Part shown: positions 1 to 44,046 of the stretch, piece by piece | How positions within the stretch are numbered: the stretch's first letter is position 1 | Layout of the letters: every line of letters begins with the position of its first letter | Program-made: the position numbers and the translations under genes | NCBI GenBank assembly: GCA_001804705.1 | Contig: MHAY01000090.1 | Coordinates: 1-44,046 of the forward strand | DNA from: Ignavibacteria bacterium RIFOXYC2_FULL_35_21 | GTDB taxonomy: Bacteria; Bacteroidota; Ignavibacteria; Kapaibacteriales; UBA2268 | DNA: 44,046 bases | Reading direction: 5' to 3' | The notes under the pieces: model-generated | Databases searched by the model: none | What the model saw: the letters and a program-made list of their open reading frames with translations, nothing else | What the model was told of the DNA's origin: nothing

Positions 1-118
1 ACTTTACTTTTTACTAAGGTTAAATGTACTTGATAAGGTTTTTAAAATTACAAAGGTGTAGAATAAAGTTTTCAATATTGCGTAACGTGAATTAATAATT
101 CAAAATTCAAAATTTAAT

Positions 119-1597
119 TTAGACTTTCTTTTTCCGTTCAATACGGCGAATGGTTTTATAAAGGGATATGACAAGAATAGTAATAATAAGAGTTGCCACT
201 CCCAAGCCGTAGCGGCGGTAGTAATAGTCATTAACGGCAAGTTCCGCCTCGTGATTTACAATGGAGGCAGTGCTGAAGCCCTTCCTGACGACTCCCTGGA
301 ATTTACTTAAATTAAATGAATGAACCATAGTGCGTGCTTCCAATCGTGCCTGGTGAGCATCTCTCAACTTATATTTTGCCTCGCTAATTTCCATGCCTTT
401 TTGTTCTGCTTCATTAACTAATGCTATAGCCCTTTTTTCCGAATTTTCGAGGCTGTCAATCAGCATTCTCATGGTTTTTGCTACCTTGAATCCTTTAACA
501 TTGTCATTTTGTTTATGGCAGTTGCCGCATACTGCACCTTTATCTACACCAAGCAGCCTGTCTGTTGCAGTGATTATCTCATGGTTGCCGTGGCAGGTTT
601 CGCACTCGGGATATTTTCGCTCGTCAAATGCCTTCTTATGAGGGCTGGACGAAAACAGTTCGGAATTCAATGCATGGCAAGTGCCGCAGACCTTGGAAAT
701 TGACTCTATGCCGGGAGGGGTTGCTCCGTGGTTGCCATGGCAGTCGTTGCAGGCAGGTGCAGAAACGTCATGTTTTTTGAGCAATGCAATGCCGTGAACG
801 CTTTGGGTATATTTTTCAAATTGATTAGTTGGTATTTTATATTCTTTCATATATTCGGAATTGCTGTGGCAATGTGCACAAGTTGAAGGTAGATTTGTTT
901 TATATACTTTTGATTTCAAATCGTTTTTTTGTCTAATGTCATGCCCGCCATGACAACTTGTACAAACGGCAACTTTATTATCTCCTTTTGCATGGAGCAT
1001 GCCATGTACGCTTGTGCGGTATTTCACTGCCTGGTCAATGGGCAAAGATGGATTATAAGTACGCATAAAGGATGCGTTGCTGTGGCAGGAGCCGCAGGTT
1101 TTGATTACGTTTGACGGATGCACAGGCGATGCCTTGTCTTTAACATGAGCTATGCCATGAGCATTATGGCATGAAATGCACTGGAGCATGTTTTCTTTGC
1201 CGGATGTAGAAAGTTTTCCATGAACGCTCATTTGCAGGAGGCCAGCCTGATTAGTTGGTAAAACAGAATTATACTTCTTCATTATTTCGGGATTAGAGTG
1301 GCATTTTTTGCAGGCTTTAGATATGTCATCTCCTTTAGGTACACCAATAAAACCAGAACGTTTGCTCATTGCTTTTTCCATATCATCCGTTCTCGGGTCG
1401 CCGCCGTGACAACCGGCACATGTAACTCCGGCTTTAAAATGAATATCTTTTTTGAAAAGCAACGATGCTTTATCTCCGTTTGACTCGTGGCAAATAAAGC
1501 ATTGATTTGCAGAGTTCAGCGACTTTGCATAATTCAGATTGAACAAGCACAATGAGCAAATAAAAATAAACAATAAAGCTTTTCTCAAACTATCCAC
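119..1597 (-). CDS. Eleven-haem c-type cytochrome, membrane-anchored, of a Rieske/cytochrome b complex
   Basis: Predicted periplasmic multihaem cytochrome that would take electrons from the Rieske/cytochrome b module. Eleven CxxCH haem motifs are visible at residues 33, 60, 96, 140, 168, 212, 240, 283, 304, 332 and 357, with many extra His residues (repeated SVHG and GNH) that could be distal ligands. A signal peptide covers about residues 1-25. A single C-terminal membrane helix lies near 465-485, followed by a basic tail. The listed start is a GTG that overlaps the end of the cytochrome b gene by 13 bp; a TTG at 1588, overlapping the stop as TTGA, is an equally plausible start. It is the last gene of a three-gene operon and occupies the place of cytochrome c1. 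The haem count and anchor are read directly; the partner role is inferred from the operon. Confidence 0.9.
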
Positions 1598-2664
1598 CCG
1601 ACAATTGTAAATACAATAATGTATATGATGACAAATAAGCCGATATAATTTACCATTCGATTTTTTTCACCCCTGTTACTTTTTCTGTCCCAAAAAGGAA
1701 TCATCAACCAAACCAGGCCTGCAGCACCAAAGAGCAGGATGCCAAGAATCTCGCCGTCAATCAGCCACAATTTGCCGGGAATATATTTCAATGTTTGAAA
1801 CATAAACAAGAAATACCACTCAGGCTTTATTCCTGCAGGTGCGGATGCAAATGCATCTGCTTTTTTCCCTAATTCCCAGGGGAAAAATACTGCGAGAATA
1901 GCGAGTATGTTTAATACAATGAGCCATAATAGTAAATCTCTAAGAACAAAGTTCGGGAAAAATGGCATCGTTTTCCGCTCCCAATCTGGTTCATCGTGCG
2001 TTCTGAATGGTTCGCTCATGCCCTGACGCTGTACGAGTAAAAGGTGAATACTCAGAAGAATAGTGAAAATTCCCGGGAAAACAGCAATATGGAATCCGAA
2101 GAATCTCGATAATGTTGCACCCGTAACATCTTCGCCGCCGCGCAAGAATACCATAATGGGCTTTCCTATAACAGGAACTACACCTACTATGTCAGTGCCG
2201 ACTTTGGTAGCAAAAAACGCAAGCTCATTCCAGGGCAGAAGGTAACCGCTAAAGCCAAACCCAAGTGCAAGAAAAAACATAAGCATTCCGGTGAGCCATG
2301 TGATTTCGCGTGGTTTCCTGTATGCCTTTTCGAAAAAGACACTGAACATGTGAATCATTGCCGATAAAATAAATAAATTAGCAGTCCAGCTATGAATTGA
2401 CCTGATTAACCAGCCAAACTCGACTTTAGACATAATGAACTGAATGCTCTCGAAGGCAAGGTCAGTGCTACCTTTGTAGTAAAGCAGGAGAAGTATCCCT
2501 GTTACAACCTGAATAATAAATAAGAAAAGAGAAACACCGCCGAAATAATACCAGACAGAGTGCCTGTGAACAGGGACATATTTCTTCCCCATGAATTCAA
2601 CGAGTTCCGATAAATCAACTCTGCTGTTAATCCAATTATAAATATTTTTCCAATATGATTTCAT
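1585..2664 (-). CDS. Cytochrome b of a quinol-oxidising bc-type complex
   Basis: Membrane subunit binding two b haems and carrying the quinol-oxidation site. The haem ligands appear as His91/His105 and His192/His207. The 15-residue step of the second pair is the b6-type spacing rather than the 14 of mitochondrial cytochrome b. The Qo-site PEWY motif is at 281-284. At 359 residues it fuses the b6-like half with a subunit IV-like half. The Cys that binds the extra haem of true b6 seems to be absent: the residue two before the GG near position 42 is Tyr. The start ATG overlaps the Rieske stop as ATGA, indicating translational coupling. The family assignment is secure; the quinone type cannot be read from the sequence. 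Confidence 0.93.
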
Positions 2665-3128
2665 GAGTTCTTTGAAATTAATATTTCTTCATTCTGAATT
2701 ACAACCCGGTACTCAACCAAAGGCTTTGGCGGAGGCCCGGCAATATTTCTGCCTGAGAGGTCATATCTACCATTATGGCAGGCACACCAGATAAGCCCCA
2801 TATCCTTGCGGTATTGAACAGTGCAGTCGAGATGTGTGCATGTTGCCGAGAAAGCGCGGAATTCCCCATTAGCAGTATGGATAAGTATGACCGGTTTGTT
2901 TCCGAATTTTACAATTGCACCGCTGTCCTTCTCCATATCGCTTACCTTACCGGCTTTGACACTGTTGACCTCGACTTCGGCCTGCTTAGGCGGTATAAGA
3001 AAGGAAAATATTGGGTATAATACAGATAATGTCCATGCGACAAGACTGCCTCCGAATACATATTTAAGAAAATCACGCCGTGGTGTGCTTTCGGGAAATT
3101 GTACTTCTCCGTTATTGTCTTTATTCAT
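2661..3128 (-). CDS. Rieske [2Fe-2S] iron-sulfur protein
   Basis: First gene of the complex operon, 155 residues. The cluster motifs are C97-T-H99 with C102, and C115-x-C117-H118-N-G120, giving the usual two Cys and two His ligands plus the disulfide pair. The N-terminus has a twin arginine (R17 R18, context TPRRDFLK) followed by a hydrophobic helix at about 25-46, as in Tat-exported, membrane-anchored Rieske proteins. It overlaps cytochrome b by 4 bp. It would shuttle electrons from quinol at the Qo site to the multihaem cytochrome encoded downstream. The upstream spacer of about 730 bp probably holds the promoter, but no convincing promoter motif was identified. Confidence 0.93.
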
Positions 3129-3470
3129 TCGCTCGTCGGAATATTTTTGGCTAAAATCGGCTAATCAGCCGGAATTATTAACATAAGAATTGTAATTCTT
3201 AGAAGGAAATTTAAATGTTTTATTTAAAAATTAAAAAATCAATTTTCATTTAAATAATTTTATTGTTAAAATTACTACTATCCACTTCTTACAAAAAATA
3301 GGGATATAAAAAATTCCTGATTCTCACTAACGAACTACAATCTTAATATTCCGTCTTTCAAATTTGTTGTGTGTATTATTACTAAAATAATTAATAAAAA
3401 TCAAAATAAAAATAAATTAAGAATAAAATATCTGATTTTAATTTTTAAATAACTATCAAGAGTGGTATTC

Positions 3471-3537
3471 GGGATAAGAGCGGGAGCGATAATTCGTTTG
3501 TTACTGATATATAATCGTTACGCGATAAAATTGTTAT
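3471..3537 (+). repeat. 67-bp spacer repeat, copy 1
   Basis: Begins GGGATAAGAGCGGGAGCGAT and contains the hairpin ATCG(T/C)TACGCGAT. It is nearly identical to the copy at 3747-3813, with about five differences over 67 bp. It lies wholly in non-coding DNA. No protein or transposase is associated, so it is best called a short interspersed repeat. Confidence 0.8.
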
Positions 3538-3746
3538 ATTAATTTAATTTAGAATTCAGAATTCTCTGAGAAACTCCGTGCCCCCTGTGGTAAAATTTTA
3601 GCATTGATGCGGATTATACGCAATGGGTGCTGAAATGAATTCAGCATGACATTATTGCGTTCCCCTATTTCCCATTTCCCATTTCCTATTTTATATATAA
3701 CCACAATTCGTAATTCGTAATTCGTAATTGATTATGTAATCCCTAC

Positions 3747-3813
3747 GGGATATGAGCGGGAGCGATAATTCGTTTGTTACTGATATATAATCGCTACGCG
3801 ATAAGATTATTAT
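3747..3813 (+). repeat. 67-bp spacer repeat, copy 2
   Basis: Direct-orientation copy of the 3471-3537 repeat, 276 bp downstream. Its left edge overlaps a second palindrome, ATCCC-TAC-GGGAT at 3739-3751. It ends with the perfect hairpin ATCGC-TAC-GCGAT. The same 13-nt palindrome occurs on the other strand at 34071-34083. Confidence 0.8.
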
Positions 3814-3864
3814 ACGATTATTTATTATGCGATATTTACATTCGTAATTCGTAATTGATTATTA

Positions 3865-4650
3865 TCACCTCCCTATCAGTTTTATTTCTTCATCGAGGTT
3901 TGTGGGTTTAATTTTAATAAGCCAGCCCTTGCCGTAAGGGTCTTCGAGCATTTCATTGGGATTGTTATAAATATCATCATTCACCTTAACGACAATTCCT
4001 GATAAAGGCGACAGAAGCGATTGAGAACGCAAATCGGCTGAGAACACCTGGAAGTAAATACTGCCCTGCCTCAACTCATCTCCTTCGGAAGGCAGGTAAA
4101 CAGTTTGAATTCTGCCGATTGTTATAAGAAATGTTCTTTCAACACCGATGAGAACGCTGCCGTCATCTTCGTGCATGAGCCACGAATGTTCACCGATGCC
4201 TTTTATCGAACTCATGATTTTTTCGGCTTCGGTTTGCCTCGGATTAGCGGATAAATCCCCGGCATTCATTATCGTAATGGCAAGGTCATAAGCTCTTTTC
4301 ATCAGCTTTTTCAGTTCTTCCCGTGTGAACGGTTTTGCGAGGTAATCGAATGCACCCAACTGCATTGCCTGTAGAGCAGTGTTGATTGTAGCATAGCCCG
4401 TAATCATAACGGCAATAATGTTTGGTGATTTTTCACGCAGTACTTTCAGAAATTCCAAACCGTCTATTTCGGACATCATTAGGTCTGTAAGGATTATATG
4501 GATACTCTCTTTTTCCATGATTGAATAAGCATCGGGAACCGAAAATGCAGTTAGAACATTGTATTCGGGCTCATTTCTTAGAAGTTTTTTAATGCTGTCG
4601 AGAATAATTTGCTCGTCATCAACCACAAGAACATTAATTTTAGTTTCCAT
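3865..4650 (-). CDS. Response regulator receiver fused to a GcvH-like (lipoyl-type) domain
   Basis: A 261-residue two-domain protein. The receiver (about 5-120) is complete: acidic pair D11/D12, phospho-acceptor D56, T84 and K106. No DNA-binding domain follows. Instead residues 150-256 resemble the glycine-cleavage H protein, with an HSW start, an LPSEGD turn, an LSPLSG hairpin, an NN-P-x-x segment and a DPYGKGWLIKIKP end. The position of the lipoylated lysine (E-S-V-K-A in GcvH) is occupied by Leu207, next to Arg208, so lipoylation by the normal route looks impossible. It lies 12 bp downstream of the kinase gene and is clearly co-transcribed with it. Output by protein-protein interaction is inferred; the target is unknown. 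Confidence 0.88.
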   Translation of the reverse strand: METKINVLVVDDEQIILDSIKKLLRNEPEYNVLTAFSVPDAYSIMEKESIHIILTDLMMSEIDGLEFLKVLREKSPNIIAVMITGYATINTALQAMQLGAFDYLAKPFTREELKKLMKRAYDLAITIMNAGDLSANPRQTEAEKIMSSIKGIGEHSWLMHEDDGSVLIGVERTFLITIGRIQTVYLPSEGDELRQGSIYFQVFSADLRSQSLLSPLSGIVVKVNDDIYNNPNEMLEDPYGKGWLIKIKPTNLDEEIKLIGR

Positions 4651-4662
4651 ATAAAACCCTTG

Positions 4663-6492
4663 TCAATTTATTTGACTTTTTTGACTCCTATAAACCGGTA
4701 AAATTAATTTGAAAATAGCTCCGCCGCTTTCGGCTATATCAACTTCAATAGTACCATGGTGCCTTTCGATAATACCCCAGCTAACTGCAAGCCCCAATCC
4801 GTTTGTGCCTTTAGTCGAAAAGAAGGGCTCGAATATTTTATCAATCAAATTCTCAGGTATGCCGGGACCCGAATCTTCAACTGAAATTACGCATTTGTCA
4901 TTCTTTTTGTCGTATTCGGATTTGATTATGATTTTCCCTTTATATTTCATTGCATCGCCTGCATTCAGCAGTAAATTCAGAAGCACCTGTTGAATCTGAC
5001 GCGGGTCGGATTGAATCAATGGAATATTATTATTGAGAATTTGTTGAATATTTATATCCTTAAATTGTGGCAATCTTACAAGCAGGTTAAGCGATTCCTC
5101 GACTATTTTATTCGGTTCGTTGATTTCTAATTTCGGTTTATCCTGACGTGCAAAATCGAGAAGATTTCTTACAATATCCCTGCACCTTAATGTTTCTCTT
5201 AAAATAACTTTTAAATCTTGATTATGCGGGTCGTCCGCAGGAATATCCTCGATTAAATCCTCTGTATAAGCCATAATACCCGTCAAAGGATTATTTATTT
5301 CGTGTGCGACACCTGCGGCGAGTTTGCCGAGAGCGGCAAGCTTTTCGCTTTGGACAAGCTGTTCCTGAAGCATATACTCTTTCGATGTATCGCGCGCAAT
5401 TGTGCATACACCGATTAATGCACCGCTGTAATCGAATAACGGGAACCTGATTGTGTGAAAGTGGTGGTCCTGCCCGTCAATCGGATTGATTTCATCATAA
5501 TGGCGGTGGGTTTTCAGCTCGAGGACTTCAGCATCATGTTTTATGATTGTTGCCGCCATTTTGGGAGGCAGTATATCAACTGCTTTTTTTCCGACAAAAT
5601 CATCAGGCACAAGGTTAAAAGGTTTGGCTATAGCAGGATTGACAATAACATATTTGCCATCCAAATCTTTTATTGAAATCCAGTCCTGAGCTGAGTTGAT
5701 AAAGCTTTTGAATTTAGTTTCGGCACTTTCGATTTCCCTCATAAGCATGACTTTTTCAGTAATCCTGTGCCAGGTTGCCAGAACAGCTTCAACTTCGCCT
5801 TCCCAGTTTTTTATAGGTATTCGTGTAACCTCCCAGTGGGATTCTTCGGGTGGCGGAGTTCGCCTGATATTTGTTTGGGTTGTTCCATTAAAAACAGCAT
5901 TATAAAAAATATCACAATATTCGTAATTTCCGCAATCGAGCTTAGTTCTGTTTAATGCTTCATAGCATTTTTTCCCGATTATTTCGGAATGAGGTTTGCC
6001 GGAAAACTCAATGAATTTATTATTGGCTCTGAGTATGTTTTTCTCTGTATCCATAACGATTGACATGTCGGCACTGCTGTTGAAAATACTTTGGAGAAAA
6101 TATTTTTCTCCTTCGAGTGTTTTTTCTAATTTCTCCAGCTTATTATACTGCCATAGCTGATTTTCCTGGGCACTCAACAGGTCCCAGAAAATTCTGGCTA
6201 CCTCATGGTCAATAATCTTAATACCCGGCTTTATTTCTTTATACAGTTCCTGCAATACTTTTTCATTGCCTGTGAGTTCGATAATAAGTTCAAATTCGAG
6301 TTCCCGCAGTGCGTCGGGTAATCTCTTAAAGGTTCTGAGGCCAAGCTCACGGGCATAAGCGACACCGGGAGCATTAGTGTTAACATCCACAACGCCGACA
6401 ACGTCAATCCTGAACTCTTTCAGGGTTTTTCCCCTCGTTAGTTCAAGCAATGAGCGGCATCCTTTGCCTCCACCTATAATTACAGCCTTCAT
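4663..6492 (-). CDS. PAS-domain sensor histidine kinase with Rossmann-like N-terminal domain
   Basis: A 609-residue cytoplasmic kinase with no membrane segment. Residues 1-100 start with a glycine-rich loop (VIIGGGKG) and look like a dinucleotide- or CoA-binding Rossmann fold. Two PAS domains follow, at about 133-245 (with C176, C187 and C193) and 257-372. The HisKA helix has the phospho-accepting His397 in HEINNP. The ATPase domain shows the N box (LLNLLLNAGDA), EDSGPGIP and GTNGLGLA. The receiver-GcvH protein directly downstream is the obvious partner. The Rossmann domain and the PAS cysteines suggest sensing of an intracellular cofactor or redox state; that is inference. It is the first gene of the operon. 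Confidence 0.92.
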   Translation of the reverse strand: MKAVIIGGGKGCRSLLELTRGKTLKEFRIDVVGVVDVNTNAPGVAYARELGLRTFKRLPDALRELEFELIIELTGNEKVLQELYKEIKPGIKIIDHEVARIFWDLLSAQENQLWQYNKLEKLEKTLEGEKYFLQSIFNSSADMSIVMDTEKNILRANNKFIEFSGKPHSEIIGKKCYEALNRTKLDCGNYEYCDIFYNAVFNGTTQTNIRRTPPPEESHWEVTRIPIKNWEGEVEAVLATWHRITEKVMLMREIESAETKFKSFINSAQDWISIKDLDGKYVIVNPAIAKPFNLVPDDFVGKKAVDILPPKMAATIIKHDAEVLELKTHRHYDEINPIDGQDHHFHTIRFPLFDYSGALIGVCTIARDTSKEYMLQEQLVQSEKLAALGKLAAGVAHEINNPLTGIMAYTEDLIEDIPADDPHNQDLKVILRETLRCRDIVRNLLDFARQDKPKLEINEPNKIVEESLNLLVRLPQFKDINIQQILNNNIPLIQSDPRQIQQVLLNLLLNAGDAMKYKGKIIIKSEYDKKNDKCVISVEDSGPGIPENLIDKIFEPFFSTKGTNGLGLAVSWGIIERHHGTIEVDIAESGGAIFKLILPVYRSQKSQIN

Positions 6493-6623
6493 ATTAAATC
6501 TTTGACAGGTTTATTTCAACAGTCAAACTTCATTTAGTACAAAATAAGAATGAATTTAATTAAATAAAAAAAGTTTGAAGATTGATTGGCTTAATATAGT
6601 TAGTATGATTTATTTATAGTAAT

Positions 6624-6647
6624 AACACCACACTTAAGTGTGGTGTT
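6624..6647 (-). terminator. Perfect 24-nt palindrome downstream of the peptidase pair
   Basis: A 12+12 perfect inverted repeat with the centre CACTTAAGTG. It lies 20 bp past the stop of the 6667-8193 gene. It could end that operon, although no strong U-tract follows, and it could equally be a dispersed palindromic repeat. Confidence 0.5.
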
Positions 6648-6666
6648 AATATATTACAATTAATAA

Positions 6667-8193
6667 TTATTTCAAAAACAAATCCGCCACCTTGACTATT
6701 TTCACTTTGTCAGGTAAAACCTTTAGAGGAAACACCTCGATAATTTTATCCTCATCCATCACCGATTGCGGCTTTGGCGTTGGATAGACGATTGGGCTGG
6801 GTGTGTTATTCACAAGCTCATCTTTGAATTTGGCGGCATCCTGCGTAACAATCCCAAACTTGATATTGTCACATTGAATATACTTCTTTAATGCCTTATT
6901 TACCTGTTCAAGTGTAAGGCTGTTAATCTTATTCCGGAAATATTCGATATAATTCCCATTATCCTCGACGATGTAAAAACGGCTGTCAATCTGGTATCCG
7001 AGCCTTATAGAAGTAGTCGGTGCATAATTGAGTGCATATTTATAAAGGAATCTCTTTGTCGTTTCGAATGCTTCTTTAGTCATTCCGTTATCAACAACCA
7101 TTTTCAATTCACGCAGTGCGGCACGCAATGCAAAATGTCTTTGAGAGTTCGGAACGGGCCTTAGCCATACTTCAAAGATTTGCTGTCGCCGTGCATTGTT
7201 CGGCATCGGCATCTGTAACTGGCTGCCATTCAGGAAAGCCTCCACATAAGCATAGTCGCCGTAATTCATACCTCTTATTTCCCTGATAACATGGTACAAA
7301 TGGCTGGATGAATTCCTGTGTTCACCAAACCATGAGGCAAACAGAGCCATAGCATAAAAATCTTCATCACTGCGTGTAAATTCAACCGGAAAGCCAAAGC
7401 TGATTGCAGTTGCATCACATTCCTTATCAACGAGAAGGAAGTTCAGCCCGTTGATTTTCTCGAATTTCGGTTTTGCAACTTCTTCCGCTTTTCCGGCAGG
7501 AAGCTTATTCAATTCGGTTTCAAGTGACCAAAGAAATTCATCATCATAGCCTCCGCCAATCCCGATAACAAGGTTGTCCTTCGTGAAATATTTTTTGTAA
7601 AATTGCTTCACATCACCCGGTGTGATTGATTTAAGGCTTTCAATTGTTCCATCTGTTACGTGTCCATAAGGTGTACCTTCGAAGACATAATTATATAAAG
7701 CCGCTTTACCAAGCTCTTCATCATTTGCATAAGAAAGTTCCTTTTCAAGATAGTTGAGCATCTCTTCTTTGATGCGTGTAAAATCCTCTTCCTTGAAAGC
7801 GGGTTTCAGGATTGCTTCGGTGAATAACGCTGTGTAATCTTTGAGATTATCCTTGTGTGTTCTGCCGCTGATTACGGTCATTTCCTTGTCAACTTTTGCA
7901 TCATAACGAGATGCCATCGGGTAAAGTTTATCGAGAATTTCCTCGTAAGAATTAACCAGTGTACTGCCCGATACGAGCATCCTCGCAGTCAGTTCTGCAA
8001 GCCCTTCTTTGCCTTTGGGGTCATTTTGAGTTCCGAATTTGAACCATATCCTGAATGAAACCGTAGGGTCATCCTTAACCGGAAGAAGGACTGTATCATC
8101 TGTTCCTGTGTTACCAATTCTACCGCATGAGTTCATAATAAATGCACAAAAAATGAATAATGAACTTATTAATATTGTTAATTTATTTTTCAT
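6667..8193 (-). CDS. M16-family peptidase-like protein lacking the zinc site, probable lipoprotein
   Basis: A 508-residue protein with the two-lobe M16 fold. The zinc-binding HxxEH motif is replaced by E67-L-T-A70-R71 in the context GLAELTARM, so this subunit should be catalytically inactive. The N-terminus is a signal sequence ending in MNSC23, a loose lipobox, which suggests lipid anchoring. It starts one base after the stop of the active M16 gene upstream. Active/inactive M16 partners forming one chamber are well known in this family, and that is the likely arrangement here. The substrate is unknown. Confidence 0.88.
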   Translation of the reverse strand: MKNKLTILISSLFIFCAFIMNSCGRIGNTGTDDTVLLPVKDDPTVSFRIWFKFGTQNDPKGKEGLAELTARMLVSGSTLVNSYEEILDKLYPMASRYDAKVDKEMTVISGRTHKDNLKDYTALFTEAILKPAFKEEDFTRIKEEMLNYLEKELSYANDEELGKAALYNYVFEGTPYGHVTDGTIESLKSITPGDVKQFYKKYFTKDNLVIGIGGGYDDEFLWSLETELNKLPAGKAEEVAKPKFEKINGLNFLLVDKECDATAISFGFPVEFTRSDEDFYAMALFASWFGEHRNSSSHLYHVIREIRGMNYGDYAYVEAFLNGSQLQMPMPNNARRQQIFEVWLRPVPNSQRHFALRAALRELKMVVDNGMTKEAFETTKRFLYKYALNYAPTTSIRLGYQIDSRFYIVEDNGNYIEYFRNKINSLTLEQVNKALKKYIQCDNIKFGIVTQDAAKFKDELVNNTPSPIVYPTPKPQSVMDEDKIIEVFPLKVLPDKVKIVKVADLFLK

Positions 8194-8194
8194 T

Positions 8195-9529
8195 TTATTT
8201 ACTCCCTGTCAATGTTAATACGGTACGTTTCTCAGGCACGAAGTATTTCTTCGCCGCATCCTGAATGTCCTTTGGAGTTATTTTATCAACGGTTGAAAAG
8301 TATGTATCAACGGCTTCAATACCACCAGTCAATGCAACTATTCTTGCGAGCCTGCCTGCAACATTGTCGGGTGCATCAAGCGACATCAGGAATGAATACT
8401 TCATATTTTTCTTTTGTTTATCCAATGCTTTTGCATCAACGGGTGTTGTCTGGAATTTAGCAATTGTGCTGTAAATTTCATTTTTGATATAATCAATGTC
8501 TTTTTCATTTTTTACCATAGAATTGATTGACCAGAGCGTAGGGTCTCTGTTTAAAGATATACCCGGCTCGATGAATTGAACCTTCTGTTCTTTTATATAA
8601 AGTTTTTTATTTAAATCGCTGTTGCTTCCGAATGCAATGCCGCCGAATAAAATTGCAGATACTGCGGTAATATCATTCGGATTGTATGCCGCACCTTTAT
8701 AAGCGATAGTAAGTATAGGTAATGTCTTGCCGGGGTATTTGACATCGGCAACACGTTCGCCCTTCTGCTCAGGTTCTTGCTGAATTGGGGGGGTAACATA
8801 TCCTTTCTTCCAGTTTCCATAATACTTCTTCACGAGATTAAAAGTTTGTGCGGCATCGAAATCACCGACAACCATTACTACTACATTTTCGGGACGGTAA
8901 TACCTGTCGAAAAAGCTTCTGCTGTATGCGAACATAGTCGGCATAGCGGCAATGTCTTTCTCGAAACCCATAGTTGTATGCTTATATGTGTGTTTGTCGA
9001 ATGCAGTCTCGCACATCTTTTCTTCGAGCAGGAAGTAAGGACTTGTCTTGCTTTTCCTGTATTCACCGTAAACCGCACCGGATTCGGTCTGGAATTCACG
9101 CTCCTCGTAGAATAAATTTTGAAACCTGTCGCTTTCGAGATTCATCACCTGTTCCAAATCTTCTTTAGCAAAGCTGAGATGGTAGCAGGTGTAATCGTCC
9201 GTTGTGTATGCATTGGCATTGGCACCCATAGAAGTAACCAGGCTGTCATACACCCTGCCCGGATAACGTTTAGTACCGCGGAACATCATGTGTTCGAAGA
9301 AATGGGCAAATCCCGTGTGTCCCGGTTCCCACTCATCCCTGCTTCCTGTGCGGACAACAGAATAATAAGCAACGATGCCGTTGCTCTGCATAGGAATCAT
9401 GATTAATTTAAGCCCGTTATCGAGTGTCTTTACGCTGTATTCGTAAGGAAAAGTCTTATTCACAGGGCTTCCCCCCATAATTGGTAAAACAATTATTGCT
9501 ATTATAATGAAAAGAATAAATCTATTCAT
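8195..9529 (-). CDS. M16-family zinc metallopeptidase (active subunit)
   Basis: A 444-residue secreted or periplasmic peptidase. It has the inverted zinc motif H76-F-F-E79-H80 and a third ligand Glu156 at the expected distance of about 76 residues, in the context GAVYGEYR. The substrate-positioning segment NAYTTDDYT is present. A hydrophobic N-terminal signal covers residues 1-20. The start ATG is preceded by AAGAGGGATT on the coding strand, a good ribosome site. It is first in a two-gene operon with the inactive partner. Such pairs degrade peptides in the envelope; the specific role here is not evident. Confidence 0.92.
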   Translation of the reverse strand: MNRFILFIIIAIIVLPIMGGSPVNKTFPYEYSVKTLDNGLKLIMIPMQSNGIVAYYSVVRTGSRDEWEPGHTGFAHFFEHMMFRGTKRYPGRVYDSLVTSMGANANAYTTDDYTCYHLSFAKEDLEQVMNLESDRFQNLFYEEREFQTESGAVYGEYRKSKTSPYFLLEEKMCETAFDKHTYKHTTMGFEKDIAAMPTMFAYSRSFFDRYYRPENVVVMVVGDFDAAQTFNLVKKYYGNWKKGYVTPPIQQEPEQKGERVADVKYPGKTLPILTIAYKGAAYNPNDITAVSAILFGGIAFGSNSDLNKKLYIKEQKVQFIEPGISLNRDPTLWSINSMVKNEKDIDYIKNEIYSTIAKFQTTPVDAKALDKQKKNMKYSFLMSLDAPDNVAGRLARIVALTGGIEAVDTYFSTVDKITPKDIQDAAKKYFVPEKRTVLTLTGSK

Positions 9530-9590
9530 AATACAATCCCTCTTAATTGGAGAAAATAATTAGACTTTAAAATTACGAAATAATATTTAA

Positions 9591-9776
9591 AAAAATAATT
9601 CATCCCCACTGTAACATTTTGCCATTTTTATTGTTATTACATTAAAATAAAAGCTATTTCAAATATTAATATTCTGGAGTTGTTATGAAAAATTCATTCT
9701 TCGTACTTGTATTAATTTATTTTTTGCTCTCAATTCATTTTAAAACTTTTTCCCAATTAACAAACCAATGGGAAAT
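9591..9776 (+). repeat. Duplicated promoter, leader and signal-peptide block, copy 1
   Basis: Non-coding upstream DNA with the core CATCCCCACTGTAACATTTT, plus the first 92 coding bases of the following gene. The block recurs at 11841-12027. The 92 coding bases are identical in both copies and the upstream part differs by only a few bases or single indels. The upstream core occurs a third time at 14041-14091. Confidence 0.85.
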
Positions 9777-11760
9777 TGCAGATTCTGAGAAAATTCTATA
9801 TTCAACTTATCGTTCTGTTAATGGGAATATGTCAGGTTATGACGAAAATGATATTGTAGTTTTTGGTGATGTTTTTCCATATCTTGATCCCCATAAAAAT
9901 GAATATAAAATAAAAATATTTAATGATAAGGGACAAAATAATAAAATTATTTATCATGATTCAATTAATATCAATGATTTGTGGTATTCCATATCACACC
10001 CTTCAAAAAATCTAATAGTTGTAGTTGGAGATTCAACATTTTTTCAAGGTAAATTTAAATATGGTCCAACTACTAAAGATTGGTACTTATATTTTGCTCT
10101 TTTATTATTATCTACCGATGGAGGCACAACCTGGCAAAGAAACATTTTGGATTCAAACAAACAATTTGTAAATGTATCAATGTGTGATAGTATAAATGGT
10201 ATTATTTTACAAATAGATAAACATAATTATTACAACCAAAAAGAATTCTTTTTTGACAGCATATTGATAACAAACAACGGATGGAAAACATATAAAACAA
10301 TACCAGTTCCGGAAAACGTTCCCACTGATTATGGTTGGTGCTTATCCTCACAAAATTTTTTCTTGTTATGTTATGACTTGGATATAAAAAGAAGCTATTT
10401 ATATAAAACTTATGATACTGGTAATACATGGATAAAAACAGCTTATTTTGATGAGAATGTGGAAGTCCGTGATATTAAATTTATAAATGATAAAAAGATT
10501 TTTGTTGCAGGTGGAAGACAAGTAAAGAAATATAGTACTCTTTATGAACCTGTTATTTACAGAAGCAATGATGGTGGCGATTCCTGGGAGGAATGTAATT
10601 ATGTTTATGGAGAAAAAGAAGAAGATAGTTTTTCATTAAATAGCATTGATTTTTGTGACAGTCTTAATGGTATTGCTGTGGGAAGAGAAGGTATAGTATT
10701 AAGAACAAATGACGGTGGGGACACATGGAGCAAGGAATATGCACCTTATAAATATGCTGAATCATTTGCGTTTGATAACTTGCTATCAATTTTTTTCCCC
10801 AAGAAAGATTTTGCTTTTGCCTCATGGTTCAGAAATAATACAATGAAATTTGATAACAAAAAGATACTTTCAAAACCTCGATTTTATCGAATCAATAATC
10901 ACTTATTTCAATCATTAAATAATGTAATAATAAAATGGTCTTCAGTTGAAGGTGCAAAACAATACAGGTTAAAGGTTGATAGTACTTATTCAGGGGGTAA
11001 TTCACTTAATCAGGAATTCGAGAATCCGTTAATAGATACTACCCTTACAGATACAAGTTTCGTTATGAATAATCTTGAATATGATTATTTTTATAATTCA
11101 TGGGTTAAAGCTATTGCTGATACTATTGAGAGTGACTGGACATACTCTTACGATAGTTTCGGAGTTTTTAAAACAATTTCAAAAGATGATGAATTATACT
11201 CACCCGACTTGCTGTATCCAGCTTATGGCTCAAGGGTAGAGACAACAAAGCTAACATTGTTATGGAATAAAGTACCAACGGCTGATAGATACTCTATGAT
11301 AATTGAGAATGATAAAAACATTGATGTGATTAATGAATTTGTAACAGATACTTTCTATACAATAACGAATGTTGTACCATCGGCATTTTATTACGTTTCC
11401 TTAGGATCTTATCGTGCTGACATATATTCATATTTTGAATCGTGGTCTTATTTTGGCACGAGAGCTGTACTGACAGTTGAAGATGAATTAAAAAGTGAAA
11501 TACCGAAAATAATTACTTATCCAATACCCTTTTCTACTTCATTTAACATTGAATTTACAAATAATACTGCTACTAATGTTACATTAGATTTATTCGATAT
11601 TCTTGGATTAAAAATTTATACAAAGAATCTTGGATTTATTGAAAGTGGAACACATAAAATAAATATAGCACCTAATGTACAGTTAAGTCCTGGAATTTAT
11701 TTAGTAGCCTTAAGAAGTGGGGACATAGTACAATTTTTGAAGGTTATTAAAAGTGAATAA
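9685..11760 (+). CDS. Secreted BNR/Asp-box repeat protein with T9SS sorting domain (paralogue 1)
   Basis: A 691-residue predicted surface or secreted protein. A signal peptide ends near FSQ (residues 22-24). The middle carries about five Asp-box/BNR motifs of the form S/T-x-D-G-G-x-x-W (for example STDGGTTW, SNDGGDSW, TNDGGDTW), as in sortilin- or Ycf48-like beta-propellers. Two fibronectin III-like modules with the pattern IKWSSVEGA and LLWNKVPTA follow. The last 80 residues are a type A T9SS sorting domain (TYPIPFS start, LSPGIYLVAL core). A GGAG ribosome site precedes the ATG. It is a tandem paralogue of the next gene. The ligand or role is unknown. Confidence 0.88.
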   Translation: MKNSFFVLVLIYFLLSIHFKTFSQLTNQWEIADSEKILYSTYRSVNGNMSGYDENDIVVFGDVFPYLDPHKNEYKIKIFNDKGQNNKIIYHDSININDLWYSISHPSKNLIVVVGDSTFFQGKFKYGPTTKDWYLYFALLLLSTDGGTTWQRNILDSNKQFVNVSMCDSINGIILQIDKHNYYNQKEFFFDSILITNNGWKTYKTIPVPENVPTDYGWCLSSQNFFLLCYDLDIKRSYLYKTYDTGNTWIKTAYFDENVEVRDIKFINDKKIFVAGGRQVKKYSTLYEPVIYRSNDGGDSWEECNYVYGEKEEDSFSLNSIDFCDSLNGIAVGREGIVLRTNDGGDTWSKEYAPYKYAESFAFDNLLSIFFPKKDFAFASWFRNNTMKFDNKKILSKPRFYRINNHLFQSLNNVIIKWSSVEGAKQYRLKVDSTYSGGNSLNQEFENPLIDTTLTDTSFVMNNLEYDYFYNSWVKAIADTIESDWTYSYDSFGVFKTISKDDELYSPDLLYPAYGSRVETTKLTLLWNKVPTADRYSMIIENDKNIDVINEFVTDTFYTITNVVPSAFYYVSLGSYRADIYSYFESWSYFGTRAVLTVEDELKSEIPKIITYPIPFSTSFNIEFTNNTATNVTLDLFDILGLKIYTKNLGFIESGTHKINIAPNVQLSPGIYLVALRSGDIVQFLKVIKSE

Positions 11761-11782
11761 ATTAAGATTGCAATTATCTTGT

Positions 11783-11807
11783 AAAGACAGGTCTCAGACC
11801 TGTCTTT
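11783..11807 (+). terminator. Hairpin after cargo gene 1
   Basis: An 11-bp inverted repeat, AAAGACAGGTC / GACCTGTCTTT, with a TCA loop, 22 bp after the stop codon. It is repeated almost exactly at 13983-14007 after the paralogue. A factor-independent terminator or a dispersed hairpin repeat are both possible. Confidence 0.6.
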
Positions 11808-11840
11808 ACTTATAAAAATTATTTCCTCATATTATACCAA

Positions 11841-12027
11841 AAAATAATTTTCATCCCCACTGTAACATTTTGCCTTTTTTTTTGTTATTACATAAAAATA
11901 AAAGCTATTTCAAATATTAATATTCTGGAGTTGTTATGAAAAATTCATTCTTCGTACTTGTATTAATTTATTTTTTGCTCTCAATTCATTTTAAAACTTT
12001 TTCCCAATTAACAAACCAATGGGAAAT
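11841..12027 (+). repeat. Duplicated promoter, leader and signal-peptide block, copy 2
   Basis: Second copy of the 9591-9776 block, giving this gene the same upstream DNA and the same first 31 residues as its paralogue. In addition, 11741-11891 (end of gene 1 plus spacer) matches 13941-14091 with about three mismatches in 151 bp. Confidence 0.85.
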
Positions 12028-13960
12028 CGTTGATACTACAGAATATTATAATTCAGAATATTTCAAAACAGATGTTAGAATAGCAGGTCCCGATAAAAAT
12101 GATTTTGTTGTCATAAGAGGATATAATTATAGGGATTATAAAAATAATCATTATATAATTACAAAATATACGGATAAAGCAAATAAAAGTGAAATAATTT
12201 ATTTTGATTCGGTAAATATATGTCAAAGATTTCTTTCAATAGCACATCCTTCAAAGAATTTGATTATTGTTGTTGGTGATACAAATGTTTTTTTAGGAAA
12301 CTTTGGGGATTGGAGTTATAAACAATTTGGTATGTTTATTATTTCAAATGATGGAGGATTATCATGGCAAAGAAAGACTCTTGATTCGAATAGCCAATTA
12401 AGAAGTATATCAATGTGTGATAGTTTGAACGGAATAATTTTGCAAAAGGATTTTGATAATTATTACAATGTAAAAAATATATTTTATGATAGTTTAATAA
12501 TCACAAATGATGGATGGAATAGTTATAGAAAAATACCAATACCTGATAATGCAAATGTAGAAAATATTTATAGTTTGTCTTCAATTCAATTTTATTTGTA
12601 TTGTAATAGTCGTATTTTTTATTATACAGATGATGGAGGTATAACATGGAAAAAATCAAATTCGTTCGGTGCTAATGATATAAATGTTTACGGTGTAGAA
12701 ATTGTTAATGACAAAAAAATTATTGTATCTGCTAATAGACAAGTTAAAAAAAATAGTCTGGAATATGAACCTGTCATTTTTAGCAGCTATGATGGTGGTA
12801 TTAGTTGGCAAGAATGTAAAAGTATTTTTCAGGAAAAAATAGATGATATTTTTAGAATGAAAGGAATTAAATTTTGCGACAGCCTGAATGGACTTGCTGT
12901 AGGCCAAGAATGGACGATTTTAAGAACAAGTGACGGAGGAGTAACGTGGCAAAAGGAATATTCTCCATTTCTTTATCAAAGTATTAACAGTGATTATTTA
13001 CCCCAATATTTATTTTTTCCAAAAATAAATTTTGCAATTGCAATATGTTTTGATAATGGTATATTTAAATGTGAAAATAAAAAAATACTATCAAAACCAA
13101 AATTTGATTATATCATCAATAATAATCATCTACCATTAAATAATATCAAAATAAAATGGTCAAGAATAAACGGTGCAACTTCTTATAGAATCAAAATTCT
13201 TACAACTGATTATGATTTTGGCAAACCACTAATTGATACCATTTTAACAGATACAATTATTGTACTGAATAACCTAGATTATTACCATTTATATACATCA
13301 ATTGTTAAAGCTATTGGTGATTCAATTGAAAGTGATTGGAGTTTTGGATATGATGGTTTTGGCTCATTCTATACAAAACTAAAAGATAGTGAATTTTATT
13401 CGCCCGAATTGATATACCCGCCTTATGCTTCAAGAGTAGAAATATCAACAGTTAAATTATTATGGAATAATGAACAGAATGTTGATAATTATTTAATAAA
13501 AATTGAAAACAATAAAAATAGTGAAGTTATTAATGATTATGTAACTGATACATCATATACACTTTCAAATGTTATACCTGAAGCCTTTTATTATGTAACG
13601 TTAAAGTCTTTCCAGGGAACAAAAGGTGCGTCAACCACTTGGTCTTATTTTGCAAGGCGTGCTATTCTTGGCATTGAGGATGATTTAGTTAAAAATGAGA
13701 AATCAAATATAATAACTTATCCAATACCTTTTTCTAATTCATTCAACATTGAATTCACAAACAATTCTGTTACTAATGTCGCAATAGATTTATTCGATAT
13801 TCTCGGATTAAAAATTTATACAAAGAATCTTGGATTTATTGAAAGTGGAACACATAGTATAAAAATAGAACCTGATGCAGTGCTAAGTCCGGGTTGTTAT
13901 ATTGTTGCAATCAGGAATGGAACTAATGTAAGTTATTCCAAGGTTATTAAAAGTGAATAA
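11936..13960 (+). CDS. Secreted BNR/Asp-box repeat protein with T9SS sorting domain (paralogue 2)
   Basis: A 674-residue tandem paralogue of the 9685 gene. The first 31 residues are identical, including the signal peptide ending at FSQ. The body is clearly diverged but colinear, with Asp-boxes SNDGGLSW, TDDGGITW, SYDGGISW and TSDGGVTW, then two fibronectin III-like modules. The sorting domain (TYPIPFS start, LSPGCYIVAI core) contains a 70-bp stretch at 13787-13856 that differs from the paralogue at one base, while neighbouring bases differ freely. That mosaic pattern suggests gene conversion at both ends. The function of the propeller is unknown. Confidence 0.88.
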   Translation: MKNSFFVLVLIYFLLSIHFKTFSQLTNQWEIVDTTEYYNSEYFKTDVRIAGPDKNDFVVIRGYNYRDYKNNHYIITKYTDKANKSEIIYFDSVNICQRFLSIAHPSKNLIIVVGDTNVFLGNFGDWSYKQFGMFIISNDGGLSWQRKTLDSNSQLRSISMCDSLNGIILQKDFDNYYNVKNIFYDSLIITNDGWNSYRKIPIPDNANVENIYSLSSIQFYLYCNSRIFYYTDDGGITWKKSNSFGANDINVYGVEIVNDKKIIVSANRQVKKNSLEYEPVIFSSYDGGISWQECKSIFQEKIDDIFRMKGIKFCDSLNGLAVGQEWTILRTSDGGVTWQKEYSPFLYQSINSDYLPQYLFFPKINFAIAICFDNGIFKCENKKILSKPKFDYIINNNHLPLNNIKIKWSRINGATSYRIKILTTDYDFGKPLIDTILTDTIIVLNNLDYYHLYTSIVKAIGDSIESDWSFGYDGFGSFYTKLKDSEFYSPELIYPPYASRVEISTVKLLWNNEQNVDNYLIKIENNKNSEVINDYVTDTSYTLSNVIPEAFYYVTLKSFQGTKGASTTWSYFARRAILGIEDDLVKNEKSNIITYPIPFSNSFNIEFTNNSVTNVAIDLFDILGLKIYTKNLGFIESGTHSIKIEPDAVLSPGCYIVAIRNGTNVSYSKVIKSE

Positions 13961-13982
13961 ATTAAGATTGCAATTATCTTGT

Positions 13983-14007
13983 AGAGACAGGTCTCAGACC
14001 TGTCTTT
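13983..14007 (+). terminator. Hairpin after cargo gene 2
   Basis: Copy of the hairpin at 11783-11807, ACAGGTC-TCA-GACCTGT with extended arms; one base change opens one pair near the stem base. Confidence 0.6.
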
Positions 14008-14040
14008 ACTTATAAAAATTATTTCCTCATATTATACCAA

Positions 14041-14091
14041 AAAATAATTTTCATTCCCACTGTAACATTTTGCCATTTTTTTTGTTATTAC
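14041..14091 (+). promoter_or_regulatory. Third copy of the shared upstream element
   Basis: The same AT-rich block with the core CCCACTGTAACATTTTGCC that precedes both BNR genes. Here it ends 74 bp before an unrelated cargo gene, so it may carry a common promoter or be the residue of a duplication. No standard -35/-10 pair can be assigned with confidence. Confidence 0.5.
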
Positions 14092-14165
14092 TATGAAATC
14101 ATCACACAAAATTTGAAAATAATATAATTTTAGATAGTTTTTTCAAATTCATATAGGGGTTAAAA

Positions 14166-16535
14166 ATGTTTACAAAATTATTCTCACTGCTTTTGGCACT
14201 GGCTTTCATGGTGCTGAACACTACAAACGTATTTAGCAAAGAATTCAATCTTACGGAATTCAAAGGACAATTGCCCGAACTTCTCGGTGCAGGTAATGCC
14301 GGACAGGAATTCTGGCTGACCTTCAATCCCTGCTGGGAGAACGACAATATAAACAGTAACTTCTTGAAGCTGTATGTATCATCTCCGATTGCAACTATGG
14401 TAACAGTTGAAATCCCCGGTAAGGGATTCCTAACCCAGCAGATGACAGTCCCAAACGATATTATCGAATTTAACCTGCCACCCGACCTGGGTCAATGCTA
14501 CAGGAAAAGAGACATGGAACCACCATTGAAAGACACAGTATTCAATGGTTTTGGTATTCACGTCTATGCAGATTACCCGATTATATGCTATGGTGTGACA
14601 CGTTATCAATTCACCAGCGACGGCTACCTTGCAATTCCTGTGTCTTCACTTGGAAAAGAATATACTGTTGCGTCCTGGCCCGATGTATCGGATTACGGGA
14701 TACAATACCTGCCAAGCAATGCTTCAATAATTGCTGCTTTTGACCAGACAGAAGTTAACTTTACTCTCGGTGGTTCGAACAACACCAGGACAAGCGGCGG
14801 AATGATTCCGGGAGAAACAAGAACAGTTACTTTAAACGAAGGTGATGTATTTTTGGTTAGTTCCGCCGGGCAAAGAGCAGACCTGACAGGAAGCACAATT
14901 GTTTCTACTAAACCTATTTCGGTTATTTCCAGCAATTTCTGTGCTTATGTCCCTGAAATCACTCCAGCCTGCGATTTTTTAACAGAAATGGAAATTCCAT
15001 CAATGGCTTGGGGCAAGGATTATCATTACACTCCTATTTACGGCAGATTGAAAAATTCAATTATTAAAATCATTGCAAAAGAACCTGCAACTTCTGTTTA
15101 CAGAGATAATCTCCAAATTGCTACACTTAAAACTGCAGGAGGGTTCGAAAATGATGGCTGGATTAGACTGAGAGCGGATTTGGATGCTCCAAGGCCTATA
15201 GTATTTTCAGGCGATAAGCCGATTTATATTGCACAATTCAACACCGGGCAAGCCGATGATGGAGTTATTAGTGACCCTTTCCAGACTGTCCTTACCCCGA
15301 TTGAACAATATCAAAAAGAAATTATTTTTAATACACCCGGGATTAAAAATGGTTTGGGTTTCACGCAAAATTATATTAACATTGTTTATCCCTCACCTGG
15401 TGGAGATATTCCCGATGACCTGCTATTTGCTCAGGTAGTAGATGGTGAATTTGAATGGAAGCCATTAGAATTAAATTATGTTTTAAAATCATACAGATTC
15501 CCTGTTCCTGTTAATGGTATTTACTACAATGTGACAACACTGCAATTGCCCGGCGACGGAGTTTACAAAATCAAATCAAATGACCCGATGGCCGCTTATG
15601 CTTATGGCTTCTCGCCTTACGATTCTTACGGATTTCCGGCAAGTGCTGTCATTGCAGACCTGAACAAAGCGGATTTTACGCCTCCGGACCCGAAATTTTC
15701 AGTTTATGGTAACGGTACAATCGAAGGCGGCACTGTCGAGGATATGCCGCAAAGTGACGACAGGTCTAATCTCTCGATGATTGTGTTCCATCCTGATATG
15801 AGCGATAATTATTCTTTCAGCTATAATAATTTCATACCCGGTGATGACTCTTACACAAGCTGGAGAGCCAGCGTTCAGGATAACAAAAAAGATGCTCTTC
15901 TTGTGGCAACATTCTCCGACCGCAGAGGGAACGACACTACTATTGCAGTAAATTATTATGCTCCCAAATTTACTTTCTCGTCAGATATAGACTTTGGAAA
16001 AATGAAAACCGGTAATAATCCTAATGGAGAAACAACGATTTACAATGAATCAAGTAATGAAGGAACATTTACCGACTCATTAATTTTCAAATACGGTAAC
16101 CAGGGATTTGAGTTTACTGAATCTCCACTGATTGTGTTTATACCCGGAGCTGCGAGAAATGCCGGCATAAAATTCAAAGCAACTCAAGTCGGTGCATTTA
16201 AAGATTCGGTAGGCTTCTGGAGAGGCGGCACTGAAGATGAATTCTTTATCGAAGTCAGTGCAGAAGTAGTTAAATCCACATCTGTGGAAGAAGAGTTTAC
16301 GACACAATTTGATATTTACCCGAATCCTGCCGATGAGTTATTATTAATAACAATAAACAGCGAATCAACAAAACCTGATTTCATAAAGCTTGTTGACAAT
16401 TTCGGAAATGTTGTTGTTGAGATGAATAAGATTGAAGGAAATAAAATAAAAATCAAAACGAAAGAACTGCCAAGCGGAATTTATTTCCTGCAATTAGGAA
16501 ATATGGAAACGAGGAAGGTAGTGGTGGTGCATTGA
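14166..16535 (+). CDS. Secreted IgGFc-binding-like protein with T9SS sorting domain
   Basis: A 789-residue predicted extracellular protein. The signal peptide ends around NVFSK (residue 25). Residues from about 45 to 330 resemble the IgGFc-binding N-terminal domain found in many secreted FCB proteins, with an EFWLTF opening, repeated ISSN/TKPISV strands and paired cysteines. A long beta-rich middle leads to an ASH-like stretch near residues 600-700 (FSSDIDFGKM). The end is a type A sorting domain (IYPNPADE start, LPSGIYFLQLG, RKVVVVH). An AGGGG ribosome site precedes the ATG. The last 24 coding bases and the following spacer match those after the 18788 gene. IgG binding itself is not implied. 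Confidence 0.85.
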   Translation: MFTKLFSLLLALAFMVLNTTNVFSKEFNLTEFKGQLPELLGAGNAGQEFWLTFNPCWENDNINSNFLKLYVSSPIATMVTVEIPGKGFLTQQMTVPNDIIEFNLPPDLGQCYRKRDMEPPLKDTVFNGFGIHVYADYPIICYGVTRYQFTSDGYLAIPVSSLGKEYTVASWPDVSDYGIQYLPSNASIIAAFDQTEVNFTLGGSNNTRTSGGMIPGETRTVTLNEGDVFLVSSAGQRADLTGSTIVSTKPISVISSNFCAYVPEITPACDFLTEMEIPSMAWGKDYHYTPIYGRLKNSIIKIIAKEPATSVYRDNLQIATLKTAGGFENDGWIRLRADLDAPRPIVFSGDKPIYIAQFNTGQADDGVISDPFQTVLTPIEQYQKEIIFNTPGIKNGLGFTQNYINIVYPSPGGDIPDDLLFAQVVDGEFEWKPLELNYVLKSYRFPVPVNGIYYNVTTLQLPGDGVYKIKSNDPMAAYAYGFSPYDSYGFPASAVIADLNKADFTPPDPKFSVYGNGTIEGGTVEDMPQSDDRSNLSMIVFHPDMSDNYSFSYNNFIPGDDSYTSWRASVQDNKKDALLVATFSDRRGNDTTIAVNYYAPKFTFSSDIDFGKMKTGNNPNGETTIYNESSNEGTFTDSLIFKYGNQGFEFTESPLIVFIPGAARNAGIKFKATQVGAFKDSVGFWRGGTEDEFFIEVSAEVVKSTSVEEEFTTQFDIYPNPADELLLITINSESTKPDFIKLVDNFGNVVVEMNKIEGNKIKIKTKELPSGIYFLQLGNMETRKVVVVH

Positions 16536-16590
16536 AAACCTCACCCCCTGCCCCTCTCCGAGCGGAGAGGGGGGAAGTGAATAACGAATA
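16512..16590 (+). repeat. Gene-end and hairpin block shared with 20186-20264
   Basis: Contains the last 24 coding bases (RKVVVVH-stop), a CCTCACCCC...CCCCTCTCCG-AG-CGGAGAGGGG hairpin (16539-16575) and the bases GTGAATAACGAAT. The copy at 20186-20264 differs at four positions of 79. Hairpins opening CCTCACCCC and closing GGGGAG are dispersed in many bacterial genomes and may also act as terminators. Confidence 0.75.
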
Positions 16591-16634
16591 GTGATAAATT
16601 GAGGTTATAAATAATAATTTATTTCTATTATGAG

Positions 16635-18746
16635 ATGAAAATAATGAAAACTTTATTTATGAGTTTCGTGATTGTGGTAATTGCGCTTTTAAACACAATC
16701 AGCTTGAAATCTGATTCACAAGATTATTTGTTACAAACATTAGGCTTGGGGAGCGTAATTGAAACTCAATACAGTCCTGACGGAAAAACTATTGCCGGCT
16801 GCGGCACCAGGGGAATATTACTATGGGATGCGGAAACTTATGAATTAATGAAAATAATCGAATCGGAAGGAGAATCTGTAAATTCATTTGCGTGGAGTCC
16901 TGACGGCAAACTTATTGCTGCCGGTTATACTAAAAATGGAATCCATATACTTGATGTTAATACCGGAAAACTAATTCGCACTCTTAAGGGGCATACAAAA
17001 TATTCTTTAAGTGTAAGCTGGAGTCCTGACGGCTCAAAGCTCGCTTCAGGTGGAAAAGACAGTACTGTTAAAATCTGGGATGCCGCCACCGGTGTATTAT
17101 TACATAATATTACAGGTTATAATGAAATAGTTACGAGTGTTTGCTTCAGTCCCGACGGTACAAAGCTCGCATCCGGTTCGGGTGACAGGAGTATAAAAAT
17201 ATATGATGCAAATACATGTGGAGAAATTCGTAATATTCACGTTTACAGTAAATGGGTCAATTGTGTAAGTTGGAGCCCTGACGGTACCATGATTGCTTCC
17301 GGTGAAAGTGATAATACAATTAAGCTATGGGATGCTAGTACCGGTGAAAAAATACGTACTTTTTCGGGTCATAAAGAAGCTGTATATTACTTAGACTGGA
17401 GCCCTGACGGTACTATGATTGTGTCAGGGTCAAATGACAAAACTTCGATGATTTGGGAAGTTACAAGCGGGGATGCGATTGATACACTCACTGGTCATAG
17501 TGATTATTTGTGGAGCGTAAGCTGGAGTCCTGATGCTTCTAAAATTGTAACCTGCTCTCTTGACAGGACTATTAAAATATGGGATGCTTCAAGTGGGGAG
17601 CTAATCAAAACATTATCAGTATTTTCAAAAAGTGTTTTTTGCATAGACTGGAGCCCGGACGGTAGTAAATTAATCTCAGCACATGCTTATGATGAGTTTA
17701 ATCTATGGGACCCAATAACAGGAGAAGAAATAAAATCCTTTATTTATGAGAATGTACCCCACTTTAATATTAATTTAAATTGGAGTCCTGACATTAATAA
17801 ATTTGCAATTACAAAAAATTCGAAAATAATTCAAATCAGAGAGGTAAATTCAGGTAATGTATTAACAGAAATTGAAGGACATAAATACGGCACTTCCGAT
17901 TTACGGTGGTACAAAGATGGTAATATGTTGGCAACGTCAGGAAGTGATAGTGCTGTTAATATTTGGGACTGTAAAACATGGACATTAATAAAAATTTTAA
18001 AAAAACATAATAAATGGGTATCGGAAATCAGTTGGAACCCGCTTGGGAATAAAATCGCATCTGCTTCAGGTGACAGCACAATTAAAATTTGGGATGTTGA
18101 AACAGGTGATGATTTACTTACTTTATACGGTCAAAATGCACCTATATCCTGCATCGACTGGAGTTGTGACGGAAAAAAAATTGTTAGCGGAGACCAGGAT
18201 AGTATATTAATTATTTGGGATGCTAATGATGGAAAGAAACTGAAAACACTTTATGGCCATCATGATGTTATTCTTAGTGTCAGATTCAGCCCAAACAGCA
18301 AATACATTGCATCCGGCGGGTATGATAATTTAGTTAAAATATGGGACTCTGAGAGTGGAAAAGAAATTTATTCTTTCGCAGGACATCCTTACCTTGTGTA
18401 TGGAGTACGCTGGAACCCAGATGGGAGCATGCTTGCTTCATGCGGCTGGGATGGATTAATCAGAATCTGGGATACAGGTAAAATTAAATTGGATACAACT
18501 TCACATGAAATTCCAATCTTTCCAAATCCCGCAGATGAATTTATTTCGATTTATTTACCTGATAAGACAAAAAAGATTGAATTTATCTGGCTCTTCGATT
18601 TGATTGGAAATTTAGTTTATGAGAACAGAAATATATATGAGAATAATTATACGTTTATTACGAGAGAGCTCGCCAGTGGTATGTATGTAATTCGAATCGG
18701 CTACGATGGCGGTCTCTTAAATAGTAAAATTTTAATTGTTCATTGA
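16635..18746 (+). CDS. Secreted 14-repeat WD40 protein with T9SS sorting domain (paralogue 1)
   Basis: A 703-residue protein with an N-terminal signal (about residues 1-26; the Met at residue 4 is an alternative start). Fourteen WD40 repeats of about 42 residues follow, each with a W/F-S-P-D-G turn and an I-W-D end, predicting two seven-bladed propellers. The last 75 residues are a sorting domain (FPNPADEFISIYL start, LASGMYVIRIG). It is colinear with the 22433 gene, with which it shares the bases coding NPADEFISIYL exactly, but the end of its sorting domain (LLNSKILIVH) differs from the RKVVVVH type. Probably a surface or secreted scaffold; partners are unknown. Confidence 0.88.
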   Translation: MKIMKTLFMSFVIVVIALLNTISLKSDSQDYLLQTLGLGSVIETQYSPDGKTIAGCGTRGILLWDAETYELMKIIESEGESVNSFAWSPDGKLIAAGYTKNGIHILDVNTGKLIRTLKGHTKYSLSVSWSPDGSKLASGGKDSTVKIWDAATGVLLHNITGYNEIVTSVCFSPDGTKLASGSGDRSIKIYDANTCGEIRNIHVYSKWVNCVSWSPDGTMIASGESDNTIKLWDASTGEKIRTFSGHKEAVYYLDWSPDGTMIVSGSNDKTSMIWEVTSGDAIDTLTGHSDYLWSVSWSPDASKIVTCSLDRTIKIWDASSGELIKTLSVFSKSVFCIDWSPDGSKLISAHAYDEFNLWDPITGEEIKSFIYENVPHFNINLNWSPDINKFAITKNSKIIQIREVNSGNVLTEIEGHKYGTSDLRWYKDGNMLATSGSDSAVNIWDCKTWTLIKILKKHNKWVSEISWNPLGNKIASASGDSTIKIWDVETGDDLLTLYGQNAPISCIDWSCDGKKIVSGDQDSILIIWDANDGKKLKTLYGHHDVILSVRFSPNSKYIASGGYDNLVKIWDSESGKEIYSFAGHPYLVYGVRWNPDGSMLASCGWDGLIRIWDTGKIKLDTTSHEIPIFPNPADEFISIYLPDKTKKIEFIWLFDLIGNLVYENRNIYENNYTFITRELASGMYVIRIGYDGGLLNSKILIVH

Positions 18747-18787
18747 AATTAATGAATAATTGCAAATGTCATCATTGGGAGTTAAAA

Positions 18788-20209
18788 ATGAAAAAGATTA
18801 CTTTTTTTATAAGTACAATTATGGTTTTAATTGGATTGAACAGTATCAATATCTTTGCATTTGATATAAAAATTAAAAGCGAATGTATCGGTACTGCAAT
18901 AATAAATGTAACCTACTATGACTTTGGTGATATACCGTTAAATTCATCAGCAAACGGTACAATTGAAATTAGAAATTTGGGAACTGTTGATTTAATTATT
19001 ACTGGATACACAGGTCCGAGACAAATCTCAATCTTCATTCCGGACCTTATTATTAATCCTAATAATCCGCTTAGGCTCTACCCCGGTCAGGTATATACTT
19101 ATGAAGTCATATTTTTACCGATTGATACTATTATGTACACCGATTCAATGTTTTTCATTAGCAATTCTGAAAAGAACATCAGTGTTGACAGCGTAGGAGA
19201 CCTGAGAGGAAGGGGAATCAAGCCTGACCTCATAGCAAACGGTTATGACTGGGGTCGCAGAAGAATAGACAGACAGAATTTCCCTTCTGGACCATATAGC
19301 CTGAACAATGCCATTCAGATTACAAATGGAGGAACAATGGACGTTACGATATATGATATAAATATCATAAGCGATGTCAACGGGACTGCCTTTGAGTTTA
19401 ACAGAGGACTATTAACAAACAGGACGATTCATCCTAAAGAGACAATACATGTACCAGTTATTTTCCATCCTACAGTACCGGGACCACATGAATTAATCAT
19501 TGAATATGATAACACTGCAATGAGTACAACTCAGACTATATTGAGAGGAATCGGTACAGTACCTCAAATCGAAACATCGGATTATGATTTTGGTACAACA
19601 ATATTGAATGATTACCCAAATCCAAATTACAGACTCATAAGGTTTACTAACAAATCTGAGTCTGACTGGATTTATGGCGATTCTGTTACTATATTTGATT
19701 TGATTTCCAAGCCAAATGGTAATGAAATTTCTACAGACCTTGTGAACTGGGGAACAGAAGGTTTCAGATATGATAAAGCTGCATTTACTTTCCCGCTAAA
19801 GCTTGCTCAGGGTGAATACATTGAATTTGATGCTCAATTTGTTGCAGGCAAGGAAACACAATCCATAGCCTATATAAAATCATACAGCGATGCTGAGGAA
19901 GAAGTTACTTCAAAATGGACAGGCATAGGAATTATAGATGGAGTAGTTGAAAATCCCAACATTGAAATTGATATTGTATTGAATCCCAATCCGGCAGATG
20001 ATTTTCTTTCAATAAATTTACAAGATATAGCCCGCAAGACTGATTTTGTGCGGCTTTTCGATTATTATGGGAATATGGTTTATGAAAAAAATAATATCAA
20101 TGAAAATAATTTTAAGTTCAATATAAGCAAACTTGCGAGCGGTATGTATATGCTGCAAATCGGCAGTGGCGGCAGGATATTGAGCAGGAAAGTAGTGGTT
20201 GTGCATTGA
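18788..20209 (+). CDS. Secreted ASH (choice-of-anchor) domain protein with T9SS sorting domain
   Basis: Predicted secreted protein of 473 residues. The start at 18788 was chosen because it is preceded by GGGAGTT and opens directly into a signal peptide (MKKITFF); the frame stays open upstream to 18743 but would add 15 charged and Cys-rich residues. Three ASH/Hydin-like beta-sandwich modules are visible, each with an (Y/W)DFG-like or YDWG strand and a later N-x-G/T turn (near YYDFGDIPL, GYDWGRRR, DYDFGTTIL). The final 75 residues are a sorting domain whose DNA is 98% identical to that of the next gene, although the bodies of the two proteins are unrelated. Confidence 0.86.
   Translation: MKKITFFISTIMVLIGLNSINIFAFDIKIKSECIGTAIINVTYYDFGDIPLNSSANGTIEIRNLGTVDLIITGYTGPRQISIFIPDLIINPNNPLRLYPGQVYTYEVIFLPIDTIMYTDSMFFISNSEKNISVDSVGDLRGRGIKPDLIANGYDWGRRRIDRQNFPSGPYSLNNAIQITNGGTMDVTIYDINIISDVNGTAFEFNRGLLTNRTIHPKETIHVPVIFHPTVPGPHELIIEYDNTAMSTTQTILRGIGTVPQIETSDYDFGTTILNDYPNPNYRLIRFTNKSESDWIYGDSVTIFDLISKPNGNEISTDLVNWGTEGFRYDKAAFTFPLKLAQGEYIEFDAQFVAGKETQSIAYIKSYSDAEEEVTSKWTGIGIIDGVVENPNIEIDIVLNPNPADDFLSINLQDIARKTDFVRLFDYYGNMVYEKNNINENNFKFNISKLASGMYMLQIGSGGRILSRKVVVVH
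20009..20209 (+). repeat. T9SS sorting-domain cassette, copy A
   Basis: A 201-bp coding block encoding most of the sorting domain, from SINLQDIARKTDF to the stop. Copy B at 22189-22389 differs at four bases. The last 59 bp recur at 24471-24529 with one change. Confidence 0.9.
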
Positions 20210-20212
20210 AAA

Positions 20213-20248
20213 CCTCACCCCCTGCCCCTCTCCGAGCGGAGAGTGGGG
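20213..20248 (+). repeat. CCTCACCCC-type hairpin
   Basis: Second copy of the GC-rich hairpin found after the 14166 gene, with stem CCCTCTCCG/CGGAGAGTG. It follows the stop of the ASH gene directly and could act as a terminator. Confidence 0.65.
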
Positions 20249-20316
20249 AAGTGAATAACGAATGGTGAATAATGAATAATTGAGGATAAATATTATTATT
20301 ATTTTTGAGGTGAATT

Positions 20317-22389
20317 ATGAAAAAATTATTTACACTTTTTATTTTGTTATTTTCATTATTAACAGCCTATTCTCAGTGGCAGCAACTAAAAGGTCCGCAA
20401 GGAGGTTCAATAAAACTGATTGAAGTTAATGATGAACTTATTTTTGCCTGTGGTGGTAGCGGGAGGTTATTCTATTCAACCGATAATGGCGAGAATTGGT
20501 TTCAAGCATATTCAAAAAACATGTTTGGTAAAATCACATACCTTGATTTGTCGGGAAATAAAATATATGCAAGTGCAAGTGATGGAGTATATGTTTCTTC
20601 AGATACAGCAAAAAGCTGGACACTAACCGGTATGGATTTATACATGAAAAATATAGTAAGTGTTGCAGTTACAGGTGCCAATATTTTTGCAGCAGTTTAT
20701 GGAGAAGGTGTATATAAGTCAACTAATGAAGGACAAGACTGGATTGAAACAGATTCTGGACTGACTGATAAAAATATTAATTGCTTTGCTATTAAAGATA
20801 ATCAAATATTCGCCGGAACCAATAATGGTATTTATTTATCTACTGATTTAGGAGATAGCTGGTCTTTTGTTGATAGCGTTTTATTATATAAAACTATTAA
20901 TAATATAGTTGTAAATGGAGATAATATATATACAAGTACATACGGATGGGGAATATTTATGTCATCTGATATGGGACAAAGCTGGAGTTCAATAAGCGGG
21001 GATTTGCCATATATTTATGTACAGGCACTTACTGTAAAAGAAAATAATATTTATGCAGGAACATCGAACGGTATATTTCTCTCTACAAATAATGGTCAAA
21101 ACTGGACTGAGATGAATGATGGTTTATCATCAAAAAATATTAATTGTCTTGCAGTTAAAGGTGACAACATATTTGCAGGAACAACATTAGCAGGAATTTA
21201 CAAATCTTCTGATAAGGGGCAAAACTGGATATGGAAAGGCCTGACCGAATCTAATGTTTTTGAACTTGCTGTTGACAATGGTAATCTTTATGCAGCAGGA
21301 TATAAATCGGGAATGTCAATTTCAACTGATGATGGTATTACCTGGACTTCCTTAAACTCAGGACTTCCGGCGGACCCTTCTATCCGGACTTTTAAGATTA
21401 ACGGAAATAACATTTTTGCAGGTATGTATTCGAATAAAGATGGTGTTTATGTTTCTACTGACTTAGGAGTAATCTGGAAGGTCGCGAAATCAGGATTACC
21501 AAGTGCAATTGTATTGGATTTCTTAATTCTAGGGAATAAGGTATTCGTAGGTACAAGTTTAGGAATTTATCTATCAACCAATAATGGTAGTAATTGGACT
21601 TTAGCAGACTCCTTTCTCAGCAGCTTTAGCATTACAGCTTTAGTAAAGAATGGAGCCAATATTTATGCAGGAACTGAACAAGGTTTATTTTTATCAACTG
21701 ATGCTGGTGGAAGCTGGTCAATTGTAGACTCAACAATGAAAGATTCATTAACAATATATTCTCTTTCATTTAGTGAAAATAAAATTTTTGCAGGTACAAA
21801 AGATAAGGGGATATTTTATTCTTCAGATAATGGCATTTCCTGGATAAATATAAATTCTAACTTAAACATCCTAAGTGGAATTTATAACATTGTTATATAT
21901 GGTAAGAATATATTTATAGTATTTGGCGGTTATGCGGACCAAGGTTGGAGATGCCCCGGTCTATTTTTATCAACGGATAATGGTGAAAGTTGGACTGAAA
22001 TTAATTCAGGTATGACAAATACCTGTATTGGTAATTTAGCTATTAAGGACGATTATATTTTTGCATCCACTGCCATAGGTGTTTTCAAAGCAAAACTAAG
22101 CGATTTTGAATTAAACGATATCGAAGAAAAGCCAGTTACAAATAGTGATGGTTTTTATATTTCTCCCAATCCTGCTGATGATTATATATCAATAAATTTA
22201 CAAGATATAGCCCGCAAGACTGATTTTGTGCGGCTTTTCGATTATTATGGGAATATGGTTTATGAAAAAAATAATATCAATGAAAATAATTTTAAGTTCA
22301 ATATAAGCAAACTTGCGAGCAGTATGTATATGCTGCAAATCAGCACTGGCGGCAGGATATTGAGCAGGAAAGTAGTGGTGGTGCATTGA
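20317..22389 (+). CDS. Secreted multi-Asp-box beta-propeller protein with T9SS sorting domain
   Basis: A 690-residue protein with a signal peptide ending near AYSQ (residue 19). About thirteen Asp-box motifs occur at roughly 43-residue intervals (STDNGENW, STNEGQDW, STDLGDSW, STNNGQNW and so on), alternating with N-x-I-F/Y-A-G-T strands, as in sortilin/BNR propellers. It probably folds as one or two large propellers. The sorting domain begins at ISPNPADDYISINL and is the copy B cassette. GAGGTG precedes the ATG. It is distantly related in motif, not in overall sequence, to the 9685/11936 pair. Role unknown. Confidence 0.87.
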   Translation: MKKLFTLFILLFSLLTAYSQWQQLKGPQGGSIKLIEVNDELIFACGGSGRLFYSTDNGENWFQAYSKNMFGKITYLDLSGNKIYASASDGVYVSSDTAKSWTLTGMDLYMKNIVSVAVTGANIFAAVYGEGVYKSTNEGQDWIETDSGLTDKNINCFAIKDNQIFAGTNNGIYLSTDLGDSWSFVDSVLLYKTINNIVVNGDNIYTSTYGWGIFMSSDMGQSWSSISGDLPYIYVQALTVKENNIYAGTSNGIFLSTNNGQNWTEMNDGLSSKNINCLAVKGDNIFAGTTLAGIYKSSDKGQNWIWKGLTESNVFELAVDNGNLYAAGYKSGMSISTDDGITWTSLNSGLPADPSIRTFKINGNNIFAGMYSNKDGVYVSTDLGVIWKVAKSGLPSAIVLDFLILGNKVFVGTSLGIYLSTNNGSNWTLADSFLSSFSITALVKNGANIYAGTEQGLFLSTDAGGSWSIVDSTMKDSLTIYSLSFSENKIFAGTKDKGIFYSSDNGISWININSNLNILSGIYNIVIYGKNIFIVFGGYADQGWRCPGLFLSTDNGESWTEINSGMTNTCIGNLAIKDDYIFASTAIGVFKAKLSDFELNDIEEKPVTNSDGFYISPNPADDYISINLQDIARKTDFVRLFDYYGNMVYEKNNINENNFKFNISKLASSMYMLQISTGGRILSRKVVVVH
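22189..22389 (+). repeat. T9SS sorting-domain cassette, copy B
   Basis: Nearly identical to 20009-20209 (four differences in 201 bp), although upstream of the block the two genes share no obvious similarity beyond the NPADD motif. Confidence 0.9.
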
Positions 22390-22432
22390 TATTCAGTGAA
22401 TAATGAATAACGAATAATTGTGGATGTTAGAT

Positions 22433-24529
22433 ATGAAAACATTATATCTAAAAATGTTGGTAATGGTAATTGTACTGATAACAAACATCAGTGTGGAATC
22501 TAAATCAATAGAATATTTGTTAATGACATTAGGCTTGGGAAACATTGTTGAAGTGCAATTAAGCCCGGATGGAAAAACATTAGCCAGTTGTGGCAGCAGA
22601 GGAATAATCTTTCGGAATGCTGAAAATGGTGATGTACAAAAAATTATTGAAACTCCAAACCAATATGTCGTAGCGATTGCATGGAGCCCTGACAACAAAA
22701 AAATTGTTTCAGGTTATGCTGATAATACGCTCGATATTTGGGATGCAAGTACAGGAACACTAATCCGCACACTTACAGGGCATAGTAATTATGTACTTAG
22801 TTTAAGCTGGAGCCCCGATGGAACAAAGATTGTTTCAGGCGGTACAGACAGTACGATTAAAATATGGGATTTTGAAAGCGGGACAATTCTACATACCATC
22901 ACAGGTCATACTAATAAAGTTACAAGTGTAGCATGGAATCCTGACGGTACTATGATTGCATCCGGAGCGGGTGATAGAACTTTAAAGCTTTGGAATGCTG
23001 CTACCGGTGGAGAAATCCGAACTATTTACGGGTATAGTGCGTGGGTAAATTGTGTAAGCTGGAGCCCGGACGGTACTAAGATTGCTTCAGGGGAAGGTGA
23101 GAATAGTATAAAGCTCTGGGATGCAAGTACAGGAGGAGTGATAAAATCTCTTTACGGACATAAAGAAAGTGTTTATAGCGTAAGCTGGAGCCCGAACGGT
23201 ACTAAGATTGTTTCCGGGTCAATGGATAATACAGCAATGATTTGGGATGTGGGCAGCGGAAATGTAATTGATACACTCATTGGACATAGTGATTATGTAA
23301 CAAGTGTAATTTGGAGCACTGATGGAACTAAGATTGTCACTGGGTCATTGGATAGATTGATAAAAATTTGGGATGCGGGCAATGGAGAAGAAATTCGCAC
23401 AATATACGGAAATACTAAAAGTGTTTGCAGCATTGATTGGAGCCCTGATGGAAGTAAGATTGCTTCAGGTCATGCTTATGATATGATTAAAATATGGGAT
23501 GCAATTACCGGAGAAGAAATCAGAACCTTTTTTATGGATAATATAGGTGAAATTAGTTTAAGCTGGAGTCCCGATGGAAGGAAAATAGCTTCGGAATACA
23601 TCGGAAATATAATTCAGATTTGGGATGCAAATACCGGGGAAATAATTTTAAACCTCACGGGACATAAATATGGAATCAACAAAATTCGCTGGAGCCCTGA
23701 TGGAAATATGATTGGCTCATGTGCCGGTGACACTACAATAAAGATTTGGGATAGTAAAAACGGAAGTTTAAAACGCACAATCAAAGGACATAAAAAATGG
23801 CTTCAGGATATTTGTTGGAGTCCTGATGGTGCAAAGATTGCATCCGGTTCGGGTGATAGTACAATTAAGATTTGGGATGTCAATACAGGGAATTTGATTT
23901 CCACTCTTTACGGTCATAAAGGACCTGTCTATAGTATTGACTGGAGTCCCGATGGAAGAAAGATTGCAAGTGGTTCTGAAGATAAAACTTTAAAAATTTG
24001 GAATGTTGTAAGTGGTGAAGCGATATTCACTCTTTCGGATTATAAGTACCTGCTGTATAGCGTAAAGTTTAGTCCGGACAGTAAAATCATTGCAACCGGC
24101 TCATGGGATAATAAAGTTATGCTATGGGATGCAGACAGTGGTAAAGAAATACGTACTTATCTTGGGCACACTAATTTAGTGTATGGTGTGAGCTGGAACC
24201 CCGATGGCAGCAAGCTCGCATCCGGCTCATGGGATGGATTGATTAGAATTTGGGATACAGGAATGAAAAAACCGGATACCGTTACTTATCAAATACCTGT
24301 ATTTCCAAATCCCGCAGATGAATTTATTTCGATTTATTTACAGGATACAACCCAAAAGATTGAATATGTTCGGCTCTTCAATTTAGTTGGGAAATTAGTT
24401 TTTGAGAACATTAATATAGATAGATATGACTATATAATTAATACAAGCGAGCTTGCAAACGGAATGTATGTGCTGCAAATCGGCAGTGGCGGCAGGATAT
24501 TGAGCAGGAAAGTAGTGGTGGTGCATTGA
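22433..24529 (+). CDS. Secreted 14-repeat WD40 protein with T9SS sorting domain (paralogue 2)
   Basis: A 698-residue protein from the ATG at 22433, which opens directly into the signal peptide (MKTLYLKMLVMV); an ATG at 22424 is the alternative. Fourteen very regular repeats (SWSPDGTKIASG...IKIWDASTG) predict two seven-bladed WD40 propellers. It is colinear with the 16635 gene. The sorting domain starts like that paralogue (FPNPADEFISIYLQD) but its last 59 coding bases (24471-24529) are those of the ASH and BNR genes, so the domain is a hybrid at DNA level. The function is probably extracellular binding; no catalytic motif was seen. Confidence 0.88.
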   Translation: MKTLYLKMLVMVIVLITNISVESKSIEYLLMTLGLGNIVEVQLSPDGKTLASCGSRGIIFRNAENGDVQKIIETPNQYVVAIAWSPDNKKIVSGYADNTLDIWDASTGTLIRTLTGHSNYVLSLSWSPDGTKIVSGGTDSTIKIWDFESGTILHTITGHTNKVTSVAWNPDGTMIASGAGDRTLKLWNAATGGEIRTIYGYSAWVNCVSWSPDGTKIASGEGENSIKLWDASTGGVIKSLYGHKESVYSVSWSPNGTKIVSGSMDNTAMIWDVGSGNVIDTLIGHSDYVTSVIWSTDGTKIVTGSLDRLIKIWDAGNGEEIRTIYGNTKSVCSIDWSPDGSKIASGHAYDMIKIWDAITGEEIRTFFMDNIGEISLSWSPDGRKIASEYIGNIIQIWDANTGEIILNLTGHKYGINKIRWSPDGNMIGSCAGDTTIKIWDSKNGSLKRTIKGHKKWLQDICWSPDGAKIASGSGDSTIKIWDVNTGNLISTLYGHKGPVYSIDWSPDGRKIASGSEDKTLKIWNVVSGEAIFTLSDYKYLLYSVKFSPDSKIIATGSWDNKVMLWDADSGKEIRTYLGHTNLVYGVSWNPDGSKLASGSWDGLIRIWDTGMKKPDTVTYQIPVFPNPADEFISIYLQDTTQKIEYVRLFNLVGKLVFENINIDRYDYIINTSELANGMYVLQIGSGGRILSRKVVVVH
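24471..24529 (+). repeat. T9SS cassette tail, copy C
   Basis: Matches the final 59 bp of copies A and B (one mismatch to A), coding LQIGSGGRILSRKVVVVH. Upstream of 24471 the gene instead follows its WD40 paralogue. Confidence 0.85.
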
Positions 24530-24611
24530 TACTATAATCTGTATTTTGAACCTCTTAAAATAGAAAATTTAATATAACGTTACTTCATCAGTTAATCTTA
24601 ATAGATGAATT

Positions 24612-24866
24612 ATGGAACATAAAAATAAAAATCTGTCTTTACCAATTCTTATAGAACAGGATGAAGATAACATATATATCGTTAGCTGTCCCGTCTTCAA
24701 AGGGTGCCATTCTTATGGCAAAACAGTTGAAGAAGCACTCGAAAACCTAAAAGAAGTAATAGAAATGTGCCTCGATGAAACTCCGGTCGAAAGCCTGAAT
24801 CATTTCATTGGATTCAGGGAAATTCAGATAACAAATCAAAATCCTGCAAAGCTTGAATATGCCTAA
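24612..24866 (+). CDS. hicB: HicB-type antitoxin
   Basis: An 84-residue protein with the HicB/UPF0150 core: strands around LPILIEQDEDNIYIVSCP, a PVFKGCHSYGKTVEEALENLKE segment (residues 24-46) and a short C-terminal tail without a clear DNA-binding domain. It overlaps the following hicA reading frame by 8 bp. In type II HicAB systems HicB neutralises the HicA mRNA interferase. Here the toxin frame is interrupted, so it may be a solitary antitoxin. Confidence 0.85.
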   Translation: MEHKNKNLSLPILIEQDEDNIYIVSCPVFKGCHSYGKTVEEALENLKEVIEMCLDETPVESLNHFIGFREIQITNQNPAKLEYA

Positions 24867-25086
24867 TATTCCGGCTATTTCAGGTTAAGATTTTATAAAG
24901 CTCCTTGAAAAAATGGGTTTTATTGTAGTCAGGATTAATGGCTCACATCACAGATTAAAACATCCTGATGGAAGAGTTACAACCATACCTGTTCATAGAA
25001 ATATTGACCTTCCCAAGGGATTAATGAGAGCAATCATTAAAGAAGATTTGGAAATGAATATTGAAGAATTTCTTGATATTTTTTAA
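24859..25086 (+). pseudogene. hicA: hicA toxin interrupted by an in-frame TAA at codon 10
   Basis: Reading from the ATG at 24859 gives MPNIPAISG, then TAA at 24886-24888, then in the same frame DFIKLLEKMGF, the catalytic GSHHRL segment, HPDGRVTTIPVH and EEFLDIF, ending at 25086. This is a full-length (75-codon) HicA double-stranded RNA-binding fold with one nonsense codon where the family usually has Lys (SGKE), so a single A-to-T change explains it. A restart at ATG 24913 could make a 57-residue product that keeps the His. Inactivation, recoding or a sequencing error are the alternatives. Confidence 0.85.
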
Positions 25087-25120
25087 ATAACACGTTCAAG
25101 TAAGAGGTTAATAAGAATAA

Positions 25121-25140
25121 CCCCATGTTTCAACATGGGG
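25121..25140 (+). terminator. Hairpin after the hicBA locus
   Basis: CCCCATGTT-TC-AACATGGGG, a 9-bp stem followed by AAAATAATA. It lies 34 bp after the hicA frame end in a 210-bp spacer. No strong U-run follows, so it may be a dispersed palindrome rather than a terminator. Confidence 0.45.
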
Positions 25141-25296
25141 AAAATAATAGTGATAAATCGAGTCTCAGTCCTGATTGAGTGTCTTGCTACATTTACAAAT
25201 TAATCCCATAATCCTCAATACAAAAAATAAATGACAGACTTAATATTCTTTGGCAGATTATTTGCACATAAATTGATGTAACTTTAAGTAAATAAA

Positions 25297-27108
25297 ATGC
25301 TTTTAAGAAAAATTAAAATATTAGTTTTTTTCCTGCTCTTTATGCCGGTTGGGGAGGCTCATTCACAGCTTCCCGACGACTTCCTTTGTAATTCCGTAAC
25401 AAATGCAACAATGGGAGATTTCTTTGATTTCATTCATGCCTTCGCACCCGATGAAGATGCATTCGTAGGCGTACAGCGGCTTGCCGAGCCATTCGTTCAA
25501 AAGAAACAGTGGGAGAGTGCCGCTGAAATCTACGATATATGGAAACCCGAATTTCCCAATATGACAGAAAGATTCGATAAAATTATTACACTGCTTCGGT
25601 ATGAAGATGAGTATCTCGTTCCTGTCAACCTCGGTCCCGGCATAAATACAAGTGCAAACGAGTATTCTCCGATACCCACAGCGGATGAGTCAAAACTATT
25701 CTTTACCGGATTGAATCGTGACGGCAAAGGTGCCGAAGATATTTATATGTCAAAATATGGTAGTGGCTTATGGCAAAAAGCAGAAAAACTGACTTCTATG
25801 GTAAATACTCAAAAAAATGAAGCACCCGAAGGAATATCAGTTGACGGAACTCAGTTAATCATTTTCGGTAATTATGATGAAAGCCTCGGAAGAGGTGATT
25901 TGTTTTACACTGACATCACAAAGCAGGGTTGGAGTGCGCCAACTCCATTCCCATACCCTATCAACACAGGCTGGTTCGACTGCGATGCCAAGCCGACAGC
26001 CGATGGCAATGCTATTTTATTTGTATCGGACAGGCCCGGATGTATAGGTGGTTTTCACAGGATTCATCAGATTTATCATGGCAGTAAAAACGGGAATACA
26101 GACATATACATAAGTTTCAAAACCGACACAGGCTGGAGTATCCCCGTTAATCTTGGCCCTGTTATTAATACGCCATTTGCAGAGCGAAAGCCTTTTCTCC
26201 ATCCCGATATGAAGTCCCTTTATTTCAGTTCCGAGGGCCATTACGGCTTAGGCAGGCTCGATATATTCAAGTCAGTCCGTCTGAATGAAGACTCATGGAC
26301 AGAATGGAGCGAACCGGTCAATATGGGCAGGTATATAAACACTGCAGGAGATGACTGGGGTGCAATTGTATCGACAGAAGGCTACATTTCTTACTTTGCC
26401 GCAAGCGAGCGTGATGAGACCTACGGTAAAACAGATGTCTATGCAATCAAAGTACCCGATTCGCTCAGGCCTGAAAAGGTAGTTACAATCTCAGGTAAGG
26501 TAAGAGACAATGAAGGAAATACAATTGATGCGGATATTATCTGGGAAGATTTAGAAACGGGAAAGCAAATCGGGCATCTCCGTAGCAATCCTCAGGATGG
26601 CTCTTACTTTGTCGTACTTCCCCTCGGAAAAAATTACGGTGTTTATGCAAAGAAAGAAGGATACTACCCGATTACAAAAAATGTTGACCTGCGTAATGAC
26701 GAAGGTTTTTTCTACGGTATTTACGAAGATATTACAATATATAACCTCAAACATCTTGGCGGAAGCAACATTCGTATCAACAATGTATTTTTTGAATATG
26801 ACAAATGGGACTTGAAGCCTGAATCATTTCCCGACTTAGACAGGCTCGCCGAACTTCTGAAAACAATTCCGGAATTTCTTGTTGAAATTGCAGGGCATAC
26901 CGATTACATCGGGGGAGATGAATATAATAATATTTTGTCTGATAAACGTGCAAGGTCAGTTGTGAATTATCTGTCAGGAAAAGGCATCAACCGCGACAGG
27001 CTTAAACCCACAGGCTACGGCAAAACCAAACCCGTTGCCTCAAATGAAACAGACGCAGGCAGAGCACAGAACAGAAGGGTTGAATTCAAGGTTATACCGA
27101 AGAAGTAA
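25297..27108 (+). CDS. PorE-like envelope protein: PD40 propeller, carboxypeptidase-regulatory domain, OmpA domain
   Basis: A 603-residue protein with a signal peptide (cleavage near AHSQ, residue 24). Residues about 57-95 look like a short TPR-type helical pair (KKQWESAAEIYD). Residues 100-385 contain PD40/TolB-like propeller repeats (NLGPGINTSANEYSP, NLGPVINTPFAERKP, FSSEGHYGLGRLDI). Residues 395-475 are a carboxypeptidase-regulatory beta-sandwich (VTISGKVRDNEGNTI). The C-terminus from about 495 is an OmpA peptidoglycan-binding domain (FFEYDKWDLKPES, GHTDYIGGDEYN, SDKRARSV). This domain order is the one described for the T9SS component PorE. A T9SS role is inferred from the architecture and the neighbouring cargo genes; no lipobox is evident. 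Confidence 0.85.
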   Translation: MLLRKIKILVFFLLFMPVGEAHSQLPDDFLCNSVTNATMGDFFDFIHAFAPDEDAFVGVQRLAEPFVQKKQWESAAEIYDIWKPEFPNMTERFDKIITLLRYEDEYLVPVNLGPGINTSANEYSPIPTADESKLFFTGLNRDGKGAEDIYMSKYGSGLWQKAEKLTSMVNTQKNEAPEGISVDGTQLIIFGNYDESLGRGDLFYTDITKQGWSAPTPFPYPINTGWFDCDAKPTADGNAILFVSDRPGCIGGFHRIHQIYHGSKNGNTDIYISFKTDTGWSIPVNLGPVINTPFAERKPFLHPDMKSLYFSSEGHYGLGRLDIFKSVRLNEDSWTEWSEPVNMGRYINTAGDDWGAIVSTEGYISYFAASERDETYGKTDVYAIKVPDSLRPEKVVTISGKVRDNEGNTIDADIIWEDLETGKQIGHLRSNPQDGSYFVVLPLGKNYGVYAKKEGYYPITKNVDLRNDEGFFYGIYEDITIYNLKHLGGSNIRINNVFFEYDKWDLKPESFPDLDRLAELLKTIPEFLVEIAGHTDYIGGDEYNNILSDKRARSVVNYLSGKGINRDRLKPTGYGKTKPVASNETDAGRAQNRRVEFKVIPKK

Positions 27109-27190
27109 AAGATTACAAATATTAATTATAATATTTGGCAATTATTATTTATTTTTATCGTTGAGTATAGAAAATATTTATAAGATTAAT

Positions 27191-27418
27191 ATGAATGCAA
27201 TAGAAATACCGGTCGAAGAATATCAAAAAATGGTGCAAGCCATTAATACACTTCAAAGCAATGAAATGCTTCAAAAAATAAATACATTAGTTGAGGTGCT
27301 ATACGAAAACAAATATGGTTTGTTTATGAAGGACTATTATGATGATTTAACTGAGTATTCAATTCAAACAGGGTGGAATAATGAGCCAAGTCCTTGGGAC
27401 AATGTTCTAAAAAATTAA
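27191..27418 (+). CDS. Small acidic protein of unknown function next to a PIN module
   Basis: A 75-residue frame from the ATG at 27191 (MNAIEIPVEEYQKM). An earlier in-frame Met at 27035 lies inside the PorE-like gene and was rejected. The first half is helical with heptad-like leucines and isoleucines, and the second half is rich in Tyr, Asp and Trp (DYYDDLTEYS, SPWDNVL). It precedes an antitoxin/PIN pair by 27 bp and could be an accessory or orphan antitoxin. No family was recognised. Confidence 0.55.
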   Translation: MNAIEIPVEEYQKMVQAINTLQSNEMLQKINTLVEVLYENKYGLFMKDYYDDLTEYSIQTGWNNEPSPWDNVLKN

Positions 27419-27445
27419 TGTTAATAATTATTTAATGGAGGGATT

Positions 27446-27667
27446 ATGCCAGTCGAAACAAAAACAAGTTATAAACAAGCCATAAATATAATAAAAAAAA
27501 TGAATCAGAAAGATAAGGTCAAACTTGCTAATTATATAAATGAGATAACATTAAAAGATTGGCTTATTGATTTCAGAAAAAGAATGAAAAATATACCTAT
27601 TACATTTGATGAAATCACAGAAATAGTAGAAGAAGTCAGACAAGCCAGATATGAAAGTAGTAATTGA
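27446..27667 (+). CDS. Putative antitoxin of a PIN-domain module
   Basis: A 73-residue, charged, helical protein with a strong ribosome site (GGAGG, 5 bp before the ATG). The motif NQKDKVKLANYINE resembles the helices of small antitoxins paired with COG1569-type PIN toxins. The gene overlaps the PIN toxin by 17 bp. The role is inferred from size, position and overlap; no DNA-binding fold was recognised. Confidence 0.65.
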   Translation: MPVETKTSYKQAINIIKKMNQKDKVKLANYINEITLKDWLIDFRKRMKNIPITFDEITEIVEEVRQARYESSN

Positions 27668-28055
27668 TACAAATATTTGGATTAGCTTTCTTATAGGAAA
27701 ATTATTATCGAAATTAATTGATGTATTATTTAATGAAAATGTTGAAATTTTTACATCAAATGAGCAGATTTCCGAACTGATTGAAACAATTTCAAAATCT
27801 AAAATCCAAAAACACATTTCAAAGCTTGATATTAAAAGATTATTGCTTTTATTTGATTTAAAAACTATTATTGTTACACCAATACAAAAGCACAAAATTT
27901 GCCGTGACCCAAAGGATGATTATATACTTGACATTGCAATTGAAAGCAATGCAGAATATATTATAACAGGTGATAAAGATTTGCTGACTTTGAGTCCGTT
28001 TAGAAAAACTAAGATAATTACTTTTAAGGAATTTGATAACATTCTTAGAAGTTAA
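27651..28055 (+). CDS. PIN-domain ribonuclease toxin (COG1569-like)
   Basis: A 134-residue PIN protein. The acidic catalytic set is present: D6 in VIDTNIW, a Glu in ISELIET, and the DPKDDYILD and TGDKDLL segments. The overlap with the preceding small gene is typical of a type II toxin-antitoxin operon. It is expected to cleave RNA; the target is unknown. Related to the 29134 gene. Confidence 0.85.
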   Translation: MKVVIDTNIWISFLIGKLLSKLIDVLFNENVEIFTSNEQISELIETISKSKIQKHISKLDIKRLLLLFDLKTIIVTPIQKHKICRDPKDDYILDIAIESNAEYIITGDKDLLTLSPFRKTKIITFKEFDNILRS

Positions 28056-28111
28056 AGATAGTATCTTTAAAAAAATCAATTTAATTATTCAATCTCACAA
28101 ATGGAGCTAAT

Positions 28112-28795
28112 ATGAATCCTTTCATTTCCTTCTGTTTAAGAATAAGTCTCTTCCTATTTACAAGTCTTGTTCTATTTGCAAAGCCGGACAGCACCGAAAT
28201 TAACATCAAAGTCGGCTTCAAGGACAGTGAAACAAATCTTCTTGCCGATTTAATCAATGTTGAGAAAATTACTGTATCATTCTCTGATTCAAATCTTATA
28301 GGAAAGAAATTCATGCTCTCGCAGGTTGAATATATCAATGGAGAAAAAAAGGAAGATAAAGCTTTAATTAAGTGCGGCAAGGATACTATTAAAATGGTGA
28401 TAGGCGAAGATACTGTTTACCATATATTATCTGATTTATGTGATAGAGCTACTTATCAAGAAGATGATACTTTATTTATGATACATTTCCTTTGTGATAA
28501 TTCTGAGGATAGTTCAGCAAGAATTCAAATAAAATATCCCGGTTTTTTCTTTGATTATCCTTTACCAAAGAAAGAAGAAATTGGATATATGTTAAGAGAC
28601 TTATTTGTTTGTAGTGATTATAAAGGTATGTTTCCTTTTAATAAAAAAATTCCAATAATTACTTTTGCTCCACCATTCGACGTTGGAAATGGTGCTAAAG
28701 ATTATTGCATTTTAACTAATAAACCTGTCGAAGAGTGGAACAAGTACTATAAGCTTAATCATTATGTGGTTTTTTATCTTGAAATAAAGGATTGA
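28112..28795 (+). CDS. Secreted hypothetical protein
   Basis: A 227-residue protein with a clear signal peptide (hydrophobic to LVLFA, residue about 24) and a GGAG ribosome site. The mature part is beta-rich with four or five cysteines (IKCGKD, DLCDRA, FLCDNS, FVCSDY, DYCIL), suggesting disulfides in the envelope. It has no sorting domain and no recognised family. It sits between two PIN modules. Confidence 0.7.
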   Translation: MNPFISFCLRISLFLFTSLVLFAKPDSTEINIKVGFKDSETNLLADLINVEKITVSFSDSNLIGKKFMLSQVEYINGEKKEDKALIKCGKDTIKMVIGEDTVYHILSDLCDRATYQEDDTLFMIHFLCDNSEDSSARIQIKYPGFFFDYPLPKKEEIGYMLRDLFVCSDYKGMFPFNKKIPIITFAPPFDVGNGAKDYCILTNKPVEEWNKYYKLNHYVVFYLEIKD

Positions 28796-28855
28796 TAATA
28801 GCTTCATTCAAATTTTTATAAAATAATTTTTATTTTTTTTCGATAATACATATAT

Positions 28856-28873
28856 TGTATATCATGTATATCA
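28856..28873 (+). promoter_or_regulatory. Tandem TGTATATCA repeat, possible RHH operator
   Basis: Two adjacent copies of TGTATATCA 15 bp upstream of a ribbon-helix-helix antitoxin start. RHH antitoxins usually bind short repeats over their own promoter, so autoregulation is likely but not shown. Confidence 0.45.
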
Positions 28874-28888
28874 TAATTAGGAAAAAAT

Positions 28889-29137
28889 ATGACAAGTCAA
28901 TTATTAGTTAGGATTGATTCCGATACAAAAAATAAACTCAACCTTGTCGCTAGAAGGGAGGGTAAGACCTCCAGTGATGTAGTACGGGAACTTGTAAGTG
29001 ATTATATCAATGAAAGAGACATGTCTGCTTATATTGAGGATTTATGGGAAAGAATTGGAAAAAAAATCATCAATTCCGGAATTAAAGAAAAGGATATTAA
29101 TAAAATTATCAAAGAAGTTAGACGGGAAAACAAATGA
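28889..29137 (+). CDS. Ribbon-helix-helix antitoxin
   Basis: An 82-residue protein. Residues 3-45 form an RHH/CopG fold: the strand QLLVRIDS, a helix with KNKLNLVARREGK, and TSSDVVRELVSDYI. The tail (residues 46-82) is helical and basic and would wrap the toxin. The stop overlaps the next start as ATGA. It probably represses its own operon through the TGTATATCA repeats just upstream. Confidence 0.85.
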   Translation: MTSQLLVRIDSDTKNKLNLVARREGKTSSDVVRELVSDYINERDMSAYIEDLWERIGKKIINSGIKEKDINKIIKEVRRENK

Positions 29138-29547
29138 CACCCGTTGTAATCGATACTAATGTAATAGTTTCTTCATTTTACGGGGGAAATCCAAAAATAA
29201 TTATTGACCTATTGAAAGCTGAAAAAATTAGACTATGCATAAGCAAAGATATAATTAATGAATACATTAAAGTTCTTATCAGGTTCAAAAATATTGATCA
29301 TAGTGAAATTAATGAACTTCTAAATTTATTTTCAAACAGCAGAATTGTTATTTTTACAGGAAGTACACCAAAACTCAAAGTTGTCATCAATGACCCTGAT
29401 GATGATAAATTCATTGAATGTGCTGTGGAACTTGGTGCTGAATACATTATCTCAGGTGATAAGGATTTGCTCTCTATAAAACAATTTGGTAATATTAAAA
29501 TTGTAAATCCAAAGCAATTCCTTGATATTTTTGAAACGAAATTATAG
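29134..29547 (+). CDS. PIN-domain ribonuclease toxin
   Basis: A 137-residue PIN toxin with D7 in VVIDTNVIV, a Glu in INEYIKVL, and the NDPDDDKFIE and SGDKDLLS acidic segments, so the active site looks intact. It is translationally coupled to the RHH antitoxin by a 4-bp overlap. Paralogous in type to the 27651 toxin but paired with a different antitoxin fold. Confidence 0.87.
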   Translation: MTPVVIDTNVIVSSFYGGNPKIIIDLLKAEKIRLCISKDIINEYIKVLIRFKNIDHSEINELLNLFSNSRIVIFTGSTPKLKVVINDPDDDKFIECAVELGAEYIISGDKDLLSIKQFGNIKIVNPKQFLDIFETKL

Positions 29548-29625
29548 TATTTATAGAATTTCTGAGACCAATTCCCGTTTCATGTGTCATTATATATTAT
29601 ATCATAACATATTTTGAATAAGTCC

Positions 29626-31041
29626 ATGAAAAGAGTCATATTCATAATTGTATTATTAATAGCTCTTGCATTTCAATCCGCCCAGAGTCAGCAGGAGAGC
29701 GGCTGGATTGACAAAGGCAACTACCTTGAAAATAAATTAGTAACATCAACATACTACAAAGTACAATTTTCTCCCGACGGTAAAAGCATTTTAACCTTTG
29801 GAGATGACCAATTTTTAAGAAAGTGGGATACAGAAACAGGTACACTACTTAAAGAAATTAAAATGACAGATCATTGGTTTATTATGTATGATATATCATC
29901 AGATAATAAATATTTCGCTTATTATGATTTGCAATTTAATTTTGACGGTTATAATGATACATTATATATTTATGATATCGAAAATGAAGAAATAAAATGT
30001 TCACCATCAATTTATATACCTCCGGATAATACAGGTGGACCAAATGTTGAATTTCTTTTTTTTAAGTTCCGACCTGTGAAAAATTGTGTTTTATTAACTG
30101 CAAGAGGTAATTTTTACTATGGTGCTGGTATGAGTAGTGTTCATGGTATTAATATAGAATACTATGCTGATTCATGCAATCAGATAAATTATATAAGTGG
30201 TTTGGTCCCATACAAACTTGTTTACTCGCCTGATGGGAAAAAATATGCAATTTACGGATATTCTGAATCAGGATATGAAGACCGCCGGGATTATAAATAC
30301 TGGCATAGATACTATTATAGTTTTGAATTACAAAACGTTGATGTACCGGACACAACATTTATTTTAGATAGTATATCTTCTGAAAGTGAATTTGATATTC
30401 CTATAATACCATATTTTTTATTTACATCGGATTCAAAATATTTAGCAGTTTTTGAAGATAACAAAATAAAGTTTTGGGATGCGACAACAGGTGAGCTTTC
30501 TATGGTTATTGACAATTTTTATTTTAGTAGTTACTATGATGGCAGAATTATGTTTTCGAAGGACATGAAATATTTAATTAAATGGGAAAACAAAAATAAA
30601 AATTTGATTATTCATTTTATTCATATCAAAGATACCGAAACCAGTGAACCAATTATAATCAATAATGTTATTGCAACATGTCTTGACTTATCAAATGATT
30701 CAAGTTTTGTTATTGGTACATCTGATGGAAGATTATTACTAATAAAGGATATTTATTCAAATATCATTAAGACATCAGTAACATCAGGTATAAAATTGAT
30801 TTATCCCAATCCTGCTAATGACCAGGTTCGCATTAATTATTCCTTATCCGAAAATTCGAGTGTCAAACTCACTTTATTTGATTTTATGGGAAAAAAAATC
30901 AAAACACTCATTGATGGAAATAAATCAGCCAATGATTATGTAGAAACTATCAATACAGGCTTTTTAACAGAAGGCATGTATTTCTTGAAATTACAAACAG
31001 GAACGACAACATCACTATTCAAATTGATGATAAACAGATAG
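29626..31041 (+). CDS. Secreted WD40-like protein with T9SS sorting domain
   Basis: A 471-residue protein from the ATG at 29626; the frame stays open from a TTG at 29614, but the signal peptide begins at MKRVIF. The signal peptide ends near AQSQ (residue 21). WD40-type blades are recognisable at YKVQFSPDGKSILTFG...LRKWDTETG and FTSDSKYLAVF...KFWDATTGE, with looser ones between. The C-terminus is a sorting domain (IYPNPANDQ, FLTEGMYFLKLQTG) of a more canonical, KTL-type sequence than those of the 14-24 kb genes. It is followed by a decayed copy of its own 5' end. Confidence 0.83.
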   Translation: MKRVIFIIVLLIALAFQSAQSQQESGWIDKGNYLENKLVTSTYYKVQFSPDGKSILTFGDDQFLRKWDTETGTLLKEIKMTDHWFIMYDISSDNKYFAYYDLQFNFDGYNDTLYIYDIENEEIKCSPSIYIPPDNTGGPNVEFLFFKFRPVKNCVLLTARGNFYYGAGMSSVHGINIEYYADSCNQINYISGLVPYKLVYSPDGKKYAIYGYSESGYEDRRDYKYWHRYYYSFELQNVDVPDTTFILDSISSESEFDIPIIPYFLFTSDSKYLAVFEDNKIKFWDATTGELSMVIDNFYFSSYYDGRIMFSKDMKYLIKWENKNKNLIIHFIHIKDTETSEPIIINNVIATCLDLSNDSSFVIGTSDGRLLLIKDIYSNIIKTSVTSGIKLIYPNPANDQVRINYSLSENSSVKLTLFDFMGKKIKTLIDGNKSANDYVETINTGFLTEGMYFLKLQTGTTTSLFKLMINR

Positions 31042-31054
31042 TTGCTAAAGGTCC

Positions 31055-31204
31055 ATGAAAAGAAAATTATTCATAATTGTATTATTGATAGCTCTTGCTT
31101 TTCAATATGCCAAAAGCCAGCCTGAGAGCGGCTGGATTGACAAAGGCAAGACAATACTTACTTATGGAGATGAATTATTAAGAAATCCCATTTGCGAAAA
31201 CTGA
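31055..31204 (+). pseudogene. Decayed duplicate of the preceding T9SS cargo gene
   Basis: A 49-codon remnant starting MKRKLFIIVLLIALAF. It copies the signal peptide and the ESGWIDKG segment of the 29626 gene, then jumps to a stretch like SILTFGDDQFLRK (here TILTYGDELLRN) and stops. An internal deletion of roughly 23 codons and loss of the rest of the gene explain it. The spacer after it shows no more of the paralogue. Confidence 0.8.
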
Positions 31205-31256
31205 ATTATAGAATTATTTTTGATAAATCATAATAATAGAATAATATAAATAATTC

Positions 31257-31562
31257 ATGAAAAAAATAATTATTAAAAAATTACGTTGGAACAAAGAGAA
31301 AAATGAGATTTTAAAGAAGAAGAGAAATATATCTTTCGAAGTTGTTGCTGACTTTATTAGTAAGGGTAATATTATTGATGATATTGTTCATCCAAATAAG
31401 ACAAAATTTCAAAATCAAAAAATATTTATTGTTGATGTTAATAATTATATCTATTTAATCCCTTATATTGAAACAAAAGATGAAATATTTTTAAAAACGA
31501 TATATCCAAGTAGGAAATTTACTCAGTTGTATTTGTATGGAGACAGTGATGAAGAAAAATAA
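31257..31562 (+). CDS. BrnT-family (DUF497) toxin
   Basis: A 101-residue protein with the BrnT layout: LRWNKEKNEILKKKRNISFE (the W-x-x-x-K-N...H/N-x-x-S/F-E opening), a VVADF helix, a central beta-sheet and a late basic TIYPSRKF strand. BrnT proteins have a RelE-like ribonuclease fold and are encoded before their antitoxin, as here. It overlaps the next gene by 14 bp. The sequence is more diverged than usual. Confidence 0.75.
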   Translation: MKKIIIKKLRWNKEKNEILKKKRNISFEVVADFISKGNIIDDIVHPNKTKFQNQKIFIVDVNNYIYLIPYIETKDEIFLKTIYPSRKFTQLYLYGDSDEEK

Positions 31563-31860
31563 AATAGTAGATTGGAGTGAACTCGCTCTCGACAAAGATG
31601 AAATAGAACTTCTTGTATCAGTTGAAAAAGGTGAATGGAAAAGTACTGGTAATATTGAAAAAAGAAGGGATGAATTAAGGAAGTTTTTTAATCCTGATTA
31701 TGCCACTGATGAAGACTCCGGCAAAATTACATTAAAAATCCCAAAAAAGGATTTAGCTAATTTAAAATTGAAAAGCAAAAAATTGGGGATTAGTTATGAT
31801 GTACTAATTTCAAAACTTATTCATAATTACGCTCAGAACAGAATAAATGTAAGTTTATAA
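31549..31860 (+). CDS. CopG/BrnA-like antitoxin
   Basis: A 103-residue protein from the ATG at 31549, chosen because GGAG lies 6 bp upstream; an ATG at 31537 is also in frame. The C-terminal half has the strand KITLKIPKKDLANLKLKSKK followed by LGISYDVLISKLIHNYA, the helix-turn pattern of CopG-type antitoxins that pair with BrnT-like toxins. It should repress the operon and neutralise the toxin. Confidence 0.78.
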   Translation: MKKNKIVDWSELALDKDEIELLVSVEKGEWKSTGNIEKRRDELRKFFNPDYATDEDSGKITLKIPKKDLANLKLKSKKLGISYDVLISKLIHNYAQNRINVSL

Positions 31861-31998
31861 AAGGAAAAAAATACGATTTCATATCAATAAATCACAATTC
31901 TGAAAAATTATTATTGAGGATAAAAGACATGTAATCCTTGTAAGCTATAGATTGAGAATCTATTTAATTACTATTTTTTATCAATATTTCGTAATCTA

Positions 31999-33948
31999 TC
32001 AAAACCTCACATCCAACTCCAGGTACAGCCTGCTGTCTGTGTTTCCCCGGATTTCATTATATCCACTCCCCATAGATTCAACTCCTTTCTTTGTTAAAAT
32101 TGAATACCTGAGCCAAAGCGATACTTCCCCGACAGGCGTGAATCCTGCATATATGAACAGCTTCGTTCCTTTGCCATACATTGGAAATGTCAGGAAGTAA
32201 CCCGGTACGATTGATTCGAACTGCCAGATTGCAGATTCATAGCTGTCTGTCGAAAAGTATGTTACCCTCCCCCCAATTTTAATATAAGATAAGGGCTCCC
32301 AGCTTAAATCTGCAAAAGTGAGAAAGCCCTTTTCATCAGTTTTGATGTTTCCAAACCTTGCATATACTCCTTCTCCTCGTATATATAATTTGATGTCCTT
32401 AAAGGATTGAATAAAATCAAGCCTCGCTCTGGAAATATTTTTTGTAAAGGATGTGTAAACATCAGAATCATTTTTGTAGCTGTCTGTGCTGATTTCATTT
32501 CTCAGTCTAAGCTTAATTTTTGTCCTTGATGTAATATCATAATCAAGTTCTGTAAAAGCATCAATTCCTTTTTTCGGAATCGGAAGATAAGGAGTTTCTG
32601 ACAGGTTTTTATAAACATCAACATATAAAGACAAATTGAGATTCTTCAAAACTTTCCATAATATTCCCGAATATAAGCCAGTCTCATTTGCAGGTGCATC
32701 TGACTCACCCAGGTTATAACCCAAGGGAGAGCGGAAATTCGGTTTGAAATACCTGTAATGAAAAGCCAACTCTACATCTCCGAGTTTAAACTGTGCCGAT
32801 GATTTTGCAGAAATATTTCCTTTTGCATCACTGCTTACTTCAGCAGAATAAGAGGAATTATCGAAGAACAGGAAAAAGTAAGCGGATGATAAAAGACCCG
32901 ATTTACCGTTGAACGCAGTTTTTGCAGTACTTGTTATTTCTTTTGAGTAGTCGAGCAAGTATGATGTAAAACCGAATTTCATGCTTTCTAACTGCAATTC
33001 TAAATTCCCTCCGAAGCTTTTTTCATTAATAACATACCTTTTTTCGAGCTCGTTTTCAGTCCTGTAATATCCTGCTGAATAGAGAGAAGTTACATATTTT
33101 CCGCTCGAATCAATGTTAGCCCCTCTTGGAGAATAAGATGCCCAAAGGATTGACGATAAGTTTGCCGATTTTGAAAATCCCCAGTTGCTTTGGATCGCCA
33201 AACCACGGAAGAAGTTGTAGTCAATTGAAGAACGGTAGGGCTTAATCCCGCTCCCTATCTGCATCGCAGGAGATATAACCTCAGCTCCTTTTCTCATCCC
33301 ATAGCTCTTCCAGAGTATGCTCCCCATTCCGTTTTCAACAAAATAATCCCCTATGATAAACTGGGTATTTAAAACTTTTCCCGATATAAAACCTGAAGTA
33401 AAGTTCGTGACAAATTGTTCGCCCGGGTCTTTGTCAAATAGAAATCCCGCAGAAATATTTTTGTAATAAATTGACGATTTTGCATACATATTCAAAGATG
33501 TACCTTTGAATGAACCTGTTTCAAAACCTCTTTGAGTTTGAAATTGATTCTGATTTCTTATTCTCAGATACGATTTTTTTGATTTTGCAGTTTGAACCGG
33601 GTAATCAAGTGTCGTACATAGTTTCAGGAGATACATCTGCTCATCGGTCAGATTGAGAGCATTATCAATATCATCGTAAGTTGCATCTGGGTTTAAAGAA
33701 ATAATTAGTATCATTTGGGCTATAGATGTACTGAAACCCGGGAGCTGTAACAATTCCTCCGTTGTTGCGGTTTTCAAAGGTAGCGGCTTGTCAATGAATT
33801 TTTGTATTTCGTCAATTAATGGCGAGGAACCTGTTACAGATGATATTTTTTCAAGTATGGATTCAAGATATGACTCATCATATTCCTGGGAGAATGATGA
33901 TTGACTTGATATAATGACAATTAGAAAAATCAGAACAGATAATCGCAT
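31999..33948 (-). CDS. Helix-hairpin-helix / beta-barrel outer membrane protein
   Basis: A 649-residue protein. The signal peptide ends near SFSQ (residue 21). Residues about 40-115 contain paired HhH-like motifs (KTATTEELLQLPGFSTSIAQMI, NLTDEQMYLLKL) similar to ComEA-type proteins. The remaining 500 residues alternate short amphipathic strands and turns and end in an aromatic Phe (LYLELDVRF), the usual outer membrane barrel ending. The barrel is inferred from the pattern. The family occurs in Bacteroidota but its function is not established. Confidence 0.75.
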   Translation of the reverse strand: MRLSVLIFLIVIISSQSSFSQEYDESYLESILEKISSVTGSSPLIDEIQKFIDKPLPLKTATTEELLQLPGFSTSIAQMILIISLNPDATYDDIDNALNLTDEQMYLLKLCTTLDYPVQTAKSKKSYLRIRNQNQFQTQRGFETGSFKGTSLNMYAKSSIYYKNISAGFLFDKDPGEQFVTNFTSGFISGKVLNTQFIIGDYFVENGMGSILWKSYGMRKGAEVISPAMQIGSGIKPYRSSIDYNFFRGLAIQSNWGFSKSANLSSILWASYSPRGANIDSSGKYVTSLYSAGYYRTENELEKRYVINEKSFGGNLELQLESMKFGFTSYLLDYSKEITSTAKTAFNGKSGLLSSAYFFLFFDNSSYSAEVSSDAKGNISAKSSAQFKLGDVELAFHYRYFKPNFRSPLGYNLGESDAPANETGLYSGILWKVLKNLNLSLYVDVYKNLSETPYLPIPKKGIDAFTELDYDITSRTKIKLRLRNEISTDSYKNDSDVYTSFTKNISRARLDFIQSFKDIKLYIRGEGVYARFGNIKTDEKGFLTFADLSWEPLSYIKIGGRVTYFSTDSYESAIWQFESIVPGYFLTFPMYGKGTKLFIYAGFTPVGEVSLWLRYSILTKKGVESMGSGYNEIRGNTDSRLYLELDVRF

Positions 33949-33980
33949 ATTATACTAAAATCAATACAATTATTTTTATA

Positions 33981-34083
33981 AATGTTCAACTCCTTCAGAG
34001 TTGTGACCTTCTTTTTGTACTTTTTTCTACTAATGTTTAACTCCTATGGAGTTAGCTTATAAAAACATATATCGCGTAGCGAT
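33981..34083. repeat. Cluster of short palindromic repeats
   Basis: Two related elements, AATGTTCAACTCCTTCAGAGTT (33981) and AATGTTTAACTCCTATGGAGTT (34032), each form an AACTC(C)-loop-(G)GAGTT hairpin. They are followed by ATCGC-GTA-GCGAT at 34071-34083, the reverse complement of the hairpin in the 3471 and 3747 repeats. The cluster sits in a 195-bp spacer between two minus-strand genes. Confidence 0.75.
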
Positions 34084-34143
34084 TAAATATAGGTAACATA
34101 GGAATCGCCGCACCCACACTTATACCGAAGGGATTATATATTA

Positions 34144-34878
34144 TCATTTGAGCAATTTATAATACACACTCTTTCTCTTTACCGCTCTCCGCAAAGGGCT
34201 GTCCTTGCCGAAACTGACACGCAGCCTGTCGTTATTCTCAAAAACAATTATACCATCATCCATTTCGGTGAAACCATCAGCATAAGAATTACCCCATTGC
34301 CAGGTTTCTTTGAGCATATCATCATTAATGAAGGATGAATCAACAGGCGGCGGCTGAGGAGGCTTCCCTAAGATTTGCACCCTGTCTGTGATTGTATTGA
34401 GAACATACAAAACCATATACTTTTCATCATATTTCCCGATTAATGCCATATACTTTCCCAATTCATCAGGAACAGCAATGAATGAGAACCAATCGGTTTT
34501 ATTTATTCGGGATGATTTCATTTCGTAACTTGTTTCGTCGAGATACCTGATTTCACACATTGGAAGCCATGCCCCAACCTGGAACAATCCGCCGACAATA
34601 TATTTTTTCTCATGAAGATTATATCCTATGCTGTGCCAAATACCTTCGAGCTTGTATTCTTTCAAAACAGAACTATCCTTTGAAAAATGTAGTTTGAGCA
34701 GTGTCTCCCCGGGTGATTTATCATACTTGGGATATGATAAAATTTTTATTTCAAGATAGGTTGACGCTCCATAACAGGCAAATGAATTAGTAGTTTCATC
34801 GAAAGACAATAATTCGACAGAAATCAGAGCATTAAAAAGTAAAATGAGAAAAGTTTTGAATGATTTAATACCCATCAT
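34144..34878 (-). CDS. Secreted hypothetical protein
   Basis: A 244-residue protein with a signal sequence (about residues 1-24, MMGIKSFKTFLILLF; the second Met is an equally good start). The mature part is beta-rich and could form a partial propeller, but no domain was recognised. It has no T9SS domain. It diverges from the 35055 gene across a 176-bp AT-rich spacer that must hold both promoters. Confidence 0.65.
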   Translation of the reverse strand: MMGIKSFKTFLILLFNALISVELLSFDETTNSFACYGASTYLEIKILSYPKYDKSPGETLLKLHFSKDSSVLKEYKLEGIWHSIGYNLHEKKYIVGGLFQVGAWLPMCEIRYLDETSYEMKSSRINKTDWFSFIAVPDELGKYMALIGKYDEKYMVLYVLNTITDRVQILGKPPQPPPVDSSFINDDMLKETWQWGNSYADGFTEMDDGIIVFENNDRLRVSFGKDSPLRRAVKRKSVYYKLLK

Positions 34879-35054
34879 AAAAGCGACAAATCCAATATTT
34901 CTAATTCATTATACGCAATATAAAAAAACCTGAGCAAATCCGTACAACATAAAACCTTTTATATTTGATTTACATTTAGGTATTACTACTTATTGCATTT
35001 GGAAAATAATTTAATTAAATTCGTTTTTGCTTGTTAACAAATTTATAAAAGTGA

Positions 35055-35981
35055 ATGAGTTATATTTCCGGAAATATTGTATTATTTATTTTTATCCTTG
35101 AGTTTACAGCAAACTCTAACTCTCAAAATATAACAAATAACCCTCTTTCCAATAATATTGAAGATAGCTTACAATCTTCGTCTTATATAAGTGATTATCA
35201 TAAGCTAAATCCCGGCAAAATAATATTCTCAAATACTCCTATTGAACCCGGAAAAGAAAACCAATCCGGATTATCTGATACTTTTTCATCAACTGACAAT
35301 ATTTGGGGAATAATATATCTGAATGATTCATTCAAAAACCTCACTCAATCAAACAAATACGAGGTCAGTCAATACATAATCGTTGACGGGAACGAAACAG
35401 CCCGTTATTCATTCAGGATGCTTCCTGAAAAAATCGAGCAGACTTTTCTGAAAACCGAAATAATTGTTCCTCCCGCTCAGGCACACACGAAAGGTGTTAA
35501 ACACTATGTCAGAGGTTTTTCCGGAATCTCAGCCGGTATGCATGACGTCAAAGTGGCAATGCGTATCCGTGACGATACTGTTGCTGTCGGCAGTTTCACT
35601 CTCGATTGCCATGACGGAACAGAATACATTAAAGAATTGAATAATGATTATGAGACAAAAACCATGAAATCCCTCATGCTCCCTAAGCCTGTAATAAGGG
35701 ATGCCGTTCTGGAAGCAGATATACTCAACTCGCTTTCGGATTTGCCTAGAACAGCCCTCAAGGTAGTAATCACGGATAACGGATGGACACTAATCAAAAA
35801 TCTCGCTGGGGAACCTGTCTTCAGAACAATCAACACAGCCATCGCTTTCAAAAAGCCCGAAGGCAACTGCTCTATGGTTTTTATTTCATTCAGGCAGGAC
35901 TTCGACGGCAAAAATTTCGGCAAAACACACAAATACGCCATCGGCAACTCCTACGACATACCCTGCAAAAATGTTAAGTAA
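35055..35981 (+). CDS. Secreted hypothetical protein
   Basis: A 308-residue protein with a signal peptide ending near SNSQ (residue 23). The mature part has two halves. Residues 80-185 (YIIVDGNETARYSFRML...GMHDVKVAMRIRDD) look like a beta-sandwich. Residues 215-300 (LSDLPRTALKVVITDNGWTL...FKKPEGNCSMVFI) form a second unit. Codon use is more GC-rich towards the 3' end than at the start. No family recognised and no sorting domain. Confidence 0.65.
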   Translation: MSYISGNIVLFIFILEFTANSNSQNITNNPLSNNIEDSLQSSSYISDYHKLNPGKIIFSNTPIEPGKENQSGLSDTFSSTDNIWGIIYLNDSFKNLTQSNKYEVSQYIIVDGNETARYSFRMLPEKIEQTFLKTEIIVPPAQAHTKGVKHYVRGFSGISAGMHDVKVAMRIRDDTVAVGSFTLDCHDGTEYIKELNNDYETKTMKSLMLPKPVIRDAVLEADILNSLSDLPRTALKVVITDNGWTLIKNLAGEPVFRTINTAIAFKKPEGNCSMVFISFRQDFDGKNFGKTHKYAIGNSYDIPCKNVK

Positions 35982-36000
35982 AAATTATTCACTCACCTTA

Positions 36001-36186
36001 TCAATTGCATCGGGAGTTACAAAAACAGGTGTCATATAGGACAGAATCAGGGTTAAAGTATCCATTCTCTGGATCGTGGGGATAGTACATCGTCCAGCAT
36101 GGATTAAGTGTATCCGTCGCTTTTGCATTTTGAGCAAAGAAAGTTAAAAAGGCAATTACAAACAAGATTTTGAATATAGTTTTCAT
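36001..36186 (-). CDS. Small secreted Cys-containing peptide
   Basis: A 61-residue frame: a strong signal peptide (about 1-22, ending NAKA) followed by a mature peptide of about 38 residues with four cysteines (PCW, TCFC, RCN) and several Tyr/Pro. A purine-rich AGGGGAAAG lies upstream of the ATG. No homologue recognised; its small size leaves some doubt that it is expressed. Confidence 0.5.
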   Translation of the reverse strand: MKTIFKILFVIAFLTFFAQNAKATDTLNPCWTMYYPHDPENGYFNPDSVLYDTCFCNSRCN

Positions 36187-36198
36187 TTTTTTTCTTTC

Positions 36199-36249
36199 CC
36201 CTCATCCCTTTCTCCCTTCTCCCACCGGGAGAAGGGCTGGGGTTGAGGG
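36199..36249. repeat. CCCTCATCCC...GGTTGAGGG hairpin
   Basis: Long imperfect inverted repeat with the core CCCTTCTCCC-ACC-GGGAGAAGGG and outer arms CCCTCA/TGAGGG. Same general design as the hairpins at 16539 and 20213 but not the same sequence. Confidence 0.75.
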
Positions 36250-36491
36250 CATATATTATATATAACCAAAATTATTCACTTTTCATTATTCTTTATTCAC
36301 TAACTATAATGACACATTAAATGCAAAAAGGTCTCAAACTAATTAATAATTAATAATGAAAAATGAATAATTGAGGATTAACTTAAGAAAAGAAATTATG
36401 TGTTCCAAGAGATGGTTTAATAATTTATGTTACGTAAAAATCATAGAAATCTTTGTGGTAAAAATTAGCATTGATACGGGTTTCCGCCTAT

Positions 36492-36543
36492 GGATTCTTC
36501 GACAGAGCCTGCCCTGAGCTTGCCGAAGGACTCAGAATGACAT
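36492..36543. repeat. CTTCGACAG...GCTTGCCGAAGG palindrome
   Basis: Imperfect palindrome of a type widely dispersed in bacterial genomes (arms CTTCGACAG and CTTGCCGAAG around GCCCTGAG). It is followed by CAGAATGACA, as the palindrome at 3627-3651 is followed by GCATGACA. Confidence 0.65.
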
Positions 36544-36638
36544 TTCTACCTTTCCCAATTCCTATTTCCCAACTCCCAACACCCAATTCCCAATTCCTAT
36601 TTCCCAATTCAGCATTCAGCATTCATAATTCTGAATTT

Positions 36639-38264
36639 TTATACGTGCAAATCCACAAATTCAAATTTGTTGCCGTCAAATAATCCTTTGTCGCTTAGCT
36701 TGAGGCTTGGTATTACGAGCAAAGCCATGAATGATAATGTCATAAATGGTGCGTGGAGGTTCGAGCCAAGCTCTTTTGCTTTATTATTGAGATTTGAATA
36801 TTTTTCAGCAACTGTGTATCCATCCACTGTGGACATCAGCCCTGCAACAGGAAGAGAAAGCACTTCAACACTGTTTCCTTCGACAACAGCCATTCCCCCT
36901 TTGTGTTCAATTATAGCATTAACAGCTTTGCAAAGCTCTTCATCGCTTGAGCCGACTGCTATGATGTTATGAGAATCATGTCCTACACTCGATGCAATAG
37001 CTCCACGTTTTAATCCGAAACTCTTGATAAATCCAAGTGCAGGCTTTGCGTTCTGATACCTGTTAACGACAGCAATTTTCAAAATGTCATTCTCGATGTC
37101 AGAAATCAAACAACCATTTTCTATCTTTTCATCAGCGATTATTTCATTAGTGATTAACTGCCCGTCATAAGCCTCGATTACTCTCAGTTTCTTTCCTGAA
37201 GGTGAAATATGAAAATCATAAATATCTTTTTTCTCAGCATTAAAAATGTTCGGCTGTTCTGCCGGCACTGACTCAATAAGTGTTTTACCATTTTCTGCTG
37301 CGAGCTGTCCCCGAATATATGTTTTCAATACATTGAAATCTTTCAGATTGTCAACCACAATGAAATCAGCATCATCCCCATCGGAAAGCAATCCAACGTC
37401 AAGATTATAATGCAATACAGGATTGAGTGAAGCAATTCTCAGCACATTGAACAAATCACTTCCCCTTGCCATAGTTCTTTTAACAAGTTCATTTATATGA
37501 CCGACTGCAAGGCCGTCGGGATGTTTGTCGTCACTGCAAAACATACACATATCAGGCCTTGCATCAACTAATTTGTAAAGTGTATCGAAATTCTTCGCTG
37601 CAGAACCTTCACGGATAAGAATTTTCATATTGTTGTAAATTTTATCAATAGCTTCGTCAAGCTCGAAACATTCATGGTCTGTCGAAATGCCCGCCGACAC
37701 ATACTTTATGAGATATTCACCTTTCAATCCCGGAGCATGTCCGTCAATAGGCAATCCAAACTCCTTTGCTACTTTGATTTTATCCATGACATCAGGAAAA
37801 TCATTCAGCACACCCGGGAAATTCATCATTTCGCTGAGGTATTTTAATCCATACTTTTCAAAAAGTAATCTAATATCACCTGCTGTTATTGTTGCACCGC
37901 TTGTTTCAAATGTTGTTGCAGGCACACATGATGGAGCACCAAAATAAAACTTGAACGGAACTTTACTGCCATTCTCAATCATGTATTTTACCCCTTCAAC
38001 ACCGAGAACATTTGCAATCTCATGTGGGTCCGAAACGGTTGCTACTGTGCCATGAACAACGGCAAGGCGAGCAAATTCCGAAGGTACAAGCATCGAGGAT
38101 TCTATGTGAACATGTGCATCAATGAAACCGGGAAGAATATAATTTTCAGGTTTTAGCTTATCATCCTTTACAATACTTTTTATCTTTCCATCCTCAACAG
38201 CAACAGTTCCCGGAAAGATTTTTCGGTTGATGATATCAACGATATTTGCTGTGATTTCAAACAT
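36639..38264 (-). CDS. ade: Adenine deaminase
   Basis: A 541-residue amidohydrolase converting adenine to hypoxanthine and ammonia in purine salvage. Family features: GFIDAH51-V-H53-I-E55-SSM metal motif, SDPHE (78-82), the substrate-side segment [25 protein letters not shown] and [10 protein letters not shown]. The C-terminal part carries SVGHDSHN and a second, lid-like domain, as in the manganese-dependent AdeC type. The length is normal. Cytoplasmic and apparently single-gene; the downstream repeat-rich spacer probably contains its terminator. Confidence 0.95.
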
Positions 38265-38282
38265 ATAAATTATTTTGGTTTA

Positions 38283-38675
38283 TTACCATACAACTTTTAA
38301 ATCACGAAGATGATGTAATTCTCTGTCTTTAGAAATTAGTGGTGACTTATAATAAATTGACGTAGCTGCAATTATTCTGTCATGCATTTCCAAATGATTT
38401 GGAAGATTCAACATTTCTTTGAATACTGGTAAATCGAAAGGTACAATTCTATATGTAGTACTTTTAGAAATTAAATTTAAAAAATCATTGATATCTATTT
38501 GAATTTTCTTTTTATTCAGGATATAAATAATTTCTGATAAAACAATGGTTGATATTAAAATCTGTATATCATTGGATTGTGTTTGTAATAAAATTTTTCT
38601 TGATTTCTCAGATAAACTCTCACTTTTAGTTAAAAACCAAAGAAGTGCATGAGTGTCTATTACATAGGATTTCAT
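38283..38675 (-). CDS. VapC-like PIN toxin
   Basis: A 130-residue PIN ribonuclease with the VapC signature: D7 in VIDTHALLWFL, Glu in VLSEIIYIL, D in MHDRIIAAT, and late acidic SKDREL. The active site looks complete. It starts 4 bp after its antitoxin gene. Closest in type to the IDTHALLW subgroup, different from the two COG1569-like PIN proteins at 27.6 and 29.1 kb. Confidence 0.88.
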   Translation of the reverse strand: MKSYVIDTHALLWFLTKSESLSEKSRKILLQTQSNDIQILISTIVLSEIIYILNKKKIQIDINDFLNLISKSTTYRIVPFDLPVFKEMLNLPNHLEMHDRIIAATSIYYKSPLISKDRELHHLRDLKVVW

Positions 38676-38679
38676 TTAA

Positions 38680-38877
38680 TTATAATTCTATTTTATCATA
38701 TTTCCCGAATATTGCTTTCTTAGCTTCATCAATTTCAGAATCGGATATATCAATACCTTTCCAAAGGTTTTCGAGATTTATAACCTTCTTGATTTTTTTT
38801 GAAGGTTTCAATAAAGATTTTAGTTCTTTAAGCTCCATTTGTATTGATTCTATTCGTGTTATTACATATTCATTCAT
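38680..38877 (-). CDS. Putative VapB-like antitoxin
   Basis: A 65-residue, strongly charged protein upstream of the PIN toxin. The first half is a helix (RIESIQMELKELKSLL) and the second carries LWKGIDISDSEIDEAKKAIFG, a pattern common in the toxin-binding tails of VapB-like antitoxins. No DNA-binding domain can be assigned. The role is inferred from its position. Confidence 0.75.
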   Translation of the reverse strand: MNEYVITRIESIQMELKELKSLLKPSKKIKKVINLENLWKGIDISDSEIDEAKKAIFGKYDKIEL

Positions 38878-38976
38878 GTTATCATCTCAATATTTCATTA
38901 TTCATAAAAATAAACGCATTAAAACTAAGAATATTTCAATAATAATTTTCATGAAATATTCTGCCTCTTCCATCCA

Positions 38977-41130
38977 TCACCGCCACCTGCGGCGGATTTC
39001 AAGCTGGACTATCCTGCTGAGGAATCTCTCCTCAGGCAGTTCATACGAATATATCTGTGGCGGTTTTTTTGTGAATCCTACACCCTGGCATTGCGTGATT
39101 TCCGCATTGTGTTTCTTATAATCCTGCAATTGCCGGATGTAATCGCATACATTTCTTGCACGGCTGGTTGAGAGATTCATATTATATGCTTCTTCGCCGA
39201 ACTGGTCTGTGTAACCTGTTACTGAAATAGAGTCACCTGGTCTTAGGTTCTTGATGAAATTCTGAATTGCCCTTTTATCAATATCTCGGAGTATATCACC
39301 CGATACTTTAAATATAGCGAGCGTGAGACGCTGTACCTCAAACTCGGATGTGTCTTTTTGGACTGGAATATTCACTTCCGAATGTGAAGCTGTTCCGTAT
39401 TTATCTTTAACAACTGAGATAACAACAAGAGGTTTGCCTCCAACAAGACTGTTCGCAAAGCTTTCGGTAATGTATTGTCTTATCATTTCAGGGTTGCCAT
39501 TTCCTTCCTTGCTGAAAAGAGATTCATCTTGATTTTGGTATTCATCCAAAGACCAATTCGATACATTTTCAAGTGGCTTCGATTCGACCTCGTGTTCCAA
39601 AGCCCGCACAGGCATTTCAATTATTTCTATGTAACGGTTTTTAATTATTGGTTCGAGCAATTCATTATCCTCTGTTGTAATCATGACCTGGCGGTTATCT
39701 GCAAAACCGTATTCATTCTGTGTCCGGGTAAAGATTTCGGGACCGCAGTTCTTGTCCGAGCGAGTCAATAAAATTCTGTCAGGTTTTATTCCCCAAAATT
39801 CCATTAAATAATTTCTTACTCCATTTGCTCTTTTCTTAGCAAGCTCGCAGTCTCCGTTTTCACTTGCCGGGTCTGCATAGCCTGTAATCACAATGCCTGT
39901 GTTCTTGTGTTCAATCATCCTGCTCCCGATTATGTTCAGCACGTTCTGATGATAAACCACAGGGTTCACTTCAAGATTATCTATATCGAACCCCTCGATT
40001 GTTTTTAAATTTTTGTATCGTGCAGGAATCTCCGATGAGTTCAAATCAAAAAATACAAAAGGCAAAAGAGAGAATGCTTGTGTTACGTATTGCTGGCGAA
40101 CGTGAAAATTGATTGCCTTTTCTTTTCTGTTTTCTTCATAAACAGCATAAGTTGTCAGATTAACGCTGAGTTCAGGACGGTCAATGATATAAAGTGTATC
40201 TGTCCTTTTGAAAATTTCATTTGTAATAATCAGATTCTGAATTTTTTCAGTCTTCATTTCCTTAAAAACGGAATTTCCCTGTTTGAATGAGTTCTGTGCA
40301 ATATCCGGCAATTTGATTGTAATAGTATCAATCTCATATTTCCTGCGAATTTCTTCCTTAACCGGTAAAGTCTCCCTTGGAGAATATTTTAGTGCTACAC
40401 CAATGGCAAGAGATGAAACTTTCCACTGCAATCCCGTTACAATATTCGTTAATCCATAAGTGAAGGATACCCCGGGTGCTGCAAGCAAAGTCCTGTCCCT
40501 GTTCAGAGGCAATTCATAAGTAGCTCCTACTTTCAGGCTTGTAAGAAATCCTGAAACCTGCTCAATAGTCCCGGAATAAACGTTGCGTGTCCTACTTCTG
40601 GTGGTATCATTAAAAACACCATAATCAACAGGTTTTGTAATTTGTTCCTTCTGTGAGTAATCCGATTGTATAAGAAATCCTAAACTCAGTCCGGCATATA
40701 GAAAAAAATTATCGAATAGTTGCGACCCAATCATAGGTTCCAGCGATATAGTCGAAAGCCCGGCATCAATTGTATGCTCAAATTCACCGTCTTCGAGGCT
40801 GTCGTTCGGCAAGATAACCAAAGTTGGCTCAGTCTCGCTCAGTATCCCGCCGATATTGAACCATCCTGCTCTGACAGAAAACAGAAATTTTTCTGAAAAA
40901 GGCATTTCATACAAACCACCCAATGATGGTCCCGTACCGTTTCCTTCCCTGAAATTCGGACAGCAGTTAGGCACTCCCGGCAGTTTAGTGAAGTTTGCGG
41001 CATGAAGATTAATATTAAAATCGGCGAAAACGCCATATCTCGTACGCAAAGGCTCTGCCTCAGCCTGTGCAAACAATTCATTAACACCTATTGCTAATAA
41101 AAAAATGAATAAAATTATATTTCTTTTCAT
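38977..41130 (-). CDS. Outer membrane protein with N-terminal barrel and two OmpA domains
   Basis: A 717-residue protein. The start at ATG 41130 was chosen (an in-frame TTG precedes it) because AGAGGG lies just upstream. The signal peptide ends near LFAQ (residue 21). The first 220 mature residues look like an eight-strand-type barrel (YGVFADFNINLHAANF, GGLYEMPFSEKFLFSVRAGW). Two OmpA C-terminal-like domains follow: about 360-500 (FFDLNSSEIPAR, ITGYADPASENGDC, AKKRANGVRNYL) and 600-718 (VTGYTDQFGEEAYN, STSRARNVCDY). It begins 17 bp after the stop of the DUF262 gene; any co-transcription is probably accidental. Likely an envelope-peptidoglycan tether. Confidence 0.85.
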   Translation of the reverse strand: MKRNIILFIFLLAIGVNELFAQAEAEPLRTRYGVFADFNINLHAANFTKLPGVPNCCPNFREGNGTGPSLGGLYEMPFSEKFLFSVRAGWFNIGGILSETEPTLVILPNDSLEDGEFEHTIDAGLSTISLEPMIGSQLFDNFFLYAGLSLGFLIQSDYSQKEQITKPVDYGVFNDTTRSRTRNVYSGTIEQVSGFLTSLKVGATYELPLNRDRTLLAAPGVSFTYGLTNIVTGLQWKVSSLAIGVALKYSPRETLPVKEEIRRKYEIDTITIKLPDIAQNSFKQGNSVFKEMKTEKIQNLIITNEIFKRTDTLYIIDRPELSVNLTTYAVYEENRKEKAINFHVRQQYVTQAFSLLPFVFFDLNSSEIPARYKNLKTIEGFDIDNLEVNPVVYHQNVLNIIGSRMIEHKNTGIVITGYADPASENGDCELAKKRANGVRNYLMEFWGIKPDRILLTRSDKNCGPEIFTRTQNEYGFADNRQVMITTEDNELLEPIIKNRYIEIIEMPVRALEHEVESKPLENVSNWSLDEYQNQDESLFSKEGNGNPEMIRQYITESFANSLVGGKPLVVISVVKDKYGTASHSEVNIPVQKDTSEFEVQRLTLAIFKVSGDILRDIDKRAIQNFIKNLRPGDSISVTGYTDQFGEEAYNMNLSTSRARNVCDYIRQLQDYKKHNAEITQCQGVGFTKKPPQIYSYELPEERFLSRIVQLEIRRRWR

Positions 41131-41147
41131 CAACCCTCTGATTGCTA

Positions 41148-42920
41148 TTAATTTTCAAATTCCTTCATAAATTCTATTTTAATTTTTCCAATTTCATCAT
41201 TAATAATTTCCAAAATTTGTTCACCTCTTTCATCAACAAATTTGTTGAAATTATTATCAAATTCCCCTTTTATTAATTTATCTGCAGAAGGAATTATATG
41301 ACTTGATAATGATTTTATTAAATCAGGATTTGAAGTTATATCTTTTAAATATTCAGAAGGACGCTTTTCACCAAACTTAATATTTGGTATTCTTTCAATA
41401 ATCATTTTATTTAGAATTGAATCAACATTTTCATTTTCAAATGATTCCTCATCAAAATTCTTTTCAAGATATTTTGTAGGAAATATGTGATGAATATTAA
41501 TAGGTGATTCAAAATCAATATCTAAATTATTAAATAGATTTTTTAAATTTTTTACCTTATAATTCATTATTGCCATTATTCCAGTAAAGATTGCTCCATT
41601 AGATGATAATTCTATTAAATCTTCTTTTTTAAAATCAAATTTATATTGTTTTAGATAATCCTTTGGAAATTTATTTCCTTTTACTACATCACAAAGTTTA
41701 TTGCAATCATCAACAATAATATCATTTGTTGAGCCAATCATACCTCCACCATATCTAGTATTCAATAATGAACCCCAAAACCAGAATCTAAATAATTTCA
41801 TTTGATGTGGTGTGATTTGAGAAAAATCTTTATGTGGTATATTTCTTAAAAAATGCATTATTGGGATATACATTGTTTTATAAGGCACCCAATCATTTCT
41901 AAATATTAGTTTTTGATTTATAATAAAGCTGTATGACTTTTTATACAATTCACAAATTTCATTCCAATAGGTTTGAAAATCGCTACCATCAAGGGAAGTC
42001 AGAATTGTTTTACGATCAACTTGACCCATTTTTAGAAATGAAATATATCTAACAAATGCTTCAACAATTGAATTGTCAAATATTATAGCTCTGTTATTTT
42101 CCTTAAATTCATTTATGCTCTTATCAAGTTTGAAATCTTTATAAATTTTGGCTGTTATAATATCAATAAAACTTAATTCAGTTCCTTTAGAATTACTTCT
42201 TTCAAAAAACATACAGAATTTTTCAATTCCCATATTTAAGAAAAACACTGATAAAAGTGTTTTATCTTGAATTAAGTTGTAAAAAAGTCGTTTTAAATCA
42301 AGTATTAAGTTTAGGTATCTTTCGGCTAGTCCATTGTTATCTTTTAAAAATTTATAATTTTCTATTAGAGGTTCAAAAATTTTTTGGTGTATTTCTTTGT
42401 CTTTCCAAGTAGCACATTTAAAAACTTCTTTTAGTTCAATACTGAATAAGTCTTCACTTGGTTTTACAGATAGACTATCTATTATTTGTTCCATGGATTC
42501 AATATCATTATTTGGAGCTGGTATATTTTCAGGATTTTTGAATATGAAATATAATTTATCATTCCCTTTTAACACGCGATAAATAGCTGTGATTCTTTGC
42601 TGTCCATCTAATATCACATATGTTTTCGCTGTTTCAAAGTCATTTGTCTTATAATAATTGTGATTCACTTTTGCTCTACTTCCTTTACCAGATCTAGGTC
42701 GGATATCAATTTCCCTACAGGATAAATCGAATTGAGGTTTTGCTAAAACAAATGTTCCAATAAATATACCTCTCATTAATGAATCAAATAAATCCTTTGA
42801 TTGCTCAATACTCCATACAAAAGGTCTTTGAAATTCAGGCAACATCATTCTTTTATCACTTACTTCTTGAAGTATATTTGAGATTGATGTATAATCTGGT
42901 TTTACACTTTCTACATTCAT
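41148..42920 (-). CDS. DUF262 / GmrSD-like endonuclease protein
   Basis: A 590-residue protein. The N-terminal DUF262 (ParB/Srx-like nucleotide-binding) domain shows LPEFQRPFVW at 27-36, the SLMRGIFIGTFVL helix and DGQQR at 105-109. The C-terminal DUF1524-like HNH nuclease has INIHH477-478-IFP and a following Asn/Lys helix (SILNKM). This is the single-chain layout of GmrSD-type type IV restriction enzymes, which cut modified phage DNA using nucleotide hydrolysis. Very AT-rich compared with the flanking envelope genes, suggesting transfer. A defence role is inferred. Confidence 0.87.
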   Translation of the reverse strand: MNVESVKPDYTSISNILQEVSDKRMMLPEFQRPFVWSIEQSKDLFDSLMRGIFIGTFVLAKPQFDLSCREIDIRPRSGKGSRAKVNHNYYKTNDFETAKTYVILDGQQRITAIYRVLKGNDKLYFIFKNPENIPAPNNDIESMEQIIDSLSVKPSEDLFSIELKEVFKCATWKDKEIHQKIFEPLIENYKFLKDNNGLAERYLNLILDLKRLFYNLIQDKTLLSVFFLNMGIEKFCMFFERSNSKGTELSFIDIITAKIYKDFKLDKSINEFKENNRAIIFDNSIVEAFVRYISFLKMGQVDRKTILTSLDGSDFQTYWNEICELYKKSYSFIINQKLIFRNDWVPYKTMYIPIMHFLRNIPHKDFSQITPHQMKLFRFWFWGSLLNTRYGGGMIGSTNDIIVDDCNKLCDVVKGNKFPKDYLKQYKFDFKKEDLIELSSNGAIFTGIMAIMNYKVKNLKNLFNNLDIDFESPINIHHIFPTKYLEKNFDEESFENENVDSILNKMIIERIPNIKFGEKRPSEYLKDITSNPDLIKSLSSHIIPSADKLIKGEFDNNFNKFVDERGEQILEIINDEIGKIKIEFMKEFEN

Positions 42921-43107
42921 ACTCTTATAATGTTATTTAATAAAAATAAAATTACTATTATGATAGATGTTATCTTAAGTTTTTATTTATTAATCTACAA
43001 ATTACATTTTTTTAAAAATATATCAAATTAAATCTCAACGATTAATTCAATTATTAGATACCTTAACCTCACCACTCTCATAATTCTTCTTTAAATATTT
43101 CTCGGTG

Positions 43108-44022
43108 TCATATAAATACCATTTCTATTTGTTCATCCTCAGTCTGGTTCAACCTTTCTTGTGCATAATTCACATATTCAGGATTTATTTCGATTCCGAT
43201 ATAATTCCTTTTTAGCATTTTTGCTGCAACACAAGTAGTCCCGCTTCCGCAAAATGGGTCTAACACAATATCATTTTCCTGGGTTAAAAGTTTAATTATT
43301 TGTTGTATAACATACTCAGGATAAACAGCAGGGTGTGGATTTCCTCTTATTGATTCTACAGGACTTTCAATTATGTCTTTTTTCATGGACTTTCCATATA
43401 TTCTAATTATGGTAAATCCATGTTTCTCGATGTGCATTTTTCTGCCGCCTTCCTGGCCTCCAAACGGCTGTGAATGTATATTTCTTATTTTCATTCTGAA
43501 GCTTTCGAGTTCACCCTTTTTTACTTCATTAATAACTTTATCAAGTTCCTTTTTTGCATTTACTTTTTCTTCTTTACTTAAATCTGATTTTTCTAATAAT
43601 TCATAATATTTTTTACCGATACCATTCCCATTCCCTGAATTTTTCTTTGATGCAATTTTTAAAATTTCCAAATAATCCAAGTAAGCATCCTGATTGAAAT
43701 AATAATCATTACTTTTAACAAATATGAAGAATGGCTCCGTTGATTGGACTAATTTTCTTTTATCTTGTCTGGGTGTCGGGTTTAATTTTATCCAAGTTAG
43801 ATTGTTAATAAGTTTAAGCTTAAATTTTTCAAGCACACCTATTGCAAATTTATAAGGAATTAGGGATAGTGAGCTATCTAAATATTTATCACCTAAATTA
43901 AAAACAATTGAACCGGTCTTTTTTGTTATTCTAACACACTCAGCGAATATTTGTTCAAGATTATTTAAACAATACTTCGGACAAAAATAATAAAAAATCA
44001 GGCAGCAATAGTCCCGTAATTT
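43108..44022 (-). CDS. Site-specific DNA methyltransferase, 3' part (5' end interrupted or outside the window)
   Basis: An amino-methyltransferase of the beta-type order, with motif I (DPFCGSGTT) near the C-terminus, a preceding HPAVYPEYVI segment and a C-terminal YIGIEINPEYVNYA. A GTG at 43836 gives a 242-residue frame, but homologous-looking residues continue upstream in the same frame (LNNLEQIFAE, RITKKTGSIVFNLGDKY, LIPYKFAIG), so the true protein is longer. The frame is closed by TAG at 44023-44025, and the catalytic (D/S)PPY motif is not visible in the remaining bases. Either a frameshift or nonsense mutation has broken the 5' end, or the window edge hides it. It may modify DNA for the nearby nuclease, but such pairing is not typical of GmrSD. 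Confidence 0.75.
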   Translation of the reverse strand, partial: KLRDYCCLIFYYFCPKYCLNNLEQIFAECVRITKKTGSIVFNLGDKYLDSSLSLIPYKFAIGVLEKFKLKLINNLTWIKLNPTPRQDKRKLVQSTEPFFIFVKSNDYYFNQDAYLDYLEILKIASKKNSGNGNGIGKKYYELLEKSDLSKEEKVNAKKELDKVINEVKKGELESFRMKIRNIHSQPFGGQEGGRKMHIEKHGFTIIRIYGKSMKKDIIESPVESIRGNPHPAVYPEYVIQQIIKLLTQENDIVLDPFCGSGTTCVAAKMLKRNYIGIEINPEYVNYAQERLNQTEDEQIEMVFI

Positions 44023-44046
44023 CTAAATTCTCTGAAAACTGAATGG

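What the first reader, a model, noticed from the sequence alone, without database searches (positions are those of the whole stretch)
20009..24529. Nearly identical T9SS sorting-domain DNA on unrelated cargo genes
The last 201 bp of the ASH gene (20009-20209) and of the Asp-box gene (22189-22389) differ at four positions although the bodies of the two proteins are unrelated. The WD40 gene at 22433 begins its sorting domain like its WD40 paralogue but its final 59 bp (24471-24529) are the same cassette with one change. The 14166 gene shares its last 24 coding bases and downstream hairpin with the ASH gene. Silent sites are conserved too, so selection on protein alone does not explain it. Recent cassette exchange or gene conversion of secretion tags among cargo genes is the simplest reading.
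Basis: seen in the sequence. Interest (0 to 1): 0.78.

Follow-up and report, generated by a model that had tools for sequence, protein, structure and literature searches.

The report
Export tags copied between unrelated genes
In this bacterium, neighbouring genes for unrelated exported proteins carry almost the same DNA for the tail that gets them exported, apparently because the tail is repeatedly copied from gene to gene, and related species show the same thing at other genes.

Summary
The last 201 bp of the ASH gene (20009-20209) and of the Asp-box gene (22189-22389) differ at 4 sites, although the bodies show no blastp similarity. The second WD40 gene is a mosaic whose last 59 bp match ASH at 58 of 59 (permutation p 0.00035). 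The 14166 gene shares an 88-bp tract across its stop codon (93%). The tail is a type IX secretion (T9SS) sorting domain by profile, predicted fold and solved relatives.

Protein selection does not explain it: ASH/Asp-box tail pS is 0.10, while tails of their orthologues in two congeners reach 0.50-0.80, and tail trees reject the orthologue groupings (AU p 3.6e-5 and 0.0036). It recurs in other tag classes, in congeners, and in a 6-contig relative where two unrelated neighbours share 243 identical coding bases up to their stop codons. Control genes outside the clusters keep their own orthologue's tail (6 of 6 pairs, 5 genes).

Best reading: repeated short-tract gene conversion of the tag, so export tags evolve in concert, apart from cargo. 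Both ingredients are known; this form, not found in my literature searches, is a new variant.

The parts
20009..20209 (+). Near-identical CTD cassette, ASH gene copy (stop codon included)
   Evidence: 4 differences in 201 bp from the Asp-box copy; identity drops on both sides
22189..22389 (+). Near-identical CTD cassette, Asp-box gene copy
   Evidence: the other three DNA matches of the ASH copy in the genome are 77-80%
24471..24529 (+). 59-bp tract in the second WD40 gene (about strands 6-7 of the CTD)
   Evidence: 58 of 59 identical to ASH, 35 of 59 to its WD40 paralogue; mosaic p 0.00035; strand positions transferred from the model of the ASH tag
24304..24470 (+). WD40-type first part of the CTD of the second WD40 gene
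   Evidence: first 140 bp: 111 of 140 to the WD40 paralogue, 99 of 140 to ASH; next 27 bp equally like both
18521..18746 (+). CTD of the first WD40 gene (reference parent in the mosaic test)
16512..16599 (+). Tract across the stop codon of the 14166 gene: last 24 coding bases plus downstream palindrome
   Evidence: 93% over 88 bp to 20186-20273; palindrome 16536-16580 folds at -23.8 kcal/mol, z -2.87
20186..20273 (+). Matching tract across the stop codon of the ASH gene with the downstream palindrome
   Evidence: fold of 20210-20254 z -1.92
14166..16535 (+). IgGFc-binding-like cargo gene with T9SS CTD
   Evidence: Pfam IgGFc_binding 8.3e-53, Por_Secre_tail 9.7e-12
16635..18746 (+). WD40 cargo gene A with T9SS CTD
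   Evidence: orthologue in congener G002 at 83% aa
18788..20209 (+). ASH/choice-of-anchor-D-like cargo gene with T9SS CTD
   Evidence: choice_anch_D below its cut-off; orthologues G003 75% aa, G002 63%
20317..22389 (+). Asp-box (BNR/sortilin-like propeller) cargo gene with T9SS CTD
   Evidence: orthologue G003 70% aa
22433..24529 (+). WD40 cargo gene B with mosaic T9SS CTD
9685..11760 (+). Tandem paralogue 1: 5' end and first part of the CTD nearly identical to paralogue 2
   Evidence: third-position identity 0.90 at aa 1-40, 0.85 at aa 624-663, 0.40-0.65 in the windows between and 0.57 after aa 664
11936..13960 (+). Tandem paralogue 2
   Evidence: N-terminal 30 codons pS 0.00, CTD 0.32, body 0.61

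Best explanation
The 3' ends of T9SS cargo genes, which encode the roughly 70-80-residue C-terminal sorting domain, act as a recombining pool. Short homologous stretches (the conserved PNPxD entry motif, the beta-sandwich, the last strands) allow non-reciprocal copying of DNA, that is gene conversion, from one cargo gene to another. Tracts run from tens of bp (59 bp in WD40 B) to about 240 bp; in the clearest cases they begin at the domain start and end at the stop codon. Neighbouring tags in a cargo cluster are thereby homogenised repeatedly while the cargo bodies stay unrelated or keep diverging. At 20009-24529 the newest event equalised the ASH and Asp-box tags, and a shorter tract overwrote the end of the WD40 B tag. 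Shown here: shared tracts, sharp boundaries, low silent divergence, tree discordance, recurrence. Inferred: the molecular step (presumably RecA-dependent conversion), direction of copying, and any advantage, such as keeping many tags matched to one translocon.
For: Low silent divergence confined to the tag. AU tests reject vertical descent of the tags for ASH (p 3.6e-5), Asp-box (0.0036), Asp2 (9.8e-5), IgASH (5.6e-50) and a separate beta-helix class (0.00037). Unrelated neighbours pair in the tag tree in G000, G002 and G003 with starred support. Exact 20-mers shared by unrelated-body CTD genes of G000: 324 with both copies in the last 270 bp, 1 mixed, 3 in bodies, though bodies hold 248,541 bp against 40,500; without pairs inside C90/C36, 118, 1 and 3. 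Congeners G001-G003: 6 of 41 near (<6 kb) unrelated-body pairs reach 80% tag DNA identity against 0 of 1024 others; in the regions chosen from CTD coordinates alone, 3 of 25 against 0 of 523. G035: 6 of 41 near against 4 of 1404 far (all, ORFs of 150 aa or less left out). One G035 pair is identical over 243 coding bases ending at different stop codons. Mosaics inside genes. For control genes outside C90/C36, the orthologue's tail is the best match in 6 of 6 pairs (5 genes).
Against: In G000 itself the proximity enrichment comes from this one cluster: 4 of 32 near unrelated pairs reach 65%, all in contig C90, and 0 of 21 elsewhere; three of the five control genes also have a tagged neighbour within 6 kb without sharing tags. 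Some sharing is between tags on different contigs, so adjacency is neither needed nor sufficient. The IgGFc tags do not reject vertical descent (AU p 0.229), the three WD40 tags form a clade across G000 and G002 (100/99), and the G001 tags do not group together. In G035 many distant unrelated tags are also alike (62 of 1404 at 65%), which an old common tag family explains as well. No strains within the species, reads or experiments were available, so conversion is inferred from pattern and cannot be told from other non-reciprocal copying.
Confidence: 0.82

Rival explanations
1. Single tag-capture events: each cargo acquired its tag once by illegitimate recombination or duplication (terminal reassortment), and similar tags simply reflect recent captures without continuing conversion.
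For: Bodies are unrelated, and cassette boundaries coincide with the domain start and the stop codon. This would also look like a cassette.
Against: The same body orthologues carry tags in other species, which suggests an existing tag was overwritten: ASH and Asp-box orthologues in G003 have tags that pair with each other and not with those of G000. A partial tract of 59 bp within a CTD and patchwork arrays need copying into an existing tag.
Confidence: 0.12
2. Assembly artefact: the repeated tail was collapsed or mis-joined in a fragmented assembly.
For: G000 is in 105 contigs, and the 201-bp repeat could exceed a short read; sequencing method unknown.
Against: The copies differ at four sites. 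The order IgGFc - ASH - Asp-box - OmpA is kept in G003, with another tagged gene inserted. The pattern recurs in G002 and G003 and in a 6-contig genome on a 1.4 Mb contig.
Confidence: 0.03
3. Strong selection on protein or on codons (mRNA structure, codon bias) keeps the tags alike.
For: The CTD is presumably constrained and the window is AT-rich (35% GC).
Against: Orthologous tags of the same genes reach pS 0.50-0.80; same-codon use is 64 of 65 against a 44% background; three of the four differences change the protein.
Confidence: 0.02
4. Tandem duplication of a whole gene followed by replacement of the body, the tag staying in place.
For: Tandem paralogues do exist (9685/11936; WD40 A/B).
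Against: DNA after the stop should then be shared, but it is not for ASH/Asp-box (3 of 24) or for the G035 pair (8 of 30).
Confidence: 0.04

Closest known systems
Terminal reassortment of type III secretion effectors (Stavrinides et al. 2006; seen here only in the reference list and in passages of PMC6460904; the paper itself is not held)
   Same: A secretion signal at one end of the protein is shared between unrelated effector bodies.
   Different: There it is the N-terminal T3SS signal, read as making new chimeric effectors (recalled). Here it is the C-terminal T9SS tag, and existing tags appear to be overwritten repeatedly, silent sites included.
Domain rearrangement and allelic exchange in Porphyromonas gingivalis surface proteins (PMC5266723, passages read)
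   Same: T9SS cargo reshaped by recombination; the paper invokes gene conversion.
   Different: In the passages read, the varying units are adhesin and catalytic modules and alleles between strains; exchange of the CTD between unrelated cargo is not described there.
Concerted evolution of repeated genes by gene conversion (rRNA operons and similar; recalled)
   Same: Within-genome copies resemble each other more than orthologues.
   Different: Here only one short domain is homogenised across genes whose other parts are unrelated.

Membership tests
T9SS type A sorting domain (TIGR04183 / PF18962) | Profile match above the curated cut-off at the C-terminus | tested here: met
   TIGR04183: ASH 44.5, Asp-box 37.1, WD40 B 40.0, WD40 A 38.6, 14166 gene 37.8 bits against cut-off 23; PF18962 matches for three of these five (the WD40 lists were cut at 25 families)
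T9SS type A sorting domain (TIGR04183 / PF18962) | Ig-like beta-sandwich like solved CTDs | tested here: met
   AlphaFold of the ASH tag: pLDDT 86.3, seven strands; Foldseek best hits 8qb1 mirolase CTD (TMq 0.83) and 8glk NucA substrate in the T9SS complex (TMq 0.78); phmmer 8glk_D E 1.6e-5
T9SS type A sorting domain (TIGR04183 / PF18962) | Translocon and sortase genes in the same genome | tested here: met
   SprA_N and Peptidase_C25 (PorU-like; orthology to PorU not tested) in G000; other components not searched
T9SS type A sorting domain (TIGR04183 / PF18962) | Directs secretion through the outer membrane | not testable with these tools
   needs a secretion assay
Gene conversion / concerted evolution | Within-genome copies more alike than orthologues | tested here: met
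   met for ASH, Asp-box, Asp2, IgASH and the beta-helix class; not shown for IgGFc or WD40 tags
Gene conversion / concerted evolution | Sharp tract boundaries and mosaics | tested here: met
Gene conversion / concerted evolution | Low silent-site divergence within the tract only | tested here: met
Gene conversion / concerted evolution | Non-reciprocal transfer by homologous recombination | not testable with these tools
   no progenitor strains or recombination mutants
Terminal reassortment | Same terminal signal on unrelated bodies | tested here: met

The most novel reading that the evidence does not exclude
In this clade the T9SS tag is a common-pool element. In genomes where at least 150 tags were scored, tags, and in some families also signal peptides with their upstream DNA, are continually overwritten from one another, so that the two export ends of many cargo genes evolve as a within-genome population separate from the cargo. 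This would let many cargoes follow changes in a single translocon together and let new bodies gain a working tag.
Probability: 0.3. Interest if true: 0.78.

Novelty: new variant of a known kind. Interest (0 to 1): 0.62.

Why it matters
The genomes examined here hold at least 150 scored sorting domains each (G000, G002, G003, G035) that presumably share one export machine. If tags are homogenised by recombination, then trees or classifications built on the sorting domain do not reflect cargo history, and tag similarity within a genome is not evidence of cargo relationship. It also gives a direct way to ask how many substrates co-evolve with one translocon: compare tag and body divergence in closely related strains.

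Tried and rejected
Codon or protein constraint: rejected by orthologue silent divergence and same-codon statistics. Simple proximity rule: only partly true; in G000, 0 of 21 near unrelated pairs outside C90 share tags, and some shared tags lie on different contigs (C75/C103, C32/C34/C58). Replacement of the 14166-gene tag relative to its orthologues: suggestive at DNA level (52-54% to the congeners' tags), but vertical descent is not rejected (AU p 0.229), so not claimed. Downstream palindrome as a cassette border: it is dispersed (11 matches to the 88-bp query in G000, two of them to the coding part only), but the ASH/Asp-box cassette ends at the stop codon before it. Whole-body pS of repeat-rich propeller paralogues may be inflated by misaligned repeats, so those pairs are side evidence only. 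Structure: one prediction and one Foldseek search were made.

Limits of the counts. The G000 scan covers the 150 CTDs scored out of 291 first-look candidates; lists for G002, G003 and G035 were also cut at 150. 'Unrelated bodies' means no blastp hit at E 1e-3 after removing the last 88-90 aa; shared propeller or Ig folds are not excluded. The first counts let ORFs too short to have a testable body pass as unrelated; one search recounts without ORFs of 150 aa or less, and the report uses it (first counts: G000 4 of 35 and 16 of 10,695 at 65%; congeners 6 of 43 and 0 of 1061; blind regions 3 of 27 and 0 of 550; G035 6 of 44 and 5 of 1456, the last three at 80%). Regions were chosen from CTD coordinates, mostly where tagged genes are close; those likewise. 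Pairs within one cluster are not independent, so the Fisher values are descriptive. The control pairs are the 6 of 30 fetched loci whose best body hit reached 60% identity; two of them concern one G000 gene.

Papers: of ten searches, nine bore on T9SS or on tag conversion (one search was for terminal reassortment). Searches listed nothing; none of the listed papers shows exchange of CTDs among unrelated cargo in what I saw, which was titles and starts of abstracts, and passages of PMC5266723, PMC4804311, PMC7323717, PMC5808330 and PMC5714932. Of PMC6460904 I saw passages too; of Stavrinides 2006 nothing.
Full report
What is there. The window (one whole contig, C90, of a 4.15 Mb genome in 105 contigs) holds a run of genes for predicted exported proteins that end in a T9SS type A sorting domain: two YCF48/BNR paralogues (9685, 11936), an IgGFc-binding-like protein (14166), WD40 A (16635), an ASH/choice-of-anchor-D-like protein (18788), an Asp-box propeller (20317) and WD40 B (22433). 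The tag is genuine by sequence and fold: profile scores lie above the cut-off, the AlphaFold model of the ASH tag has seven strands at pLDDT 86, and its nearest solved folds include CTDs bound in the T9SS translocon (8glk, 8gl8, 8gl6) and the mirolase CTD (8qb1). SprA and a C25 peptidase are present in the genome.

The observation. ASH and Asp-box tags differ at 4 of 201 bp; outside, identity falls to chance within a few tens of bp upstream and at once downstream. The bodies give no blastp hit. WD40 B is a mosaic: its first 140 bp are closer to WD40 A, its last 59 bp match ASH at 58 of 59 (permutation p 0.00035). The 14166 gene and ASH share a tract over the stop codon (22 of 24 coding bases, then the palindrome), while their tags as a whole are only 62% alike in the codon alignment, with pS 0.64.

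Why selection does not explain it. Of 65 residues common to the ASH and Asp-box tags, 64 use the same codon; across unrelated-body CTD pairs of the genome with at least 10 shared residues the mean is 44% and the 99.9th percentile 82%. Over 72 codons pS is 0.10. Orthologues have tag pS of 0.50 (ASH G000-G002; body 0.68), 0.64 (ASH G000-G003; body 0.61) and 0.80 (Asp-box G000-G003; body 0.56). WD40 A against its G002 orthologue has body dS 0.37 but tag dS 1.64, so a tag can also change faster than its gene.

Comparison with sister genomes. The locus exists in three congeners (G001, G002, G003), with IgGFc and OmpA genes as anchors; a genome of the same family (G015) has the IgGFc gene. ASH orthologues were found in G002 and G003 and an Asp-box orthologue in G003. 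An ML tree of 25 tags pairs unrelated neighbours: G000 ASH+Asp-box (99/91), G002 ASH+Asp2 (100/100), G003 ASH+Asp-box (97/96), and at a second cargo locus G003b (99/99) and the three G002b genes (100/98). Orthologue clades are rejected for ASH (AU p 3.6e-5), Asp-box (0.0036), Asp2 (9.8e-5) and IgASH (5.6e-50), but not for IgGFc (0.229). The three WD40 tags form a clade (100/99), and neither the G001 tags nor the two G000b tags group by genome.

How general. Among the 150 CTDs scored in G000 there are 11,175 pairs. Leaving out 5 ORFs of 150 aa or less, 4 of 32 unrelated-body pairs under 6 kb apart reach 65% tag identity against 14 of 9968 others (Fisher p 2.6e-7), but all four are in this cluster and 0 of 21 elsewhere. 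Other unrelated-body pairs in G000 are C75_1353/C103_2574 (86%) and C32_31635 with four propeller genes (73-83%). Exact 20-mers shared between unrelated-body genes lie in the tags (324) and not in the bodies (3, plus 1 mixed); 15 gene pairs are involved. In the loci held from G001, G002 and G003 (74 CTD ORFs: 5, 40 and 29), 6 of 41 near unrelated pairs reach 80% against 0 of 1024 others; restricted to the 20 regions chosen from CTD coordinates alone, 3 of 25 against 0 of 523 (identities also). A beta-helix cargo class rejects vertical tag descent separately (bodies 72-78% aa, AU p 0.00037).

A better assembly. G035, same family but another genus, is held in 6 contigs at 98% completeness; its sequencing method is unknown. 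In 20 regions (56 CTD ORFs), 6 of 41 near unrelated pairs reach 80% against 4 of 1404 far pairs; two of the six share a gene, and one involves a 152-aa ORF. At 65% the far pairs are also frequent (62 of 1404), so this genome has a widespread tag class. One pair (L331), a beta-helix protein and a protein whose only Pfam match is the tag, carries 243 identical coding bases up to different stop codons (TAA, TGA), with unrelated DNA on both sides, on a 1.4 Mb contig. A tandem array of five 433-aa proteins (L341) shows patchwork identity between copies; one pair has 90% aa bodies but 64-71% DNA over the main tag windows.

Control. Six orthologue pairs outside C90 and C36 (5 G000 genes, body identity 69-75%, tag pS 0.49-0.73) have the orthologue's tag as best of 150 in 6 of 6 (0.66-0.80 against at most 0.58 for the runner-up). 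Three of these five genes have another tagged gene within 6 kb, so neighbours do not always exchange. For cluster genes the body orthologue's tag is best in only 3 of 8, with margins of 0.02-0.08.

Mechanism. The simplest account is gene conversion between 3' ends. Conversion needs local homology; bodies and downstream DNA share none, so tracts stop at the PNPxD entry motif and at the stop codon, as seen. Within related tags, tracts can be shorter, as in WD40 B, whose 59-bp tract corresponds to about the last two strands. Where downstream palindromes are shared, a tract can cross the stop codon, as for the 14166 gene and ASH. That the enzyme is RecA, which gene was donor, and that homogenisation is useful are inferences without direct evidence here.

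Both ends. The paralogues 9685 and 11936 have third-position identity of 0.90 over the first 40 codons and 0.85 over 40 codons of the CTD, but 0.40-0.65 between and 0.57 over the last codons. Four propeller genes on three contigs (C34, C58, C103) share roughly 250 bp of upstream DNA and the signal-peptide region at 80-84% identity, with N-terminal pS of 0.00-0.13 against body pS of 0.54-0.76. Repeat misalignment may inflate the latter. This is the basis of the bolder reading that both export ends evolve apart from the cargo.

Place among known things. Sharing of secretion signals between unrelated effectors is known for T3SS as terminal reassortment (passages; original not held), and recombination in T9SS surface proteins is known in P. 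gingivalis (passages). Nine searches bearing on T9SS or tag conversion listed no report of tag exchange between unrelated T9SS cargo, as far as listings and passages show. I rate it a new variant of a known kind.

Noticed in passing
9580-9786 and 11831-12037; 11479-11778 and 13679-13978: The two YCF48/BNR paralogues share nearly identical 5' DNA (93%) and similar CTD DNA (81% over 300 bp) while third positions between are at 0.40-0.65, as if both ends had been converted.
   Followed up: partly
L069:1742-5176 (G000 C36): A 1144-aa protein joins a 14166-like IgGFc part to an ASH-like part, bodies that are separate genes in the window.
   Followed up: partly
16536-16580 and 20210-20254; also matches on C36, C50, C64, C83, C13, C1: A palindromic GC-rich repeat is dispersed in the genome, in C90 and C36 directly after T9SS cargo genes.
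   Followed up: partly
G000 C34_19640, C34_97107, C58_69731, C103_11672: Propeller genes on three contigs share about 250 bp of upstream DNA and signal peptide at 80-84% identity.
   Followed up: partly
31051-31860: Looks like a decayed second copy of the 29614 gene: 99 bp of 5' DNA at 87% identity, followed only by short ORFs.
   Followed up: no
3470-3538, 3746-3814, 34070-34140: A repeat of about 70 bp occurs twice in direct orientation (94%) and once inverted 30 kb away (79%).
   Followed up: no
L341 (G035 C3:237500-245300): Five tandem 433-aa CTD proteins with patchwork identity between copies, a good natural case for mapping conversion tracts.
   Followed up: partly
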